A DNA stretch of 61,800 nucleotides from Kiritimatiellia bacterium (GTDB lineage: Bacteria > Verrucomicrobiota > Kiritimatiellia > JAAZAB01). Each line of letters opens with the position of its first letter. The first letter of the stretch is position 1. The notes under the pieces are model-generated. The model was not told the origin of the DNA. It searched no databases and saw nothing but the letters and a program-made list of their open reading frames with translations. The stretch covers positions 1 to 61,800 of the forward strand of contig JAQUQV010000006.1 of assembly GCA_028715905.1 (NCBI GenBank), read 5' to 3'. A program made the translations under genes and the position numbers. Below, piece after piece: positions 1 to 61,800 of this stretch.

Positions 1-3000
1 GTAATTTTCATCCCGGTAGACCCGGTAAGAAGTTGCGCCCGCCGCATTGTTCCAGGTTATTTTCACCATGTTGCTGTAAGCGCCGTCGCTGGCGCTCAAG
101 TCGGTCGGGGTGGAGGGGATGGTGCCGCCGGGCGAGCCGGCCGCGGTCCAGGTGCTGCTGCCGTAATTGTTTTTGGCCGCCACCCAGTAATAATAATCGG
201 GGCCGCGGGTGATGGCGGTGTCGTCGTAATTGGTGGCGGCCGGATCGTTGTAGACAACATCGGATTGCCATTCCGCGGTTGAGGGGTCGGAGCTTAAACT
301 CCGGAAAATCACGTGGTCCGTGGCATCGGTTGAGCCGATCACCCACGAGACCCGGATCATATTGGGATAAGCGCCGGCGCTGGCCGAAACCTTCTGGGGG
401 GCGGCCAGCAGGCTCCAGCCGACGGCCGGGGAACTGAAAGCGCTTAAGCCGAATTCATTGGTGGTCCTGACCCAGTAATAATACCGGCGGAGCGGGGTGC
501 CGCTGTAATCTCTGGCGGACAAGCCGTTCGTTTCATTAAGAATTACCGCCGTGGAGGAATTGTTTTCAGCGCTGCGGTAGACGAGGTAGGAACTCGCCCC
601 GGCGGAGGAGTTCCAGTTTAAATCTGTCCGGCGGATATAAGCGCCCTGTCCGGCGGAAAGCCCGGTCGGCGCGCGGCAGGGTATGCCGCCGTAATCGTTT
701 TCGCCGAAGCCGCTGATGCCGGCCACGTCGTTGCCGGCCTTGACCCAGTACCAATTGGTCAGGCCCGGCGTAAGAGTTTCATCGTTGTAATTTGTCGCGG
801 AAGTTGTGCCGATTTGCGCGGCGGTGTTGGTGGCGTTGGTCAGACTGCGGTAGACATAATAAAGCGTGGCGTTGGAAGAAGCCTGCCATGTTACGACGAC
901 GGAATTGGTGGGAATGCCCTTGGTGGCCGCGACGTTTTCGGGCGGGAAGGGCGGAATGCCGCCTGAATCGGGATCGCTGAGCGCGCTCATGGCCACCGGG
1001 GTTCTGGCCTTGACCCAGTAATAATAAACCCGGCCGCCCTCAATCGTCGTGTCGTTGTAATTGGTACCGGTCAGGCGGTAGATTCTTCCGGCCAGGGCGG
1101 GCGAATCGTTTGTGCCGCGCCAGAGCTCGTAATTGACGGCGTTCGCGACGCCGTTCCAGGAAACATGGACGTAATTGGAAAATGTGCCGTATTTTGAAGC
1201 GGCAACACCGGTTGGCCGCAGGAAATTCTGAATGTTCAGCCCCTGGTTGCCGGTGCGCAGGGCGTCGCGCCGGAACATCGGCCAGGCGCTTTCCGCCGGC
1301 GGCGCCGAGCCGTAAAGGGCGTAAAGGTAGCCGCGGTCGCTGATATAAACCGTGCCTTCGCTGTCAATCATCGGCGCATGGAACTGAATGTCGGTAACCG
1401 TGTCAAAAACCCAGTTGGTGGTTCCATCGGGATTGAAGGAATAAACCTGTCCCGCTTCTGAAGGGATGGGGTTTGCGGCGCCGACAATGATGGAACCGTC
1501 GGCGGCGATGGCCGGCGATGAGTTGACGGGCTTTCCGACATGCCATGTTTTTACCGTGGCGCCATTGGTGTTAAAGGCGTAAAGATTGTTTCCGCCGCCC
1601 ACGTAAATGACGCCGTTGGTGCCGATGGCCGGGGAAGAATAAATCTGGCCCCCGGCGGTCCAGGTCTGGACGGTTCCGCCGGCATTGAAGGCGTACAGCT
1701 TGTTGCCGCTGGCGGCGTAAATCGTGCCGTTTGAATCCAGCGCGGGAGAAGAATAAATACTGCCGCTTGTTGCCGACCATTCTTTACTGATAGAACCGTC
1801 TTCCGCAACAAACTCTTTGAGAATAGGTCCTAAGGAAGCCGCGGCATATACCATGTCATTTGATCCGACCGACGGAAGGGCATTACAGCTATAAACGAGG
1901 TCTTTTGTCCAAAGCAAGCTGCCGGATAGTTCCAGGGCATAAAAATATTCGTTATAACTGAAAAAACATCTTCCGTGATTGTCCAGCGCCGGTGATGTCC
2001 AGAATGACGGAGCTACTTCGGCACGTTCAAATAACAAGGTTGTTGCCCCGCCCGGTTGGACGGCATAGGCTTTTCCTGAACTGGTGTTGATATAAATTAC
2101 ATTGTTGGTCCCAATAACCGGCGCGCCTAATCCATCCAAGGGGGCGACCTCTATCGCAACCGTTGAAGTTGTGGTAACGCGCCACCGTTCAACGCCGGCG
2201 CTGGAAAAACCTACCAGCCCGGTTGAACTGGAGCCTCCAACCGCAATTGTTCCGTCCCAGGTCAGGGCCGGCGAACTGCAGACTCCAGCCAGATATTTTC
2301 TCCATTTCAGCGTTCCGTAGGCCAGAGTAGCGGGAAATCTGGAGACAAAGCCGTCCGAAGCCCCGCCGCGAAAAGCGGTTTCATAGGCGACGTCGCTGGC
2401 CGGGAAATCTTCCGAGGCGGTGATGCCGGCCGTGAAAAGCAGGTTGGTTTCCGGAGAGAGGGCCAGCGCCAAAGCCTGGTCGTTAGCGGCGCCGCCCATG
2501 TAGGTGGCGGCCTGCAGGTTGGCCAGCGCGCCGTTCATCCGCAGAATAAAGGCGTCTTGCGCGCCGTTGCGGGAACGGTTGTAAGCGGAGCGCGTGGCCG
2601 GGAAATTATCGGATTCGGTGTAACCGGCCAGGTAGACCAGGCTCGTGGAAGCACTGCTGTCCAGGACAAGACACCTTGCCGCGTCGTCGCCCGATCCACC
2701 GATATAGGTTGAGGCGCAAAGATTGGAGACGCTGTTCGTCAGACAGCTCACGAACGCGTCCGCGCCGCCGGCCAGGGCGGATTGATAGGCGCCGGCGGAA
2801 GTCGGGAAGCCGGACGATTTTGTATATCCGGCCACGTAAAGCCGGTTACTGACGTCCAGGGCAACCGCGCTGGCTTCATCGTCCGCCGTGCCGCCCAGGA
2901 AAGTGGCGGCGGAACGATTGGTCAACCAGGCGTCCAGTTGGGCGACAAAGACGTCCGCGCCGCCGGCGTGTGTCTTCTGGTAACCGTTCGTGACGGGAAA

Positions 3001-4497
3001 ATCGCCGGACTCGGTTGAGCCGGCCACGTAAATAAAATTAGTAACGCCGTCGCCGGAAGACGCCGCCACCGCGGCGGCCTGATCGGCCGACGTCCCGCCC
3101 AGGAATGTGCCGCCCTTGAAACCAGCGGCGCCGACCGTATTGCTGAAAACAACGGCAAAAGCGTCGCGCGCGCCGTTATAGTTAGTCTGATAACCGTTGG
3201 CGGCTACCGGAAAATCCTCCGATTCGGTGTAGCCGACAATATATTGTTGGCAGGACCCGTTATCCATGGCGATGGCCGTGGCGCTGTCAAGATTGGTTCC
3301 GCCGAGGTAAGTCGCCTGTTCCAGTTCCAGGTCGCTTGATGATAAAACCGCCGCGAAGGCGTCGCCTTCGCCGTTGTAATTGGTCTGGTAACCGTTGGCG
3401 GCGAACGGGAAATCCTCGGATTCCGTGTAACCGGCCAGCCAGATTTTCTGCTCGTCTGCGTCCAGGCCAACGGCAAAGGCCTGGTCGTTGGAACTGCCGC
3501 CGAGGTAAGTGGAGACCGAAAGGACGCCGAGTGAGGCGTCAAATTTGGAAATGAAAACATCGCAGTCGCCGTTGGTAAGGGAAGCGAAGGGGGTGTTGTT
3601 GGTGACCGGGAAATCAACGGAATCGGTCCAGCCGGCCGCGTAAACATTAGTCTGGCTGTCAACGACGATGGCCTGTACGGCGTCGGCCCCGCCGCCGCCG
3701 ATGAAGGTTGAGGCCAGGAAAGGATCAATCACCAGCGGCCGGCTCCGGTCATAACTGCCCAGCCTGAATCCGACCGCCCCGTCCCCGCGCAGGGCGTAGG
3801 CGACTTCAACGGGGGTAAAATCAGGCCGGGTGCGGTCCGAGGCGTTCAAAATTTCTTCCGCCAGGCCGCCGGCCGGGGCCGCCGGCGCATCCGTCTGCCA
3901 GGCAACGGGCGCGGTGAAACAAACCTTTCCCAGGGCGGTCAGAAGCTCCAGGCGGCCGTCCGGCGCGATTTGCATGCCGGAAGTTCCCTCAAACCCCAGG
4001 ATGATTTCATCCGGGTCCGCGCCGGGGGAAACGACAAATATTTTTTCCACGTTATTGCCGCGGGCCGAGAGGAGCAGATTAATGCCGTCGTAGACCTCGC
4101 CGAAATCCAACCGGTCAAAAACCGGCAGGTTTGTCTTCCAGTTTTCGGGCCGGCCGCCGGTGAAAGAATTGACGCGCGCCTTTGATTGGCCGGCGCCGGA
4201 GGGCCGGGCCTGGAAAGCGCCCCGCAAGATTTCGGTGATGACAGCCGCGCCGGCCTTTTTGCCGGACTCGTATTTGGGAAGGACATAGACAATTTTGCCG
4301 TCGGCCAGGGCGTAGACCGTGCCGCCGAATGTCTTGGCATAGTATTTAACTTCGGGGCTGGCGAGCTGGCCTTCGTTGGCGATAAAAGGCACACGGGAGG
4401 AATTTATCAGGCCGCGCGGTTCGGGGGCGGCCGGCGTTGAAAGCGGAAAAGCATTCAGCGCGGCAAGCAGAAGAATAAATTCCGTTATCCGGCGCAT
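1..4497 (-). CDS. Large secreted SBBP / PQQ-propeller / fibronectin-III protein, 3' end outside window
   Basis: An uninterrupted frame of 1499 codons runs from the ATG at 4497 to the left edge, so the protein is C-terminally partial. Reading along it: a short hydrophobic signal sequence (residues 1-20); an N-terminal domain (about 25-250) of the type that precedes SBBP repeats; about eight SBBP beta-propeller repeats (about 255-720) with the recurring pattern 'TYLGG..ND.A' and 'AGYTESEDFP'; a PQQ-like propeller (about 730-1090) with repeated 'SSPAL/IDSNGTIYA' blades; then tandem Fn3 domains (about 1100-1499) marked by 'YNDTT' and 'YYYWVKA'. The role is not known; this architecture is typical of exported surface or adhesin-like proteins. 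A promoter-like sequence lies 56-84 bp upstream. The several short frames on both strands here are shadows of this gene. Confidence 0.88.
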   Translation of the reverse strand, partial: MRRITEFILLLAALNAFPLSTPAAPEPRGLINSSRVPFIANEGQLASPEVKYYAKTFGGTVYALADGKIVYVLPKYESGKKAGAAVITEILRGAFQARPSGAGQSKARVNSFTGGRPENWKTNLPVFDRLDFGEVYDGINLLLSARGNNVEKIFVVSPGADPDEIILGFEGTSGMQIAPDGRLELLTALGKVCFTAPVAWQTDAPAAPAGGLAEEILNASDRTRPDFTPVEVAYALRGDGAVGFRLGSYDRSRPLVIDPFLASTFIGGGGADAVQAIVVDSQTNVYAAGWTDSVDFPVTNNTPFASLTNGDCDVFISKFDASLGVLSVSTYLGGSSNDQAFAVGLDADEQKIWLAGYTESEDFPFAANGYQTNYNGEGDAFAAVLSSSDLELEQATYLGGTNLDSATAIAMDNGSCQQYIVGYTESEDFPVAANGYQTNYNGARDAFAVVFSNTVGAAGFKGGTFLGGTSADQAAAVAASSGDGVTNFIYVAGSTESGDFPVTNGYQKTHAGGADVFVAQLDAWLTNRSAATFLGGTADDEASAVALDVSNRLYVAGYTKSSGFPTSAGAYQSALAGGADAFVSCLTNSVSNLCASTYIGGSGDDAARCLVLDSSASTSLVYLAGYTESDNFPATRSAYNRSRNGAQDAFILRMNGALANLQAATYMGGAANDQALALALSPETNLLFTAGITASEDFPASDVAYETAFRGGASDGFVSRFPATLAYGTLKWRKYLAGVCSSPALTWDGTIAVGGSSSTGLVGFSSAGVERWRVTTTSTVAIEVAPLDGLGAPVIGTNNVIYINTSSGKAYAVQPGGATTLLFERAEVAPSFWTSPALDNHGRCFFSYNEYFYALELSGSLLWTKDLVYSCNALPSVGSNDMVYAAASLGPILKEFVAEDGSISKEWSATSGSIYSSPALDSNGTIYAASGNKLYAFNAGGTVQTWTAGGQIYSSPAIGTNGVIYVGGGNNLYAFNTNGATVKTWHVGKPVNSSPAIAADGSIIVGAANPIPSEAGQVYSFNPDGTTNWVFDTVTDIQFHAPMIDSEGTVYISDRGYLYALYGSAPPAESAWPMFRRDALRTGNQGLNIQNFLRPTGVAASKYGTFSNYVHVSWNGVANAVNYELWRGTNDSPALAGRIYRLTGTNYNDTTIEGGRVYYYWVKARTPVAMSALSDPDSGGIPPFPPENVAATKGIPTNSVVVTWQASSNATLYYVYRSLTNATNTAAQIGTTSATNYNDETLTPGLTNWYWVKAGNDVAGISGFGENDYGGIPCRAPTGLSAGQGAYIRRTDLNWNSSAGASSYLVYRSAENNSSTAVILNETNGLSARDYSGTPLRRYYYWVRTTNEFGLSAFSSPAVGWSLLAAPQKVSASAGAYPNMIRVSWVIGSTDATDHVIFRSLSSDPSTAEWQSDVVYNDPAATNYDDTAITRGPDYYYWVAAKNNYGSSTWTAAGSPGGTIPSTPTDLSASDGAYSNMVKITWNNAAGATSYRVYRDENY

Positions 4498-4552
4498 ATT
4501 GTTAACCCCGGTTGGCGGCAGAAATCGCCCGGCAGCCGTCTAACCACCGCTA

Positions 4553-4581
4553 ATATTACAAAATCAACGACTGTTTGCCAA
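4553..4581 (-). promoter_or_regulatory. Sigma70-type promoter for the SBBP/Fn3 gene
   Basis: On the minus strand TTGGCA (4576-4581) and TAATAT (4553-4558) are 17 bp apart. They are 5/6 and 4/6 matches to the sigma70 consensus and leave a leader of about 50 nt before the ATG at 4497. Prediction by eye only. Confidence 0.5.
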
Positions 4582-4589
4582 TAATATTA

Positions 4590-7088
4590 TCAGCTTTTTT
4601 TCTCCCGGCGGAAAAACATCATGACCGGCGTGGCGATAAAAACGGTGGAATAAACGCCGGTAATAATGCCGATTACAAAGAGCACCGCAAAGTTATTGAT
4701 GGCGCCCCCGCCGAAAATGAGCAGCATCATCACCGCCAGGAAAGTTGTCAGCGAGGTCAGCACGGTCCGGGAAAGGGTTTCGTTGATGCTGATATTGCAG
4801 ATTTCAACAAACGGACGGTTGGCCAGTTGTTTGCTCTTTTCGCGGATGCGGTCAAAGATAACGATCGTGTCGTTGACCGAAAAGCCGATTATGGTCAGGA
4901 GCGCGGCCACGATGGTCATGTCAATCTGCCGCCCCATCAGGCAGTATATGCCGATGCTGATTAAAACGTCGTGCAGGAGCGCCACGACGGCGCCGACCGC
5001 GTAGGCGAATTTGAACCGCACCGATATGTAAATGATCATGCCGACCGCCGCCCATAAAAGGGCATAGACCGCCCGCCGGGTCATTTCGCTGCCGATCTGC
5101 GGCCCGATCGCTTCCTCGCTCAACACCTTGAAGCCCGAGGCGTTAAAGGAGTTTAGCAGGGCGGTTTTGGCCTTGTCGCCCGCGCCGAACGGAACCCGGA
5201 TCTGGAGGAATTCATCGTTCTTGTCCAGTTCCTTCTGGTATTGAATGTGCGCCTGGGATATTCCCGCCGCGCCGAGCGCATTCCTGATTTTTTCAACTTC
5301 CGGTTTCTGGTTAAAACGGAAAATTATCGCGGAGCCGCCGGTGAAATCGGTGCCCAGCACATTGCCCGGGTCGGAAACGCCGCGTTTGACGGTATAAGCC
5401 CAGGACAGGGCGATGACTACGACGGAGGCGAGAATGGCGATTTTCCTGAACCCGATGAAATCAATGCTGGTCGGCTTGATGAAATTGAGCATTTTCAGGG
5501 TTGGCAGGGCCCAGCGCCGCGCGATCACATTCAAAAACATGCGCGTAACCGTCAGGGCGGTGTACATGCTGACCATGATGCCGGCCGTCAGGGTGATGCC
5601 GAATCCGCGCACGGCGCCGGAGCCGAACATGAAAAGGATCACCGCCGCCATGACCGTGGTGAGGTTGGAGTCCAGAATCGTGGAAAAGGCCTTGTGATAG
5701 CCGCCTTCAATGGCCGCCGCCAGCCTTTTGCCGGCGTTCTGCTCCTCGCGGATGCGCTCAAAGATGAGCACATTGGCGTCCACGGCCATGCCGATGGTCA
5801 GGGCGATGCCGGCTATGCCCGGCAGGGTCAAGACCGGAAGGCCGATATGGGCGCCCGACACATTCCCCGAAAAAAGGCTTAAAAATCCGGCGGTGATCAT
5901 CATGGCCAGCGGCAAGAGCAGCATGTTGAAGATCAGGCCGATATTGGCGACAACGCCCCCGAGCAGGTAATAGGAGGCCATAAATGCCAGCACGATGATG
6001 CCGCTGTAGATTGAGGCGCGCGTTCCGCTTGCCACGGAATCGTGTCCCAGGGACGGGTCAACCAGGCGGGACTCTATGATTTCCACCGGCGTCGGCAGAG
6101 AGCCGGCCCGCAGCGCAATCGCCAGGTCCTGGGCGTCTTTCAAGGTAAAATTCCCCTCAATGATCGCCTCGCCGCCGTAAATGGCCGTTTTGATAAAAGG
6201 CGCCGAATAGAGAGTGCCGTCCATGATAATGGCCAGGTAACGGCGGCCTTCCGGACTGAGGTTCTTGGCGCCGCCCGGGGCGTAATCGGCCGTGATGCGC
6301 GCGAACTTGCGCGCGCCCTTGGAATCAAATTTCATGGTAACATACGGCTGGCCGAGCTGGTCGTATTCAACCCCGGCGTTCCGGACCGTGTCGCCTTTCA
6401 GTTCATGCCTTTGTTTCACAAAAAAGGGCGTGAAAAATTTCTGGCCTTCTTCGGTGGTTTCCTCCAGCATGAACCGGTATCCCGGCGGCGCCCTGAATTT
6501 TTCCAGTTGCGCGCGGAACTCGGCGTTGTATTGCTCTTCGGGAAGCGCCTGGAGGTCGCGCTTGTAGACATTGCGGCCGTTCCGGCCGCGCGCGCTCAGG
6601 GAAACGATCCTGAAGCCTTCCGGCGCCAGGCCCTTTTCAAACAATTCGCCGGTCAGCTTTTCATTTTCCTCGTGCACCATGCTGAATTCAAGAAAGGCGG
6701 CGCTTTGAATCAGCTTGACGGCCCGGGCCTGGTCTTCGTCCTTGAGGCCGGGGATCTGCACCACGATGCGGTCGTCCTTTTCCGGATAAATCTGCGGCTC
6801 GGCCACGCCCAGGGCGTCCACCCGGTTGCGGATGATTTCCAGCGCCTGCTCCTGGGCGCGTTTGACCGCCCCCGGCACGCGGCTCTGGATTTCCTTGTCC
6901 GCAACCTCGCTGTATTCCTCGCGCAGCTGTTTTTCAATTTCGGCGCGGTTGATGCGGACGGTGAAACTCATGCCGCCCTTGAGGTCAAGCCCCAGTTTTA
7001 TTTTCTGTTTCGGCGGAATGACGAGCGCGAGCGAAAACGCCGTCAGGGCGATCAGAAGCAGCCATTTCCAAAGCGCGTGTTTATCCAT
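4590..7088 (-). CDS. secDF: Protein translocase subunit SecDF (single-chain fusion)
   Basis: This is the proton-driven accessory pump of Sec export in the inner membrane. SecD and SecF are fused in one 832-residue chain. The SecD half starts with a membrane segment (residues 7-25) followed by the LDLKGG motif (34-39), a periplasmic region and five further membrane segments with 'GMAVDANVLIFERIREE'. The SecF half begins near residue 540 (DFIGFRK) and carries 'FSVNDTIVIFDRIRE'. Length fits fused SecDF proteins. It lies 15 bp after yajC and is probably the last gene of an operon that starts at the acyl-CoA dehydrogenase. Confidence 0.97.
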   Translation of the reverse strand: MDKHALWKWLLLIALTAFSLALVIPPKQKIKLGLDLKGGMSFTVRINRAEIEKQLREEYSEVADKEIQSRVPGAVKRAQEQALEIIRNRVDALGVAEPQIYPEKDDRIVVQIPGLKDEDQARAVKLIQSAAFLEFSMVHEENEKLTGELFEKGLAPEGFRIVSLSARGRNGRNVYKRDLQALPEEQYNAEFRAQLEKFRAPPGYRFMLEETTEEGQKFFTPFFVKQRHELKGDTVRNAGVEYDQLGQPYVTMKFDSKGARKFARITADYAPGGAKNLSPEGRRYLAIIMDGTLYSAPFIKTAIYGGEAIIEGNFTLKDAQDLAIALRAGSLPTPVEIIESRLVDPSLGHDSVASGTRASIYSGIIVLAFMASYYLLGGVVANIGLIFNMLLLPLAMMITAGFLSLFSGNVSGAHIGLPVLTLPGIAGIALTIGMAVDANVLIFERIREEQNAGKRLAAAIEGGYHKAFSTILDSNLTTVMAAVILFMFGSGAVRGFGITLTAGIMVSMYTALTVTRMFLNVIARRWALPTLKMLNFIKPTSIDFIGFRKIAILASVVVIALSWAYTVKRGVSDPGNVLGTDFTGGSAIIFRFNQKPEVEKIRNALGAAGISQAHIQYQKELDKNDEFLQIRVPFGAGDKAKTALLNSFNASGFKVLSEEAIGPQIGSEMTRRAVYALLWAAVGMIIYISVRFKFAYAVGAVVALLHDVLISIGIYCLMGRQIDMTIVAALLTIIGFSVNDTIVIFDRIREKSKQLANRPFVEICNISINETLSRTVLTSLTTFLAVMMLLIFGGGAINNFAVLFVIGIITGVYSTVFIATPVMMFFRREKKS

Positions 7089-7103
7089 TGCGTGTTTATC
7101 CTC

Positions 7104-7466
7104 TTATTCCTTGCCGAGCTCTTCGTCCTTTTGAATGACCCTGCTGACCGCCGCCCGCAGGACGTCCACCTTGGTGTTGTCGGCGATTTTAATCGTGAAA
7201 ATATTCTCCTTGGCGTTGGTGACGATGCCGATCATCCCGCCGCCGAAGATGACCCGGTCGCCGGTCTTGATGCTGCTGATCAGGTTGCGGCGCTCCTTTT
7301 CCTTTCTCTGCTGGGGGCGGATCAGCAGGAAATAAAAGAGTGCCAGCATGATCACCACCCAGCCGATCATCATTACCGGCGAGGACTGCTGGCCGCCGCC
7401 CTGGGCCCCGGCGCCGCCGGGCGCTCCGCACATGGCGAATGTTGCGAAATCAAACATTGCATGCAT
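7104..7466 (-). CDS. yajC: Preprotein translocase subunit YajC
   Basis: Small single-span membrane protein of the SecDF-YajC complex, 120 residues. It has a Met/Gly-rich N-terminus, one hydrophobic helix (about residues 30-48, ending 'FYFLLIRPQQRKEKE') and the characteristic basic segment followed by 'SIKTGDRVIFGGGMIGIV'. The start at 7466 has an AGGAGG ribosome site 8 nt upstream; a second ATG nine bases later is possible. The gene sits between tgt (59 bp) and secDF (15 bp), an order common in Gram-negative bacteria. Confidence 0.95.
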   Translation of the reverse strand: MHAMFDFATFAMCGAPGGAGAQGGGQQSSPVMMIGWVVIMLALFYFLLIRPQQRKEKERRNLISSIKTGDRVIFGGGMIGIVTNAKENIFTIKIADNTKVDVLRAAVSRVIQKDEELGKE

Positions 7467-7525
7467 CTCTTTTTCCTCCTGGTTTGTTAACGGATCAATA
7501 TTTTAGCCATTCACGTCTTGAAATT

Positions 7526-8704
7526 TCAGCGCGAATGGTTTTCCCTCAATTTTTCAAGCATCTGGGAAAACTTCCCCTCCTCAATCGCGCTTCTGATCTC
7601 TTCCATGAACTTCATATAACAATAAATGTTGTGAATTGTCAGCAAAACAATTCCGAGAATTTCATCCGCGTTCAGCAGATGCCTCAAATAAGCGCGGCTG
7701 AAATTGGCGCAGGCGTAACAGCCGCATCCTTCCTCAATCGGCGCAAGCTCTTCCCGATTCGCGGCGGTTTTCAGGGAAAAGCGCCCTTTCCGGGTCACGG
7801 CCGCGCCGTTCCGCGCCAGCCTGGTCGGCATGACGCAGTCAAACATGTCCACGCCCATGGCCACCGCCTCGGCCATCTGGCGCAGTTTGCCCACGCCCAT
7901 CAGGTAACGCGGTTTTTCCGGCGGCAGAAAAGGCGCGCTGTTCCGGATGCCGTCCAGCAAAACCTCCTCGGGCTCGCCGACGCTTACGCCGCCGACGGCA
8001 AAGCCGTCAAAATCCATGCGGCGCAACTCCTCCGCGCAGCGCTTCCGCAAATCCGGATAAACGCCGCCCTGCACGATGCCGAAAGCGAGCTGGCCCGTGT
8101 TGCGGGGCTGGCCGGCGCAAACAGAGGCCCATCGTAATGTCCGCTCCGCTGCCTGGCAAGCATAATCGTATTCGCAGGGGTAGGGTATGCACTCGTCAAA
8201 CGCCATGGCCACGTCCGCGCCCAGGCGCCGCTGGATGGCCATGGCCTCGGCCGGTCCGATAAAAAAACGGCGGCCGTCCACGTGGGAATTGAATTCAACG
8301 CCCGCGTCGCTTATTTTGCGCTTCGCGGCCAGGCTGAACACCTGGAAGCCGCCGCTGTCCGTGAGAATCGGTTTTGACCAGCCCATGAAGCGGTGCAATC
8401 CGCCGCATTTTGCGATCACCTCCGTTCCCGGCCGGTCGTTGAGGTGATAGGCGTTGCAGAGAATCATGCTTGCCCCGGTTTCCGCGAGCCGCTCCGGGGT
8501 CATGGCCTTGACCGTGCCCTGCGTGCCGACCGGCATGAAAATCGGCGTCTCCGCCGCCCCGTGGGCGGTATGCAGCCTCCCGCGCCGCGCGCAGGTCCGC
8601 GCATCCCTCTTTAATATTTCAAATGTTTCGGCCATCTTTTCCGCGCGCGGCCAGGCTTCGCCAAGGCGAGTCGGCGGAGGAGGCTGCCGCGCGGGATGCT
8701 TCAC
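7526..8704 (-). CDS. tgt: Queuine/preQ1 tRNA-ribosyltransferase
   Basis: Exchanges guanine 34 for preQ1 in tRNAs with GUN anticodons. Family residues are all visible: the base-binding 'DSGGFQVFSL', 'GIVQGGV', the nucleophile Asp in 'GVDMFDCVMPTRLARNG' and the zinc site CxCxxC ('CGCYAC') with a distal His ('TIHN'). The frame opens with a GTG at 8704 that overlaps the stop of the upstream gene as GTGA, but homologues usually start near the internal ATG at 8635 ('MAETFEILKRD'), so the first 23 residues may not be translated. Likely co-transcribed with the acyl-CoA dehydrogenase, yajC and secDF. Confidence 0.95.
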   Translation of the reverse strand: MKHPARQPPPPTRLGEAWPRAEKMAETFEILKRDARTCARRGRLHTAHGAAETPIFMPVGTQGTVKAMTPERLAETGASMILCNAYHLNDRPGTEVIAKCGGLHRFMGWSKPILTDSGGFQVFSLAAKRKISDAGVEFNSHVDGRRFFIGPAEAMAIQRRLGADVAMAFDECIPYPCEYDYACQAAERTLRWASVCAGQPRNTGQLAFGIVQGGVYPDLRKRCAEELRRMDFDGFAVGGVSVGEPEEVLLDGIRNSAPFLPPEKPRYLMGVGKLRQMAEAVAMGVDMFDCVMPTRLARNGAAVTRKGRFSLKTAANREELAPIEEGCGCYACANFSRAYLRHLLNADEILGIVLLTIHNIYCYMKFMEEIRSAIEEGKFSQMLEKLRENHSR

Positions 8705-9861
8705 TGTTTTTTGCCGGCCGCTTCCTTGATCAGGTTCAAGGCGATTACTTCGCGCTGGATCTGGTTGGTGCCTTCGTAAATCTGGGTGATCTTGGCGTCG
8801 CGCATCATTTTTTCAACCGGATATTCCCGCATATAGCCGTAGCCGCCGAAGACCTGCACGGCGTCGGTCGTAACGCGCATGGCGGTGTCCGAGGCAAACA
8901 GCTTGCACATGGCCGATATTTTGCCGATGTCTTTGGCGCCGCCGTCAATGTAGCGCGCGGCCTGGTAAATGAGCGCGCGCGCGGCCTCCACCTGCGTGGC
9001 CATGTCCGCCAGCATGAATTGAACGCCCTGAAAAGAACAGATCGGACTGCCGAACTGGCGCCGTTCGCGGCTGTATTTGACCGCCTCGTCCAAAGCGCCG
9101 GCGGCGATGCCGAGCGCCTGGGCCGCCACGCCGGGCCGGGACATGTCCAGGGTTTTCATGGCGATGATGAATCCCATGCCTTCCCGGCCGAGCAGGTTGG
9201 CCTTGGGCACGCGGCAGTCCTGGAAAACCAGTTCACGGGTGGCCGAGGCGCGGATACCCATTTTATTTTCCTTTTTGCCGAAGGTGAAGCCGGGCATCCC
9301 CTTTTCCAGGATGAAAGCGCTGGCGCCCCGGGCGCCCTTTGCTTTGTCGGTCTTGACGATGACCGTGTAGACGTCGGCCTCGCCGCCGTTGGTGATCCAC
9401 TGCTTGGTGCCGTTGAGGATGTAATCATCGCCGTCGCGCTTTGCGGTCGTGGCGATGGCGCCGGCGTCGCTGCCGGCGTTGGCCTCGGTCAGACCGAAGG
9501 CCGCGAGCGACTCGCCCTTGGCGATGCGCGGGAGATATTTATCTTTCTGTTCATCGGTCCCGAAAATAATGATCGGGAAGGTGCCCAGGGCGGTGGCCGC
9601 CATGCTCAAGGCGATGCCGCTGCAGATTTTGGAAAGCTCTTCAACGGCGATGGAAAGGTCCAACACGCCGCCGCCCAGGCCGCCGTATTTTTCCTCTATA
9701 TAAAGTCCGCACAGGTCGGATTGGGCGAATACTTTCAGAATTTCATGCGGAAACTCGCCGGTTTCGTCGTAATGCGCACGGACCGGCTTGATTTTTTCAT
9801 GGGCGATCTGACGGCATAAATCGCGGATCATTTCCTGCTGTTCCGTTAATCCGTATTTCAT
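8701..9861 (-). CDS. Acyl-CoA dehydrogenase (butyryl-CoA type)
   Basis: FAD enzyme oxidising short-chain acyl-CoA to enoyl-CoA in the cytoplasm. The 386-residue length and full set of family motifs are present: 'AFGLTEANAGSDAG', 'YILNGTKQWITNGG', 'SRERRQFGSPI' and 'QVFGGYGYMREYP'. The catalytic base is Glu363 in 'YEGTNQIQRE', the position used by short/medium-chain enzymes. The ATG at 9861 has an AGGAG 10 nt upstream and is preceded by a strong promoter. No ETF or thiolase gene is nearby, so the pathway (butyrate metabolism or fatty acid degradation) cannot be fixed from this window. Being first in an operon with tgt and secDF is unusual. Confidence 0.93.
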   Translation of the reverse strand: MKYGLTEQQEMIRDLCRQIAHEKIKPVRAHYDETGEFPHEILKVFAQSDLCGLYIEEKYGGLGGGVLDLSIAVEELSKICSGIALSMAATALGTFPIIIFGTDEQKDKYLPRIAKGESLAAFGLTEANAGSDAGAIATTAKRDGDDYILNGTKQWITNGGEADVYTVIVKTDKAKGARGASAFILEKGMPGFTFGKKENKMGIRASATRELVFQDCRVPKANLLGREGMGFIIAMKTLDMSRPGVAAQALGIAAGALDEAVKYSRERRQFGSPICSFQGVQFMLADMATQVEAARALIYQAARYIDGGAKDIGKISAMCKLFASDTAMRVTTDAVQVFGGYGYMREYPVEKMMRDAKITQIYEGTNQIQREVIALNLIKEAAGKKQ

Positions 9862-9910
9862 ATTTCATTTTCTCCTGTTTCTGCTTCGCTTGCGTGGATT
9901 CGCGGCGCTG

Positions 9911-9939
9911 ACTATATAAATGCCGCCCGGAAATGTCAA
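9911..9939 (-). promoter_or_regulatory. Strong sigma70-type promoter of the acd-tgt-yajC-secDF operon
   Basis: Minus-strand TTGACA (9934-9939, perfect) and TATAGT (9911-9916, 5/6) are separated by 17 bp, with a leader of about 45 nt to the ATG at 9861. The -35 box overlaps the last bases of the upstream PHP gene (stop at 9936), so the operon starts inside the end of its neighbour. Confidence 0.7.
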
Positions 9940-10817
9940 CGCCGGAAATAAACCGGATTGCTCCAGGCGGTTTTGCCGTTCCAGTCAACCAGTTCTATCC
10001 TGGCGTAGGTGTTTTCCGCGGGCACGGTCCAGACCGCCTCTTTCAGGCTGGGGATGGTTGCGAAGATGGAACAGCCCCGTGCGCGGTTGGCGATGAAATT
10101 AATGCGCATGACCGGAGAACAGATGATTTTTATTTCCCGGCCGCGGACGCGGATGGATTTGATTTCCGGCCCCTGCGAGGAATAGAAATTTCCCCGGCGG
10201 ATGGCCGCGAGAATGGCCGCCGGCGTTCTTGCGGGGGTTTTGACCATGATCCAGCCGCCGGCGATATGTGTGATGTTATGGGCGTCGTCAACCGCGAATC
10301 CGAGCAGGCGGCGGCCGGCGTCCAGCAGGTCGTCCCAATGGACGGCGGAATATCCCTTGGCGTTCAGTCGGTCGCAGACGGTGTTATAAACTTCCACTCC
10401 CGCGCAGGTTAAATTTCCCTTAAAAACACATTTATGGCTGGGGATTCCGCACCAGTAGGGATGGGCCTGGACCACGAAAACCCCCTCCCGGCCGGCGCGC
10501 GCCAGCAATTGCCCGGGCGAACGGAATGACGCGGATTGCCATTCTTTTTTCACGCCCAGGCAGACAAAATGATGGCAGTATCCCCTGAAATTCACGGCCA
10601 GCTCGGTGGCCGGGATTAAAAGCGGCTTCCGGGTTTGCGTCTTCGGCGCCGTGTATTTGTCATGGTCCGTGAGAAACACAAAATCATAACCGTGGCGTCC
10701 GTACTCAAGCGCCAGTTCCCCGGGGGTGCATTTGCCGTCGGAATGGACGGTATGGGTATGAATGTTTCCCTTGAGCCAGACGCCTTGATCGTTCCACATG
10801 TCCTGGTTGTGTTTCAT
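9936..10817 (-). CDS. PHP-domain metal-dependent phosphoesterase
   Basis: Putative phosphoesterase of the PHP superfamily, 293 residues, cytoplasmic. The first metal motif is at residues 17-22 ('GNIHTHTVHSDG'), followed by 'FVFLTDHDKY', a later 'VQAHPYW' and a C-terminal 'VDDAHN', which supply the His/Asp ligands of the family. Similar stand-alone proteins are often annotated as CehA/McbA-like; the substrate is unknown. The ATG at 10817 has AAAGGAA 5-6 nt upstream, inside the upstream gene, so the two frames overlap by 113 nt and are probably coupled. It has no clear terminator; the next promoter overlaps its 3' end. Confidence 0.82.
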   Translation of the reverse strand: MKHNQDMWNDQGVWLKGNIHTHTVHSDGKCTPGELALEYGRHGYDFVFLTDHDKYTAPKTQTRKPLLIPATELAVNFRGYCHHFVCLGVKKEWQSASFRSPGQLLARAGREGVFVVQAHPYWCGIPSHKCVFKGNLTCAGVEVYNTVCDRLNAKGYSAVHWDDLLDAGRRLLGFAVDDAHNITHIAGGWIMVKTPARTPAAILAAIRRGNFYSSQGPEIKSIRVRGREIKIICSPVMRINFIANRARGCSIFATIPSLKEAVWTVPAENTYARIELVDWNGKTAWSNPVYFRR

Positions 10818-11418
10818 AATTTCCTTTCGGGTTGTTTTGTTGCAACATGTAAATCACCAGCAGTTCCGCGGCGGTTTTGGCCTGGTTCAGGGGCGCGTGC
10901 GGCACGCGTCCGTCAAAATAAAACGCGTCTCCGGCCGCCAGGCGAAACGGCTCGTTGCCGAACTGGAATATGATTTCCCCCTTGAGCATGAAAATGAATT
11001 CATCGCCGTCGGTTACGGCCGGCTTGCGGCGCGCGCCGGGTTTTAAAACGAGCACGAACGCTTCAAACCCGATATCGCCGATTGTCCGGGAGATCAGCGC
11101 CGCGTAGTTGAACCCCTTTGATTTCTCCAGTTTGACGGGCAGGCGCTGTCCGGCCCGCACCAGCTGGCGGCGGGCGGCGGCCGGCCGGCCGATGCCTTTG
11201 ACAAGCATTTCCATGCCGATATTCAGGCTCTGCGCGACGCAGGCCAGCACCGGCAGGGAAGGCAGGGCCCGGAAATTTTCTATTTTTGAAAGCAGTCCCT
11301 TGGAAAGTCCGGTCCGGCGCGCGACGTCGGCCAGGGTCAAACTGCGTTCTTTTCTGGCCTGCCGTATGCGCAGGCCTATCTTGAACAGCGTGTTATCGGC
11401 ATTCTTTTTTCTATTCAT
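10705..11418 (-). CDS. XRE-family regulator with C-terminal cupin domain
   Basis: A 237-residue DNA-binding regulator. An N-terminal helix-turn-helix (about residues 12-66, 'SLTLADVARRTGLSKGLLSKIE') is followed by a cupin (about 110-190, 'FIFMLKGEIIFQFG' and 'AGDAFYFDGRVPHAPLN') that in this family senses a small ligand. After the cupin, about 40 residues rich in Arg and His run in a different frame across the start of the PHP gene and look like read-through sequence, not a conserved domain. Likely regulates the adjacent PHP or transporter gene; that is inference. Upstream lies copy 1 of the dispersed repeat; no good ribosome site is seen. Confidence 0.85.
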   Translation of the reverse strand: MNRKKNADNTLFKIGLRIRQARKERSLTLADVARRTGLSKGLLSKIENFRALPSLPVLACVAQSLNIGMEMLVKGIGRPAAARRQLVRAGQRLPVKLEKSKGFNYAALISRTIGDIGFEAFVLVLKPGARRKPAVTDGDEFIFMLKGEIIFQFGNEPFRLAAGDAFYFDGRVPHAPLNQAKTAAELLVIYMLQQNNPKGNYETQPGHVERSRRLAQGKHSYPYRPFRRQMHPRGTGA

Positions 11419-11424
11419 CGCGCT

Positions 11425-11504
11425 AAGGCGGCGGCGCCGCCATCCAAAACTTTCCCGGCTGGCGATCCGCCGGTCTTATTTAAAATTCTACGCAAAAGTG
11501 TATC
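11425..11504 (+). repeat. Dispersed 80-bp repeat, copy 1
   Basis: The block contains a GGCGGC/GCCGCC hairpin, 'ATCCAAAAC', a second imperfect palindrome around 'GGCGATCCGCC', and an AT-rich end with 'TTCTACGCAAAAGTGT'. It is nearly identical to 19045-19124 (two or three substitutions and a one-base indel) and shares its first 50 bp with 24016-24063. It forms most of the leader between the XRE gene (start 11418) and the end of the EamA gene. Confidence 0.85.
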
Positions 11505-11547
11505 ATGTTAAAATGGAACGGTTTAAAGACCGTCCGGCCGCGGGGTT

Positions 11548-12399
11548 CTATTTTATTCCCATAAGAAAAATGCAAAGGACACCCAGCGATATTCCCATAA
11601 TTTTCCTGGCGGTCAACGGTTCTTTCATCACGGTGATTCCGGCCAGGGCGGTCAGCACAAAACTCATCTGGGTAACCGGCAATACGAGGCTGGCGTCGCC
11701 TTGTTTCAGGGCCAGCATGAGGAAGAGAATGATCCCGCATACCAGCGCCCCGGAGAGGCCGCCGTAGGCCAGGGTGGCGCGGTCGAGCTTGCGGGTTTCG
11801 CGGCCCGCCAGAAGATGGCAGAGCGTTCCTCCGGTAATCCAGACCAACCCGTTGATCGCCCCCAGGCCGTATTCATTCGCTCCGTGCAAAAGGCCGGCCT
11901 TGTAACCGAGCCCCATTCCGGCGCGCAGAAAACTGGCGGCGGCCACCACGAGAATCGTCCCCGATAAAAAGCGGCCGGTTTTTGCTTCCCCGGCCGGCAG
12001 CGAAAAGAACAGGACGGCCGCCGCGCCCGAGGCAATCGCCGCCAGGCGCGGCGCGCCGGCCGGTTCTCCGAAGAAAAGAAACGCCAGCAGGGCGGCCGGC
12101 ACCAGGTTCAAACGGTAAATGGTTGCGCAGATTCCCACGTCCCCCCTGGCAAGAGATTTGACGAACAATATGTTGGCCATGATGGAAAACACGCCGGATA
12201 TGATGCCCCACTGCAGGGTGGCGCGTTCCAGCAGACAGTCCGGGGATGGAAGCGAGAAGGCAAAGAAAAGCGTCCAGACAACGCCGATTACCGCCAGATA
12301 GGCGCCGGTGGATCCGCCGCGGCGGGCGTAAAGCTTGAAAACAAAATCGTTGCCGCCCGCGCAGGCCATGCTGATCAGCGCCAGAACAATAACCGGCAT
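11548..12399 (-). CDS. EamA/DMT-family membrane transporter
   Basis: Ten-helix drug/metabolite transporter, 283 residues from the ATG at 12399. The two EamA halves are visible (about residues 1-135 and 145-280), each with hydrophobic spans; 'LAFLFFGEPAGAPRLAAI' ends the first half and 'VLTALAGITVMKEPLTARK' the second, as in this family. The frame extends upstream to a TTG at 12441, but a promoter lies inside that stretch and the ATG at 12399 has GGGAAA just before it, so the shorter form is preferred. Substrate unknown. Confidence 0.85.
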   Translation of the reverse strand: MPVIVLALISMACAGGNDFVFKLYARRGGSTGAYLAVIGVVWTLFFAFSLPSPDCLLERATLQWGIISGVFSIMANILFVKSLARGDVGICATIYRLNLVPAALLAFLFFGEPAGAPRLAAIASGAAAVLFFSLPAGEAKTGRFLSGTILVVAAASFLRAGMGLGYKAGLLHGANEYGLGAINGLVWITGGTLCHLLAGRETRKLDRATLAYGGLSGALVCGIILFLMLALKQGDASLVLPVTQMSFVLTALAGITVMKEPLTARKIMGISLGVLCIFLMGIK

Positions 12400-12429
12400 A
12401 ATTTCCCAGATCCTTTCCGCGATGGGCAA

Positions 12430-12458
12430 AAGATACCGCAAAGTTTCATATAAGTCAA
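12430..12458 (-). promoter_or_regulatory. Promoter of the EamA transporter gene
   Basis: Minus-strand TTGACT (12453-12458) and TATCTT (12430-12435) with a 17-bp spacer. The predicted transcript would begin about 25 nt before the ATG at 12399, which decides against the upstream TTG start. Confidence 0.55.
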
Positions 12459-12553
12459 CTTTTTTACCTTTTTTTCACACCACATCCCGAAGCCGGAAAC
12501 GATTGCGGATTGAAAAACCACGGGCCGGAAAGCGCGCGAAAAAAACGGACGGA

Positions 12554-13786
12554 TCAGGGGCGGGTAAAATCAACGCGCAGGATGGAAAAATCGTCGTCCA
12601 GCGCGCCCGGCCCGTGGAGTGCGCGCGCTTTTTTTTCCAGCTCCGCCAGCGGAGAGCCGCCGGCGATTGTGGCGGCGGCGAGGAACCGGGTATATTCCGC
12701 AAAGGGCCAGAGGGAACCGTTCGGCGCGGCGATTTCAAAGGTGCCGTCGCTGACCACGTAAAGCGTGCCCGGCGTTTCCATTTTACGGGTTTGGGTGGCG
12801 TATTTTGTGCCCGGCATGCCGCCGAGCACCATACCCGGCGTGGAAAGGCGCGCAACCTCAGGCGCGCCGCCGGGCCGGGGATTTATCAGGAGCGCGGGTG
12901 GGTGGCCGGCCGAGGAATAGCTTAAAGTCATGTCCTTGCGGTTGTAAACGCCGTACCAGATTGTAAAATACATGTTGTTGTGTTTTTCCATCAGAAATGT
13001 CTCGTTCAGGGCCGAGAGCGTTGCGCCCGGGTCGCGGAAATCGGTCCGCGGCAAACCTTCGGAACAAATGACGTTCATGGCGGAAATGGAAAGCAGGGCG
13101 GCGCCGACCCCGTGACCGCAGACATCCAGCAGGAAAAAACAGAAATGGTCCCCGTCAATCCAATGATAACTGAAAGCGTCGCCGCCCAGCTGGGTTGAGG
13201 GAATGAAGCGCCAGTCGGTTTCAATCGGCGGCCCCTTGATCGGCGCCGGCAGGAGCGAACGCACGTAAGCCGCGGCCTCCGCCAGTTCAGCCGAAAGAAT
13301 GTTCTGGCTTTTAACCAGGGCCCGGTGCGCCTCGTTGCGCTGGAGCAGGTTGATGTAACCCTGCGAATGGTGCCGGATTCTTGCGATCAGTTCAATCCGG
13401 TCGGGGAGTTTGACGATGTAATCGCTCGCGCCCAGGGCGAAAGATTCGGCTTTTACCTTCGGCTCCTCTTTTGTTGAAAGCACGATGACGGGAATTTCGG
13501 AGGTTTGCGGGTTTTCGCGGAAAAGTTTTACAAGCGCCAGGCCGTCCATTTCGGGCATGACGAGATCCTGCAGGATGATGGTTGGCGAAAATTCTTCGGC
13601 CGCTTGCAAAGCCTGTTGCGGGTCGTTGACGTAGCGGAAGCGGATGTCCTTTTCCGGCGCCAGCATTCTCCGCACCGCCTCGCCGATGATGGCCTGGTCG
13701 TCAACGAGCATGACCTTGACCTCGTGTTCGGTCAATGCGGTTTTGATGGCCCCGTTTTGCTTGTCTTTTTGAAGCGCATTATTCAT
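12554..13786 (-). CDS. Response regulator with SpoIIE/PP2C phosphatase output
   Basis: Output protein of the chemosensory operon, 410 residues. An N-terminal receiver (about 20-145) has the acidic pair in 'VDDQ', the phospho-accepting Asp in 'ILQDLVMPEMDG' (Asp74) and the Lys of 'YIVKLP'. A linker helix with 'SAELAEAAAYVRSLLP' leads into an RsbU/SpoIIE-type PP2C phosphatase (about 190-410) with metal-binding Asp in 'GGDAF', 'LLDVCGHGVG' and 'VVSDGTFE'. Such proteins dephosphorylate anti-sigma-factor antagonists. The frame opens at a TTG at 13795; the ATG at 13786, overlapping the cheB stop by 8 nt, is preferred. It occupies the place of WspR, with a phosphatase instead of GGDEF. No partner-switch gene lies in the window. 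Confidence 0.9.
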   Translation of the reverse strand: MNNALQKDKQNGAIKTALTEHEVKVMLVDDQAIIGEAVRRMLAPEKDIRFRYVNDPQQALQAAEEFSPTIILQDLVMPEMDGLALVKLFRENPQTSEIPVIVLSTKEEPKVKAESFALGASDYIVKLPDRIELIARIRHHSQGYINLLQRNEAHRALVKSQNILSAELAEAAAYVRSLLPAPIKGPPIETDWRFIPSTQLGGDAFSYHWIDGDHFCFFLLDVCGHGVGAALLSISAMNVICSEGLPRTDFRDPGATLSALNETFLMEKHNNMYFTIWYGVYNRKDMTLSYSSAGHPPALLINPRPGGAPEVARLSTPGMVLGGMPGTKYATQTRKMETPGTLYVVSDGTFEIAAPNGSLWPFAEYTRFLAAATIAGGSPLAELEKKARALHGPGALDDDFSILRVDFTRP

Positions 13787-14801
13787 GGGTTGCAAAATAT
13801 ATCAGTTCTTCGGCAATCCGGTCAATGGGCATTGTTTTCAAGGCGGCGCCGCATTCAATGGCGGCCTTTGGCATGCCGAAGACGACCGATGTTTTTTCAT
13901 CCTGGGCAATCGTCCGCCAGCCGGCTTTGCGCAGGCTCAAAAGACCCTCGGCCCCGTCTCTTCCCATTCCGGTAAGGACCACTCCGGCGCCCGGAGCCGG
14001 CCAGTTGGCGGCCGCGCTGTGGAAAAAAACGTCAACCGACGGACGGTAAAAAATGTCTTTCGGCTCGGCGCAATAGGCGAATTGTTTTGCGTCGGTCAGG
14101 AGCAGATGATCATTGGTTCCCGCTATCCAGATGATCCCCTTTTCCGGCCGGCAGCCCGGTGCAATCACGCGGACCGGCAGACGGCATGGCCGCCCCAGCC
14201 AGTCGGCCAGGTCAGCGGAAAAGGCGACATCCACGTGCTGGACCAGGACTATGGCGGCGGGGAATCCGGCCGGGAGCGCCTTGAAAATCTCCCGTGCGGC
14301 CGCCGGACCGCCCGTTGATGCTCCGATGGCGATCAAGCGCGGCAGACGCCGGCTCTCCGCGGTCTGCCCGCCCAGCGCGACCAGCGCCGGGGAAACCTGT
14401 TTTCCGCGGCCGATGAGTTTGGCGATGAGGTCAATTTTCCCTTCCAGTTCCGCCGCGCCCGCCAGTTTGTTGTCCGAATCCAGGACCGGCGTGTTGATCG
14501 CGTCCAGCGCGCCGTGGCCCATGGCCTCAAAGACAAGCTGCATGTTGCCCTCAACCGTGGCCGTTACCACAAGGATGGCGCAGGGCGAGTTGCGCATGAT
14601 CCGCATGGTTGCTTCGGCGCCGTTCATAACCGGCATAATCAGGTCCATGAGGATGACGTCCGGGGTATCCGCGGCGCACTTTTTGACCGCCTCGGCGCCG
14701 TCGCGCGCGGCCCAGGCGATTTGCCAGTCGGCCCTTTTGGCGACGCAGCGGCGCAGGGCTTCCCGCGCGAGGAGCATGTCGTTGACGATGGCAATCCGCA
14801 T
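13779..14801 (-). CDS. Chemotaxis-type protein-glutamate methylesterase (WspF-like CheB)
   Basis: Removes methyl groups from receptor glutamates; 340 residues. The receiver domain has its Asp at residue 53 ('VILMDLIMPVMNG'). The esterase domain shows the Ser of 'IGASTGGPAA', the His of 'VLVQHVD' and the Asp of 'GMGRDGAEGL', which form the catalytic triad. The start codon shares one base with the cheA stop (TAATG), so translation is coupled. Position after the CheA-REC gene matches wspF. Confidence 0.93.
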   Translation of the reverse strand: MRIAIVNDMLLAREALRRCVAKRADWQIAWAARDGAEAVKKCAADTPDVILMDLIMPVMNGAEATMRIMRNSPCAILVVTATVEGNMQLVFEAMGHGALDAINTPVLDSDNKLAGAAELEGKIDLIAKLIGRGKQVSPALVALGGQTAESRRLPRLIAIGASTGGPAAAREIFKALPAGFPAAIVLVQHVDVAFSADLADWLGRPCRLPVRVIAPGCRPEKGIIWIAGTNDHLLLTDAKQFAYCAEPKDIFYRPSVDVFFHSAAANWPAPGAGVVLTGMGRDGAEGLLSLRKAGWRTIAQDEKTSVVFGMPKAAIECGAALKTMPIDRIAEELIYFATHE

Positions 14802-17101
14802 TATTTTTCTTCCCCGATCATGTCCGTAACGGCGTTGTGAAAAGAGTCGTCCTGAAAACTGCTTTTGGTCAGGTAATAATTTGCGCCGGCTTCAAGTCCG
14901 CGCAACCGGTCCTCTTCGCGGTCTTTGTAGGAAATAATGACGACGGGCAGCGCGCTGATGCGCGGGTCCTGCCGGATTTTGCGGACGAGATCAATACCGT
15001 TAAGACGCGGCATATCAACGTCGCTGATCAGCAGATCGTATTGCCCGGCGCGCAGTTTGTTCCATGCCTCCATGCCGTCAACCGCCACGTCAACCTGACA
15101 GCCGCGGCCCTGGAGGAGTTTTTTTTCCAGTTCGCGGACGGTTATGGAATCGTCGGCCACCAGCACCCGGCGGCGTTTTGCCTTGCTTTTTTCTTCCCCG
15201 GCCTGGGCGATTGTTTTCAGGCCTCCGCCGGCCAGGGAGCGGTCCATGGAACGCAAAAGATCGTCAACGTCAAGAATCAGCGCCGGAGTGCCGTCGTTCA
15301 GAAGCGTGACCGCGCCGACATCCTGCACCTTGCCGAGCCGCGCGTCAAGCGTCCGGAGGGCCACGAGTTGTTCGCCGAGAAAGCGTTCAACGATCAGGCC
15401 GTAGTGATTATCCTGGTCGCTGATGATGACCACCGGCCAGCGGGATTTTTTTTCTGCCGCGGACTTCATTTCCAGCGCCTCGGCGGCGCTGATCAGGCCG
15501 ATGTTTTTGTTTTCGTAATGAAAATAACGTTTGCCCTCCAGGGTTACGGTTTGGGCGGGGTCAAGAACCGCCAGATGCGTGACGCGGGCCAGCGGGAACA
15601 GAAAAGGCTCCTGCGCTATTTCCACCAGGAGCGCGCGGATCAGGGCGATGGTGATCGGCAGTTGAAGTTGAAAAACGGACCCGTTCGGCCGGCGATTTTC
15701 AATGTGGGCGTTGCCGCCGAGTTCCCGGGCGAGGTTGAGAGCGATATCCAGCCCCACGCCGCGCCCGGAAATCTCGGTTACGCCGGCGCTGGTGGAAAAT
15801 CCGGGCAGAAAAAGGAAATTCAGGATTTCCGGCTCGGAAAGACGCTCCGCGACCTCTTTGGAATTCAACCCTCCGGCAATGATTTTTTGCCGGACGCGCT
15901 CAACGTCAATGCCCGTTCCGTCATCGGTCACCGTGATGTGCAGGCGGCCGGCGTGGTGGCGGGCGTTGAGCGTGATTAAACCTTGCTCCGGTTTGCCTTT
16001 GGCCGCGCGCTGTTCCGGTTTTTCAATGCCGTGATCAAGCGCGTTGCGCAAGAGATGCGCCAGGGGGGACTCAAGCTTGTCCAGAATTTCGCGGTCAACT
16101 TTTGTGTCCTGGCCGGAGATTTCAAAACGCACGTTCTTTTCAAGCCGCCGCGCCAGGTCGCGCATCATGCGCGGAAAGCCGCGCGCGCAGTCGCCGAAAG
16201 GCCGCAGGCGGCTGGCGAGCGCCTCGCGGTAAAGGCGGTCGTGCAATTCCTCCATCCGCCGGCTGAATTCCTCAATGTCGTTTATATGTCCGGCGGAAGC
16301 GTCCAGGAAAGCCCTGGTTTCCGAGACGATCTCATTGAGACGCTGCTTGATCAGGGCGTAATCAACATTGGCGTCAAGCATCGGAAGCAGTTCTTCCATG
16401 CGGCGGCTGAGCCTGGCCTGCTTGACTTTCCGCGCCATGAGCCGGCGGGTGAAAGGTTCCAGCCAGCGCATTTGCACGATGGATTCATCCACCATGCCCA
16501 GCATGCGGTTGAGATGGCCGGCCGTAACGCGCACCGTCTGGGTGTGCAGCGCCGGCTTCGGCGCGTGTCCTTCGGGTTCCCCGGCCCCGGCCGCCCCGGA
16601 CGAAGCCTGGCCGGATTGTTGCAAGCGAGGCGCGGCGGGCGCCGGCGGCGCGGGGTCCGGCCTTACGGGAGAAGAGTTCGCGGACGCCGCCAATTTGATA
16701 TCGCAGAGGCGCTGCAGGATATTTTCCGCCTCGGGTTGGAGCGCGCCGGCGCCGGCGGCAATTTCGCGGTCGGGGCATTTGGAAATTTTGAGGAGGAAAT
16801 CCACGCCTTCAAGGAGAATATCCGTCTGCTCGGCGGCGATCGTGATTTTTCCCTCCTGGGCGGCGACGAAATTATTTTCCAGCTCATGGGCGATTTTCAC
16901 GGCCGGATCAAGTCCCATTATGCGCGCGGCGCCCTTGATGGAGTGGGCCGCCCGCATGAGGTTTTCAAGCTGTTTTTTGTCCGCCGGCTTGTGTTCAAGA
17001 GCCAGGAGGGCGTCCGTGAGCAGGGCGGTTTGCGCGGCGACTTCCTGCCGGAAGAGGTCGGCCATTGACATGTTGGCCGGATTCTGGTCTGTTTCGGTCA
17101 T
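14801..17101 (-). CDS. Hybrid chemosensory histidine kinase CheA-REC (WspE-like)
   Basis: Central kinase of the system, 766 residues. Order of domains: Hpt with phosphorylated His53 ('AAHSIKGAARIMG'); a Pro/Ala-rich linker (about 135-185); dimerisation helices; HATPase with N box 'LLRNALDHGIE', 'DDGTGID' and 'GRGVGLDIA'; a CheW-like domain; and a C-terminal receiver with Asp in 'LLISDVDMPRLNG' near residue 695. The CheA-REC fusion is the arrangement in WspE and FrzE. Its start overlaps the upstream cheW stop as ATGA. It probably phosphorylates both the CheB and the receiver-phosphatase downstream. Confidence 0.94.
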   Translation of the reverse strand: MTETDQNPANMSMADLFRQEVAAQTALLTDALLALEHKPADKKQLENLMRAAHSIKGAARIMGLDPAVKIAHELENNFVAAQEGKITIAAEQTDILLEGVDFLLKISKCPDREIAAGAGALQPEAENILQRLCDIKLAASANSSPVRPDPAPPAPAAPRLQQSGQASSGAAGAGEPEGHAPKPALHTQTVRVTAGHLNRMLGMVDESIVQMRWLEPFTRRLMARKVKQARLSRRMEELLPMLDANVDYALIKQRLNEIVSETRAFLDASAGHINDIEEFSRRMEELHDRLYREALASRLRPFGDCARGFPRMMRDLARRLEKNVRFEISGQDTKVDREILDKLESPLAHLLRNALDHGIEKPEQRAAKGKPEQGLITLNARHHAGRLHITVTDDGTGIDVERVRQKIIAGGLNSKEVAERLSEPEILNFLFLPGFSTSAGVTEISGRGVGLDIALNLARELGGNAHIENRRPNGSVFQLQLPITIALIRALLVEIAQEPFLFPLARVTHLAVLDPAQTVTLEGKRYFHYENKNIGLISAAEALEMKSAAEKKSRWPVVIISDQDNHYGLIVERFLGEQLVALRTLDARLGKVQDVGAVTLLNDGTPALILDVDDLLRSMDRSLAGGGLKTIAQAGEEKSKAKRRRVLVADDSITVRELEKKLLQGRGCQVDVAVDGMEAWNKLRAGQYDLLISDVDMPRLNGIDLVRKIRQDPRISALPVVIISYKDREEDRLRGLEAGANYYLTKSSFQDDSFHNAVTDMIGEEK

Positions 17102-17760
17102 GCAATGCTCCGTTCAAGGGCGGCGAAAAAAAGCTCCTCGTCAATCAGGCCGGTCTGACGCCGGTTGACGGCGACGATTCCCGTTGTGAATTTCAGCGTG
17201 GTTTTGGCGACGTTCACCGGCACCGGCTGGACGTTTTTTTCAATGTAATTGCCCAGTCCGTATACTTCGTCAGCCGGAAAAACCCACGGCAGGTTGTGCC
17301 GGCTGACGACGCAAAACCAGCGGGGGGCTTTGTCCTTCGCTTTGGCGTCCGGCGCCGGCTGGATGCCGAGCAGAGCGTCCGCGGAAAAGCACAAATGAAT
17401 ATTACCCCAGATGCTGGCCAGACCGAGGAAAACGGAGTTGCTCCTGTGGGGAACGCGCCTGATCGGGCGCGGGCGCGTTGTTTCAACAAAAAGGCCCGCC
17501 GGCAGGGCCAGCCACTCGCTTCCGATACGGAAAACCATGATGGTTTTTTGCGAGCCGTCCTTTTTTGTTTCCGGCCGGGCGATTGTCTTTGCCCAGTTTT
17601 CAAGGTAGTCTTTCGGCGGTTCGCGGCCCAGCAGGTCGCGGCCCCCCGCCTGGTAACGGGGGCAGTTGCGGCAATGGATATGCCCGGAAAGTTCCGGGCA
17701 GGAACGGTCGCCGCGAATGCCGGTTTGTGTCCAGCAGTATATGTCCCTCTCCTTTTTCAT
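17098..17760 (-). CDS. CheW-like coupling protein with N-terminal Cys cluster (WspD-like)
   Basis: Coupling protein of 220 residues. The first 36 residues contain Cys9, Cys21, Cys30 and Cys33 ('SCPELSGHIHCRNCPRY'), a pattern found in WspD-type CheW proteins, followed by a CheW fold from about residue 75 ('MVFRIGSEWLALPAG'). The cluster could bind a metal or be redox-active; no function is proven. Start overlaps the cheR-TPR stop (ATGA) and the stop overlaps the cheA start (ATGA), so all three are tightly coupled. Confidence 0.88.
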   Translation of the reverse strand: MKKERDIYCWTQTGIRGDRSCPELSGHIHCRNCPRYQAGGRDLLGREPPKDYLENWAKTIARPETKKDGSQKTIMVFRIGSEWLALPAGLFVETTRPRPIRRVPHRSNSVFLGLASIWGNIHLCFSADALLGIQPAPDAKAKDKAPRWFCVVSRHNLPWVFPADEVYGLGNYIEKNVQPVPVNVAKTTLKFTTGIVAVNRRQTGLIDEELFFAALERSIA

Positions 17761-19028
17761 TTTTTCCGAACGTTCCGGGCGTTGATTGCGGCGGCGCGGC
17801 GCCGCAGGAGAACGGCCGCGGAGTTATCGCCGTTTTTTTCCTTGAGGGCGGCGAGATGTAAAATCGCCTCGGTAAATCCGGCGTCAAGATAGATGGCGCG
17901 GTGAAAGCATTCCTCCGCGCCGCGGTTATTTTCCTGGGCCTCCCGGATGAGGCCCAGCAGGAAGTGGGCGCGCGCGTTGGGCGCGTCGTTTTTAAGAATT
18001 TCCTTGCAGATTTCCTCCGCCTCCTTGAGAAAGCCTCCGTCGGCCAGGCGGTTTGCGCGTTCAATGTTTTCAGAGATTACGGAGGCCGGCGGCGGCCGGG
18101 GCAATGGGGTCGGAGCGGGTTCCGGAGCCGGCCCGGATTGGCCGGATGGCCGGACGATTTCGTTTTCCGGCGGCGCGTTGGGCGCGGCGGTTATGCCGCC
18201 GTCCGGCCATCCGGGGCAGGAGGTCTGCTTTTTTTTCCGCAGGGCGAAGGCGCCCTGGTGATTGACATTTTCAAATATCTGCATGAGGGGCGGCGTTGCT
18301 TCAACATGGCCGATAAAGAGCAATCCGCCGGGCGCGAGCAGGCGGTCAATGACGGCGATGATTTTCAGGCGCGCCTGATCGTGGAGATAGATCAGAAGAT
18401 TACGGCAGAAAACGATGTCATAGGGAGCGCAGGGGGGCAAGCTCCCGGCGTCAATGATGTTGGCCTTAAAAAAGCGGACGCAGGCGCGGACTTCCGGTTT
18501 CAGGGCATACGCCTGTTCCTCGGGATTGAAATATTGCCCGCGGAACGCCGGCCCGTTTCCGCGGAATGAATTACGGCCGTAGACTGCCGCGCGGGCCTTG
18601 GTCAGAAATTTTTCGTTTATGTCCATCGCGTCCACGATAAACCGTCCCCGGTCCAGGCCGCAGTCCAGACAGGTCATGGCGATGGAGTAGGGTTCTTCGC
18701 CGGTCGCGCAGGGCGCGCTGAGAATGCGCAGGGTGTCTTGTGCGCGAAAACGTTGCCGCTCGGAACGTATGAAATCGGCGAGAAAAACAAAAGGCTCGCG
18801 GTCCCTGAAAAACCATGTTTCCGGGACAACGACCAGTTCAATCAGCGCCGCGAACTCCCGGCCGGAAGCCGCCGCCAGTTCGGCGTAGGAAGCAGTCGTG
18901 TTTATCCCGAGCAGGCGCATTCGTTCGGCGACGGCGCACTCAATCGCTTTCGGACCGAGCGCGGCCGGTTCCAGACCGATCCGGTCATGAAGCATTTGTT
19001 CTACCGGTTGATAGGCGTCAACGGACAT
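17757..19028 (-). CDS. CheR methyltransferase with TPR tail (WspC-like)
   Basis: SAM-dependent methyltransferase that methylates receptor glutamates, 423 residues. Motifs: 'PETWFFRDREPF', SAM-binding 'SAPCATGEEPYSIAM', and 'DIVFCRNLLIYL'. A Pro-rich linker (around residue 300) leads to C-terminal TPR repeats (about 325-410, 'ARAHFLLGLIREAQ'), the WspC architecture. The frame could open 39 bp upstream at 19067, but those residues come from the inserted repeat; the ATG at 19028 ('MSVDAYQPVEQ') has GGGAAAA 10 nt upstream and is preferred. Copy 2 of the dispersed repeat separates it from the previous gene. Confidence 0.92.
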   Translation of the reverse strand: MSVDAYQPVEQMLHDRIGLEPAALGPKAIECAVAERMRLLGINTTASYAELAAASGREFAALIELVVVPETWFFRDREPFVFLADFIRSERQRFRAQDTLRILSAPCATGEEPYSIAMTCLDCGLDRGRFIVDAMDINEKFLTKARAAVYGRNSFRGNGPAFRGQYFNPEEQAYALKPEVRACVRFFKANIIDAGSLPPCAPYDIVFCRNLLIYLHDQARLKIIAVIDRLLAPGGLLFIGHVEATPPLMQIFENVNHQGAFALRKKKQTSCPGWPDGGITAAPNAPPENEIVRPSGQSGPAPEPAPTPLPRPPPASVISENIERANRLADGGFLKEAEEICKEILKNDAPNARAHFLLGLIREAQENNRGAEECFHRAIYLDAGFTEAILHLAALKEKNGDNSAAVLLRRRAAAINARNVRKK

Positions 19029-19044
19029 TTTTTGCGGTTTTCCC

Positions 19045-19124
19045 AAGGCGGCAGCGCCGCCATCCAAAACTTTCCCGGCTGGCGATCCGCCGGTCTATTT
19101 AAACTTCTACGCAAAAGTGTGTCA
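19045..19124 (+). repeat. Dispersed 80-bp repeat, copy 2
   Basis: Near-identical to 11425-11504, in the same orientation. It lies inside the chemosensory operon, between the first cheW and the cheR-TPR gene. Its last three bases (19122-19124) are the TGA stop of the CheW gene on the minus strand, and its other end reaches to within 17 bp of the cheR start. Confidence 0.85.
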
Positions 19125-19604
19125 ACCGGCCTGAGTTTTGCTAAACTCCTCCATTCCGGCTGCCAGCATATGTTCCAGTTCTCCGGTCACGAGTCTTTCA
19201 ATCTTGATAATTTGAATTAGCCGTTCGTCATCCCGGAACATCTGTCCAAGACAGCTGGTTTCCGCCGTGTTCAGGGCATTTTCCATCAGGTCCGCGGGTT
19301 CCCTTTTCATGAGGGTGGTGATATCCTCGGCCAGCAAACCCAGCAACGTTGCTTGGCCGCCGCCGGCGCGCGCGCAATCCGTGATGATAATTCTGGCGCT
19401 GAAAAGGCGGCGGCACTTAATACGGGCGATTAATTTGACCAGGTCAACCACGATGACCGGACTGCCCCGGAAGTTCAGCAGCCCGGCGATGTGATCCGGG
19501 GCGTCCGGGACGGGCCGCAGCGGAACACCCGGCACGACCTGTAAAACGCGGGCGGCGTCAAGGGCGTATTCGTTCTCGCCGGCTTTAAAGGTCAGATAGA
19601 GCAT
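19122..19604 (-). CDS. CheW-like coupling protein (WspB-like)
   Basis: Plain CheW domain of 160 residues linking receptor and kinase. It starts 'YLTFKAGENEYALDAARV' and has the conserved 'GLLNFRGSPVIVVDL'. The stretch 'CGRA..ITDCARAGG..ATLLGLLAED' follows the family pattern. It begins 12 bp after the receptor gene. The stop codon is supplied by the end of repeat copy 2, so the native C-terminus may have been altered slightly. Confidence 0.9.
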   Translation of the reverse strand: MLYLTFKAGENEYALDAARVLQVVPGVPLRPVPDAPDHIAGLLNFRGSPVIVVDLVKLIARIKCRRLFSARIIITDCARAGGGQATLLGLLAEDITTLMKREPADLMENALNTAETSCLGQMFRDDERLIQIIKIERLVTGELEHMLAAGMEEFSKTQAG

Positions 19605-19616
19605 TGGTTTCCAGGT

Positions 19617-21842
19617 TCAAACCTTGAAGCGCGACACCTCGGTCTGGAGCTCGTGGGCCGCCTCTTTCAGCTGGGAGGTGACGGCATGAAAATGCTTGAG
19701 GGATTCGGTCGTATTGCGCGCTCCTTCCGTAAGCTGGGTCATGGCCTCGCTGATTTGGCGGGCGCCGGCCGCCTGCGAGCGCATGCCTTCATTGACGGAT
19801 TCGTAGCGCGGCGACAAGACTTTGATTTGTTCCAGTATCTGATTGAGCTGCCGGCTTATGCCGCCGACCGATTTTACCCATTGCGCGACTTCCCCGCTGA
19901 ACTTGTCCATTTCCATTACCCCGGCCGAGACGGACGACTGCATTTCTTTCACGGTCTGTTCTATATCAAGGGTTGAGACCGCCGTTTGGTCGGCCAGCCG
20001 TCTGATTTCACGGGCGACGACCGCGAAACCGCGGCCGTATTCGCCGGCTTTTTCGGCCTCAATGGAGGCATTGAGCGAGAGCAGGTTGGTTTCATCCGCC
20101 ACCTTGGTGATGGTCGTTACGAGGTTGTTAATGGCGCCGGCCTTTTCATTGATGGCTGAAAGCTTGGTTGAGATTGAAGCGGTCGCTTGCGCCAGCTGGC
20201 TCATGGAGTTCTGCATATTGACCAGTCCGGAATGGCCCTGGTCCGCCAGATTTTCCGTGTCGTTTGCCGTCACCTTGATGTCCTGCATGGTTTTTGCCAG
20301 TTCCTGGGACGTGGCCGAAATTTCCTTGACCGCCGCCGCAATCTCGGTGGTTGAGGCGCCGAACTCGGTTACGGTGGACTCCTGTTCCCGGGAAGCGGCG
20401 GCAATTTCAGTGGCGGTTGACACCATCTGCACGCTTGAACGCTGGACCTGGCCGACCAGCGAAGCCAGGTATTTTGTCATCAAAACAACGGACTCGGTCA
20501 GTTTCTCGGTCTCATTCCGAAGCCTTGCTTTCCGGCCGGGGCTGACGGCGTCATTTTCAATTTTCTCAAGCTGCCCGGCCGCGCGGCGCCGGGCTTCGGC
20601 CAGATTGCCGCCGGCGATCAACTGGGCAATGGAAACGACATTGGCGATCGGCCGCGCGATGGCCGAGCCCAGCCAGACGGCGAGGATGATCGCCAGGATC
20701 ATGACCGCGGCGGCGGCGATCACGCCGACCGACATGATGCGCATCGTGCCGGTGATGAATTTGTTAATGATGCCGTAATTATCGTCTTCATACATGGTGG
20801 AATAAATCACCCAGTCCCAAGGCTCAAAATAGACAATACCGGCGCATTTAATGCGCGTTTTTTCTTCGTCCTTGTTCTGCCATGCATATCTTTCAAAAAT
20901 CGCCTTGCCCTTCGGCGCGGCAACGGCTTTTGCAATATGCTCCTGGACAAACAGCTTGCCGTTGGTATCCCGGGCGTTCCAGATGTTTTCTCCGTCGCGT
21001 TCCCCTCTTTGGGAGATGATGTAATGTCCTTTCCAGTCCCCCTTGCCGCCGAGCACGGCGATGTAGCCGGTTTCTCCGAGCACGATGTCCGTAATCGCCC
21101 TGCGCAGTTCGCGGTTGATGTCGTCCAGGTCAAATCCCATATACAGCATGCCGATAATTTTGCCCTTATCGTTCGGGTCCCGGATCGGCTCGTAGGCGGC
21201 CGCCTGCCATTTCTCCATGACCAGCGCCCGTCCGAAATAGGTTTCGCCGGCGAGCGCTTTGCTGATGACCGGATTGTCGGCGCCGTCCGCCAGCCGGCGG
21301 GGGATAAATGTTCCGATCGCCCTTTGGTTGTCGGCGTCGGGCACGGAAGTGCAGACGCGGAGCATGTCTCCCTGTTCGTTTATGCGCTGGAAAATAGTGC
21401 AATAGGCATGCGTGAAACCGGTAACGAGGTCAACGAGCGGCGACTCAACGGCAAAGTCCGCGTTGGGGGCGATGTAAGTTCCGCCCAGCAGTAATTTCGG
21501 CACAACGGCATCAACTTTTTCCCCGGTTGACTGGTGGCGCGCCGTCCAGCGGGCGGCTTCATTGGAGAAGGAAAAACCGCCCAGCCGCTCTATTTCGGCA
21601 TTGGCGCCCTTCAAATGGTCGGCCAGGCGGTTTTCTATGCCCAGCTGGGTGACGTTGCACATGTCATAAACCATGTTGACGGTTTGTAACGCTTCATACC
21701 GGGCGGCCGCATCCATTTCCTGGAAAATATTTTTTTTGATCACTTCATGCTGGAGGGGGATGAACAGCACCATTACCAGGACCGGCAGAACCGCGGCAAA
21801 GACCGCCAGGCTGACTATGCTGCCACGCAATGATGTTTTCAT
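19617..21842 (-). CDS. Methyl-accepting chemotaxis receptor with Cache-type sensor (WspA-like)
   Basis: Transmembrane receptor of 741 residues. TM1 lies at about 8-29, then a large periplasmic region (about 30-370) resembling Cache_3-Cache_2 ('GMLYMGFDLDDINRELRRA', 'GETGYIAVLGGKGDW'), TM2 at about 375-397, a HAMP-like segment, and an MCP signalling domain whose tip reads 'AGEYGRGFAVVAREIRRLAD'. No C-terminal CheR-tether pentapeptide is present. It starts 26 bp after the GPP34 gene. The ligand is unknown; the domain type usually binds small molecules, unlike the 4HB sensor of Pseudomonas WspA. Confidence 0.93.
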   Translation of the reverse strand: MKTSLRGSIVSLAVFAAVLPVLVMVLFIPLQHEVIKKNIFQEMDAAARYEALQTVNMVYDMCNVTQLGIENRLADHLKGANAEIERLGGFSFSNEAARWTARHQSTGEKVDAVVPKLLLGGTYIAPNADFAVESPLVDLVTGFTHAYCTIFQRINEQGDMLRVCTSVPDADNQRAIGTFIPRRLADGADNPVISKALAGETYFGRALVMEKWQAAAYEPIRDPNDKGKIIGMLYMGFDLDDINRELRRAITDIVLGETGYIAVLGGKGDWKGHYIISQRGERDGENIWNARDTNGKLFVQEHIAKAVAAPKGKAIFERYAWQNKDEEKTRIKCAGIVYFEPWDWVIYSTMYEDDNYGIINKFITGTMRIMSVGVIAAAAVMILAIILAVWLGSAIARPIANVVSIAQLIAGGNLAEARRRAAGQLEKIENDAVSPGRKARLRNETEKLTESVVLMTKYLASLVGQVQRSSVQMVSTATEIAAASREQESTVTEFGASTTEIAAAVKEISATSQELAKTMQDIKVTANDTENLADQGHSGLVNMQNSMSQLAQATASISTKLSAINEKAGAINNLVTTITKVADETNLLSLNASIEAEKAGEYGRGFAVVAREIRRLADQTAVSTLDIEQTVKEMQSSVSAGVMEMDKFSGEVAQWVKSVGGISRQLNQILEQIKVLSPRYESVNEGMRSQAAGARQISEAMTQLTEGARNTTESLKHFHAVTSQLKEAAHELQTEVSRFKV

Positions 21843-21868
21843 GTGTTTTTTTTTCCCGGGTCCGGAGA

Positions 21869-22513
21869 TCAGGGCATCATCGCCAGCGCCATCGCCTGGG
21901 CGATTTCCTTGATTGACCTGGCAACTTCCTGCCCGATTAAATCAAACCTGGCCAGCGCCTTTATGCGCGGCTGGAGCCGTTCGTATTCCTCCTCCGAAAA
22001 GAGGTCGTCAAGGAGACGGCAGGCGTGCGCCAGACTGATGAGGACCGCCTCGCGCGGGTCCGGAATTTCATCGCTGAGAATGAGATCGCGCAGTCTGGTT
22101 TTGACCTCCTTTATTTCGCGGTTGTCAATCATCGGGTAGCGCCTCGTCTTGAAAACCCAGAGAATTTTCTTGTCTTCCGTTTTCAGAATGCCTTTTGCGA
22201 TGAGCTGGGCCAGAATCTGTTCCTGAATTTCTTTTGCCTGGCCGGCAAAGAACGACAGCCAGAAAGATGTCGGCTGGATTTCGGTTTTAGCCGCGACCTG
22301 GCGCAGGACATTATCCAGCAACGAGCTTCCGGATGGCGTATCGTTGACAACCCTCAGGCTCTTCAGATCAATGTCAATCCGGTTCAGAAACGCCAGTTCC
22401 ACGAGCAGGGCCCCGGGCAAGGCATACTCCAGCGCCGAAACCGGCAGGGGTTTGATGGAACCTTCGCGGTCGTCAAGGGCGAGCAGGAAGATTTCCTCGG
22501 CAAAACTTAACAT
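21869..22513 (-). CDS. GPP34 (GOLPH3-like) domain protein
   Basis: A 214-residue protein matching the GPP34 fold by pattern: 'SFAEEIFLLALDDREGSI', 'YALPGALLVELAFLNRID', 'TPSGSSLLDNVL', and 'RRYPMIDNREIKEVKTRLRDLI', ending in a helical region with 'DPREAVLISLAHACRLLDD'. In eukaryotes this domain binds phosphoinositides at Golgi membranes; bacterial members have no settled role. It is the first gene after a strong promoter and is separated by 26 bp from the receptor gene, so it is probably part of the chemosensory operon, perhaps as a membrane-associated factor (inference). Confidence 0.8.
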   Translation of the reverse strand: MLSFAEEIFLLALDDREGSIKPLPVSALEYALPGALLVELAFLNRIDIDLKSLRVVNDTPSGSSLLDNVLRQVAAKTEIQPTSFWLSFFAGQAKEIQEQILAQLIAKGILKTEDKKILWVFKTRRYPMIDNREIKEVKTRLRDLILSDEIPDPREAVLISLAHACRLLDDLFSEEEYERLQPRIKALARFDLIGQEVARSIKEIAQAMALAMMP

Positions 22514-22599
22514 GTGGCGCCTCGCTTTCTCAGGACATCGTTGTTCTTATGATTAACGGACAATCCGCCGTTGCCTGCCATGGGTCATGGTTCGGCATT

Positions 22600-22628
22600 T
22601 ATATAACAACCGCTCTCGGTTTTGTCAA
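22600..22628 (-). promoter_or_regulatory. Promoter of the GPP34-chemosensory operon
   Basis: Minus-strand TTGACA (22623-22628, perfect) and TATATA (22600-22605) 17 bp apart, giving a leader of about 80 nt before the ATG at 22513. It is back to back with the plus-strand promoter at 22661-22690. Confidence 0.65.
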
Positions 22629-22660
22629 GCGCTGCGATTTTCAACTTCTTGAATCCGGTC

Positions 22661-22690
22661 TTGCCAACCGCCCGCGGTTCTGTTTATACT
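22661..22690 (+). promoter_or_regulatory. Promoter of the lipoprotein-purH operon
   Basis: TTGCCA (22661-22666, 5/6) and TATACT (22685-22690, 5/6) separated by 18 bp; the ATG at 22728 follows with AGGAGG 8 nt upstream. Confidence 0.65.
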
Positions 22691-22727
22691 TTCCCCGTAT
22701 TCCATATCCTGCCAGGAGGAAAATATC

Positions 22728-23285
22728 ATGATCAGACCGGGATGCGTTGGAATGACAATAATAACGGCCTTGGCGCTGACCGGCTGCCTGGACGAGGCGG
22801 CGGTGCAAACCATGGAAAGCAATTATGCCGCGCTTTCAAATGAAATTGCCTCCCTGCGGGCGCGCATGACGGCCGTGGAAGACGCCTGCCTGCAATTGAA
22901 CATGCGCGCGGCCGGCCCCGCGAGCCGCCCGGGCCGGGCGGAAACACCCTTGATTTTCACGGCCCCGGCCGCGGAGCCCGCCCCTTCGGAAATGGAAAAA
23001 AACATTGCCGTTTTATCGGAGTCGGCGCCCGAGGAGAGGCTGACGCGCAGTTCGTTTGACCGGCTGGTCGGCATGACGATTTCGGAAGTGCTGACCATGC
23101 TGGGCCCGCCCGACAAAACCAGCGAAGAGGAAGGCGCCCAGCATTGGCATTACAGCTCTGTCCGGCTGGCAACCAAGGGCGGCGGACTGGAAGCAACCCC
23201 CGCCTTGATTGTTTTTGAAAAGGGCTGCGTGGCGCGCGCCGTTCTGGCACAGGAGATTAAGCGTTCCTCGGAACCGAAAGAGTGA
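22728..23285 (+). CDS. Lipoprotein with SmpA/OmlA (BamE-like) C-terminal domain
   Basis: An envelope protein of 185 residues. It starts with a signal peptide and lipobox ('ALALTGC', Cys19), then a short coiled-coil stretch (about 28-60), a Pro/Ala-rich linker and a C-terminal segment with 'RLVGMTISEVLTMLGPPD' and 'HWHYSS', the pattern of SmpA/OmlA folds. The exact role is unknown; related domains occur in outer-membrane assembly lipoproteins. Strong ribosome site AGGAGG. It is followed by purH after 48 bp and may share its transcript. Confidence 0.8.
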   Translation: MIRPGCVGMTIITALALTGCLDEAAVQTMESNYAALSNEIASLRARMTAVEDACLQLNMRAAGPASRPGRAETPLIFTAPAAEPAPSEMEKNIAVLSESAPEERLTRSSFDRLVGMTISEVLTMLGPPDKTSEEEGAQHWHYSSVRLATKGGGLEATPALIVFEKGCVARAVLAQEIKRSSEPKE

Positions 23286-23333
23286 AGGCAAACGCATTGT
23301 GTTTCGGGGCGGTTTGAAAGGAGGAAAAGAAAA

Positions 23334-24017
23334 ATGGCGGTTAATATTGTTGAGGTTATTGACGACGGCATCAGGATACAAAACGTATTGGTCAGCGTTT
23401 CCGACAAAAGCGGCCTTGAGGAGTTGATCCCCGGTCTTTTGAAAATCAACGGCAGCTTGAAAATTTATTCAACCGGCGGGACCTGCCAGGCAATCAGGTC
23501 TTTGCTCGGCCCGGACCTGGCGGCAAAAAGTCTGGTCCAGGTTTCGGATTTCACCGGCCAGCCCGAAATGCAGGGCGGCCTGGTCAAAACGCTTGATTTC
23601 AAAATCTACATGGGATTGTTGAGCGAAACATATAATCCGTCCCACGCCGCCGATTTGCAGAGGGTCAAGGGCGTTCTTTTTGACATGGCGGTCGTCAACC
23701 TGTATCCCTTCGTCAAAACCGTTTCTTCCGGCGCGCCGCCCGAGGCGGCCCGGGCCAATATTGATATCGGCGGGCCGTGCATGGTGCGCGCCGCCGCCAA
23801 GAATTTTTTAAGGGTGGCTTCCGTCACCGATCCGGCCGATTATGCCTCCCTTCTGGATGAACTCCGGCGGACAAGCGGCGTTTTATCCCTGCGCACGCGT
23901 TTTGCGCTGGCGCAAAAGGCCTTTGCGCATACCGCCGCTTATGACGCGGCCATTGCCGGCTACTGGAAAAAAGAGAGCTTTGAGGCGGTAAAATCATGCT
24001 ATCGGATTAAAAACTAA
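23334..24017 (+). CDS. purH: IMP cyclohydrolase half of PurH (separate gene)
   Basis: This is the MGS-type N-terminal domain of the bifunctional purine enzyme, here as a 227-residue protein that would close FAICAR to IMP. Recognisable segments are 'NVLVSVSDKSGLEELIPGL', 'IYSTGGTCQAI', 'FTGQPEMQGG' and 'FDMAVVNLYPF'. The usual active-site stretch GGRVKTLHPK is changed to 'GGLVKTLDFK' (residues 81-90): Lys85 is kept but the Arg, His and Pro are lost. The stop codon TAA is formed by the first bases of repeat copy 3. The ATG has GGAGG 8-10 nt upstream. The transformylase half follows as its own gene. Confidence 0.88.
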   Translation: MAVNIVEVIDDGIRIQNVLVSVSDKSGLEELIPGLLKINGSLKIYSTGGTCQAIRSLLGPDLAAKSLVQVSDFTGQPEMQGGLVKTLDFKIYMGLLSETYNPSHAADLQRVKGVLFDMAVVNLYPFVKTVSSGAPPEAARANIDIGGPCMVRAAAKNFLRVASVTDPADYASLLDELRRTSGVLSLRTRFALAQKAFAHTAAYDAAIAGYWKKESFEAVKSCYRIKN

Positions 24018-24063
24018 GGCGGCCGTGCCGCCATCCAAAATCAACAACTGGCGGTCCGTTGTC
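24016..24063 (+). repeat. Dispersed repeat, shorter diverged copy 3
   Basis: Shares 'AAGGCGGC..GCCGCCATCCAAAA' and then 'TGGCGGTCCG' with copies 1 and 2 but lacks the AT-rich tail. It fills most of the 73-bp gap between the two purH genes and provides the end of the first gene's stop codon. Confidence 0.7.
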
Positions 24064-24090
24064 AATGTTGAAAAAGCAGGAAAAATACAA

Positions 24091-25344
24091 ATGACAGTTA
24101 GAGATTTCAAAAAGGTCTATAAAACCATCATGGACGATCATTTTCCGCCGGCGATGGAGATCAGTTTCGTTGACGGAAAAAAACGGCAGACTCTCTTTTA
24201 TGAAAAACAAAGCTGGCTGATTGACGGCGTCAACAAGGGCCTGCGTTACGGCGAAAATCCGGGCCAGGAGGCCGCGCTTTACAAGCTGGTGAACGGCAAC
24301 CTGGCGCTGGGCGGGGTGGAAAGCGTTCTGCCCGGCCGTTATCTGGCCTCGGACGTTGAATTGCTGCAGTCCGGCAAGCACCCGGGCAAAACCAACATCA
24401 CCGACGTTGATAACGCGCTCAATATCATGCGCCACCTCATGGACACTCCCTGCGCGGTCATCGTCAAACACAACAATCCCTGCGGCGTGGCCAAGGCGGA
24501 CACGCTGGCCGCGGCCTATGAGCGCGCCAATCTCGCCGACCGCGTGGCGGCCTTCGGCGGGGCGATCGTCCTCAACCGCGAGGTGGATCGCCCCGCGGCC
24601 GAACTGATCCTACGGCAATATGCCGAGGTGGTCGCCGCCCCCGGGTTCGCTTCCGGTGTTCTGGAAATGTTCGCCGCTAAAAAAAATCTGCGCGTCATGC
24701 GTATCGCCGATATCGCAAAACTGAAGGAGTTCGCGGCCGCCCGGGTCGTTGATTTCAAATCGCTGGTGGACGGCGGCGTGGTCGCCCAGTGGTCGTTTTC
24801 CCCGGAAGCGCGCGCGCGCGAAAAACTGCTTCCGGCCCAGACCGTTTACAAGGACAGGGAATATAAAATCAACCGCCTGCCGACGGAACGCGAATACGAC
24901 GACCTGCTTTTCGGCTGGCTGGTGGAATGCGGGGTTACCAGCAATTCCGTCATTTATGTCAAGGACGGCGTCACCATCGGCATCGGCACGGGCGAGCAGG
25001 ACCGCGTCGGCGTGGCGGAGATTGCGCGCGACAAGGCCTACCGCAAGCTGGCCGACCGGCTGGCCTGGGAAAAACATAAAACTCCCTACAACAATCTTAA
25101 GGACGAGGGGATCAAGAAGGAAATTGACGCGGAAGTGGCCGGAAAAAGGGGTGGCCTGATCGGCGCCTGCATGGTTTCCGACGCGTTTTTTCCTTTCCGG
25201 GACGGCGTGGATGTCGGCATCAGGGAAGGCGTTACGGCCGTGATCCAGCCCGGGGGTTCGGAAAGGGATTTTGAAAGCATTGAGGCCTGCAACGAAGCCG
25301 GGGTGGCCATGGTCTTTACCGGCCAGAGATGTTTCAAGCATTAA
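24091..25344 (+). CDS. purH: AICAR transformylase half of PurH (separate gene)
   Basis: Transfers the formyl group of 10-formyl-THF to AICAR. It matches the C-terminal domain of PurH: 'LRYGENPGQEAALY', 'TDVDNALNIMRHLMDTP', the catalytic Lys-His in 'VIVKHNNPCGVAKAD', 'RVAAFGGAIVLNRE', and 'AVIQPGGSERDFE' close to the C-terminus. The frame extends to 24025, but that part is repeat sequence; the ATG at 24091 has AGGAAAAA upstream and gives 417 residues. The His of the usual 'ENPHQ' is Gly here. A terminator hairpin follows at 25354. Confidence 0.92.
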   Translation: MTVRDFKKVYKTIMDDHFPPAMEISFVDGKKRQTLFYEKQSWLIDGVNKGLRYGENPGQEAALYKLVNGNLALGGVESVLPGRYLASDVELLQSGKHPGKTNITDVDNALNIMRHLMDTPCAVIVKHNNPCGVAKADTLAAAYERANLADRVAAFGGAIVLNREVDRPAAELILRQYAEVVAAPGFASGVLEMFAAKKNLRVMRIADIAKLKEFAAARVVDFKSLVDGGVVAQWSFSPEARAREKLLPAQTVYKDREYKINRLPTEREYDDLLFGWLVECGVTSNSVIYVKDGVTIGIGTGEQDRVGVAEIARDKAYRKLADRLAWEKHKTPYNNLKDEGIKKEIDAEVAGKRGGLIGACMVSDAFFPFRDGVDVGIREGVTAVIQPGGSERDFESIEACNEAGVAMVFTGQRCFKH

Positions 25345-25353
25345 ACAGTTATC

Positions 25354-25388
25354 AATAAAATTCTGCGCAAGAAGCGCAGGATTTTATT
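25354..25388. terminator. Symmetrical terminator hairpin after purH
   Basis: Two 15-nt arms (25354-25368 and 25374-25388) pair with one G-T wobble around a 5-nt loop; the outer part of the stem is A/T-rich on both sides, so a U-run follows the GC core in either direction. It ends the purH transcript 9 bp after the stop. Confidence 0.75.
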
Positions 25389-25464
25389 GCAAATCGGGAT
25401 GTTCACCGCGTTTGGCCAGAATTTCGGCAATGCGGTCTTCCTTGCGGAACGAATCCGGATTGGG

Positions 25465-25554
25465 CAGAAGCCAGAAGCCAGAATTCAGAATATCCTGATT
25501 CCAAAAAGCATGAATGATCCGGCTTTTTTCTATTGACTCCTGACTACTGACTGT
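25465..25554 (+). repeat. Inverted pair of heptad arrays before the panE-like gene
   Basis: 25465-25492 holds four 7-bp units (CAGAAGC, CAGAAGC, CAGAATT, CAGAATA). 25534-25554 holds three units in the opposite sense (TGACTCC, TGACTAC, TGACTGT). The second array ends 4 bp before the ATG at 25559 and takes the place of a ribosome site. Confidence 0.7.
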
Positions 25555-25558
25555 TTCT

Positions 25559-26482
25559 ATGCATATTGCCGTCATAGGCCCCGGTGGTATCGGCTGCCTT
25601 TTTTCGGCGCTGCTGGCCGAGGCCGGCCATGAGGTCTGGCTCGTTGACCGGCGCCCCGACCGGGCCGCGCTTGTTTCCTGCGACGGGTTGACGATTGAAA
25701 AAGACGGGAAAACGCGGCGGGTGTCCTTGCGGGCTGCCGCCCAGCCGGCGGAGGCTGGTCCGGCGGAGTTGATTATTCTCTGCGTCAAGGCGCACGAGAC
25801 CGCCGGGGCCATGCCGAGCGTCGCCGCGCTTTCCGCCCCGCATACAAAAGTCCTTTCCCTGCAAAACGGCCTCGGCAACCTGGAAGCCCTTAAAACCGCG
25901 GTGGCCGGCGGAAATCTTTTCGCGGGCATAACCACCCACGGCGCCATGGTCATCGGCCTGAACCATGTCCGCCATGCCGGCGCGGGGCCGACCTTTGTCG
26001 GCGCCCTGTCTCAAAACAAATCCGGCGCCGAAATGCTGGCGGAGACGCTGACCGGCGCCGGGATTGAAACTTCGGCGGCGGCCAACACCATCGGCATGCT
26101 CTGGAGCAAGCTGGTGATCAACGCGGCGATTTGTCCGGTGTCCGTCCTGGCCGGCCTTCCCAACGGCCAGCTCGTCAAAGACAGGAGATGGCGCGCGTTG
26201 ATGTGCGAAGCGGCGGCGGAAGGCGCCGGAATCGCCGCCGCAAAAGGCATCAGGTTGATCTTTCCGGACCCGGCGGCGGCCGTCCTGGAGGTCTGCGAAA
26301 AAACCGCCGGCAATATTTCCTCAATGCTCCAGGACGTCCGGCGCGGGCGGCACACGGAAATAACGGCCATCAACGGGGCCATCGTCCGCGCCGCCGCCGA
26401 GCTTTCCCGGGAAGCGCCGACCAGCGCCATGCTCTGCGAAAAAGTGCTTGAAATTGAGAAACACAAGGAATATAAAGACTGA
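25559..26482 (+). CDS. Ketopantoate reductase family (PanE/ApbA-like)
   Basis: NADPH-dependent oxidoreductase of 307 residues; family members reduce 2-dehydropantoate for coenzyme A synthesis. The nucleotide motif is 'VIGPGGIGCLFSALLAEAGH' (residues 5-24), followed by 'LILCVKAHET', 'LSLQNGLGN' and the catalytic Lys in 'LWSKLVINAAICPVSVL' near residue 183. The C-terminal helical domain has 'SSMLQDVRRGRHTEITAINGA'. No ribosome site is visible: the heptad array lies directly upstream. Paralogues with other substrates exist, so the pantothenate role is probable, not certain. Confidence 0.85.
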   Translation: MHIAVIGPGGIGCLFSALLAEAGHEVWLVDRRPDRAALVSCDGLTIEKDGKTRRVSLRAAAQPAEAGPAELIILCVKAHETAGAMPSVAALSAPHTKVLSLQNGLGNLEALKTAVAGGNLFAGITTHGAMVIGLNHVRHAGAGPTFVGALSQNKSGAEMLAETLTGAGIETSAAANTIGMLWSKLVINAAICPVSVLAGLPNGQLVKDRRWRALMCEAAAEGAGIAAAKGIRLIFPDPAAAVLEVCEKTAGNISSMLQDVRRGRHTEITAINGAIVRAAAELSREAPTSAMLCEKVLEIEKHKEYKD

Positions 26483-26517
26483 GAAACAAGCGCAATAACC
26501 GAACACAGGAGAAAAAA

Positions 26518-27387
26518 ATGCACGTATCAATCCGCGATGATGTTGTAAGGCAGGCCGGGTATAAAAGCATCGGCGAAGGGCTGAAGGATTTGCGGCTGGA
26601 CAGCGTTGAGGTTGAGTTTTTCCGCGACTACACCGTCTGGGACCCGGCCGGCTGGAACAAGATTTCTTTTACCCCCGCATCCGCCGCGCAAACCCTGCGG
26701 GATGCTTACGGGAAAAAGAACATAAAAATCTGCGCTTTTCTCCTGCACAATAATTTCAACTGCGCCGAGCCGCCGAAGGAAGTGCAATGGGTCGTTGACG
26801 TGATCAAGACGGCCGATGCGCTGAACATTCCGGCCATCCGGATTGACGCCATAACCAAGGGAGAAAAAGAAGAGCCGTTTGAAACAAGAGTGGGCCGGTT
26901 TGTGGACTGCATGCGCAAGGTCATTGCGGCCACCCCGGACAGCCGGGCCGGGCTGGGCATTGAGAATCACGGCATTCAGGGCAATGACCCGGCGTTTCTC
27001 AAGCAGGTCATTGAGCGGGTCGGCAGCGGACGCTTGGGCGTCAACATGGATACCGGCAACTTTTACTGGTATGGATTTCCGCTGAACGAGGTTTATGAAA
27101 TCCTGCGTTCCGTGGCCAAATACACCAAGCACACGCACGTCAAAAACATCCGCTATCCTGAGGAGACCCGCCAGCAGAAACGGGCCAACGGATGGGAATA
27201 CGGCAAATATGTTTCGCCGATTTACGAGGGCGATATTGACCACAAACAGGTCGTGGCCATCCTGAAAGACGTCGGCTATAACGGACCGTTGACCATTGAG
27301 GATGAATGCCTGGGCAAGCTGGACGGGAATCAAAAGAAAGAAGTGTTGCGCAAGGATGCCGTCTATTTGAAAAGCCTGCTGAAATAA
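26518..27387 (+). CDS. Sugar phosphate isomerase/epimerase (xylose isomerase-like TIM barrel)
   Basis: Putative cytoplasmic sugar isomerase or epimerase of 289 residues. TIM-barrel features are 'LDSVEVEFFRDYT' in strand 1-2, 'IPAIRIDAI', 'AGLGIENHGIQGND' (Glu/His metal-site type), 'LGVNMDTGNF', 'KHTHVKNI' and the terminal 'YNGPLTIEDECLG', which provide the Glu, Asp, His and Glu expected in the AP-endonuclease-2 superfamily. The ATG has AGGAG nearby. It is followed after 20 bp by a putative sugar-binding protein, suggesting joint carbohydrate use; substrate unknown. Confidence 0.85.
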   Translation: MHVSIRDDVVRQAGYKSIGEGLKDLRLDSVEVEFFRDYTVWDPAGWNKISFTPASAAQTLRDAYGKKNIKICAFLLHNNFNCAEPPKEVQWVVDVIKTADALNIPAIRIDAITKGEKEEPFETRVGRFVDCMRKVIAATPDSRAGLGIENHGIQGNDPAFLKQVIERVGSGRLGVNMDTGNFYWYGFPLNEVYEILRSVAKYTKHTHVKNIRYPEETRQQKRANGWEYGKYVSPIYEGDIDHKQVVAILKDVGYNGPLTIEDECLGKLDGNQKKEVLRKDAVYLKSLLK

Positions 27388-27407
27388 ATTTCGGGCCTTT
27401 TCAAAAC

Positions 27408-28436
27408 ATGTCCGGAAACAAGTACCGGGAACTTTGCGGCCTGAAGCAGGGCCAAGCCCTGCGTTTCGGGGGTGATAACGCGGAATGCCTGCTCTGCCCC
27501 GACATGGGCGGCCGGATTTTCGGAGAATGCGGCGGAATCAGTTTGCATCGGATTGACCTTGAGTGCGCGGCGCATCCCTCGGCGGCCTTCAACAATTACG
27601 GCGGGAATAATTTCTGGCCGGCGCCGGAGGGCGGCAGGTTTGCCTTCAATTACCGGGGTAACGAATGGTATGTCCAGCCGGCCGTCAACGAACAGCCTTT
27701 TCATATAGAGAAAGCGGACAGAAGTTCGGCCTTAATTGTCAAGGACGCGAAACTTGCCAACCGCGCCGGAACGATTCTTGACGTTCTGATGCAGCGCGAA
27801 TTTCGCCTGTTTGAAGAAGCGCCGGCCCTTTTGCGCAGATTGCCCCTGAAGGGATTTTTTTCCTATTCCACGACCGATTCATTTAAAGTAAAAAATGCCG
27901 TTTCACCCGAAGAGGCGCTGATTGCCGCCTGGACCCTGGAACAATTTGAGGCCTCGGACAACACGCTTTCGTTCGCGGTTGTGCCAAATCCCGGAACGGC
28001 GATCAATTTTGATTTTTATGAGCATCCGGGCGAAAAGATAGAATATTACGAGAAGGGCTTTACATATCGCACTGACGCCAGGCGCAAGGGCCAGATCGGC
28101 GTCAAAGTTTTGTCCGGAGCGAAATTCATCGGCTTCATTGACCGCGGCAAAAACCTGCTCTGCCTGCGGGAAAATCTCGGGCCGAACGAGGGGAAATACT
28201 TCAACATTGCAGACAACGATCAGCCGCAGGGCCATTTTTCCGCCGCCGATAATTACAGCATTTTCAATTCGGATGAAGGCATGAAGGCCTTTGAACTGGA
28301 AACGGTCGGGGCGGCGCGGATACGGGACGGTGTTTTAACGGGGAGCAATCTGAATTCCGCGACTTCCTTCGCAATCTTTGAGAACATTACGGGTCTTGAC
28401 GGTTTTCTCGGGCGGCATCTCGGCCGAAAAATCTGA
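27408..28436 (+). CDS. Conserved hypothetical, possible aldose-epimerase-like beta-sandwich protein
   Basis: 342 residues from the ATG at 27408; the frame extends 102 bp upstream but this overlaps the previous gene. No signal peptide. The sequence is rich in predicted beta strands with 'ECLLCPDMGGRIFGECGG', 'NNYGGNNFWPAPEGG' and 'CLRENLGPNEGKYFNIAD', a layout reminiscent of galactose-mutarotase-like proteins (DUF6786-like). I cannot name catalytic residues. Being 20 bp downstream of a sugar isomerase supports a carbohydrate role. The gene ends 31 bp before the convergent ABC transporter gene. Confidence 0.65.
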   Translation: MSGNKYRELCGLKQGQALRFGGDNAECLLCPDMGGRIFGECGGISLHRIDLECAAHPSAAFNNYGGNNFWPAPEGGRFAFNYRGNEWYVQPAVNEQPFHIEKADRSSALIVKDAKLANRAGTILDVLMQREFRLFEEAPALLRRLPLKGFFSYSTTDSFKVKNAVSPEEALIAAWTLEQFEASDNTLSFAVVPNPGTAINFDFYEHPGEKIEYYEKGFTYRTDARRKGQIGVKVLSGAKFIGFIDRGKNLLCLRENLGPNEGKYFNIADNDQPQGHFSAADNYSIFNSDEGMKAFELETVGAARIRDGVLTGSNLNSATSFAIFENITGLDGFLGRHLGRKI

Positions 28437-28467
28437 TGCCGATCTCCGGCCGTTGACCGCTATCTTT

Positions 28468-30426
28468 TCACTCCGTCTGTCTGGCATGGAGACGGGCGTA
28501 AAATCCGTTCCGGGCGGCGAGTTCGCCGGGCGCGCCTTCTTCCGTGACCAGCCCGTTTTCAATCACGCAGACGCGCTGGCAGCGCCGGGCCATGGAAACG
28601 CGCTGCGAAACAATAATAGCGGTCTTGCCGGCCAGTATTCGGGAGAGCGTTTCCTGGATCCGCGTTTCGGTTTCCGCGTCAAGGGAGGAGGTGCAGTCGT
28701 CCAGCAGGAGCACTTCCGGATCGGTCAACAGCGCCCGCGCCAGGGACAGGCGCTGTTTCTGTCCGCCGGAAAGGCTGGCGCCCTTTTCGCCGAGCATGGT
28801 TTCGTATTTCGCCGGCAGGGTCATGACAAAGTCGTGAAATTCGGCGGCGGCGGCGGCGGCGATGATTTGAGACGGCTCGGCCTCGGGCCAGCCGTAACAG
28901 ATGTTGTCCCTGACCGTGCCGCTGATAATCTGGGGTTCCTGCGGGACGAGCGCCACCCGCCGGCGCAGGGAGGCGAGCTTAATGCGGGTCAGGGGGATGT
29001 CGTCAATCATGATTGCGCCCGAGGTCGGATCAAAGAGGCGGTCGCTCAGGTGCAGCAGAGTGGTTTTGCCGCAGCCGCTGGCGCCCATGACGCACAGCCA
29101 GGAGCCGGCGGGAATTTTCAGGGAAATATCCTTCAGCGCTTCTTCGCCGTCCGGGTCGTAACCGAAGCGCACCCGGTTGAAAACAATTCCCCGCCGCAGG
29201 GGCGCCGGAAAGTCAACCGCATCCGGGGCGTCGGCGATTTTAACCGGTTCATCCAGCACTTCCGAAAGCCGCCGCAGGGTGACGAGCAGGTGGGCGAAGG
29301 TTGTGTTCAGGCCGCTGATCTGCAGGATCGGCCCGAAGAGGGCGCAGGCCGTTCCCCAGGCGTACATCATTTCGCCCAGGGTCAGGTTATGGTTGAGCAC
29401 CTGGTGAATGCCGTAGAGGAATACGGCCGCGCCGCTAATCAGTCCGCTCAGGCTGGCGCCGAGGGTATTGGCGGTTGCGCCGATCCTGTTCTGGGCCAGC
29501 GAGTCGCGCAGATAACAGGCCGCCAGCCGGTGGAAGAACAAACGTTCCTTTTTTTCGCGGTTGCCGGCCTGGATCATACGGATGGCGTCCAGCTTTTGCG
29601 ATGCCAGTCCCCAGAGGCAGGCGTTGGTGTGGCTCATTTCCCGGTGGATTTTTATCAGCAGCGGATGGGCCGTCTTGTAAATCAGGACGTAAAACGGCAG
29701 GGAAACGGCCACAATCAGCATCATTTGCCAGTTGATAATCAGCAGGATAACGGCGCCGGTCAGAACAATCGCCAGTTGTGAAAAGCCGTTGACCAATATG
29801 TTCATCAACTGGTCCTGCACGGCGCCGGTATCGGAAATAATGCGGGCAAGCAGCCGGCCCGGCGTGTGCAGGGCGTAGTAATCCAGCGAGAGGCGCATGA
29901 TTTTGGCGTGCATGTCTTCGCGTAATTTCAGGGTCAGTTTCTGGCCGATGGCGATCCGCAGGCGTCCCGCCGTCCGGCCGAACAGATTGCCAACGATCAT
30001 GGTGATGGCATAGAGCGCGAAAACGCCCCATAATTTCTGCCGCGCGCCCGGCGGCCGCCGGGAAAAAGTTTTGGGCTGTTCTTTGGTCCGGATTGTCCTG
30101 CGGCCGTTTTCCGCCGGCGCGGTTTGTTTCCTGTCCTGCTTTAATCCCGGCAAACTCTTTTCGGCGTTTTTCTCATGGAAACCCGGATCAACGGCGGGCG
30201 GACTGACCACGAGGATGGAGTCAATAACCAGTTTGCTGTAATACGCCAGGATATAAAATGAGCCGCAGTAGTCCAGCACCGTCATGAGAATGCATGCCAG
30301 GAGCAGTTTTTTGAAGGGCGCCATATAAATGCGGATGAACCTGAAAAAAAGGCTCACGTGGCCTTTTTTGCGTTCCCGCTCGCGGTAAGGCGGGCGAAAG
30401 TCGTACTGGCGGTGATGAAACTTCAC
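28468..30426 (-). CDS. ABC exporter half-transporter with degenerate ATPase site
   Basis: Fused membrane-ATPase protein of 652 residues, type IV exporter. Six membrane segments span about residues 35-400, with a charged insert of about 60 residues in the first periplasmic/cytosolic loop (about 80-140). The NBD has Walker A 'GASGCGKTT' and a normal 'LSGGQKQRL', but Walker B reads 'VLLLDDCTSSLD' (catalytic Glu replaced by Asp) and the switch His is Gln ('VSQRVS'). This marks the inactive-site partner of a heterodimer. A GTG start overlaps the stop of the upstream ABC gene (GTGA). Confidence 0.92.
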   Translation of the reverse strand: MKFHHRQYDFRPPYRERERKKGHVSLFFRFIRIYMAPFKKLLLACILMTVLDYCGSFYILAYYSKLVIDSILVVSPPAVDPGFHEKNAEKSLPGLKQDRKQTAPAENGRRTIRTKEQPKTFSRRPPGARQKLWGVFALYAITMIVGNLFGRTAGRLRIAIGQKLTLKLREDMHAKIMRLSLDYYALHTPGRLLARIISDTGAVQDQLMNILVNGFSQLAIVLTGAVILLIINWQMMLIVAVSLPFYVLIYKTAHPLLIKIHREMSHTNACLWGLASQKLDAIRMIQAGNREKKERLFFHRLAACYLRDSLAQNRIGATANTLGASLSGLISGAAVFLYGIHQVLNHNLTLGEMMYAWGTACALFGPILQISGLNTTFAHLLVTLRRLSEVLDEPVKIADAPDAVDFPAPLRRGIVFNRVRFGYDPDGEEALKDISLKIPAGSWLCVMGASGCGKTTLLHLSDRLFDPTSGAIMIDDIPLTRIKLASLRRRVALVPQEPQIISGTVRDNICYGWPEAEPSQIIAAAAAAEFHDFVMTLPAKYETMLGEKGASLSGGQKQRLSLARALLTDPEVLLLDDCTSSLDAETETRIQETLSRILAGKTAIIVSQRVSMARRCQRVCVIENGLVTEEGAPGELAARNGFYARLHARQTE

Positions 30427-32183
30427 AATGTGTCGTCCTCAATAAATTCCTTGCCGACGTGCTGGTTATACAGCGCGCGGTATCGGCCGCCGATATTCAT
30501 CAATTCGTCATGGGTTCCCATTTCCAGGATTCCGCCCCCTTTGATCAGCACGATCCGGCTGGCGTTGCGGATGGTGCTCAGGCGGTGCGCGACGACAAAC
30601 GAAGTGCGGTTGCGCAAAACCCGCTCCATGGCGACCTGGATCGCGCGCTCGGATTCGCTGTCCAGCGCGCTGGTGGCCTCGTCCATGATCATGACGGCCG
30701 GTTTGCCGAGCAGGGCGCGGGCGATGGTGAGCCGCTGTTTCTGGCCGGTGGAAAGCTGCAGCCCCTCCTGGCCGATCACGGTGCGGTATTTGTCCGGCAG
30801 GGTCATGATGAAATCGTGAATCTCGGCGGCCCGCGCCGCCGCTTCAATTTCGCTTTCCCGGGCGTTCGGCCGGACGTAGCGGATGTTATCGGCGATGGAG
30901 ATGTTGAAAAGCATCGGGTCCTGAAGGACAATGCCGAACGCGCGGCGCAGGGCGTAAAGGTCAAAGTCGCGCACGTCCCGGCCGTCAATCAGGAGCCGGC
31001 CGCCGGTAACGTCGTAGAAACGCATGAGCAAAAGCAGGAGCGTGCTTTTGCCGCAGCCGGTCGGGCCGACCAGGGCCGCGGTTTCGCCCGGCGCAACGTG
31101 CAGGTCAAAATCGCGGATAATGGGGTGATTTTTTTCATATTCAAAATTGACTTTCTGGAAGTCTATCTGGCCGCGCAGGGCCGCGGGTCTTATTCCGCGC
31201 GGCGTGTTGACGACCTCCGGTTTCTCGCGGCTTATTTCAAAAATGCGCCCGAGGGCGACGCGCACGTCCTGCAACTGCAGGGCCAGTTCGGAAAAACGCA
31301 CGGCCGGCCAGAGCAGCTGCATGGCGTAAGCCACGAACGCGGTAACATCGCCGTAAGTCATTTCGCCGGCCAGGACCAGATGGCATCCCAGGAAAAATAG
31401 CAGGGCGCGGCCGAGGTTCTGAATGAGCGCCGTGTTCAGCGTGAATTTCTGGCTGGCGAGGCCGAGGGTCTCGCGCAAATTCATGCTGAGCCCAACCTGA
31501 TCCTGGAAAATTCCGTGCTCCCGGATTTCAGCGCCGAAGGATTTGACGGCCACGTTGGCCACCAAACGGTTCTGCACGCCTCCGGCAAGGCGGTCGTGCG
31601 ACCACCAGAAGTCTTCCGACAAACTCCTTATTTTTCTGGCGTTGAAAACATAATTCAGAACGAAGATGGCGACAATCAGGGTGATCAGCATGGCCAGCCT
31701 CCAGTTCAGGGCGAAGGTGGCCGTGACGGCAAAGGCGCAGCAGACGACGTCGGAGATAATGGTGAAGGTCTGGGCGGAAAGAACGCGCGCAACGGTGCCG
31801 CTGTCGCCCATGACCCGGTTGACCAGTTTCCCGGTGCTGTTTTTGCCGAAGAAGCGGAGCGATAGGCCGAGGATGTGCGTGTAGAGGAAATCCCTGAGAT
31901 CAAACACGAATTTCTGGCCGATGTAAGTCATCTGGATGTTCTGCAGGAAGCCGGCCAGCGGGATGATAACTACCAGGAAAACCTGGATTAAACTCAGGGG
32001 GGCAAAGAGTTCGCGCTGGCCGAGGGAGACGACCCGGTCAATGAACGCCCGGGAAACAAGCGGGGTGCACATGTTCAGGATGGAGAGCACAATTGTCAGC
32101 GCCATCAGGCTTGTCATGCGCCAGCGGTAGGGCGCAAGGAAGGAAAATATTTCCCGGTGGGAAAGTAGTTGTTTTTCAGGCAT
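30423..32183 (-). CDS. ABC exporter half-transporter, catalytic partner
   Basis: 586 residues from the ATG at 32183. Six membrane segments (about 25-310) precede an NBD with Walker A 'GPTGCGKST', Walker B 'AVMIMDEATSALD' (catalytic Glu present), switch His in 'VVAHRLSTI', but an altered signature 'LSTGQKQRL'. Together with the next gene this gives one active and one degenerate ATP site, as in known heterodimeric exporters. The frame runs 60 bp further upstream into low-complexity heptad sequence encoding Leu/Pro/Cys; this is unlikely to be translated. Confidence 0.92.
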   Translation of the reverse strand: MPEKQLLSHREIFSFLAPYRWRMTSLMALTIVLSILNMCTPLVSRAFIDRVVSLGQRELFAPLSLIQVFLVVIIPLAGFLQNIQMTYIGQKFVFDLRDFLYTHILGLSLRFFGKNSTGKLVNRVMGDSGTVARVLSAQTFTIISDVVCCAFAVTATFALNWRLAMLITLIVAIFVLNYVFNARKIRSLSEDFWWSHDRLAGGVQNRLVANVAVKSFGAEIREHGIFQDQVGLSMNLRETLGLASQKFTLNTALIQNLGRALLFFLGCHLVLAGEMTYGDVTAFVAYAMQLLWPAVRFSELALQLQDVRVALGRIFEISREKPEVVNTPRGIRPAALRGQIDFQKVNFEYEKNHPIIRDFDLHVAPGETAALVGPTGCGKSTLLLLLMRFYDVTGGRLLIDGRDVRDFDLYALRRAFGIVLQDPMLFNISIADNIRYVRPNARESEIEAAARAAEIHDFIMTLPDKYRTVIGQEGLQLSTGQKQRLTIARALLGKPAVMIMDEATSALDSESERAIQVAMERVLRNRTSFVVAHRLSTIRNASRIVLIKGGGILEMGTHDELMNIGGRYRALYNQHVGKEFIEDDTL

Positions 32184-32285
32184 TGGAAGACAGGGACAGA
32201 GGCACAAAGGCAGAAGGCACAAAGGGAAGAAATTCAGAGACAAACAAATAAACTTTGCGCCTGTGTGCGTTTGTCACTTTGCGTT
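32184..32285 (-). repeat. Inverted heptad-like low-complexity arrays before an ABC gene
   Basis: On the minus strand, units related to CCTTCTG, CCTTTGTG, CCTCTGT and CCCTGTC occupy 32184-32226, ending 4 bp from the ATG at 32183. A related array in the opposite sense (CTTTGCGCC, TGTGTGCG, TTTGTCACTTTGCG) lies at about 32253-32285, overlapping the 5' part of the space to the membrane-fusion gene. No ribosome site is seen before the ATG. Confidence 0.6.
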
Positions 32286-32296
32286 TTCTTTCCGGG

Positions 32297-33337
32297 TTAA
32301 TGCAGCCCGAATAGAAAGAACCAGAAGCGTGTTTTCCCATAGTAAATTTTTGCTTCCGCGGTGGTGCCGGGCGGGACTTTGTAATTTTCAGGGTCAAAAC
32401 TGCAGAAAGCCACCCGGTAGGTCTGCTGTCCTTCCGACTGGATGACGTTTCGCAGGCGCTCCACCCTGCCCTTAAAGTAAATGTCTTTCAGACCGCGGTA
32501 CGGGATGAGCATCGCCGAATACCGGTTGCCCGGCGTGACGCGGGTTGCATGCCGTTCCGGCACGCGCAGCTTCAGGATCAGCCGGTCGCCCCCGAAAATT
32601 TCATATAAAACCATTTCCGGCCGCACCAGTTCCCCGACCACGAATTCATAGCGCAGCGCCTGGCCGGCGATCGGCGCTCTGATTTGCTTGGCGCGGACGT
32701 TGATATCCGCGTGTTCAACCGCGTCGTTGCGCGCTTCCAGTTCCCGCCGCAGGACAATGATCTGCTTGTCGTAAACGGTCAGATCCTTGTTGGTCAGCGT
32801 TCCCAGTTCGGCGCGGGCCAGTTTCTCCTTCAGGATGTCGTCTTCCAGCGCGGCCTCCGAGACGGCCTTTTTATCCACCAGTTCCCGGGAGCGCATGAGG
32901 CGGCTGACGGCGTTGGAGAGCCGCAGGCGGGCGACAATGATATCCTCGGCCAGCCGTTTCTTTTCCTCGGCGATTTCGGCTTCGCGGCGCGCCAGTTCGT
33001 CTTCCGCCTTCTGCATCCGGCTTTTGGCCTCTTCAAGCACGGCCTGCTCCTCGGAACTGTCAAGCTCCAGCAGGACGTCGCCCCCTTTGACCTGCGTGCC
33101 GGTTTGGGCGTAAATCCTGCTGATCTTGCCGACCAGCGGAGCCCTTATTTCCGCGTACTGGTCGGAGGTAACATATCCCGCGGAACGCACGTATTGGTTG
33201 ACCGGTATGATGAAACCGGCCAGAATCAGCAACAGCGCGCCGCTGCCGGCGGCCGCCAGCAAGCGCACCCGGCGCAGGCGGCGCTCTTTTGCGGTTAACG
33301 GCAAAGCGCCGGCGGATGTTACGCGGAAATCACCCAT
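32297..33337 (-). CDS. HlyD-family membrane fusion protein
   Basis: Periplasmic adaptor of an export system, 346 residues. A short cytosolic N-terminus, one membrane anchor (about 28-48), a biotinyl-lipoyl-like half-motif 'EIRAPLVGKISRIYAQTG', a long coiled-coil hairpin (about 100-205), the second half 'KQIRAPIAGQALRYEFVVGE' and a beta-barrel domain. The frame begins with a TTG at 33367; the ATG at 33337 (GGGCGAAAG upstream) is preferred. It precedes the two ABC genes and is likely their partner; no outer-membrane channel gene is in the window. Confidence 0.9.
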   Translation of the reverse strand: MGDFRVTSAGALPLTAKERRLRRVRLLAAAGSGALLLILAGFIIPVNQYVRSAGYVTSDQYAEIRAPLVGKISRIYAQTGTQVKGGDVLLELDSSEEQAVLEEAKSRMQKAEDELARREAEIAEEKKRLAEDIIVARLRLSNAVSRLMRSRELVDKKAVSEAALEDDILKEKLARAELGTLTNKDLTVYDKQIIVLRRELEARNDAVEHADINVRAKQIRAPIAGQALRYEFVVGELVRPEMVLYEIFGGDRLILKLRVPERHATRVTPGNRYSAMLIPYRGLKDIYFKGRVERLRNVIQSEGQQTYRVAFCSFDPENYKVPPGTTAEAKIYYGKTRFWFFLFGLH

Positions 33338-33468
33338 ATCTTTCGCCCGTTCTGTCGGCTGCCGCAAGACGTTCCGTCAAAGCATACAGCATTTTTGCGG
33401 CGCGGCCGGCGCAGTCGCCAACCGGGGTTGCAGAATTCACACCGCGCCGCCGGCCCGCGGAAATCGCA

Positions 33469-34296
33469 TCAGGCGCGCATTTTGCGCGAAATCTCAAAGT
33501 TTTTCACCTTTATAAAATCCTTGGCTATCATCCTGATACCCTCGGATTCGTCATCGTAACGTTTGGTGCACAGATCGCATTCGGAGCATTTGCGCTCATA
33601 ACAGTTGCGGTGCACGCGGGAGGGATACATTTTTCGGAAAGCTTCGTAACATTCCTGGGAACAGAAAACATGGCGTTCCTGGCACGAGCCGAATGCCGCC
33701 TGAACGAGCCGGAAGCCTTCCTGTTTTGGATCGGCGTCTTTTTCGCACCAGCTGCATTTTATTTTCAAGCGGTCAATGACCTGGCGGTAACGCTGGGAAA
33801 TTTCTTCCTCGGTCCAGACATATTCAATCCAGTCAATCGCGCCCTTGTTGATTTTGGCGATGACCACGTCATTTTTCAGCAGAAACACATCGCCGGGCAC
33901 CGTCACATAACAACGGTCGCCTTCAATTACGGCCTGGCTTGCGCGCAAATGAACGCGAACCGGGCCGTTTGCCGGAGTTTCATACGTGTTCCAGCCGCAG
34001 GCCTCGCAGACTGTCGCGAAGAGGTTCTCGTTGAGGTGTTCGCCGCAACGCGGGCAGAGCCCCATCTGAATCACATGCAGCTGTTTGATGGAGTCTTCGG
34101 CGGCGTCCTGGACCTGCCGTTCGGCTTCCCTTTGCAGGCGTTTTTCCTTAAGGCCGAATTCATCGTCCAGTATCAGAATATCCTTTTCCAGCTTGTCCCT
34201 CTGCTGATCCGGCAAAACCGTGTGATGCAGCGGGGACTGGAGCATGTCCTTGTCCGACTCCTTGGCGAGACCCAGCAGTTCAAATATCTTGCGCAT
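33469..34296 (-). CDS. Cys-rich zinc-ribbon protein of unknown function
   Basis: 275 residues from the ATG at 34296 (a GTG at 34326 is an alternative). The first 75 residues are helical and charged. A zinc ribbon follows ('CPRCGEHLN' and 'CEACGWN'), then a beta-rich segment, then three more Cys groups: 'CSWCEKD', 'CSQECYEAFRKMYPSRVH', and 'CYERKCSECDLCTKRY'. Several structural zincs are likely. No known family recognised. It is the first gene after a good promoter and 131 bp upstream of the membrane-fusion gene, so it may regulate or assist the exporter (inference only). Confidence 0.7.
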   Translation of the reverse strand: MRKIFELLGLAKESDKDMLQSPLHHTVLPDQQRDKLEKDILILDDEFGLKEKRLQREAERQVQDAAEDSIKQLHVIQMGLCPRCGEHLNENLFATVCEACGWNTYETPANGPVRVHLRASQAVIEGDRCYVTVPGDVFLLKNDVVIAKINKGAIDWIEYVWTEEEISQRYRQVIDRLKIKCSWCEKDADPKQEGFRLVQAAFGSCQERHVFCSQECYEAFRKMYPSRVHRNCYERKCSECDLCTKRYDDESEGIRMIAKDFIKVKNFEISRKMRA

Positions 34297-34347
34297 AAGG
34301 GCTGTGGCGTTTGCCTGCGGCCGCACATAAACATAAAAAACGAAGTT

Positions 34348-34376
34348 ATTATAACAATGCCGTTTTCATCGGGCAA
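34348..34376 (-). promoter_or_regulatory. Promoter of the zinc protein-exporter operon
   Basis: Minus-strand TTGCCC (34371-34376) and a perfect TATAAT (34348-34353) with a 17-bp spacer. The transcript would begin about 15 nt before the GTG or 45 nt before the ATG. Confidence 0.65.
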
Positions 34377-34394
34377 GCATTATTATTTTTGCAA

Positions 34395-35399
34395 TCATTT
34401 TCTCTCTTTTGCGACAGCATATCCCAGCATATCCATGGCCGTATTTATCACGGTTTCCGGCGTTATGGTTTGCATGCAGGAATTGTCGCGGAACCGGCAG
34501 CGCGCCGAAAAACACGGCTGGCAGTGTAATTTGCCCTTCAAGACGGCATGATTCCGGCCGTAAGGACCGGTAAGGACCGGGTCGGTCGGACCGAACAACG
34601 CCAGGGTCGGCTTTCCAAAGGCCGCGGCCAGGTGCATCGGCCCGGAGTCATTGGTGAGCACCAGATCCATTTCGCGCAACAGTCCGGCCAGTTGCGGCAG
34701 AGTCGTTTTCCCGGCCAGGTTGACCGCCCGGCCGTTTAATTCCCGGGCGATTTCCGCCGCCGCCGGCCGGTCGCCGGCCGCGCCGAAAATATATATGGAA
34801 GCGTCCAGGTTTTCCTGCAATTCGCGGCCGGCGCGCGCGAATGACGCGCACGGCCAGTTCTTGCTCGGCCAGCGCGAGAAAGGCAGCATGGCAATGCGCG
34901 GCGCCGGCTCGCTGACCAGTTGAAAGGGAATGTTCATCGGAAAAACGGGAGGAAGAAGCGGCAGATGCAGATAACGCGCCACGTCCATAATCTCGTCAAC
35001 CGCGTGGCGGTTTTTGTTTTTTTTCCCCGCCACGACCGTATAGAAAAGAAACGAGCCTTCGCGGTGGAACGAAGGCCCGATCCGTTGTTTTCCGCGCGCC
35101 AGGCGGTTGACGAGCGCGCTTTTCAGAATGCCCTGCAGGTCAATAATCATTTCGTATTGTTCCGCGCGGAGCAAACGGGTTTGCCGGATGAATTCAGCGG
35201 GCGCGCCGCGGCGCGGAAAAACAAGCGTCCGGCTGACGTCGGAAAAACATTTTACCAGCTCGGCATAAGCGGGATGAACCACCCAGTCAATTTCGGCCGG
35301 CAAGCCGTTTTTCAGGCAATGCGCCGCCGGCAGGGCGTGCAGGATGTCTCCCAGCGAGCTTAATTTCACTATCAGAATGCGCTTGGCGCCGTTTACCAT
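34395..35399 (-). CDS. GT9 heptosyltransferase (WaaC/WaaF type)
   Basis: ADP-heptose:LPS heptosyltransferase family, 334 residues, acting at the inner face of the inner membrane in LPS core assembly. It begins 'ILIVKLSSLGDILHALPA', has 'YEMIIDLQGILKSALV', 'IAMLPFSRWPSKNWP' and the donor-binding 'LTNDSGPMHLAAAFGKPTLALFGPTDP' region. The C-terminus contains four Cys ('CQPCFSARCRFRDNSC'), a pattern seen in other heptosyltransferases from related groups. It agrees with the heptose pathway at 40636-49643. Read alone, divergent from the TPR gene. Confidence 0.9.
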   Translation of the reverse strand: MVNGAKRILIVKLSSLGDILHALPAAHCLKNGLPAEIDWVVHPAYAELVKCFSDVSRTLVFPRRGAPAEFIRQTRLLRAEQYEMIIDLQGILKSALVNRLARGKQRIGPSFHREGSFLFYTVVAGKKNKNRHAVDEIMDVARYLHLPLLPPVFPMNIPFQLVSEPAPRIAMLPFSRWPSKNWPCASFARAGRELQENLDASIYIFGAAGDRPAAAEIARELNGRAVNLAGKTTLPQLAGLLREMDLVLTNDSGPMHLAAAFGKPTLALFGPTDPVLTGPYGRNHAVLKGKLHCQPCFSARCRFRDNSCMQTITPETVINTAMDMLGYAVAKERK

Positions 35400-35502
35400 G
35401 CCGGGTTTGCCTTTAAAATTTTACATTGCATAATCCGGAATTAAATAGTATATAGCAGGGGCAAATCAAGGAAAATCCAAACTGCACCCGAAAGGCACCG
35501 CA

Positions 35503-36990
35503 TTGGCCAGGTTTCTGCTATATATGGCGTTTATCCTTTGCTTCGCCGGCTGTTCCGGCGACTCCGGTCCGCGGGCTATCCGGCGCGGAATGCGCGCTCT
35601 GGAAAAAGGAAGGCATGCCGAAAGCATAACGTGGTTTCAACGCGCCCTGCCCGGTATCACCTCCAACAACGAACGGGCGATTGTCTTGAACGGCATGGGC
35701 ATTGCTTATTACCGTCTTGGGCGGAAAACCGGCGCCATGCGTCTGTTTGAGGAGTCCAGCGCGGCCGACGCCGGCGCGCCGGAACCGGTCTATAACCTGG
35801 GTATTGTCGCTTGGGAGAATGGGGACGGGGACAAGGCCGTCGCCTGCTTTGAAAAAGCGGCCATCCTGAACGAACGCGACCCGCGCGCGCTTGAATTCCT
35901 TGCCGTCATCCACGGCCGGCAGCGGCAATGGGACGACGCCCGGCGCGTCCTGAAGGAAGCCGCGCGGCATGCCCCTTCTTCGCCGCGCATTCTGTCTTCC
36001 CTGGCGGTGCTGGAAGTTGAGGCCGGCAATATCAACCGGGCATTGGAGCTGTTGCAGGAAGCCCTTGAGAAGGATGCTCATTATGCCCCGGCGGTTTATA
36101 ACCTGGCCGTGATCAACCAGCGCTATCTGCGCAGGGACGATCAGGCTCTGCCGCTTTTTACCGAGTACTCAAAACTTGCGCCCTCCGGCCGCCAGGGCGA
36201 CCAGGTCCGTTTGATTATCAAAAATCTGCAAAACAACCGGCCGCCGCAGCCGCCCCCCGCCGGCAAACCTTCTCCGGCGGCCGTATCCCCGCCGGCCGTA
36301 ACCGCGGAAACCGCGGAAATTTCCGCCGCTCCATCCCGCCCGCCCGCGGCTGTTCCGGCGGTGGTTTACCCTTCCTTTGAGGAACTGATGCGGGTGGCGG
36401 AAAAGCTTGAAAAGCAGAACCGGCGGGAAGCGGCGTTCAACAATTATCTGCGCATCGCGCGCGCGGCCGAACAGTCCGGCAGGGCAACCGTGGCAAATCA
36501 GGCCGTGAAACGCGCCATTTCCCTGGCGGAGGGCAACGCGCAGGCGGCCTACGATCTCGGCGTTTATTTTGCGGAAAGAAATAAGAAGGAAGAGGCTTTG
36601 CCCTATTTTAAAGCCGCCCTGACTCAGGATGCAAACCCCTATCCGGCCGCCATGGCCCTGGCCAGGCTGGCCCTTGAAAAGAATGAATTTGACACGGCCA
36701 TCATATCTCTCAAGAAGGCCGACGAGCTCAGGCCCGAAGACCCGGAAGCGCTCTGGCTCCTGGCCGGGCTTTACGACCAGCAGCTTTCCCTCACCAACTC
36801 CGCGGCGGCGGCCTATAATCAATTTGCCGCGCGTTTTCCGCATGATTCCCGCGCTCCCGAGGCGTTGGGCCGCCTGAAGGCCATGAATTTTGAGTTCAAG
36901 CCTCCGGAAAATTCGCCGGTCGCGCGGGATGGCAAGCCGCGCTCCTTCTGGGAAAGAATGTTCCGGAAACAAAACGCCGCGCGGCAATAA
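35503..36990 (+). CDS. TPR-repeat lipoprotein
   Basis: 495-residue envelope protein. A TTG start at 35503 has AAAGG 8 nt upstream and gives a signal peptide with lipobox 'CFAGC' (Cys17); the in-frame ATG seven codons later is the alternative. TPR units fill about residues 25-240 ('AEPVYNLGIVAWENGDGDKAVACFEKA' type), a Pro/Ala-rich linker covers about 245-285 and more TPRs follow (about 290-460). The C-terminus is basic. It probably acts as a scaffold in envelope assembly; no specific partner is visible. It is 12 bp upstream of cvpA. Confidence 0.85.
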   Translation: MARFLLYMAFILCFAGCSGDSGPRAIRRGMRALEKGRHAESITWFQRALPGITSNNERAIVLNGMGIAYYRLGRKTGAMRLFEESSAADAGAPEPVYNLGIVAWENGDGDKAVACFEKAAILNERDPRALEFLAVIHGRQRQWDDARRVLKEAARHAPSSPRILSSLAVLEVEAGNINRALELLQEALEKDAHYAPAVYNLAVINQRYLRRDDQALPLFTEYSKLAPSGRQGDQVRLIIKNLQNNRPPQPPPAGKPSPAAVSPPAVTAETAEISAAPSRPPAAVPAVVYPSFEELMRVAEKLEKQNRREAAFNNYLRIARAAEQSGRATVANQAVKRAISLAEGNAQAAYDLGVYFAERNKKEEALPYFKAALTQDANPYPAAMALARLALEKNEFDTAIISLKKADELRPEDPEALWLLAGLYDQQLSLTNSAAAAYNQFAARFPHDSRAPEALGRLKAMNFEFKPPENSPVARDGKPRSFWERMFRKQNAARQ

Positions 36991-37002
36991 TGTCTGTAAC
37001 CA

Positions 37003-37596
37003 ATGAAGCCGTATATTATTGATTTGCTGGTTGTCGCCGTTATTCTCTGGGAATTGTTGATGGGCTTGCGCCGCGGCCTTTCCGGGGAGTTGTTCCGGCT
37101 GCTGGTCACCGGCCTGGTCCTGGCCGCCGGGCTGGGTTTCTACGAAAAATTCGGCGACATGATCGCCAGTCATTCCCGCCTGACCGCAAATCCGGAGATG
37201 GCCGCGGCCCTGGCGTTTCTGCTGATCGTGGTCGGCGCGGGGGTCTGTTTCTTTTTTCTCCGCATTATTTGCACGCTCCTCGTAAACGTAAAATTCAACG
37301 ATGCTTTTGACCGGCCGGCCGGGGCGGCGGCGGGCATTATGCGCGGCGGCCTGATTGCCGCGTTGTGGATATTTGCCGCCGGCCTCTGGCCGCACGGGCA
37401 ATTGCGCCAGATGATACGGGTTGATTCATACGCCGGCAAAGCCGTTTTCAAGGCGGCCCCCGCCGTGCAGGTAAAAATCGCCGCGCTCGCCGCCCGCGTC
37501 CGTCAGATGAGTCCCGAACCCGCGCCCGCCGGCCCCCGCTGCCCGCCGCCGGCCGGAAAACCGGAAGAGGAAAAACCTCGCCAATCCGAACCGTAG
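37003..37596 (+). CDS. cvpA: CvpA-family membrane protein
   Basis: Inner-membrane protein of 197 residues with four hydrophobic segments (about 5-22, 30-46, 65-88, 105-125). The start 'YIIDLLVVAVILWELLMGL' and 'RRGLSGELFRL' match the CvpA pattern. Family members have been linked to envelope integrity. The last 50 residues form a Pro-rich, charged tail. It lies between the TPR lipoprotein (12 bp) and dnaG (6 bp), so all three are probably co-transcribed. Confidence 0.85.
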   Translation: MKPYIIDLLVVAVILWELLMGLRRGLSGELFRLLVTGLVLAAGLGFYEKFGDMIASHSRLTANPEMAAALAFLLIVVGAGVCFFFLRIICTLLVNVKFNDAFDRPAGAAAGIMRGGLIAALWIFAAGLWPHGQLRQMIRVDSYAGKAVFKAAPAVQVKIAALAARVRQMSPEPAPAGPRCPPPAGKPEEEKPRQSEP

Positions 37597-37602
37597 TTTA
37601 AA

Positions 37603-39459
37603 ATGTCGCCGCTTGTCTCCCACGCCGTGCTTGAGGAAATCCGTTTGGCAAACGACATTGTCAATGTAGTCGGCTCGTATTTTCAGCTTCAGCGCAGCGG
37701 TTCCAATTTCAAGGCGCTCTGCCCCTTTCACAAGGAAAAAACCCCTTCCTTCATGGTCAATCCCCAGCGGCAGATATTCCACTGCTTCGGCTGCGGCGCC
37801 GGCGGCGACGTCTTCCGTTTCGTGATGAATTATGAAAAAGTTGATTTTATGACCGCGGTCAAGATGCTGGCGGACCGGGCCAATATCCGGCTGGCGTTTG
37901 AATCCGGCGCAAAAGACGATCAGCCGGCCAAGGATGTGCTTTATGAAATCAATGCGCTCGCCGCCCAGCTTTACCATAAAATTCTCCTGCATGATCCCGC
38001 CGCGGAAGGGGCCCGCAAGTATCTCGCAAGCCGCGACCTGGGCCGGAAAACCGTGGAAGAATTCCTGGTCGGTTACGCGCCGGACCGTCCGGATACCATC
38101 CTGAAATGGGCGGGCAAAAAATACCAGCGTTCCCAGCTTGAGGCGGCCGGGCTTGTTATGCCGCCGGGCGGAGGCCGCGGCGGAGACGGCCGCGCTCCCT
38201 GGTATGAACGTTTCCGCGGCCGGCTGATGTTCCCCGTGCGCGACGAGCAGGGCCGCGTGGTGGGGTTCAGCGGGCGTATTCTCAGGGATGATGCGTCCGC
38301 GGCCAAGTACGTCAATACGCCCGAAACGCAGCTCTTTCACAAGGGCCGTCTGCTTTATGCCCTGGACAAGGCCCGCCGGACGGTTGTGGAACAGCATGAG
38401 GCCGTCGTCTGCGAGGGTCAGATAGACGTGATTCGCTGTCACCTCGCCGGTTTCAACACCGCCGTCGCGGCGCAAGGCACGGCTTTTACCGACGACCACG
38501 CGCGCATCCTCAAACGCTATGCCGACGGCGTCGTGCTTGTCTTTGACGCCGATGCCGCCGGCCGGAAGGCGGCGATCCGCGCGGCGGAGGTGTTTTTGCG
38601 GGCGGACCTGGCAGTGCGCGTGGCCGTGCTTCCCGAAGGCGACGACCCGGATACCCTGCTGCGGAAAAGCGGCGGTCCCGCCAGGTTCAGGGAGATTCTG
38701 GACAGGGCGCAGTCGGCGGTTGATTTCCAGGTTGATGTCTTGAGCGCTGAAACGGACACAATGACCGATGCGGCCATGATGCGCATCAGCGCGGCGGTGA
38801 TCGCCGCGATCCTGCAGACAGGCAACCCCGTTCTGCGGGCGGGCATGCTGAAAACCGCCGCCGAGCGGCTCGGCCTGCCCGAGAATGCCCTGGCCGCCGA
38901 GCTGAACCGCGCCGAAAAGCGCCGGCGGAATTTTTCCGCTCCGGAAATTTCCCGGGAAGGGGATAAAGTGCCGCCGAAAGAAATGGCGCTGGTTGAACAT
39001 TTGCTCTATGAGCGTAAGCTTGCCGGGCTCGTCAGAAAATATCTGCCTTTAAGCCTCATCACGAACAATGCCTGCCGGCAGATCGCCGCCGTCTGCCTGG
39101 AGGCCGACGAAACCGGGCGGGAAGTCATGGACCTTATCGCCGAAAAAGACGACGAGGAACGCGCGCTTTCAAACATGGCGGCGCGCGCTTCCTGCGCGCC
39201 CGAAAAAATAAAGAGCGATTTCACCACGCACGAGGAATCGGTCAAATCGCTGATTCTTGCCCTGCGCCGGGAGGACCTGGCAAAACAGCGCATGGAAATT
39301 GAAAAAAAATTGCAGGCCGCGCGCATTGGCCGGCCGCCGGGAGATGCCGATGGTGGGGAGAGCCGGCGGCTGGAAATTGAATCCAGCCAGCTTGGTTACG
39401 ACCTGCAGAAAATGAGGCAGTGGGACAGCGCGCTCCCGATCATGGAACTGCAACCGTAA
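37603..39459 (+). CDS. dnaG: DNA primase
   Basis: Makes RNA primers for replication; 618 residues. Zinc-binding domain with Cys40, His43, Cys61 and Cys64 ('CPFHKEKTPSF', 'HCFGCGAGGD'); core domain with 'GRLMFPVRDEQGRVVGFSGR'; Toprim Glu in 'VVCEGQIDVI' and Asp pair in 'LVFDADAAGRKAA'; C-terminal helicase-interacting region. Start chosen at the ATG 6 bp after cvpA. rpoD, the usual neighbour, lies 10.8 kb away on the opposite strand. Confidence 0.96.
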   Translation: MSPLVSHAVLEEIRLANDIVNVVGSYFQLQRSGSNFKALCPFHKEKTPSFMVNPQRQIFHCFGCGAGGDVFRFVMNYEKVDFMTAVKMLADRANIRLAFESGAKDDQPAKDVLYEINALAAQLYHKILLHDPAAEGARKYLASRDLGRKTVEEFLVGYAPDRPDTILKWAGKKYQRSQLEAAGLVMPPGGGRGGDGRAPWYERFRGRLMFPVRDEQGRVVGFSGRILRDDASAAKYVNTPETQLFHKGRLLYALDKARRTVVEQHEAVVCEGQIDVIRCHLAGFNTAVAAQGTAFTDDHARILKRYADGVVLVFDADAAGRKAAIRAAEVFLRADLAVRVAVLPEGDDPDTLLRKSGGPARFREILDRAQSAVDFQVDVLSAETDTMTDAAMMRISAAVIAAILQTGNPVLRAGMLKTAAERLGLPENALAAELNRAEKRRRNFSAPEISREGDKVPPKEMALVEHLLYERKLAGLVRKYLPLSLITNNACRQIAAVCLEADETGREVMDLIAEKDDEERALSNMAARASCAPEKIKSDFTTHEESVKSLILALRREDLAKQRMEIEKKLQAARIGRPPGDADGGESRRLEIESSQLGYDLQKMRQWDSALPIMELQP

Positions 39460-39475
39460 ACAACCGCGGGCGCTT

Positions 39476-40468
39476 TTATCCGGCGGCCCGCGCGGATTCG
39501 TTTTTTTCGGCCGGCGGCAAGCCGATTGTTTCGGCGATAAAATAAAGCGGCCTTTTTTTGGCCTCGTCAAATATCCGGCCGACATACTGGCCGATTATCC
39601 CCAGGCTGATCAGTTGAATTCCTCCGAGCAGGAGAACGGCCACCATTATCGTGGCCCAGCCGGGCACCGGGCCGGAGGGATTGCGCAGTTTGTTGATGAT
39701 GATGATGGCGGCCTCAAGACCGCCGAGCAGGGCTATGAAAATTCCCAGACCGGTCGCCCACATCAGCGGTTTTCCGGAAAAAGACGTGAGCGCGTCCCAG
39801 GCAAGGATAAATGATTTCCAGACCGGATACTTGGTGATGCCCGCCTGCCGCGGCTCGCGCTTGTACGTTACCGCGCAATGGGTATAGCCGACCCAGCCGG
39901 TCAGGCCGCGCATGAAGCGGTGCCGCTCCCGCACATTTTTAAGGGCCGCAACCACTTTGCGGTCAACCAGGCGGAAATCGCCGGCGTTGAGGGGCGCCTC
40001 AAAGTCAACCAGCTTTCTGAAAATCCGGTAAAAAAGGCCGGCCAGCAGTTTTTTAAGCCAGGTTTCGCCGGCCCGCTGTTCCCGGACGGCGTACACCACC
40101 TCAAATCCTGCGCGCCATTTTTCAACCAGGCGCGGTATGACTTCCGGGGGGTCCTGCAAATCGGCGTCAATAATCACGGCGGCCGCGCCGCCGGAATAGT
40201 CCAAACCGGCGGTAATCGCGATTTGATGCCCGAAATTCCGGGAAAGTTTTATCAGCTTCAGGCGTTTGTCCTCCCGGGCCCTGGCGGCCACCCAGTCGGC
40301 CGACCCGTCCGAACTGCCGTCGTCAACAAAAATGATTTCAAAATCTTCCTCCCCGCCCGCAAGAGTTTCACTCAGCCGCCGGTAAAGAACGGGAAGATTG
40401 TCTTTTTCATTCAGAAACGGCACTACGACGGACAGCATTTTTTTTGTCGCGGGCGGCGGCAGTGTCAT
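39476..40468 (-). CDS. GT2 polyprenyl-phosphate glycosyltransferase (DPM1/GtrB-like)
   Basis: Transfers a sugar from a nucleotide donor to undecaprenyl phosphate at the inner membrane; 330 residues from the ATG at 40468, which has GAGGAG 5 nt upstream. GT-A motifs: 'SVVVPFLNEKDNLPVLYRRL' start, 'FVDDGSSDGS', 'IDADLQDPPEV' and 'GDFRLVDRKVV'. Two C-terminal membrane segments (about 235-255 and 270-295). A longer upstream frame to 40699 crosses the repeat element and is not used. Convergent with dnaG, 16 bp apart. Confidence 0.9.
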   Translation of the reverse strand: MTLPPPATKKMLSVVVPFLNEKDNLPVLYRRLSETLAGGEEDFEIIFVDDGSSDGSADWVAARAREDKRLKLIKLSRNFGHQIAITAGLDYSGGAAAVIIDADLQDPPEVIPRLVEKWRAGFEVVYAVREQRAGETWLKKLLAGLFYRIFRKLVDFEAPLNAGDFRLVDRKVVAALKNVRERHRFMRGLTGWVGYTHCAVTYKREPRQAGITKYPVWKSFILAWDALTSFSGKPLMWATGLGIFIALLGGLEAAIIIINKLRNPSGPVPGWATIMVAVLLLGGIQLISLGIIGQYVGRIFDEAKKRPLYFIAETIGLPPAEKNESARAAG

Positions 40469-40512
40469 GGTTTGCTCCTCGAGGTATGGGAATTTCAAAG
40501 TTGTCTGTTTTT

Positions 40513-40570
40513 TGTAGGGGCTTCGCTCGTCGAAGCCCTCTGAAGGGGCGCGACAAGCACGCCCCCTACA
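40513..40570. repeat. 58-bp element with terminal inverted repeats and two inner hairpins
   Basis: Ends are TGTAGGGG (40513-40520) and CCCCTACA (40563-40570). Inside are two stem-loops: GGCTTCG..CGAAGCC and GGGGCG..CGCCCC, with TCTGA between. The fold would be a closed stem with two arms. It lies just upstream of the GT2 gene. Confidence 0.75.
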
Positions 40571-40573
40571 TGC

Positions 40574-40602
40574 AAAAAATAATAGTTGCCGCCTTTGGCG
40601 GC
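40574..40602 (-). terminator. Intrinsic terminator of the heptose operon
   Basis: On the minus strand GCCGCC-AAA-GGCGGC (40588-40602) is followed by AACTATTATTTTTT (to 40574). It lies 33 bp after the gmhB stop. Confidence 0.75.
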
Positions 40603-40635
40603 CTTCATGTCTTATGAATAACGTTTGATGGTTGT

Positions 40636-41229
40636 TTATTCTTCCGCAATGATTTCCGCCGCTTGCCCCAGGTCCGGGACGATAAAGTCCGGCCGGCAAT
40701 TGTCCAGGCTGAAGAACAGCTCAATTTGTTCAATCTTCAGCCGGGTCACGAGCATGGTCTGACATCCGGCGTTTTTGCCCGCCTGCACGTCGTTCAGTCC
40801 GTCGCCCAGCATCCAGCTGGACGGCAAATCAATGTCAAACTTGCGCGCCGCCGCCAGCAGCATGCCCGGTCTGGGCTTGCGGCATTCGCAGGCGACGGCA
40901 TATTTATTTTTTGCCGGCGCCGGACCGGGAGCGTGAGGGCAGAACCGCAGTTCGTCCCATTTGGCCTCTTCGGCGGCGAGCCGGGCGGCCAGTTTGTCGT
41001 TGACCGCCGTCAATGCTTTCAGCGAAAGGGTTCCCCTGGCTATGCCCGGCTGGTTGGTTGCCACGATTACGAGGTAACCATGCCGATGGGCGCACTTTAT
41101 AAAGTCCGCCGCATGGGGTTTGAGAACAACGTCTTCCGGACGGCGCGGAGAATCAAGGGTGCCGTGGATTTCATCATACACCATTTCATTCAAGGTGCCG
41201 TCTCGGTCAACAAATACCGCTTTGTTCAT
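40636..41229 (-). CDS. gmhB: D-glycero-D-manno-heptose 1,7-bisphosphate phosphatase
   Basis: HAD-IIIA phosphatase removing the 7-phosphate in nucleotide-heptose synthesis; 197 residues. 'VFVDRDGTLNE' (Asp nucleophile and acid), 'VIVATNQPGIARG', the zinc loop 'CPHAPGP...CECRKPRPGM', and 'MLGDGLNDVQAGKNAG' are all present. Start overlaps the hddC stop (ATGA). Last gene of the operon. Confidence 0.93.
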   Translation of the reverse strand: MNKAVFVDRDGTLNEMVYDEIHGTLDSPRRPEDVVLKPHAADFIKCAHRHGYLVIVATNQPGIARGTLSLKALTAVNDKLAARLAAEEAKWDELRFCPHAPGPAPAKNKYAVACECRKPRPGMLLAAARKFDIDLPSSWMLGDGLNDVQAGKNAGCQTMLVTRLKIEQIELFFSLDNCRPDFIVPDLGQAAEIIAEE

Positions 41230-41936
41230 CTTCTGCCGCGCGCGCTCCCGATGTATTTTTCAAAGTCTTCCAGCCCGGAAGGCCTGCCGATTTCATAGAA
41301 TCTTTCCGCGGCCACATGCGCCCTCAACTGCCGCCGGGCGGCCAGGTTCTCCTGGATTTGCGCCAGGTCAAGGGGGAGGGGGGCGTTTAAATATGCTTCC
41401 ATAACAGATTTCCGGTAAATGGACAAGCCGTAGTCAATATAATCGCATCTTTCGCCGCCGGGGTTTTTTGAATAAAAAACCACGAAACCGTCTCTGATTT
41501 TTACGTTGCTGACATCCCATTTGTTTTTGTTGCGATAAACGCACATCAGGGCCGGGGCGCTGTTTTTCTCAAAAGCCCGGACAACTTTCCGGTAATCAAT
41601 CGGGAGATAAGAATCGCCGTACAGAACCATGAACTTTTCACGCAGCATGGCAAAAGCGTTGACCAGGGCGCCGCCGGTTCCGAGCAGTTTGCGGGGGGAT
41701 TCCCTGGAATAACTGATCTTCACGCCGAAAGAAGCGCCGTCGCCCAGATGCTTTTCAAGCATTTTTCCCCTGTAGCCGGCGCAGATGAGGATATCGCCGC
41801 AGCCGTTCCGCCGCAGAAGTTCCAGCTGGTGCTCAATGAAAGGCCGGCCGGCGGCGGGAATGAGCGCCTTTGGCAGTCTGGCCGCCAGTTTTTTCATTCG
41901 CGTTCCCAGGCCTCCGGCTAGAATGACCGTCTGCAT
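41226..41936 (-). CDS. hddC: Nucleotidyltransferase, heptose-1-phosphate guanylyltransferase-like (HddC)
   Basis: Activates heptose 1-phosphate with a nucleotide; 236 residues. The NTP-transferase signature 'ILAGGLGTRMKKLAARLPKA' is at the N-terminus, followed by 'RPFIEHQLELLRRNG', 'LLGTGGALVNAF' and 'VLYGDSYLPIDY' (metal Asp). HddC makes GDP-D-glycero-alpha-D-manno-heptose in the GDP route; the neighbouring HddA-type kinase supports that choice. Coupled to gmhB by ATGA. Confidence 0.85.
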   Translation of the reverse strand: MQTVILAGGLGTRMKKLAARLPKALIPAAGRPFIEHQLELLRRNGCGDILICAGYRGKMLEKHLGDGASFGVKISYSRESPRKLLGTGGALVNAFAMLREKFMVLYGDSYLPIDYRKVVRAFEKNSAPALMCVYRNKNKWDVSNVKIRDGFVVFYSKNPGGERCDYIDYGLSIYRKSVMEAYLNAPLPLDLAQIQENLAARRQLRAHVAAERFYEIGRPSGLEDFEKYIGSARGRR

Positions 41937-41939
41937 GAA

Positions 41940-42872
41940 TCAGAAAACCTTTCGCCAGTAATCCAGGATTGCTTTAACCGAAGTTTCCAGGTCAACCTGC
42001 GGCTGCCAGCCCAGCGCCTTCAGCCGGGCCGGGTCGCCGGTTTTGTCCGGGTTGTCAATGGGCCGCATTTTTTCCGGGTCGTTAACTATCCGCAAGTCCG
42101 CCCCTGTGTTTTTTCTGAATATGTCCAGGAGGGCGCCGATGGAATGCCCGGCGCCGGAACAGATGTTGTAAACGCCGCCGATTTTCCCGCGCAAGGCGAT
42201 CTGCCAGAGCGCGGAAACGCAGTCGCGCACGTCAAGGAAATCGCGGATGTTTTCCAGGTTGCCCACCCGCAATTCGCTTTCTTTGCCCCGTTCAATGCGC
42301 GCGATTCCGCGGGCGAAATCGGAGCTGACGTCGCCCGTTTTCCGCGGGCCGATTATGAAAAACGGCCGGACGCATATTGTCTTCAGGTTTTTTTTCGCGC
42401 AGTAGATTCCGGCCAGGTGTTCCATGGCCAGCTTGCTGGCCGCGTAGATGCTGTCCGGTCTGAGCGGCGCGTCTTCGGCGATGGGAATGTTTTCCCGGCC
42501 GGGTGCGTAAACCGAGCTGGAGGAAACCGCGATGATCAGCGGCGGGCGGGATTGGCGCTCGGCCCCTTCAAAAAGTTTGAGCGAGCCGGTCAGATTGGCG
42601 CGGAAAGTCAGCGCCGGATCGGTCCAGGAAACAAGCGGCAGGCTCTGGGCCGCGAGGTGGAAAATAATGTCCGGTTCATGCCGCTCCAGGAGGCGGTCAA
42701 TAAACACGGCGTCCGTCAAATCGCCGCAGGCGGCCGCCAGCCGGCCGTTGAGGTGTTTCAAGAATTCATCCGGCCGGCGCATGGCCGCGACAACCGACTG
42801 GTCTTGTCCGAGCAGATATTCAGCCAGGCAGCTTCCGATGAAGCCGCCGGCGCCGGTAATCAGGCATTTCAT
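41940..42872 (-). CDS. Extended SDR, GDP-mannose/GDP-heptose dehydratase-like
   Basis: NAD(P)-dependent nucleotide-sugar enzyme, 310 residues. Rossmann 'ITGAGGFIGSCLAEYLL', catalytic Ser-Tyr-Lys in 'VSSSSVYAP' and 'YAASKLAMEHL', and 'RPFFIIGPRKTGD'. It resembles GDP-mannose 4,6-dehydratase and RMD reductase. In a GDP-heptose operon it may act on GDP-heptose to give a 6-deoxy sugar, as DmhA/DmhB do in Yersinia; this is inference. 3 bp upstream of hddC. Confidence 0.85.
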   Translation of the reverse strand: MKCLITGAGGFIGSCLAEYLLGQDQSVVAAMRRPDEFLKHLNGRLAAACGDLTDAVFIDRLLERHEPDIIFHLAAQSLPLVSWTDPALTFRANLTGSLKLFEGAERQSRPPLIIAVSSSSVYAPGRENIPIAEDAPLRPDSIYAASKLAMEHLAGIYCAKKNLKTICVRPFFIIGPRKTGDVSSDFARGIARIERGKESELRVGNLENIRDFLDVRDCVSALWQIALRGKIGGVYNICSGAGHSIGALLDIFRKNTGADLRIVNDPEKMRPIDNPDKTGDPARLKALGWQPQVDLETSVKAILDYWRKVF

Positions 42873-42907
42873 TTATGAATGGGGCGCAAGCTTGAAAAAG
42901 CACGCAG

Positions 42908-43909
42908 TTAAAACTTGATGATTTTGCCGGTTTTTTCCGATTCATAGACCGCCAGCGCGATTTGCAGCGCTTTCCGGCCGTCCTCGCCGTTGCCGAGCGG
43001 CTCCCGCCCTTCGGAAATTGCGGCGATGAATTCCTTCCATTCTTCTTTCCAGGAAACGTCGCCGCCGCGGTATTCAGTGATGTTTTCGCTGAAGGGCGCT
43101 TCAAAATCGCGTTGGCCGATAACCAGCCGCTCGGTGCCGTAGCTGGCGCCGAGTCCGTCCACGGCGGCGTAACCGTCGCGGCCGAAGACCTCAAAGGAAA
43201 AAAGATTTTTCCATTGGGTCAGCGAGGAATGCAGGGAGGCCGTGGCCGCCGATGATGTGCGAAAGACGGCCATGCCGTCTTCGTCCAGGGGCTGGCCGGT
43301 GAAGAAACGCCGCGCGGTCATGCCGGTTGCCTCGGTGATTTCTCCCAGGAACCAGCGGAAGAGGTCAATCGCATGGGTGCCCTGTTCAATGAACTGCCCG
43401 CCGGCGGCCTGATCCGGGTCCGCGCGCCATTCCTTTTCGTATTCCGGCCGTCCGCATATGCCGTAACGGCAGCGCGCGAAGAGCGCCTGGCCGATGTCTC
43501 CCCTTTCAAGCGCCGCTTTTGCCTCCCGGACGGCGGGATGGTGGCGGTGGTTAAAGCCGCATTTGAGGATTTTTTTCGCCTGGCGCGCCGCGGCCAGCAT
43601 CGCGTCGGCCTCGGCCAGCGAGCGGGCCAGCGGTTTTTCGCACAAAACGTGCTTGCCGGCGCGCAGGGCGGCGGCGCCGATTTCGGCGTGCGCATAAGGG
43701 GGCGTGCAGACGAGCACGACGCCGATCTCTTCCATGGCAACGGCTTCCTGCCAGGTTTTGACCGCGGCGCAGCCAAAATCTTTTGCGGCGGCGTCGGCCT
43801 TTTGAAAAGTGCGGTCGGCGATGACCGCCAATTCCGTCTGGGCGCACGCCCTTACTGCCGGCGCCCGCCGGCGGCACTGCAAGCCCGCGCCGATGATGGC
43901 AACCTTCAT
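42908..43909 (-). CDS. Gfo/Idh/MocA-family oxidoreductase
   Basis: NAD(P)-dependent sugar oxidoreductase, 333 residues from the ATG at 43909, which overlaps the upstream stop as ATGA. Rossmann 'VAIIGAGLQCRRRAPAV', 'VCTPPYAHAEIG', the family 'GKHVLCEKPLARSLAEAD' with catalytic Lys, and 'GGQFIEQGTHAIDLFRWFLG'. Substrate unknown; in this operon probably a nucleotide sugar. Confidence 0.88.
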   Translation of the reverse strand: MKVAIIGAGLQCRRRAPAVRACAQTELAVIADRTFQKADAAAKDFGCAAVKTWQEAVAMEEIGVVLVCTPPYAHAEIGAAALRAGKHVLCEKPLARSLAEADAMLAAARQAKKILKCGFNHRHHPAVREAKAALERGDIGQALFARCRYGICGRPEYEKEWRADPDQAAGGQFIEQGTHAIDLFRWFLGEITEATGMTARRFFTGQPLDEDGMAVFRTSSAATASLHSSLTQWKNLFSFEVFGRDGYAAVDGLGASYGTERLVIGQRDFEAPFSENITEYRGGDVSWKEEWKEFIAAISEGREPLGNGEDGRKALQIALAVYESEKTGKIIKF

Positions 43910-45240
43910 TTTCTGCATGGCGTTGATTCCTCTTGCGCCGCGTCAAATCCGCGTCCGAAGCCGATATAGCGGAAACCGGCGCGCACGAGATCGGCCCGGT
44001 TGAGAATGTTGTTGGCGTCAATCAAAAGATCGCCGGCCATTGTTTTTCTGATTCGGCCGTAGTCCAGGTTTTTATATTCTTTCCAGCCGGTTAGCAAGAG
44101 TAAAGCATCGGCGCCGCGGGCGGCCCGATAAGGGTTATTTTCAAAACGGAAATCGGCGCGGCCGGCTATTTCCCGCCGGTCGGCTTTCGGGTCGTGCGCG
44201 GTAACAGACGCGTTTGCGCGGTTCAGTTCGGCGATGATTTCCAGGGAAAGCGAACGCCGCAGGGCGCTGGTGCCCGGCTTGTAGGCCAGCCCCAGCACGG
44301 TTATTTTTCTGCCGGCGAGCGGTTTTAAAGCCCGGCGCAGTTTCAGGACAACCATCCGGTTCTGGATTATATTTGACTGCCAGGCGCCGTTGAGGAGGGG
44401 CGTTTTTACCCCGCAGCGGCGGCCGAGTCCGCGCAGGGTCTGCATGTCGCGCGCCAGCGTTCCGCCCGCGAAACCCAGCCCGGGCATCAGCATCGCCTTG
44501 CGGCCGATCCGCGGCTCGGCGCGGAGGATTTCCGCCAGCCGGAAACCGTCGGCGCCGGTCTTGTCGCAGAGGTTGCCCAGTTCATTGCCGAAGGCGAGCG
44601 AGACCGCCAGGTATCCGTTCAAGGCGTGTTTTACCATTTCAGCCGTTACCAGCGATGTCCGCTCCCATTTTCCGCCGATGGCGGAGAGGAGGGGGACCAA
44701 CCGGGCAAAAGCGCGTTCATTGTCCGCGCCGATCACCCGCAGGGGCGGATTGAGGAAACGTTCAATCGCCCGGCCGAGCTGAAGATTTTCGGGGCTGTAG
44801 GCGAGAGAAAAGCGCAGGGCGGGATTCTTTTTCCTGATTTCCGCTTCCAGCAGAGCGCAGGTGCCGACCGGCACCTGCGCGGTTACCAGGATGACGGAGT
44901 CATTTTCCAGGGCGGGAGCTATTTTCCGCGCGGCCCCGAAGATGCCGCTCAAATCGCTCCGGTCTTTTTCGTCAACGGGGGTGTCAGACATGAGGAGGAC
45001 CAGCGGGCGGTTCTTCACAACCGCCTGCAGGTTGGCGGTGAAGCGCAGGCGTCCGGCGCGCAGGTTTTTCCGCAGCAGTTCTTCCAGGCCGGGTTCAAAG
45101 AGCGGCGGCCGTCCGGCCCGGAGCCTGCGCACGGTTTGTTCGTTCGGGTCCGCGGCCAAAACATCAAAGCCCAGACCGGCGAGGCAGGCGGCGCCGACCA
45201 CTCCCTGGTGCCATAATCCGATAATGCCTGTTTTTTTCAT
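43906..45240 (-). CDS. UGD-family nucleotide-sugar dehydrogenase lacking the catalytic Cys
   Basis: Resembles UDP-glucose/GDP-mannose dehydrogenase over 444 residues, with an N-terminal Rossmann 'GIIGLWHQGVVGAACLAGLG', a central helix, and a C-terminal domain ('VLGLAYKPGTSALRRS'). Lys204, Asn208 and Asp265 match catalytic residues of the family, but the Cys of the canonical GGSCFPKD is Thr261 here ('GFAGGTLARDMQTL'). Without Cys the second oxidation to the uronic acid should be blocked, so the product may be an aldehyde or the protein may have another role. Coupled on both sides by ATGA overlaps. Confidence 0.85.
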   Translation of the reverse strand: MKKTGIIGLWHQGVVGAACLAGLGFDVLAADPNEQTVRRLRAGRPPLFEPGLEELLRKNLRAGRLRFTANLQAVVKNRPLVLLMSDTPVDEKDRSDLSGIFGAARKIAPALENDSVILVTAQVPVGTCALLEAEIRKKNPALRFSLAYSPENLQLGRAIERFLNPPLRVIGADNERAFARLVPLLSAIGGKWERTSLVTAEMVKHALNGYLAVSLAFGNELGNLCDKTGADGFRLAEILRAEPRIGRKAMLMPGLGFAGGTLARDMQTLRGLGRRCGVKTPLLNGAWQSNIIQNRMVVLKLRRALKPLAGRKITVLGLAYKPGTSALRRSLSLEIIAELNRANASVTAHDPKADRREIAGRADFRFENNPYRAARGADALLLLTGWKEYKNLDYGRIRKTMAGDLLIDANNILNRADLVRAGFRYIGFGRGFDAAQEESTPCRK

Positions 45241-46226
45241 TCTTTCCCCAGCATTCTCCGCACGGCGATGCGCACCGCCTCGTCGGAGGTGTGTTTTGCG
45301 GTCCAGCCCAGCCGGCGCATCCGCTCCACGGTGATATGCACCCTGGGCTGGTCGCCGGGCCAGGCTTTTGGCGTGCCTTCAACGGCGATTCCGGCTGCGG
45401 GCAGTTCCATTTCGTTCCTGATGATTTCCGCGATGTCGGTAACCCTGGAAATTGTGGCGGTCCCGAGGTTGAAAATATCGCAGGGATTTTCGGCCGTCAT
45501 GGGAATGTTGCGGAACGCCCAGCCCATGCCGTCAATGCATTCCTCAACGAGAAAATAGTTTTTTTCCTGCCGGCCGTCGCCCCGGATGAGCAGTTTGTCC
45601 GGGTTGGCGCGCAATTTATGGATGAAATCATAGATGACGCCATGCGTCATTCTTTTCCCGATCACGTTTCCGAAGCGGAAAATCCAGGCGCGCAGTCCGT
45701 AAAGGTGGCAGTAAGCCGAAATGAAAGCCTCGCCGCCGATTTTCCCGGCGGCGTAGGTTGAAACCGGCAGGAGAGGGCCGGCCTGCTCGTTTACGGGCCG
45801 GTCGCGGCAAAGTTCGCCGTAGACCGCGCCGGTTGAGGAAAAAAGCAGGGGCTTGATATTGTTGAGGCGCATGGCCTCAACAACGTTGAAAGCGCCGGCC
45901 GCGCAGTCTTGCAGGTCGCGCCGCGGGTTTTCGGCGCCCCCGATTATGTCGGTGTTGGCGGCGAGGTGCCAGACGAGGTCGTGATCCCGACTGGCGTTCC
46001 GGAGGCGTTCCATGTCCAGAATATCCGCTTGTATAAAGGTGAAATTCGGATTTTCAAAGTGGGCGGAGACGTATTCGCGGCGGCCGTTGGAAAGGTTGTC
46101 GTAGACGCAGACCTGATAGTCCTGCGCCATGAGGCAATCCACAACGTGGCTGCCGATGAAGCCGGCCCCGCCGGTTACGAAAATTTTTCTGACGGAATTG
46201 CCGAGGGTGCGTTCCATTTTTTTCAT
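45237..46226 (-). CDS. Extended SDR nucleotide-sugar epimerase/dehydratase (paralogue A)
   Basis: 329 residues; 'FVTGGAGFIGSHVVDCL' Rossmann motif, 'DNLSNGRREYV', and active-site 'STYAAGKIGGEAFISAY' (Tyr-x3-Lys). Strongly similar to the next gene upstream along the whole length ('RFGNVIGKRMTHGVIYDFI', 'IRGDGRQEKNYF'), so the two arose by tandem duplication. The likely reaction is C4 epimerisation or dehydration of a nucleotide sugar. Coupled by ATGA to both neighbours. Confidence 0.87.
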   Translation of the reverse strand: MKKMERTLGNSVRKIFVTGGAGFIGSHVVDCLMAQDYQVCVYDNLSNGRREYVSAHFENPNFTFIQADILDMERLRNASRDHDLVWHLAANTDIIGGAENPRRDLQDCAAGAFNVVEAMRLNNIKPLLFSSTGAVYGELCRDRPVNEQAGPLLPVSTYAAGKIGGEAFISAYCHLYGLRAWIFRFGNVIGKRMTHGVIYDFIHKLRANPDKLLIRGDGRQEKNYFLVEECIDGMGWAFRNIPMTAENPCDIFNLGTATISRVTDIAEIIRNEMELPAAGIAVEGTPKAWPGDQPRVHITVERMRRLGWTAKHTSDEAVRIAVRRMLGKE

Positions 46227-47209
46227 GCCGCCGGCTTGATCCGGCCCAGGCGCGCGTCTTCCAGCATGGCCGCGACCGCCGCCTCCACCGCCTCTCTGGA
46301 AGTCATCCGGTTGCGCCAGCCCAGTTTTCTGATTTTATCGGTTTGGAGGCGGTAAACGGGGACATCGGCCTTCCAGCCGCGGGCGCCGCCGGTGTATTCA
46401 AAAACCGCGCCGGCGAGCTTCATTTTGGCAACGACAATTTCGGCGATCTGGGTGACGGTCAGAAAATCCTCGGCGCCGACGTTGAAGACCTCGTAAGGCG
46501 CGGACTGTTTTTGCTCCGCCAGCAGGAAGGCGTCCAGGACGTCGGCGATGAAAATATACGGCTTGCTTTGTCGGCCGTCGCCGAAAATGAGAAGGCGCTG
46601 CGGGGCTTTCAGCAGGCGGCGGATGAAATCGTAGGCCACGCCGTGGGTTTGATGGGGGCCGACAACATTGGCGAAGCGCATGACCGTGCCCCGGATTCCG
46701 AAGAGATGGCTGTAGGCGCTGATCAGCGCCTCGCTTCCCAGCTTGCTGGCGCCGTAAGTTGAAATGGGAATGGAATGCGGCCAGGCTTCCGGCAGAGGCA
46801 CGGGGGGCACGTCGCCGTAGACGCCGGAACCGGAGGAAAAGAAAATGCGCTTGCAGCCGCAGCGCCGCATGGCCTCCAGGGTGTTATGGGTAAGGTAAAG
46901 GCCGTTCCAGAAATCAATTTCCGGCTCCTCGGCCGCGCGCGCGATGTCGGAATTGGCGGCGAGATGAAAGACGGTTTCGCAGCCGGTCATGGCCGCCTCC
47001 AGGCATTCCAGGTCTGAGGCGTCCGATTCAACAATTGTCAGCCGGGGGCTCTTGATTCTTTCCGCAAAGGGCCAGCGGCGGCCGGTGCTGAAATTGTCGT
47101 AGACGACCACTTCCGCTGCGGTTGTGTCCAGCAGGCGGTTGACGAGGTGCGCGCCGATAAAACCGGCTCCGCCGGTTATGAAATAACGGTTGGTCGGTCT
47201 GCGGTTCAT
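46223..47209 (-). CDS. Extended SDR nucleotide-sugar epimerase/dehydratase (paralogue B)
   Basis: 328 residues with 'FITGGAGFIGAHLVNRLL', 'DNFSTGRRWPF', 'FSSGSGVYGDV' and 'STYGASKLGSEALISAY'. Sister of paralogue A ('RFANVVGPHQTHGVAYDFI', 'IFGDGRQSKPYIF'). It begins 6 bp after hddA. The substrate is not fixed by sequence; a UDP- or GDP-linked hexose or heptose is plausible. Confidence 0.87.
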   Translation of the reverse strand: MNRRPTNRYFITGGAGFIGAHLVNRLLDTTAAEVVVYDNFSTGRRWPFAERIKSPRLTIVESDASDLECLEAAMTGCETVFHLAANSDIARAAEEPEIDFWNGLYLTHNTLEAMRRCGCKRIFFSSGSGVYGDVPPVPLPEAWPHSIPISTYGASKLGSEALISAYSHLFGIRGTVMRFANVVGPHQTHGVAYDFIRRLLKAPQRLLIFGDGRQSKPYIFIADVLDAFLLAEQKQSAPYEVFNVGAEDFLTVTQIAEIVVAKMKLAGAVFEYTGGARGWKADVPVYRLQTDKIRKLGWRNRMTSREAVEAAVAAMLEDARLGRIKPAA

Positions 47210-47215
47210 GCGGGA

Positions 47216-48241
47216 TCAGTCAAAATCATCCAGGGCGGTCAGGTCGCTGACCACGTGCGCTCCCTGCCGGGAGGGGAAATAAGCTATGGGCGGCATGCCC
47301 TGGCCGGTCATGAATTCATCCAGGGCGCGCGCCTGTTTCGGGCAGTAAAGCATCAGAAAGCCGCCGCCGCCGGCCCCGATTATTTTGCCGCCGAGGACGC
47401 CGAATCGTTTTTTAACTTCCGCGTAGAGGTTGTCCATGACGCCGAGGCTGACGGCGGCGGACATTTGTTTTTTAAACCGCCAGTGCTCGTCCATGAGCGC
47501 GCCGAACGCGTCCAGGTCGCGGGCCAGGAAAGCTTCGTAAATGCGCCGGCCGATTTCCTTGATATTGAGCAGGCATTCAATCGTGTTTTTATGGCCGGGA
47601 TTTTCGCGCCGGCGGGCGGCCTCGTCCTGTTTTTTAAGGACGGCCGTGGCGGAACGCTGTACGCCGGTGTAATAGACGCGGGCCTTGGAAACGAGCTCGT
47701 TGGCCGTGGCGAAATCCACCGGCGAGCGTTCCACGGTTACCTTGCCGTCGGGAGCTATGGCAAGTTTCCTGAAACCGCCGAAGGCCGCCATGTACTGGTC
47801 CTGCTTGCCGACCGGTTCCCCGAGAATATCCATTTCAATCCGGCAGGCTTCCTCGGCGATTGTCGCGGGCGGGGCGGATTCTCCCTTGTATGCGCGGATG
47901 GCGGTGAGCAGGCCCGCGAGATAGGAGCCGGACGAGCCCAGCCCCGTTTTGGCCGGCATATCCGCGATGCTGGTTAATTCAATGTTGGCGCGCACGTCAT
48001 GCAGACGGAGCGCTTCCCGCGCCAGGGGATGCCTGATTTCTTCAATGCTGTCAACAGTTTCAACCTGGTTGTAGCGGACGACGATTTTCCGGTCGGCAAC
48101 GGAACGCCGGTTGAGGAGTATATACATGTATTTGTTGATGCACATGGCGAAGATAAAACCGCCGTGTTGTTCGTAAAACGAAGGCAGGTCGGTTCCCCCC
48201 CCGCCCAGCGTGATCCTGAATGGCGTCCGTGTGATAATCAT
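47216..48241 (-). CDS. hddA: GHMP-family D-glycero-D-manno-heptose 7-phosphate kinase (HddA-like)
   Basis: Phosphorylates heptose 7-phosphate at C1 (alpha), the step that directs synthesis to GDP-heptose. 341 residues from the ATG at 48241; the longer frame to 48421 overlaps the transaldolase gene. GHMP motifs: 'IITRTPFRITLGGGGTDLP', 'KTGLGSSGSYLAGLL' and 'GKIIGAGGGGFLMLYC'. Its presence, not a bifunctional HldE, suggests the GDP- and not the ADP-heptose branch. Confidence 0.9.
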   Translation of the reverse strand: MIITRTPFRITLGGGGTDLPSFYEQHGGFIFAMCINKYMYILLNRRSVADRKIVVRYNQVETVDSIEEIRHPLAREALRLHDVRANIELTSIADMPAKTGLGSSGSYLAGLLTAIRAYKGESAPPATIAEEACRIEMDILGEPVGKQDQYMAAFGGFRKLAIAPDGKVTVERSPVDFATANELVSKARVYYTGVQRSATAVLKKQDEAARRRENPGHKNTIECLLNIKEIGRRIYEAFLARDLDAFGALMDEHWRFKKQMSAAVSLGVMDNLYAEVKKRFGVLGGKIIGAGGGGFLMLYCPKQARALDEFMTGQGMPPIAYFPSRQGAHVVSDLTALDDFD

Positions 48242-48275
48242 CTTTGCCTGCTCTCTGTTGTGTTTTTGCGCCTGT

Positions 48276-49022
48276 TCACAGAATTGTAAATCCGCTTCTG
48301 ACGGCATCATGATAAAACATCCGCACCGTCTCAAGCGAATAAATCTCCAGTTCCTTTCCCAGATTGCCGGTTTTGGCGAGCAAATCGGGGGTAACGGTGA
48401 TGATATGACAGCCGATTTCATCGGCCTGAATGATATTGAGAACCTCGCGCGGACTGGCCCAGAGCAGTTCGGCCGCGGGCAGAGGCTTTAAAATCGCCAG
48501 CGCGTTTTTCATGGCCGGCAGGGGGTCGCGTCCGCTATCCGCGATGCGTCCGGCGAAAACCGACACGATTGACGGCACATCGGGCCGCAAAACGGGGACA
48601 AGCCCCCCGACCTGTTCCGTGGTCATGATGGCGGTGATGTTGAGTTTCAAGCCCAGTTCTGCCAGCTCCCGGATCAGCGGGGCGGATTGTTCGCCGCGGG
48701 TGTTGGTGACGGGAATCTTGACATAGACGTTTGCCCCCAGCTCGTTCAGCCGCAGAGCCTGTTGCCGCATCCCGGCCATGTCGTCCGAAAACACTTCAAA
48801 CGAGACCGGCATATCCCGCACTACGCGCAGGACTTCGGTGGCAAAAGCCAGGTAGTTGGTGATGCCGGCCTTCGCCATGAGCGTCGGATTGGTGGTGAAA
48901 CCCTTTACGATTTTTTTTTCGTAGGCGTCTATGATTGAGTCCAGGTCGGCGCCGTCGGCAAATATTTTTATCTTCAAATCCTGGAGACCGCGTTTTTCAT
49001 CCGTTTCCGCCATGTTGTTCAT
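48276..49022 (-). CDS. Transaldolase / fructose-6-phosphate aldolase family
   Basis: Class I aldolase of 248 residues, short TalC-type. 'VKGFTTNPTLMAKAGI', 'SFEVFSDD', the Schiff-base Lys in 'VYVKIPVTN', 'LNITAIMTTEQ', and 'SVFAGRIADSGRDP' are all family features. In the heptose operon it probably makes or drains sedoheptulose 7-phosphate, the substrate of GmhA. It starts 12 bp after gmhA. Confidence 0.9.
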   Translation of the reverse strand: MNNMAETDEKRGLQDLKIKIFADGADLDSIIDAYEKKIVKGFTTNPTLMAKAGITNYLAFATEVLRVVRDMPVSFEVFSDDMAGMRQQALRLNELGANVYVKIPVTNTRGEQSAPLIRELAELGLKLNITAIMTTEQVGGLVPVLRPDVPSIVSVFAGRIADSGRDPLPAMKNALAILKPLPAAELLWASPREVLNIIQADEIGCHIITVTPDLLAKTGNLGKELEIYSLETVRMFYHDAVRSGFTIL

Positions 49023-49034
49023 CCCGGTCAGATT

Positions 49035-49643
49035 TCAGGTTTTGCCGCTTGTTTCCGCCTCCCATTTGGGCGCGGCCGAGCGCAGTTTAGGGTGCGACAC
49101 GATCAGGTGGGCAAGCAGGGCGTGAAACGATTCCGTGTGCGGGGTAACACGGCCCGGATTGACAACCGGCACAAGCACGCAGGCATCGGCGATTTTCGCC
49201 GTGTAACCCCCGGCGCGCCCGACAATCCCCAGGATCACGGCCCCTTTTTTTCTGGCAAACTGGAGCGCCCTGACAAGGTTCGCGCTGATGTTTTTTTCCA
49301 GGTCGCCCCCGCCCACCGAAAAGACAAAAACAACGTCGTTTTTCCGGAGACGGCCGGCCCGCAGCCAGCCTTCAAGGCAGTTTTCCCAGCCATCGTCATT
49401 AATGCGCGCGGTCAGCTCGGACACGTTATCGGTCGGCGCGCAGGCGTCCAGGCCGGCCAGCTTGCGCAAATCGTTGACAAAATGGGATGCGGTCGCGGCG
49501 CTGCCGCCGATGCCGAGCACGTAGACCCGCGTCCGCCGCCGCCGGGCGCGGGCCAGATGCGCGATCATGGCGGCGAGCGGCCGGCGCTTGATTTTTCCGG
49601 TGATAACGGCGGATTCGGCCAGGTATTTATTGATGAATTTCAC
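49035..49643 (-). CDS. gmhA: SIS-domain sedoheptulose 7-phosphate isomerase (GmhA-like)
   Basis: First step of nucleotide-heptose synthesis, converting sedoheptulose 7-P to heptose 7-P; 202 residues. SIS motifs are 'VYVLGIGGSAATASHFVNDL', 'VFSVGGGDLEKNISANLVRA' and 'GAVILGIVGRAGGY'. A GTG start at 49643 is used; no obvious ribosome site. A TATACAAT box a few bases upstream may be a -10 element. The helical tail 'HALLAHLIVSHPKL' matches GmhA-type proteins. First gene of the operon. Confidence 0.88.
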   Translation of the reverse strand: MKFINKYLAESAVITGKIKRRPLAAMIAHLARARRRRTRVYVLGIGGSAATASHFVNDLRKLAGLDACAPTDNVSELTARINDDGWENCLEGWLRAGRLRKNDVVFVFSVGGGDLEKNISANLVRALQFARKKGAVILGIVGRAGGYTAKIADACVLVPVVNPGRVTPHTESFHALLAHLIVSHPKLRSAAPKWEAETSGKT

Positions 49644-49687
49644 GGAGTATTTATTGTATAAAAGGGGAAACGCCCGGGTTGCCGCGG

Positions 49688-50245
49688 TCAGGGGTGAATC
49701 TGGCCGTCGGGCAGTATGGTGCCGCTGAAAACGGCTCCGTTGGTTTTAGCTCCTTCCATGATGGCTCCCGTAAGATTGGCCCCGCTCAGATCGGCGTCTA
49801 TGAGCGCGGCCTGGCTGAGGTCCGCCCCCACCATGGAGGCGTTTTGCAGATTGGCCTTGGTCAGGTTGGCGTTTTTCAGGTTGGCGTTTACCAGTTTGGC
49901 GCCGTTCAAATCGGCTTGATAAAGGATGGCTTTTTCCAGATTGGCCTTGGTCAGGTTGGCCTGGTTGAGCCGGGCGTTTTTAAGGATGGATTTTTTCAGA
50001 CTGGCCTCGGACAGGTTTGCGAACGAGAGATTGGCGCCGGAAATATCAGCTTCGTCCAGTTTGGCGCCGCTCAAATCCTTGCCGATATGAATACCGCGGA
50101 TTATCTGCAGGCACTGTTCTTTGGTCAGATCGGCGGCGGAGACGCCTTTGGTTTTGATGTTAATGATTTTTTTCTGGGCCGGGGCCGGCGGGAGCATGAC
50201 CAGCGGGAGCATGATAACCAGAATGATTGGGCGCAAATCCTTCAT
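49688..50245 (-). CDS. Secreted pentapeptide-repeat protein
   Basis: 185 residues with a signal peptide (about 1-23, ending PAPA). From about residue 55 there are some 22 A(D/N)Lxx pentapeptides ('ANLSFANLSEASLKKS'), which fold as a right-handed beta-helix. Function unknown. It lies between rpoD (33 bp) and gmhA (44 bp), both in the same direction, and may be co-transcribed with either. Confidence 0.85.
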   Translation of the reverse strand: MKDLRPIILVIMLPLVMLPPAPAQKKIINIKTKGVSAADLTKEQCLQIIRGIHIGKDLSGAKLDEADISGANLSFANLSEASLKKSILKNARLNQANLTKANLEKAILYQADLNGAKLVNANLKNANLTKANLQNASMVGADLSQAALIDADLSGANLTGAIMEGAKTNGAVFSGTILPDGQIHP

Positions 50246-50278
50246 AAGCCGTCCGCATTTAACCTGAAATATACAGGA

Positions 50279-52132
50279 TTATGTTTTAATATCAAGGAAT
50301 CCTTCCAGTTTTTGCAGGCGCGTGGGGTGGCGCATTTTGCGCAGGGCTTTGGCCTCTATCTGGCGGATACGCTCGCGGGTCACGTTGAACATACTGCCCA
50401 CTTCCTCCAGGGTGCGCGGGCAGCCGTCAAGAATGCCGAAACGCAGATGGATAACCCGCTGTTCCCGTTCGGAGAGGGTGTGGACAACCTCCTGCAGTCT
50501 CTGCCGCAGGAGGCTGTAGGCGGCCATCTCCGAGGGGTTTTCGGCCGATTTATCCTCAATGAAATCCCCGAAGGTAGTATCCTCGCTGTCGCCGACCGTG
50601 GCCTGCAGGGAAATCGGCTGCTGGGACATTTTAAAAACTTCCCGGACCCGTTCCACCGGCAGGTTGATTTCACTGGCGACTTCCTCCGGGGTGGGTTCCC
50701 GGCCGAAATCCTGCAGCAGCTGTTTTTGAACACGGACCAGTTTGTTGATGGTTTCAATCATGTGGACGGGGATGCGGATGGTCCGCGCCTGGTCGGCAAT
50801 GGCGCGGGTGGCCGCCTGCCGGATCCACCAGGTGGCGTAAGTGCTGAATTTATAGCCCCGTTTGTACTCAAACTTTTCCACCGCGCGCATCAGGCCGGTG
50901 TTGCCTTCCTGAATGAGGTCCAGAAACATCAGTCCCCGGTTCATGTATTTCTTGACGATGCTGATGACCAGCCGCAGGTTTGCTTCCGCCATTTCCGTCC
51001 TTGCTTTTTGTCCCTTTTTCAGCCATTCCCTCAATTGCTGGCATTTGGCGTCAAATGCTTCGCCTTTCATCCAGCATATATTCTCCAGTTCCCTGAGTTC
51101 GGCTTGAAGCGCCCGCAGGTTTTTCGTGTATTCGGCGTTTTTCTGTTTTTTTTGCCTTTCCAGGCGGCGCATCCGTTCGGAGCCTTCGCGGTATTTCTGA
51201 TGATGTTTTTCAGCGACCGCGATAAAATCCTCAATCGCCTTCTGCTTGAAGTGAAATCCGTCCAGCAGGCGCACGTACTTGCGGTGGGCCGCGTTGAGTT
51301 TTGCCTGCCACCGTTTTAAATTTGCCTGGCTGGTTTTGGGGTCGTTTATTTTTTTGAAAATCAGGGAGAGGCTGGCGTGGGCGGCCTGGGTTTTCTTTTT
51401 GAGGGCCGGAAGCATCTTGAAATATTTGTCCCGTCCGTCAACGTGTTTGTCAACGATAATGCGGTCAAACCTGTCCTGTCCCTCTTCAAGCCGGTCGGCG
51501 AGACTGAAATACGCCTCAAGCGAGAAGCCGAATTCTTTGAAAAGGCAGCGCGACTTGATTTCCGCCTCCTCAATCCGTTTGCAGATTTCAACCTCCTGGG
51601 CGCGGGTCAGCAGGGGCACCTGGCCCATCTGGTGGATATAGGAGCGGATGGGGTCGTCCATGGCATCCAGCGACCTGGCCTGTTCCACCCGTTCCGCCTT
51701 TTCGGCCTGTTTTTTGTATTGCTCCACGTCCGAAGCGTCAATGATTTCTATGTCCATTCCCCGCAAAAGCAAAATGAACCCTTCCAATTCGTCCGGGTCA
51801 ATCAGGTCGTTCGGGAGGGTCTCGTTGATATCGGCGTAGGTAAGGTATCCCTGTTCGCGCGCCACCTTGATGAGCTCTTTTACTTTTTCGTTAAGCTCGT
51901 CGCTGCTTAACTTTATCTTTAACTGCGCGCCCAGATTCAAGGCCGGCGATTTTTCAGCTCCGGCCGTCTGGTTGTTCTGGGCCGGCTTATTAAGAGAATC
52001 GGCGGGGGAAGAAATGCGCCGGGATTCCTTCGCGCCGGAAGAAGACGGCTGTGTCTTGCCGGTTTTGACCTGTTGTCCGGCCGCCGCCGGACGGGCTTTG
52101 CCGGAACATTTGAGTTTTCTGGCCTTTTTCAT
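50279..52132 (-). CDS. rpoD: Primary RNA polymerase sigma factor
   Basis: Housekeeping sigma70, 617 residues. A Ser/Lys-rich N-terminal tail (1-70) precedes region 1.1 ('[15 protein letters not shown]'), region 1.2 ('[16 protein letters not shown]'), a charged non-conserved insert (about 200-390), region 2 ('[17 protein letters not shown]', '[19 protein letters not shown]'), region 3 and region 4.2 ('[20 protein letters not shown]'). It recognises the TTGACA/TATAAT promoters seen in this window. It lies 40 bp downstream of tRNA-Thr. Confidence 0.97.
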
Positions 52133-52172
52133 AGATTGGATGCTTTGATCTTCCGATGCTTTCTTTAAACCG

Positions 52173-52245
52173 AGCCAACGGTCGGAATCGAACCGACGAC
52201 CCGCGCATTACGAATGCGCTGCTCTACCAGCTGAGCTACGTTGGC
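52173..52245 (-). tRNA. tRNA-Thr (anticodon CGU)
   Basis: Folds as a standard cloverleaf: 7-bp acceptor stem GCCAACG/CGTTGGC, D arm with AGCTCAGCTGGTAGAGC, anticodon stem GCGCA/TGCGC with loop TTCGTAA (anticodon CGT), and T arm GGTTCGATTCC. Discriminator base T; CCA is not encoded. Confidence 0.95.
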
Positions 52246-52263
52246 TGAAAATAAAAACAAACA

Positions 52264-52291
52264 ATGTTATAGAATAATTTGAGAGTGTCAA
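52264..52291 (-). promoter_or_regulatory. Promoter of tRNA-Thr (and possibly rpoD)
   Basis: Minus-strand TTGACA (52286-52291, perfect) and TAACAT (52264-52269) 16 bp apart in an AT-rich stretch, with transcription expected about 12 nt before the tRNA. No terminator separates the tRNA from rpoD, so read-through is possible. Confidence 0.6.
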
Positions 52292-52464
52292 TAACAAAAC
52301 CGGCCGGAACTTGCCTAAAAACGGGGCTTTTCCCGATTCCTTCGCCGCCCGCCGCGGCGGCGGCGGACAGGTCCGCGGCGGCGGGGATCTTCTCCGCAAA
52401 ACTCACGTCTTTCGCCGGCGGGCAATGCCCGCTTGGGCGGAATCTATCGCGTAAAATATGCGGG

Positions 52465-55404
52465 TTAAAAGCGCGGCCGGCCGGATGCGTCGCTGAAGAC
52501 CAGCCAGCCGTAATTGGCCGGATGCTGGTGGGCAAACAGCAGGCGATGCCTGGCCGGATAAGTCTTTGCCCACGAATTGATCGTCTTTTGTTTTGAAAGA
52601 TAAAGCGAGACGTTCACCCGCATCCGCGGATTGGATTGCAATTGTCGCGCGGAAATTTTCAGGCAGGCGAAGGGAACCGCCAGGACGAACCGCCAGACGC
52701 CGCCTTGCTTTTTCACGGCGGTTTTCCAGCCGGGTTTTACGGAGGCAATGTAGCCGCCGTCAATGATAGCCGAGGCTTTTCCGTTTCTGGAGACATGGAA
52801 GGCGATGTGCGATCCAAGCCGCAAGGGTTCAAAAACAAAATGCACCGAGTCGTTTTCCGCATCCGGCCCGGCGTCCGGGGTTGTTTCGGACGGGCAGTCG
52901 GCGCAGATGTATACCGCGCGCCGGTCGCGGGCCGCGCGCCATGAAATTCCCGTTTTTTGGGCGCGGTCGGAAACAACCGGATCCATTTGAGTCCCATAGG
53001 ATTCCCGTTTCCCGGGCAGCGAGACGCGTGGGGCCAGCCAGTGGCGGCATTCCGCCGCCGTCTGTCTTTCCCATCCGGGGCCGAAAGGGTATTTCAAAAG
53101 CGCGTTTCCATTCCCAACCGGCCGGCATTTATAAGCCTGGATGGAAGGCCCGCGGCCGATGTAGTCCTGGAAAAGGATTTCTCCGTTTTTAATCTTTTTG
53201 GCCACGCCCGGGAATTCCGTTTTTAACAGGCGCTGGAGTTGGTTGATGCGCCAGTTTATTCGGGAGGGATAATACTTGTATCCTTCCGCCTCGGAATGGA
53301 ATCCGAGGCGGCGGTCCCGCCGGCAAAGTCGCAGCAGTGCCCGGTCGTTGGATATTTCGTCAACGACGATGCGTCGCATGGCCGCCAGAAGTTTGCGTTT
53401 TTGAGATGTTCCGCGCGCCGCGGCGAGCTTGTCGCGCAGCGAATAAAAGGAAAGGATATTGTATCCGCTGTCAAACTGCAGGTCCAGGGCCGCGGCGATC
53501 CCGATATCCAGTCGCCGCTCCCGGTTGCCGCGGAAGCGAGGTTCAAGGCGTTTGAGGATTTTCATTCCGCGGCGCCAGTCTTCGCGCATTTTTTTACAGA
53601 GCGCGAGGATTTCGCCGTAGTTGAAAAAAGAGCTAATACATTCGCCGACCTGGTCTCCGCTGGGTGGGTAACAGATTTGCCAGGTGGGCGCCAGGGGCAG
53701 GCGGCGCGGCTCAAGATACAGCGGCCAGACCGGGCCGTCATGCATCGGCCCGTAATACCCGAACACGTGTTCGGCCGGGTATTGCGAGTAGCCTTTCCGG
53801 AAATAATCCCAGGCGCGGGCGACTTCGGACGCGGATTCGCCCCAGTCGCGGCGGGCAAGCGTTAGGAGGAAATCGCGCTCGGTTTTTGGGAACGGGTTGA
53901 AAGCAAGCATTTCCGAAGCCTTTGTCATGAGGCAGGGGTAATTGCCGAAAAACCATCCCTGCATGGCTCCGCTCACGCCGAGTCTGCGCATCGCCTTGTA
54001 TTTCCGGTAAATGAGCCCGGGCGCCGGAACATACTGAGTGGTGGCAACCTCATGCGAGCAGCTCGTCTGGAGTTTTGCGAAGATGCGGGTCCCGTTTTTG
54101 CGGGCCGCGCGGGCGCAGTCCGCGAAAAGCCTGCTCGGTCCGGTCCAGGAAAGCCAGTAATCCCAGAGCGGACGCGGTTTCCCGAGTTGCCTGGCCGTTC
54201 CCCCCGTTTCAAAATTATACTGCAGGATTACGTTTGGCGGCGCGTGGCCGGCGGCCTTAACCATCATTTTTTTGCCCCACAGGATCATTTGGCCGTAGGG
54301 CCATGCAATAAGTTCCGCGCCGGGCGAAACGGAATGCATGCCGCGTTCAAGCGCGGCCAGGGTGTCCGCCAGAACCGCCAGCGGGGTTCTTTTGGCGCAA
54401 CGCGGGCAGTTGATAGGTTCCCCTTGCCGGTTTTCCGGGAGGAAAACGGAGTAACAATGCGTGATTCTTTCCCCGACCGGGATGAGGATGAGTCCGCCGA
54501 GCCCTGGCGCCAGCGTGAAAAGAACGCGCGCGGCTTCCTCAAGATAAGCCCGCCCCAATGCGGCGCTTGTGCAAAAAGCGAACTGTTTTGCGCCGCTGAT
54601 CCTGGATTCGTGCCCCTTTAATTCGGGATGGGCTTTAAGCACGGGACTGTTATCCGGGAAAAAGGCCGGTTCAATGCAGAAGGGGTAGATTTTAATGCCG
54701 TAACGCGCGCATTGCCTGATGATCGCGCGCAGTTTAGTCAGCCGCCGTTCGGGATTCTGTCCGTATTCCGGAATGATTTTTGAAGGACAGATATCCTTGA
54801 ATTTGATTGTCAACCAGAGCGCGTTGACGCCGTTGTGGGCCAGCCGGTTCAAATATCCTTCGGGGTAGTAATTGATGTTGTCATTCAATTCGTCCCGGCA
54901 CTTGGGCGGGCGGTTGATGGGGCCGTAGAAACAGCGCGAGAGGCGCGTGCGCACGAAGGGTTTGCGTTTGACGGCGCCGAAGGGCAGCGCGCAGGCGCCG
55001 CGCGCGAGAATCTGGTCTTCAAGATAAACGAGTCCGCGGCGGATGCCCTCGGTGTCCGCCGCCAGCACGGCGATGCTGTTTTTTTCAACGGCGATGCGGT
55101 ATTCCTCAAATACGGATGTTCTGGCGTGCGCGGTTATTATCCGGCAGGGGCCGCCGCCTTTCAGGCCGATTGATTTTAAAAAATCGTTGAAATCCGCGCA
55201 GGCTGTCCGAAGCAGTCCCCGGGGGTCCGGAAATTCGGCGATAAAATGCGCGCCGTTTCTGAAGTCAAGTTCATTTGGTTTCGGCCCGGCGCCGGACAAT
55301 TTTACCGGAGCGTGAATCGGCCGCTGCAATTCCCTTTCAAAAGGCCATGAATCTTCGGGTGGTTGCGGGGGCGGGGCAGGGTAGCGAATGGGTGGAGTGC
55401 GCAT
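52465..55404 (-). CDS. Putative glycoside hydrolase with GH20/GH67-like barrel and CBM9-like C-terminus
   Basis: 979 residues, no signal peptide. The N-terminal segment 'AADTEGIRRGLVYLEDQIL' near residue 115 is of the type preceding GH20, GH67 and GH84 barrels. The barrel region contains 'GVNALWLTIKFKD', 'GIKIYPFCIEPAFF', 'LILIPVGERITHCYS' and 'AELIAWPYGQM'; Glu and Asp residues in these could be catalytic but I cannot assign them. A helical part follows (about 520-760). The last 200 residues ('SVHFVFEPLRLGSHIAFHVS', 'WRFVLAVPFACL') resemble CBM9/DOMON-like sugar-binding domains. No ribosome site before the ATG. Substrate unknown. Confidence 0.65.
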   Translation of the reverse strand: MRTPPIRYPAPPPQPPEDSWPFERELQRPIHAPVKLSGAGPKPNELDFRNGAHFIAEFPDPRGLLRTACADFNDFLKSIGLKGGGPCRIITAHARTSVFEEYRIAVEKNSIAVLAADTEGIRRGLVYLEDQILARGACALPFGAVKRKPFVRTRLSRCFYGPINRPPKCRDELNDNINYYPEGYLNRLAHNGVNALWLTIKFKDICPSKIIPEYGQNPERRLTKLRAIIRQCARYGIKIYPFCIEPAFFPDNSPVLKAHPELKGHESRISGAKQFAFCTSAALGRAYLEEAARVLFTLAPGLGGLILIPVGERITHCYSVFLPENRQGEPINCPRCAKRTPLAVLADTLAALERGMHSVSPGAELIAWPYGQMILWGKKMMVKAAGHAPPNVILQYNFETGGTARQLGKPRPLWDYWLSWTGPSRLFADCARAARKNGTRIFAKLQTSCSHEVATTQYVPAPGLIYRKYKAMRRLGVSGAMQGWFFGNYPCLMTKASEMLAFNPFPKTERDFLLTLARRDWGESASEVARAWDYFRKGYSQYPAEHVFGYYGPMHDGPVWPLYLEPRRLPLAPTWQICYPPSGDQVGECISSFFNYGEILALCKKMREDWRRGMKILKRLEPRFRGNRERRLDIGIAAALDLQFDSGYNILSFYSLRDKLAAARGTSQKRKLLAAMRRIVVDEISNDRALLRLCRRDRRLGFHSEAEGYKYYPSRINWRINQLQRLLKTEFPGVAKKIKNGEILFQDYIGRGPSIQAYKCRPVGNGNALLKYPFGPGWERQTAAECRHWLAPRVSLPGKRESYGTQMDPVVSDRAQKTGISWRAARDRRAVYICADCPSETTPDAGPDAENDSVHFVFEPLRLGSHIAFHVSRNGKASAIIDGGYIASVKPGWKTAVKKQGGVWRFVLAVPFACLKISARQLQSNPRMRVNVSLYLSKQKTINSWAKTYPARHRLLFAHQHPANYGWLVFSDASGRPRF

Positions 55405-55825
55405 GTTTTTTTATTTGGCGGCATTCTGTTCAATATTTATTTTGCGCCCAAAGGTTGGCGCATTTACGCTCGGCCTTTTCGTTTGGGGGGCCGCGCGCCG
55501 GCGGCAGAGCCGGCTCTCAAACCCCGTCTGCCGGAAACCTTTGCCTAAATTCAGAAAAAAATCAACAAAAAATCAGCTCCTCTTCTGTTCGCCGCCCGCA
55601 ATCTTATGCCTTTCCGGGTCGGGTTAAACACCCCTTCTGTTGATTTTCAGGGACTTGTGATGTCGGGTATGTCCCGTTTTTGACACAAATGTCCGCTTTT
55701 TGACATTTATTTTGATTGTTTTTCGGGAAGAGCCGGGCTTAAATATTTGCAATAGTTTTCCGGAACAACATGACTTCAAAGGAAAGATTTCTGATAGCGC
55801 TTCGCAAATCGGGAAGGGAGATAAC
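55405..55825. other. 421-bp divergent intergenic region with paired operator-like sites
   Basis: Space between two divergent carbohydrate-related genes. Short frames here have no protein-like pattern. A tandem pair of inverted sites is at 55670-55705. The rest is mixed-composition with an inverted decamer AAAATCAACA (about 55557) / TGTTGATTTT (about 55639). No convincing sigma70 promoter by eye. Confidence 0.5.
55670..55705. promoter_or_regulatory. Tandem operator-like sites TGTC-N8-GACA
   Basis: Two 16-bp sites (55670-55685 and 55690-55705) start 20 bp apart. Each is an inverted repeat TGTC-N8-GACA with near-identical centres (CCGTTTTT and CGCTTTTT). Each also ends in TTGACA. Likely a binding site for a dimeric regulator of the flanking genes. 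Confidence 0.5.
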
Positions 55826-56860
55826 ATGGAAAACCACGGAACGAGGCGCGGCATGACCGGGAACGTTTTGCGCTTAAAAGGCTGCGGATTGGTCAGGCCG
55901 CTCCTGGCGTCGGCATGCCTCTGCCTCTTTGCTTCGCTATCCTGCGGAGATTGCATGATGCCGGCAATGGAGTCGGCGCTGTATCCGCTTTTATCGCCCG
56001 GTAATATCCAGTCGCGCGCAACCGGGCCGTATGGGGACATGTTTGACGTGCTCACCAATGATGCGCGGCAGGAGACGTTGCAGGCCTACCGCGCGTTGAT
56101 ACTGGTGGGGGACGTGGACCTGGACGAGCGGAATCAGGCGGATAAGGCGCGGGAATCATGCATGTTTGCGAAACGGCTCATGGATTATGTTGAGAACGGC
56201 GGCACATTGATGATCAATGCCCGGCAAATCAGGGGAGGGGTGTTTTCGGATTCATTCCTGGGATGCAAAATAACAAGCGAGATGGGCGAAGGCCGGCTTG
56301 GCTACAGTCTGCTGGATGGCGCGGTTATAGCGGAAAACAAGACGTTCAGTTATCAGCGGCTTGAACCGAAGACGGCGGTTCCGCTGATTCTGCGGGCGGA
56401 CGCCGACGGGAAGCGGGACGCGCTGGTTACGGCGAACAGATACGGAAAGGGGGTTGTCATCCTGACCGCGCCGGATTACATGAAGGAGCCGGGAAACAAG
56501 GGCGGGATGTTGGACATGTTCGCCAACTTGATGGAGCATATGCGGGACGAATTACTGCCGGTCCGGTGGGAAGGAAATGTGGAAGTTTTGGTGAACCGGA
56601 ACAGCAGGGGTTGGGTGGTAACATTGATCAACAACGAAGGGGTGACCAAAAAGGGTGGACAGAAGGAAGAGATTGATGATACAAAGAAGGCCGACGTGCG
56701 GGTAACCTTGAACAAGGCGGCCGGCGGCCCGGAGGTGAAGGAAATCGCGGAATGGGTCAAGGGAGAAAAGCCGGAAATGCGGAAAACGGATGACGGGGCC
56801 GAAGTCAAAATCACGGTGCCGCCCGGCGATATCCGCATTCTTGAATTCCGGATGAATTAA
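55826..56860 (+). CDS. Exported protein with glutamine-amidotransferase-like fold
   Basis: 344 residues from the ATG at 55826, which has GGGAG 5 nt upstream. A long signal sequence ends near 'ASLSCGDC' (possible lipobox Cys40). A GATase1-like region follows: 'YRALILVGDVDLDE', 'RLMDYVENGGTLMINARQI', 'GVVILTAPDYMKEPGNKGG', resembling the non-catalytic domain of some beta-galactosidases. The C-terminal 90 residues ('GWVVTLINNEGVTKKGG', 'PGDIRILEF') form a beta domain typical of the same proteins. Probably sugar-related; catalytic Cys not seen. Confidence 0.65.
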   Translation: MENHGTRRGMTGNVLRLKGCGLVRPLLASACLCLFASLSCGDCMMPAMESALYPLLSPGNIQSRATGPYGDMFDVLTNDARQETLQAYRALILVGDVDLDERNQADKARESCMFAKRLMDYVENGGTLMINARQIRGGVFSDSFLGCKITSEMGEGRLGYSLLDGAVIAENKTFSYQRLEPKTAVPLILRADADGKRDALVTANRYGKGVVILTAPDYMKEPGNKGGMLDMFANLMEHMRDELLPVRWEGNVEVLVNRNSRGWVVTLINNEGVTKKGGQKEEIDDTKKADVRVTLNKAAGGPEVKEIAEWVKGEKPEMRKTDDGAEVKITVPPGDIRILEFRMN

Positions 56861-56899
56861 AAAACGAGGGACAAGCAATTTTACACGGATACGGGATTT

Positions 56900-57925
56900 A
56901 TGAAAATGAACGCGCTAGAACGTTTTCAGGCCATAATGAATTTCAAACCGTTTGATCGTCTTCCGGTTATTGAGTGGGCGGGCTGGTGGGATCAGACCCT
57001 TCAGCGCTGGTATCAGGAGGGGGCGCCGCAGGAATTGACGGATCGGTATGATATCTGTCGGCATTTCGGACTTGACATCTACCGGCAGGAGAAAAGCTTT
57101 TTTACCAGTTCGCATCCCGGCGTATCCAGCGGGCCTTTACCGTTGCCGGTTGCAACGGAAGGCGAATACGATAAAATCCGTCCGTATCTTTATCCGGCGG
57201 ATGCGGTCGTGGATGCGAAGAAATGGGAGTATTTAGCGGAGGAGCGCCGCGCGGAGAGCAGCGTATTTTCTTTTAAAGTGCATGGTTTCTTCTGGCATCC
57301 GCGCTCATTGCTGGGAATAGAGCGCCATCTCTACGCTTTTTATGACCAGCCGGGGCTGATGCATCGGATCAACACCGATCAGGAGCAGATGCTCTCCCGC
57401 ATTATTGATGAAGTGTGTCCGCTCTGCGCGCCGGACTACATGGTGTTTTCCGAGGATTTAAGTTACAATCATGGCCCAATGCTTTCGCAGGAGCTGTTTG
57501 AACAATTTATAGCGCCTTATTATGCCCGTATTATTCCGAAACTAAAAAAATACAACATCGTTCCTTTCGTTGATTCGGATGGGGATGTTTCAATTCCCGC
57601 GCACTGGTTCGAAAAAGCCGGGATAGAAGGCATTCTTCCATTGGAGCGGCAGGCCGGCGTGGATATAGCCAGGTTAAGGGAAGAACACTCCAAAATGCGG
57701 TTCATGGGGCACTTTGACAAGATGAAAATGAGCAAGGGCGAGGCGGCCATCCGCGCCGAGTTTGAACGATTGCTTCCCGCGGCGGCCAAGGGCGGGTTCA
57801 TTATCAGTTGCGATCATCAGACCCCGCCGCAGGTTTCATACGCTGATTATCGGCTCTATGTTTCACTCTTTCATGAATATGCCCGGGAAGCCGGCCGCAT
57901 GTCGCAAAATCAAGTCCACGTATAA
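56900..57925 (+). CDS. URO-D/MtaA-family protein
   Basis: 341 residues of the uroporphyrinogen decarboxylase superfamily, which includes corrinoid methyltransferases. Patterns: 'ERFQAIMNFKPFDRLPVIEW', 'YMVFSEDLSYNHGPMLSQ', 'VPFVDSDGDVSIPAHWFEKAGIEGILPLE', 'GFIISCDHQTPPQVSYADYR'. It lacks the Arg-rich start of true HemE and is more like MtaA/CmuA-type proteins. It lies among carbohydrate genes (40 bp after the previous one), where URO-D-like proteins of PVC bacteria are common; function not known. Confidence 0.8.
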   Translation: MKMNALERFQAIMNFKPFDRLPVIEWAGWWDQTLQRWYQEGAPQELTDRYDICRHFGLDIYRQEKSFFTSSHPGVSSGPLPLPVATEGEYDKIRPYLYPADAVVDAKKWEYLAEERRAESSVFSFKVHGFFWHPRSLLGIERHLYAFYDQPGLMHRINTDQEQMLSRIIDEVCPLCAPDYMVFSEDLSYNHGPMLSQELFEQFIAPYYARIIPKLKKYNIVPFVDSDGDVSIPAHWFEKAGIEGILPLERQAGVDIARLREEHSKMRFMGHFDKMKMSKGEAAIRAEFERLLPAAAKGGFIISCDHQTPPQVSYADYRLYVSLFHEYAREAGRMSQNQVHV

Positions 57926-57972
57926 CCAATGGGATAACATTGAAAAGCGTAAACGGCTATGCCAACACAACA

Positions 57973-58122
57973 ATGAAAAAATACACTATGTTCAAGCAGG
58001 TTTACAATCTTATTCCGGGACATCTTGTGAATGAACTGGCGAAAAAATCCGGCGTTGAGGAAAGGAGCCGGACGTTTTTGCCATGGATGGAGTCATTGAG
58101 GGAACATTTGAAACAAAGCGCA
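57973..58122 (+). mobile_element. Remnant of an IS4-type (DUF4372) transposase N-terminus
   Basis: Codons from 57973 read 'FKQVYNLIPGHLVNELAKK' then 'RSRTFLPW', closely following the DUF4372 domain that begins many IS4-family transposases, after which 'SLREHLK' resembles a later part of the same domain, suggesting an internal deletion. No catalytic DDE region remains. It is in frame with the LamG protein downstream. Confidence 0.6.
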
Positions 58123-58134
58123 ACAATCGTTAAA

Positions 58135-60867
58135 ATGGGAATGGTTATATTTTCATTATGGATGACCTTGTTTTCAGCCGGCGCGGAACTGATAAGCGAG
58201 TGGAAATTTGACGGTGATTTAAAGGACAACGTCGGGAAGAACCATGGTAAATTTATCGGGAACGGCACGGAGCCGGCTTGGGCGCCGGACAGGTTGCATA
58301 ACGATAGCAAGGCTTTGTCGCTGGCTGGCGGTTATGTTGATTGCGGCAATGATGGCGGCTTGAGCTTTGGCGACGGTAAAAAAGACCATGCGTTCACGAT
58401 AGAGGCCTGGGTGAAAATGAATGAACGGTCCGGTTTTGTGATAGCATCCAAAAAGGGCGAATATTTGCTGATCAACAATAACCACTTGCGATTATACCTG
58501 TATGATGGCAATACGGGAAAATCAATACATAAATCCGGCGGTGATTTGCTGATGTATGAAAAGGAGTGGATACACCTTGCCACCGTTTATGATGGAAGCG
58601 GCGGCGTTGACGGCATTAAACATTATGTGAATGGACAACCGGCACACGCGTCGGGCCAATCGGAGGAGAAGGGTTACATCGCCATGCAAGCGAAAAACGG
58701 CTCGTTTTGCATTGGCGGACCGGCCGGCCAGGATAAAAACATTAATACAATTACGCAGGGAATGATGGATGAGGTCCGTGTTTATTGCCGCGCCCTGACC
58801 GCTGAAGAAGTGAGCGAACGATATAACCAAGTCCTGGAATTCCAAGCGGAAGTTTTTCAAAAATCACTGGAATTAATAGATATGTACAATGATTTGCGGC
58901 GGCTGCCCTTTCTTCGTCTTGCGGAAAAATTTTGCGCAGAATTGGAATTGACGGGAAAAAAATTGACGGATGATCTTCCCGGTTTCAGGGAAAAAATCAA
59001 AAGCGGAGACAAATCAGGCAAAGTGTTTTTCTCTTATCCTGAATTCAAAGCCGCGGAGAGAATAACAAACGCGAATCGCAGGTTGGAAAAGATATTGGCG
59101 CGGATAGAGGACGGCAGAGTGAAAGAAGGCGATCTTTATCTATCGTATGTTGTTGATGACCCTATGAGTGAAGATGTTAGAGGAATATTGCCTTTTTTGA
59201 CCGCATTGATTCCCGGTGAAATTTCAGATGAAATCAAAATTGCGGCGTGCGCCGGCGAATACGAGCCGGCGAGTTTCGTGGTTACCGCGCTGGCGGACTT
59301 GAATTCCCTGCAAGTAACGGCGGGCGATCTTAAAATGCGGGAAACGCCGGCCGGCCGGTTTGATTGGTTCCGCCGGATTTTCAAAACAAAATCACAAGCC
59401 GGCGACATCATTCCGTCCTCCGCCATTGACGTTAAGCTGGTCAAATGCTGGTACCAGTCTGGCAATGCAGGGGAAGGCATAGATCAGGATAAGACCAAAA
59501 GGATGCTGATTCCCGAATTGCTGTTAAATGATGATTTGCTTGTGAAAGTTGATCATGAAAAGCGCGGTAATTATCTCCGGCTGAGTTTCCCGGAGGGCGA
59601 AAAATATATATGGGCAAGCGATCCGGCATGGGATGAAGAAATCGCGCGCAAAACACGCCCGAGATATCAAACCGTTGATAGATTGCCAATAAAGGACGCG
59701 CCCGTGCTACAGCCGGTGAATATACCGGCCGGTCGGAACCAGCAGTTCTGGATAACCGTTAAAGCGCCGGAAGACGCCAAGCCCGGCGTATATGAAGGTA
59801 AAATCAGCCTCTCAACGCCGGGAAAAGAACTGCGTCCTGTTTCGCTGAAATTAAGAGTGCTGCCGTTCAAACTTTCAAAGCCTTACTATACTTTCAGTAT
59901 AGATTATCACGGCACGTTGTCGGAAGTCGGCACAATTTCATCGCGTTTCAAGTCGCGCCAGCAGTTTAAAAAAGACTTGGAGAATATGGTTGCGCACGGT
60001 CTGGATAATTGCCAGCATTACGGCGTTAAAAAAGAGATGCTGGGTGAAACGCTGGAAATACGCCGCGCGGCGGGGATGGATAACAAAACCCTGTATTTAA
60101 AACACACCATACCAGTCGGCAATCCGACGGAGACGGAAAAGCTGGAAGCGATAAAGAAAAACGTCCGCGACATTATTGAATTTGTGCGGCCTTATGGCGT
60201 CAAAACAGTTTATTTTTACGGCATGTGTGAAGTTCAAGGCGATAAATTAAAATCCCAACGCCTGGTTTGGGAAGCGGTGCGCACGGCGGGCGGGAAAATT
60301 TTTGTGGCCGGCGGCGGCGACAATGTCAAGATGATGGCTGATATTCAGGACCTGCACGTTCGTGCAGGTGCGCTTTCGGCGAAAGAGGCGGCGGAATGGC
60401 ATTCGTACGGGCATAAAATATTCAGCTACGCCAATCCGCAATGCGGCGTGGAAAACCCTGAAATATACCGCCGCAATTTCGGGCTTCTTTTGTGGAAAAA
60501 CGATTATGACGGCGCGGCGGACAACGCCTATCAGCATTCTTTTGGCTTCACGTGGAATGACTTTGATCATCCGCAATACAGAAGTCATAGCATGACTTAT
60601 CCGGCCATGGACGGCCCCGTAAATACGATCCAATATGAAGGCTACCGCGAGGCGGCTGACGACGTGCGCTATGTTACCACCCTGCAGGAGATGATTGCGC
60701 CGGCGGAAAAATCCGGGTCAGCCGGGGCAAAAGAATCCGCGCGCGCCGCTAATGAATACCTTAAAAAGTTGAAAGAAAGCGAGCAAATAGACCGCGGCAA
60801 CTTGAACGTGATCCGCCGGGAAATAATCGCGCATATTCTTAATTTATACAAGGAGCTTGAAAATTAA
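58135..60867 (+). CDS. Secreted LamG-DUF4091 (GH123-like) protein
   Basis: 910 residues from the ATG at 58135, giving signal peptide 'MVIFSLWMTLFSAGA'. A LamG/concanavalin domain (about 23-240) has 'EWKFDGDLKDNVGKNHGKF', 'FTIEAWVKMNERSGF' and 'MDEVRVYCRALTAEEVSERY'. A helical linker follows, then a beta domain (about 370-600) and a DUF4091-like barrel (about 600-860) with 'VYFYGMCEVQGDKL', and 'QYEGYREAADDVRYVTTL' near the end, the hallmark of this group. The same frame continues 195 bp upstream to a TTG at 57940 through the transposase remnant, so a fused longer form cannot be excluded. Confidence 0.78.
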   Translation: MGMVIFSLWMTLFSAGAELISEWKFDGDLKDNVGKNHGKFIGNGTEPAWAPDRLHNDSKALSLAGGYVDCGNDGGLSFGDGKKDHAFTIEAWVKMNERSGFVIASKKGEYLLINNNHLRLYLYDGNTGKSIHKSGGDLLMYEKEWIHLATVYDGSGGVDGIKHYVNGQPAHASGQSEEKGYIAMQAKNGSFCIGGPAGQDKNINTITQGMMDEVRVYCRALTAEEVSERYNQVLEFQAEVFQKSLELIDMYNDLRRLPFLRLAEKFCAELELTGKKLTDDLPGFREKIKSGDKSGKVFFSYPEFKAAERITNANRRLEKILARIEDGRVKEGDLYLSYVVDDPMSEDVRGILPFLTALIPGEISDEIKIAACAGEYEPASFVVTALADLNSLQVTAGDLKMRETPAGRFDWFRRIFKTKSQAGDIIPSSAIDVKLVKCWYQSGNAGEGIDQDKTKRMLIPELLLNDDLLVKVDHEKRGNYLRLSFPEGEKYIWASDPAWDEEIARKTRPRYQTVDRLPIKDAPVLQPVNIPAGRNQQFWITVKAPEDAKPGVYEGKISLSTPGKELRPVSLKLRVLPFKLSKPYYTFSIDYHGTLSEVGTISSRFKSRQQFKKDLENMVAHGLDNCQHYGVKKEMLGETLEIRRAAGMDNKTLYLKHTIPVGNPTETEKLEAIKKNVRDIIEFVRPYGVKTVYFYGMCEVQGDKLKSQRLVWEAVRTAGGKIFVAGGGDNVKMMADIQDLHVRAGALSAKEAAEWHSYGHKIFSYANPQCGVENPEIYRRNFGLLLWKNDYDGAADNAYQHSFGFTWNDFDHPQYRSHSMTYPAMDGPVNTIQYEGYREAADDVRYVTTLQEMIAPAEKSGSAGAKESARAANEYLKKLKESEQIDRGNLNVIRREIIAHILNLYKELEN

Positions 60868-60888
60868 TGCAGGAAATGGAGGTTGACG

Positions 60889-61800
60889 ATGAAAAGATTA
60901 TTGCTGGTTGCGATGGGGCTTTTGGTCGCGGCGGCATGTCCGGGCGCCACGCATTACGTGGTGACGAACAATTCCGTCAATCCCGCCGGAGTTGATCCCT
61001 ACACGACCTGGGAAACGGCGGGCACAAATATCATAGATGTGGTCAAAGCCGCCATGACCAACACAGAACCAAGACTGGTAGTGGTCTCCAACGGCATATA
61101 TTATCTGACGAACCATGTTTATGTGACCAACGCGATGACGATTAAAAGCGTTAATGGGTGCGGGGAGACGGTCGTAAATGGAGGATATGGCGTTACCACC
61201 TATGGCGGCTGCTTTTGTCTTGCCGCCTGCGGCATTACGCTGGATGGGTTTACAATAACCAATGGCGCCGCCCGGGATGGCGGCGGTATACATATTGGAA
61301 CCAGTAACACGGTCGTTCAAAACTGCCTGATTACCGGGATGCATAGCCACCAATGCCGCTGATGATAATGCTCTGGGCGGCGGGGCTTGTGTGTTGGGCG
61401 GAATACTGCTCAATTGCGACATCATTGGAAATTTTAACTACAATAATGCGGGGGGGGGAGTGTACATCAGCGGGCTCACCTGCGTGGTCTCCAACTGTGT
61501 TATCGCAAATAACGGCGTCACCAATGGATGGCCGTCTAGCCCCGGCCGGGAAGTCCATGCCGGGGGAATGTACTTTCTCAATGGAACGGTTGTTAATTGT
61601 GATTTCCATGGCAACGGCACGTTTGGGGACGGCGCCGCTTCCGGCGCCATGCGAATAAGCGGCGGCGGAAACCCGACCGTGCGCAATTCGCTTTTCTATG
61701 ACAATTACTGCAAGAATGTATTGAATGGGGCAATTCGCGTCTACAACGCTGGCGGAACGATTCAGAACTGCACGATCGCAAGCAACAGATGCGCGGGGAT
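60889..61800 (+). pseudogene. Secreted right-handed beta-helix protein, frameshifted, 3' end outside window
   Basis: Starts at the ATG at 60889 with GGAGG 6 nt upstream; signal peptide 'LLLVAMGLLVAAACPGA'. Repeated turns 'LDGFTITNGAARDGGGI', 'VVQNCLITG' are typical of pectate-lyase-like beta-helix proteins of PVC bacteria. The frame stops at TGA 61360-61362. The same repeat pattern resumes in another frame from about 61340 ('ALGGGACVLGGILLNCD', 'NNAGGGVYISG') and stays open to the window end, so one base is gained (or two lost) near 61339. Either a disrupted gene or a sequence error. A run of nine G lies at 61450-61458. Confidence 0.75.

Follow-up and report, generated by a model that had tools for sequence, protein, structure and literature searches.

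Heptose pathways have been described as taking sedoheptulose 7-phosphate from central metabolism. The closest described systems are those for GDP-heptose in Campylobacter jejuni (Cj1424 GmhA, Cj1425 HddA, Cj1152 GmhB and HddC) and Burkholderia pseudomallei (WcbL), which show the same order of chemistry as the locus studied here, that is, isomerase, 1-kinase, 7-phosphatase, nucleotidyltransferase and oxidoreductases (PMC10680097, PMC4691232). Compared with these systems, our locus adds a dedicated transaldolase (TAL), a divergent isomerase, an in-cluster gmhB and a UGD-like enzyme plus a Gfo/Idh protein. The accessible text on C. jejuni describes modification of GDP-heptose by C4 oxidation through Cj1427 and no UGD-type step (PMC10680097). 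A literature search, mostly outside subscription journals, found no work joining a transaldolase to nucleotide-heptose clusters and nothing on heptose-transaldolase loci in Leptospira or Coxiella.

The locus occupies positions 40636-49643 of the window (the whole 61,800-nt stretch of Kiritimatiellia DNA analyzed) and contains ten co-directional open reading frames, all on the minus strand. We consider it probable (ca. 0.72) that this operon has its own conserved cassette for a nucleotide-activated heptose, which it synthesizes and then modifies, and that the product is delivered to a surface glycan. The genes, in their order in the operon and followed by an adjoining glycosyltransferase, are listed below.

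49035..49643, minus strand, SIS-domain isomerase (SIS), GmhA-like, separate clade (TIGR00441 gmhA, 52 bits versus a cut-off of 209)
48276..49022, minus strand, transaldolase (TAL), TIGR02134 family (330 bits versus a cut-off of 282)
47216..48241, minus strand, GHMP kinase, HddA/WcbL-like (best family NF049969; start at 48241, longest ORF from 48421)
46223..47209, minus strand, SDR1, extended SDR of the epimerase/dehydratase type (PF01370, 160 bits; YGASK motif)
45237..46226, minus strand, SDR2, extended SDR (PF01370, 141 bits; YAAGK motif)
43906..45240, minus strand, UGD-fold nucleotide-sugar dehydrogenase without the catalytic Cys (TIGR03026, 286 bits; GGSCFPKD replaced by AGGTLARD)
42908..43918, minus strand, Gfo/Idh/MocA oxidoreductase (PF01408, 97 bits; PF22725; start at 43918 or 43909)
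41940..42872, minus strand, SDR3, extended SDR (PF16363, 195 bits; PF01370, 182 bits)
41226..41936, minus strand, sugar-1-phosphate nucleotidyltransferase (NTPt), MurU/ManC/HddC-like (MurU 108, man1P_GTase 98, HddC 84 bits)
40636..41229, minus strand, GmhB-like HAD-IIIA phosphatase (PRK08942 GmhB, 130 bits versus a cut-off of 178)
39476..40471, minus strand, GT2 glycosyltransferase (PF00535, 105 bits), membership in the operon uncertain

An earlier note on this DNA had proposed a ten-gene operon, and the layout agrees with it: the intergenic distances across the cluster range only from -13 to +35 bases, so that the ten genes are likely a single operon, and the five additional sugar-modifying genes it counted are present (SDR1, SDR2, UGD-like, Gfo/Idh and SDR3). 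The ATGA couplings it mentioned also exist, but to extend them to most of the operon was too strong, since they occur at three of the nine junctions (SDR1/SDR2, SDR2/UGD and NTPt/GmhB), or at four if the Gfo/Idh start is placed at 43909. In all 20 phylum relatives whose surroundings were read, SIS, TAL and the HddA-like kinase are clustered, far above chance; 18 of these relatives also have a strong NTPt match, and 16 have GmhB. The adjacent GT2 is possibly a consumer of the operon product; among 80 genome loci, 16 have a homologue of it no more than 8 kb from the transaldolase. As for the heptosyltransferase at 34395, its GT9 identity holds, but it lies outside the operon, given that it is ca. 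5 kb distant with dnaG in between on the opposite strand. Its tie to the operon is unsupported: elsewhere in the genome there are a separate, ordinary GmhA (previously missed) and an rfaE_dom_II-like nucleotidyltransferase for LPS-type heptose.

Across genomes, the SIS and TAL genes travel together. Of 241 genomes of the phylum, 23 contain SIS and exactly these 23 contain TAL, and in 97 distinct TAL loci drawn from many phyla and archaea, SIS was found within 9 kb of TAL in 84 and GmhB in 74. Several of the 13 loci with no detectable SIS are at contig ends; L114, L118, L130, L143 and L144 are among those that are not. Given that HddA-type kinases occur in 52 of the 241 phylum genomes, it is the SIS clade that TAL tracks, rather than HddA itself. 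Loci of this kind number no fewer than 588 in genome contigs, besides 247 viral contigs; carriers that can be cultivated include Methyloglobulus morosus and a Polynucleobacter. Where viral contigs were analyzed for the pair, SIS and TAL were kept together in 67 of 80, and T4-like contigs carry NTase-SIS-GmhB-TAL-GT-HddA in a row. The previous statement that an aldolase inside such an operon is uncommon was therefore wrong, and finding the two genes together in many phyla, in archaea and on viral contigs suggests that heptose biosynthesis has a branch not described so far.

The kinase slot of the 97 TAL loci is filled by HddA in 56 and by a swapped HldE-like fusion in 19, and none of the 97 contains both; the fusion is absent from the 61,800-nt window. 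It matches rfaE_dom_II and then rfaE_dom_I, the heptose nucleotidyltransferase and kinase domains. Thus, the second type of cluster uses both domains of HldE (RfaE), the ADP-heptose kinase/adenylyltransferase, in place of HddA and the nucleotidyltransferase, although in the fusion their order is swapped (nucleotidyltransferase first, kinase second). In the TAL tree, HddA-type and HldE-type clusters are intermixed. Two SIS-TAL-GmhB contexts with unrelated kinases therefore both point to heptose. A transketolase was found near TAL in 7 of the 19 HldE-type loci versus one weak match in 61 HddA-type loci; as a regular part of the cassette it is left as a hint, because the transketolase half found also resembles DXS.

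The operon TAL is above the cut-off of TIGR02134, the Staphylococcus type of transaldolase, and keeps all ten active-site positions (D23, N45, E76, K102, T130, S154, F156, R159, S190 and R192), which are invariant in 105/105 aligned copies and include the Schiff-base lysine K102. At two of these positions Glu and Phe mark the transaldolase type, and Gln and Tyr (Gln59 and Tyr131 in FSA numbering) the fructose-6-phosphate aldolase (FSA) type. With E76 and F156 present in every copy, FSA activity was rejected. TIGR02134 members at 53 to 74% identity are located in heptose cassettes; those of Staphylococcus, the Lactobacillus group, Treponema and Streptomyces, with identities of ca. 49% at most, are solitary or have unrelated genes beside them.

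Judging from its sequence, the SIS protein is probably a ketose-phosphate to aldose-phosphate isomerase. All of its PDB matches, without exception, were phosphoheptose isomerases, and it shares with GmhA the SIS fold and the metal-site positions. The metal/catalytic set of GmhA consists of His61, Glu65, Gln175 and His183 (PMC5387315), whereas H54, D58, E171 and H179 are found in essentially all of ca. 89 cassette copies, that is, Asp for the catalytic Glu65 and Glu for Gln175. These altered residues, a score far under the family cut-off and the separate clade do not bear out a strict GmhA identity, as had been assigned. Because two of the four metal-site positions depart from GmhA, the substrate may differ from sedoheptulose 7-phosphate. 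One could go further and propose that SIS and TAL yield something other than the manno-heptose derived from sedoheptulose 7-phosphate, such as the gluco C2 epimer or, with a different aldehyde as acceptor, a ketose like octulose 8-phosphate, the activated sugar then being no known nucleotide heptose. The strictness of the pairing even where the genome has another transaldolase would fit, as would the metal-site changes, which hold, with hardly an exception, for the bacterial and archaeal copies and for 67/67 viral ones. However, TAL carries ordinary transaldolase residues and both types of cluster pair it with a heptose-type kinase, and we consider this proposal unlikely.

We also disfavor the reading in which a housekeeping transaldolase lies by chance beside family-level matches to GmhA, HddA, GmhB and HddC. 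It draws on the fact that these matches are at the family level and that TAL is the single PF00923 (TAL_FSA) match in this genome, a point absent from the earlier note; the same holds for 7 of the 23 genomes with the cassette. Yet, the other 16 cassette genomes have an additional PF00923 protein elsewhere, the pair is also found on viral contigs, HddA-type genomes without the SIS clade lack the cassette TAL, and the isomerase falls outside the canonical GmhA clade. Along similar lines, Caulobacter phage Cr30 has HddA with a non-cassette phosphoheptose isomerase and no TAL in the stretch. The chance reading was rejected on the co-occurrence with SIS and the viral copies.

Returning to the nucleotide-heptose reading, the HddA-like kinase is a probable heptose-7-phosphate 1-kinase. 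Its score with NF049969 (HddA) is 116 bits versus 94 for fucokinase among NCBIfam models, albeit below the NF049969 cut-off of 600, and its best PDB chains are WcbL (4usm/4usk), so that the HddA identity survived comparison with other GHMP groups. Residues R9, D18, Q147 and D148, conserved in 59/59 copies, are identical to R13, D22, Q162 and D163 of the B. pseudomallei WcbL, shown to be important in that enzyme (PMC4691232). A second, separate HddA, unremarked before, is found elsewhere in the genome. The GmhB-like protein is a probable heptose 1,7-bisphosphate 7-phosphatase: PRK08942 is its best family, though under the cut-off, the DxD motif (D8, D10) is invariant in 74/74 copies, and its top PDB matches are D,D-heptose 1,7-bisphosphate phosphatases or unnamed HAD proteins. 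The NTPt is under the cut-off of all models listed for it above, with HddC only fourth, and its PDB matches are MurU-type first, followed by the 6-deoxy-heptose pathway proteins 5xhw/6jq8. Of the route from pentose-phosphate intermediates to GDP-heptose previously proposed, the part leading to heptose 1-phosphate is supported, while GDP as the nucleotide is not established. In general, the gene calls of the earlier note were right at the family level, with corrections in the rarity of TAL, the clade of the isomerase and the nucleotide. Another reading would take the operon for a hexose or deoxyhexose pathway whose genes were misnamed (another sugar-phosphate isomerase, a fucokinase-like kinase and a MurU-like nucleotidyltransferase). 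The sub-cut-off scores of all heptose-specific NCBIfam models and MurU as the best nucleotidyltransferase model would lend themselves to it, but it is highly improbable, as such a route does not need a transaldolase, the WcbL residues are conserved, the kinase is replaced by an HldE-like one and heptose enzymes (or unnamed HAD proteins) head the PDB matches of the SIS and GmhB-like proteins.

The UGD-like enzyme resembles UDP-glucose 6-dehydrogenase and other NDP-sugar dehydrogenases in having all three UGD domains and E151, K204 and N208, but differs in the loss of the catalytic Cys (GGxCxxKD) and in the change of the nearby Lys to Arg, the only catalytic positions lost among those checked. 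The Cys is replaced by T261 here. Of 43 aligned cluster copies, 42 have lost it as well, with Thr in its place where the cluster is of the HddA type and Asn where it is of the HldE type. The other close UGD-like homologue of the genome keeps the Cys. The missing cysteine is a new observation, not made in the earlier note. Without it, and with the Lys changed, the enzyme is not expected to oxidize CH2OH to COOH via a thioester, which disfavors a heptouronic acid as the product; it probably converts a secondary alcohol, perhaps the one at heptose C6, into a ketone. In the Gfo/Idh protein, the EKP motif and H182 are conserved among cluster copies.

Judged from the order of the genes, their families, the active-site residues and the pairing of SIS with TAL across genomes and viral contigs, the reactions, substrates and fate of the sugar would be as follows. 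TAL would convert fructose 6-phosphate and erythrose 4-phosphate into sedoheptulose 7-phosphate, and the divergent SIS isomerase would turn this ketose 7-phosphate into an aldoheptose 7-phosphate. The HddA-like kinase would phosphorylate position 1, the GmhB-like phosphatase would take off the 7-phosphate, and the nucleotidyltransferase would convert the heptose 1-phosphate into an NDP-heptose. A two-electron oxidation by the Cys-less enzyme would give a keto-heptose, which the Gfo/Idh protein and the SDRs may reduce, epimerize or dehydrate, and the final keto- or epimerized heptose would enter a surface glycan. This would not strictly require a dedicated transaldolase, since transketolase can also make sedoheptulose 7-phosphate and the genome has transketolases; as the single transaldolase here, TAL may have a role in general metabolism as well. 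That TAL travels with a divergent isomerase in many phyla, in archaea and on viral contigs implies that the cluster determines either the supply or the sugar that is made. A broader proposal, which we put forward tentatively, is a separate nucleotide-sugar branch of bacteria, archaea and phages, with an obligate TAL-isomerase pair, a non-standard aldose phosphate of at least seven carbons (not D-glycero-D-manno-heptose 7-phosphate) and a keto-heptose made by the Cys-less UGD.

Since viral contigs carry it, the cassette is a candidate for virus-directed glycosylation of surfaces or DNA. In annotations, its genes typically appear as no more than "transaldolase," "SIS domain protein" or "nucleotide sugar dehydrogenase," and hundreds of such loci gain a context and testable substrates. 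The Cys-less dehydrogenase, in turn, would add a distinct chemistry to a fold that has been studied well.

The earlier note had proposed a ten-gene operon, and gene order together with family matches confirmed it. Intergenic gaps ranged from −13 to +35 bases, with three ATGA junctions, or four if an alternative Gfo/Idh start is used. The operon lies on contig C6 of the source genome (2.67 Mb, 141 contigs, 96% complete), and its transaldolase had 63 to 74% identity to its nearest named relatives, Kiritimatiellae/Lentisphaerae MAGs, among the matches listed in a scan of GTDB contigs.

49643 to 40636, all minus strand: ten-gene operon, in order GmhA-like isomerase (SIS), transaldolase (TAL), HddA-like GHMP kinase, extended SDR1 and SDR2, UDP-glucose dehydrogenase-like protein (UGD-like), Gfo/Idh oxidoreductase, SDR3, nucleotidyltransferase (NTPt), GmhB-like HAD-IIIA phosphatase
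Directly after the operon, same strand: GT2 gene
49688-50245, minus strand: pentapeptide-repeat protein, lying upstream of the operon in the same orientation, with 44 bases between them, and adjoining an rpoD-type sigma factor gene
52465-55404, minus strand: 979-residue protein without a Pfam match
33469-34326, minus strand: 285-residue cysteine-rich protein without a Pfam match, flanked by an ABC exporter set and a GT9 gene

TAL exceeded the cut-off of TIGR02134, while the best matches of SIS (gmhA, 52 bits), the kinase (HddA, 116 bits), and the phosphatase (GmhB, 130 bits) fell under the curated cut-offs. NTPt scored highest with MurU (108 bits), followed by mannose-1-P guanylyltransferase (98), archaeal GlmU-type (95), and HddC (84), likewise under the cut-offs. 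Against the PDB, WcbL ranked first for the kinase (structures 4USK, 4USM, 4UT4, and 4UTG; PMC4691232), SIS matched GmhA only, the phosphatase matched one unnamed HAD protein and GmhB, and NTPt matched MurU-type proteins first and then two 6-deoxy-heptose pathway proteins.

The TAL active-site residues were of the transaldolase type; ten positions were invariant in 105/105 aligned copies, and in the viral alignment, where nine of the ten were checked, these were kept in 81/81 rows. Kinase residues R9, D18, Q147, and D148, corresponding to WcbL R13, D22, Q162, and D163, were kept in 59/59. In GmhA, zinc is bound by H61, E65, and H183 plus Q175 of the neighbor, with E65 and H183 (H180 in Escherichia coli) being catalytic. 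In contrast, the cassette isomerases (those paired with TAL) have D58 in place of E65 and E171 in place of Q175; H54, D58, H179, and E171 were found in all rows but one, gapped or misassigned, and in 67/67 viral rows. The site has been retained as a possible metal site, with consistent alterations. The interpretation given in the earlier note was partly supported.

The UGD-like protein has AGGTLARD in place of the canonical GGSCFPKD, a motif that is intact in the other UGD of the source genome (on C1). The Cys position is Thr in type A clusters and Asn in type B clusters (see below), Lys is changed to Arg, and E151, K204, and N208 are retained. Cys was absent from 42 of 43 aligned rows, a set that includes the window and two duplicate records; the one row with Cys, L092, is probably an ordinary UGD. 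The enzyme probably performs a two-electron oxidation of a secondary alcohol. UGD oxidizes C6 of glucose, and in heptose C6 bears a secondary alcohol, so that loss of the thioester-forming Cys fits a heptose substrate, short of proof.

Within the phylum, TAL relatives with >50% identity and the SIS clade occurred in an identical set of 23 of 241 genomes. HddA-type kinases were found in 52/241, the 23 best-scoring copies being the cassette ones, and TAL therefore tracks the SIS clade rather than HddA generally. Seven of the 23 genomes, including the source genome, had no PF00923 protein other than the cassette TAL; in the remaining 16 it was an additional one. All 20 genomes whose surroundings were read had SIS, TAL, and the kinase in one cluster, with GmhB in 16 and a strong NTPt match in 18; the match was weak in L050 and absent from the stretch read in L042. 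A single open frame at L045:11186-12541 matched both NTPt and GmhB and is probably a fusion of consecutive pathway steps.

Beyond the phylum, the best 80 of at least 588 GTDB loci, those most closely related to the TAL of the window, were pooled with the loci from the phylum and two from plasmids; once five duplicate records had been removed, 97 loci were left. Partners within 9 kb of TAL were SIS (84), GmhB (74), Gfo (60), NTPt (57), HddA (56), and UGD-like (42). By record title, carriers included Methanoperedens, Methanoregula, Micrarchaeota, Acidobacteria, Cyanobacteria, Proteobacteria, and Chlamydiota, mostly MAGs whose individual assignments may be mis-binned. Plasmid 3 of Lawsonia intracellularis, an obligate intracellular bacterium, carried the full set, annotated gene by gene (L146, NC_008014.1:8937-33638), with a flippase-like gene adjoining TAL. 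Distant TIGR02134 members (Lactobacillus group, Staphylococcus, Treponema, and Streptomyces) lay outside such clusters.

Two cluster types were distinguished. Type A has HddA and NTPt, while type B has a fusion of ca. 535 residues, with a match to the HldE adenylyltransferase domain in the first half and to the HldE kinase domain in the second, the reverse of the order in HldE. The fusion was seen at L126:12686-14290 and 18 further loci, HddA being absent from every one. Across the 97 loci, none had both, 56 had HddA only, 19 the fusion only, and 22 neither (Fisher P = 3.5e-9, relatedness ignored). Since the types were interleaved on the TAL tree (20 changes for A and 9 for B, starred branches forcing at least 11 and at least 3), the kinase module was replaced on several occasions while the SIS-GmhB-TAL core stayed the same. 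This is the strongest piece of indirect evidence that the substrate is a heptose. The C-terminal half of a transketolase (or DXS-like protein) lay downstream in 7 of the 19 type B loci (L079, L085, L090, L099, L126, L132, and L135) and was nearly absent from type A.

In IMG/VR, 247 contigs had a TAL relative, and the fetched flanks of the best 80 contained SIS (67), HddA (65), and GmhB (33). Contig L250 had NTase, SIS, GmhB, TAL, GT1, and HddA within 4.2 kb (3542-7725), along with polynucleotide-kinase phosphatase, T4-type RNase H, and PhoH genes; this type of NTase occurred in 28 and GT1 in 26 of the 80. In several of these contigs, the RNase H and PhoH genes pointed to a T4-like virus. Within the isolated-phage collection, the viral SIS had no match and TAL matched only Staphylococcus phages. 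In Caulobacter phage Cr30, HddA adjoins a noncassette isomerase (scoring 51 bits against the SIS profile), and TAL was absent from the surrounding stretch.

Of the other contigs of the source genome, C12 encodes a second HddA-type kinase (33554-34516; 36% identity) close to SDRs and an NTPt-like gene; C3 encodes an ordinary GmhA, and C72 an rfaE_dom_II-like protein. Given these genes, LPS-type heptose is probably made elsewhere, the operon product being additional. The most likely reading is a variant of nucleotide-heptose biosynthesis that has a transaldolase dedicated to it, an isomerase diverged from GmhA, and a dehydrogenase lacking the catalytic Cys. The variant is widespread and apparently undescribed, no description having been found in searchable papers, and its viral copies would represent a heptose pathway carried by phages, transaldolase included.
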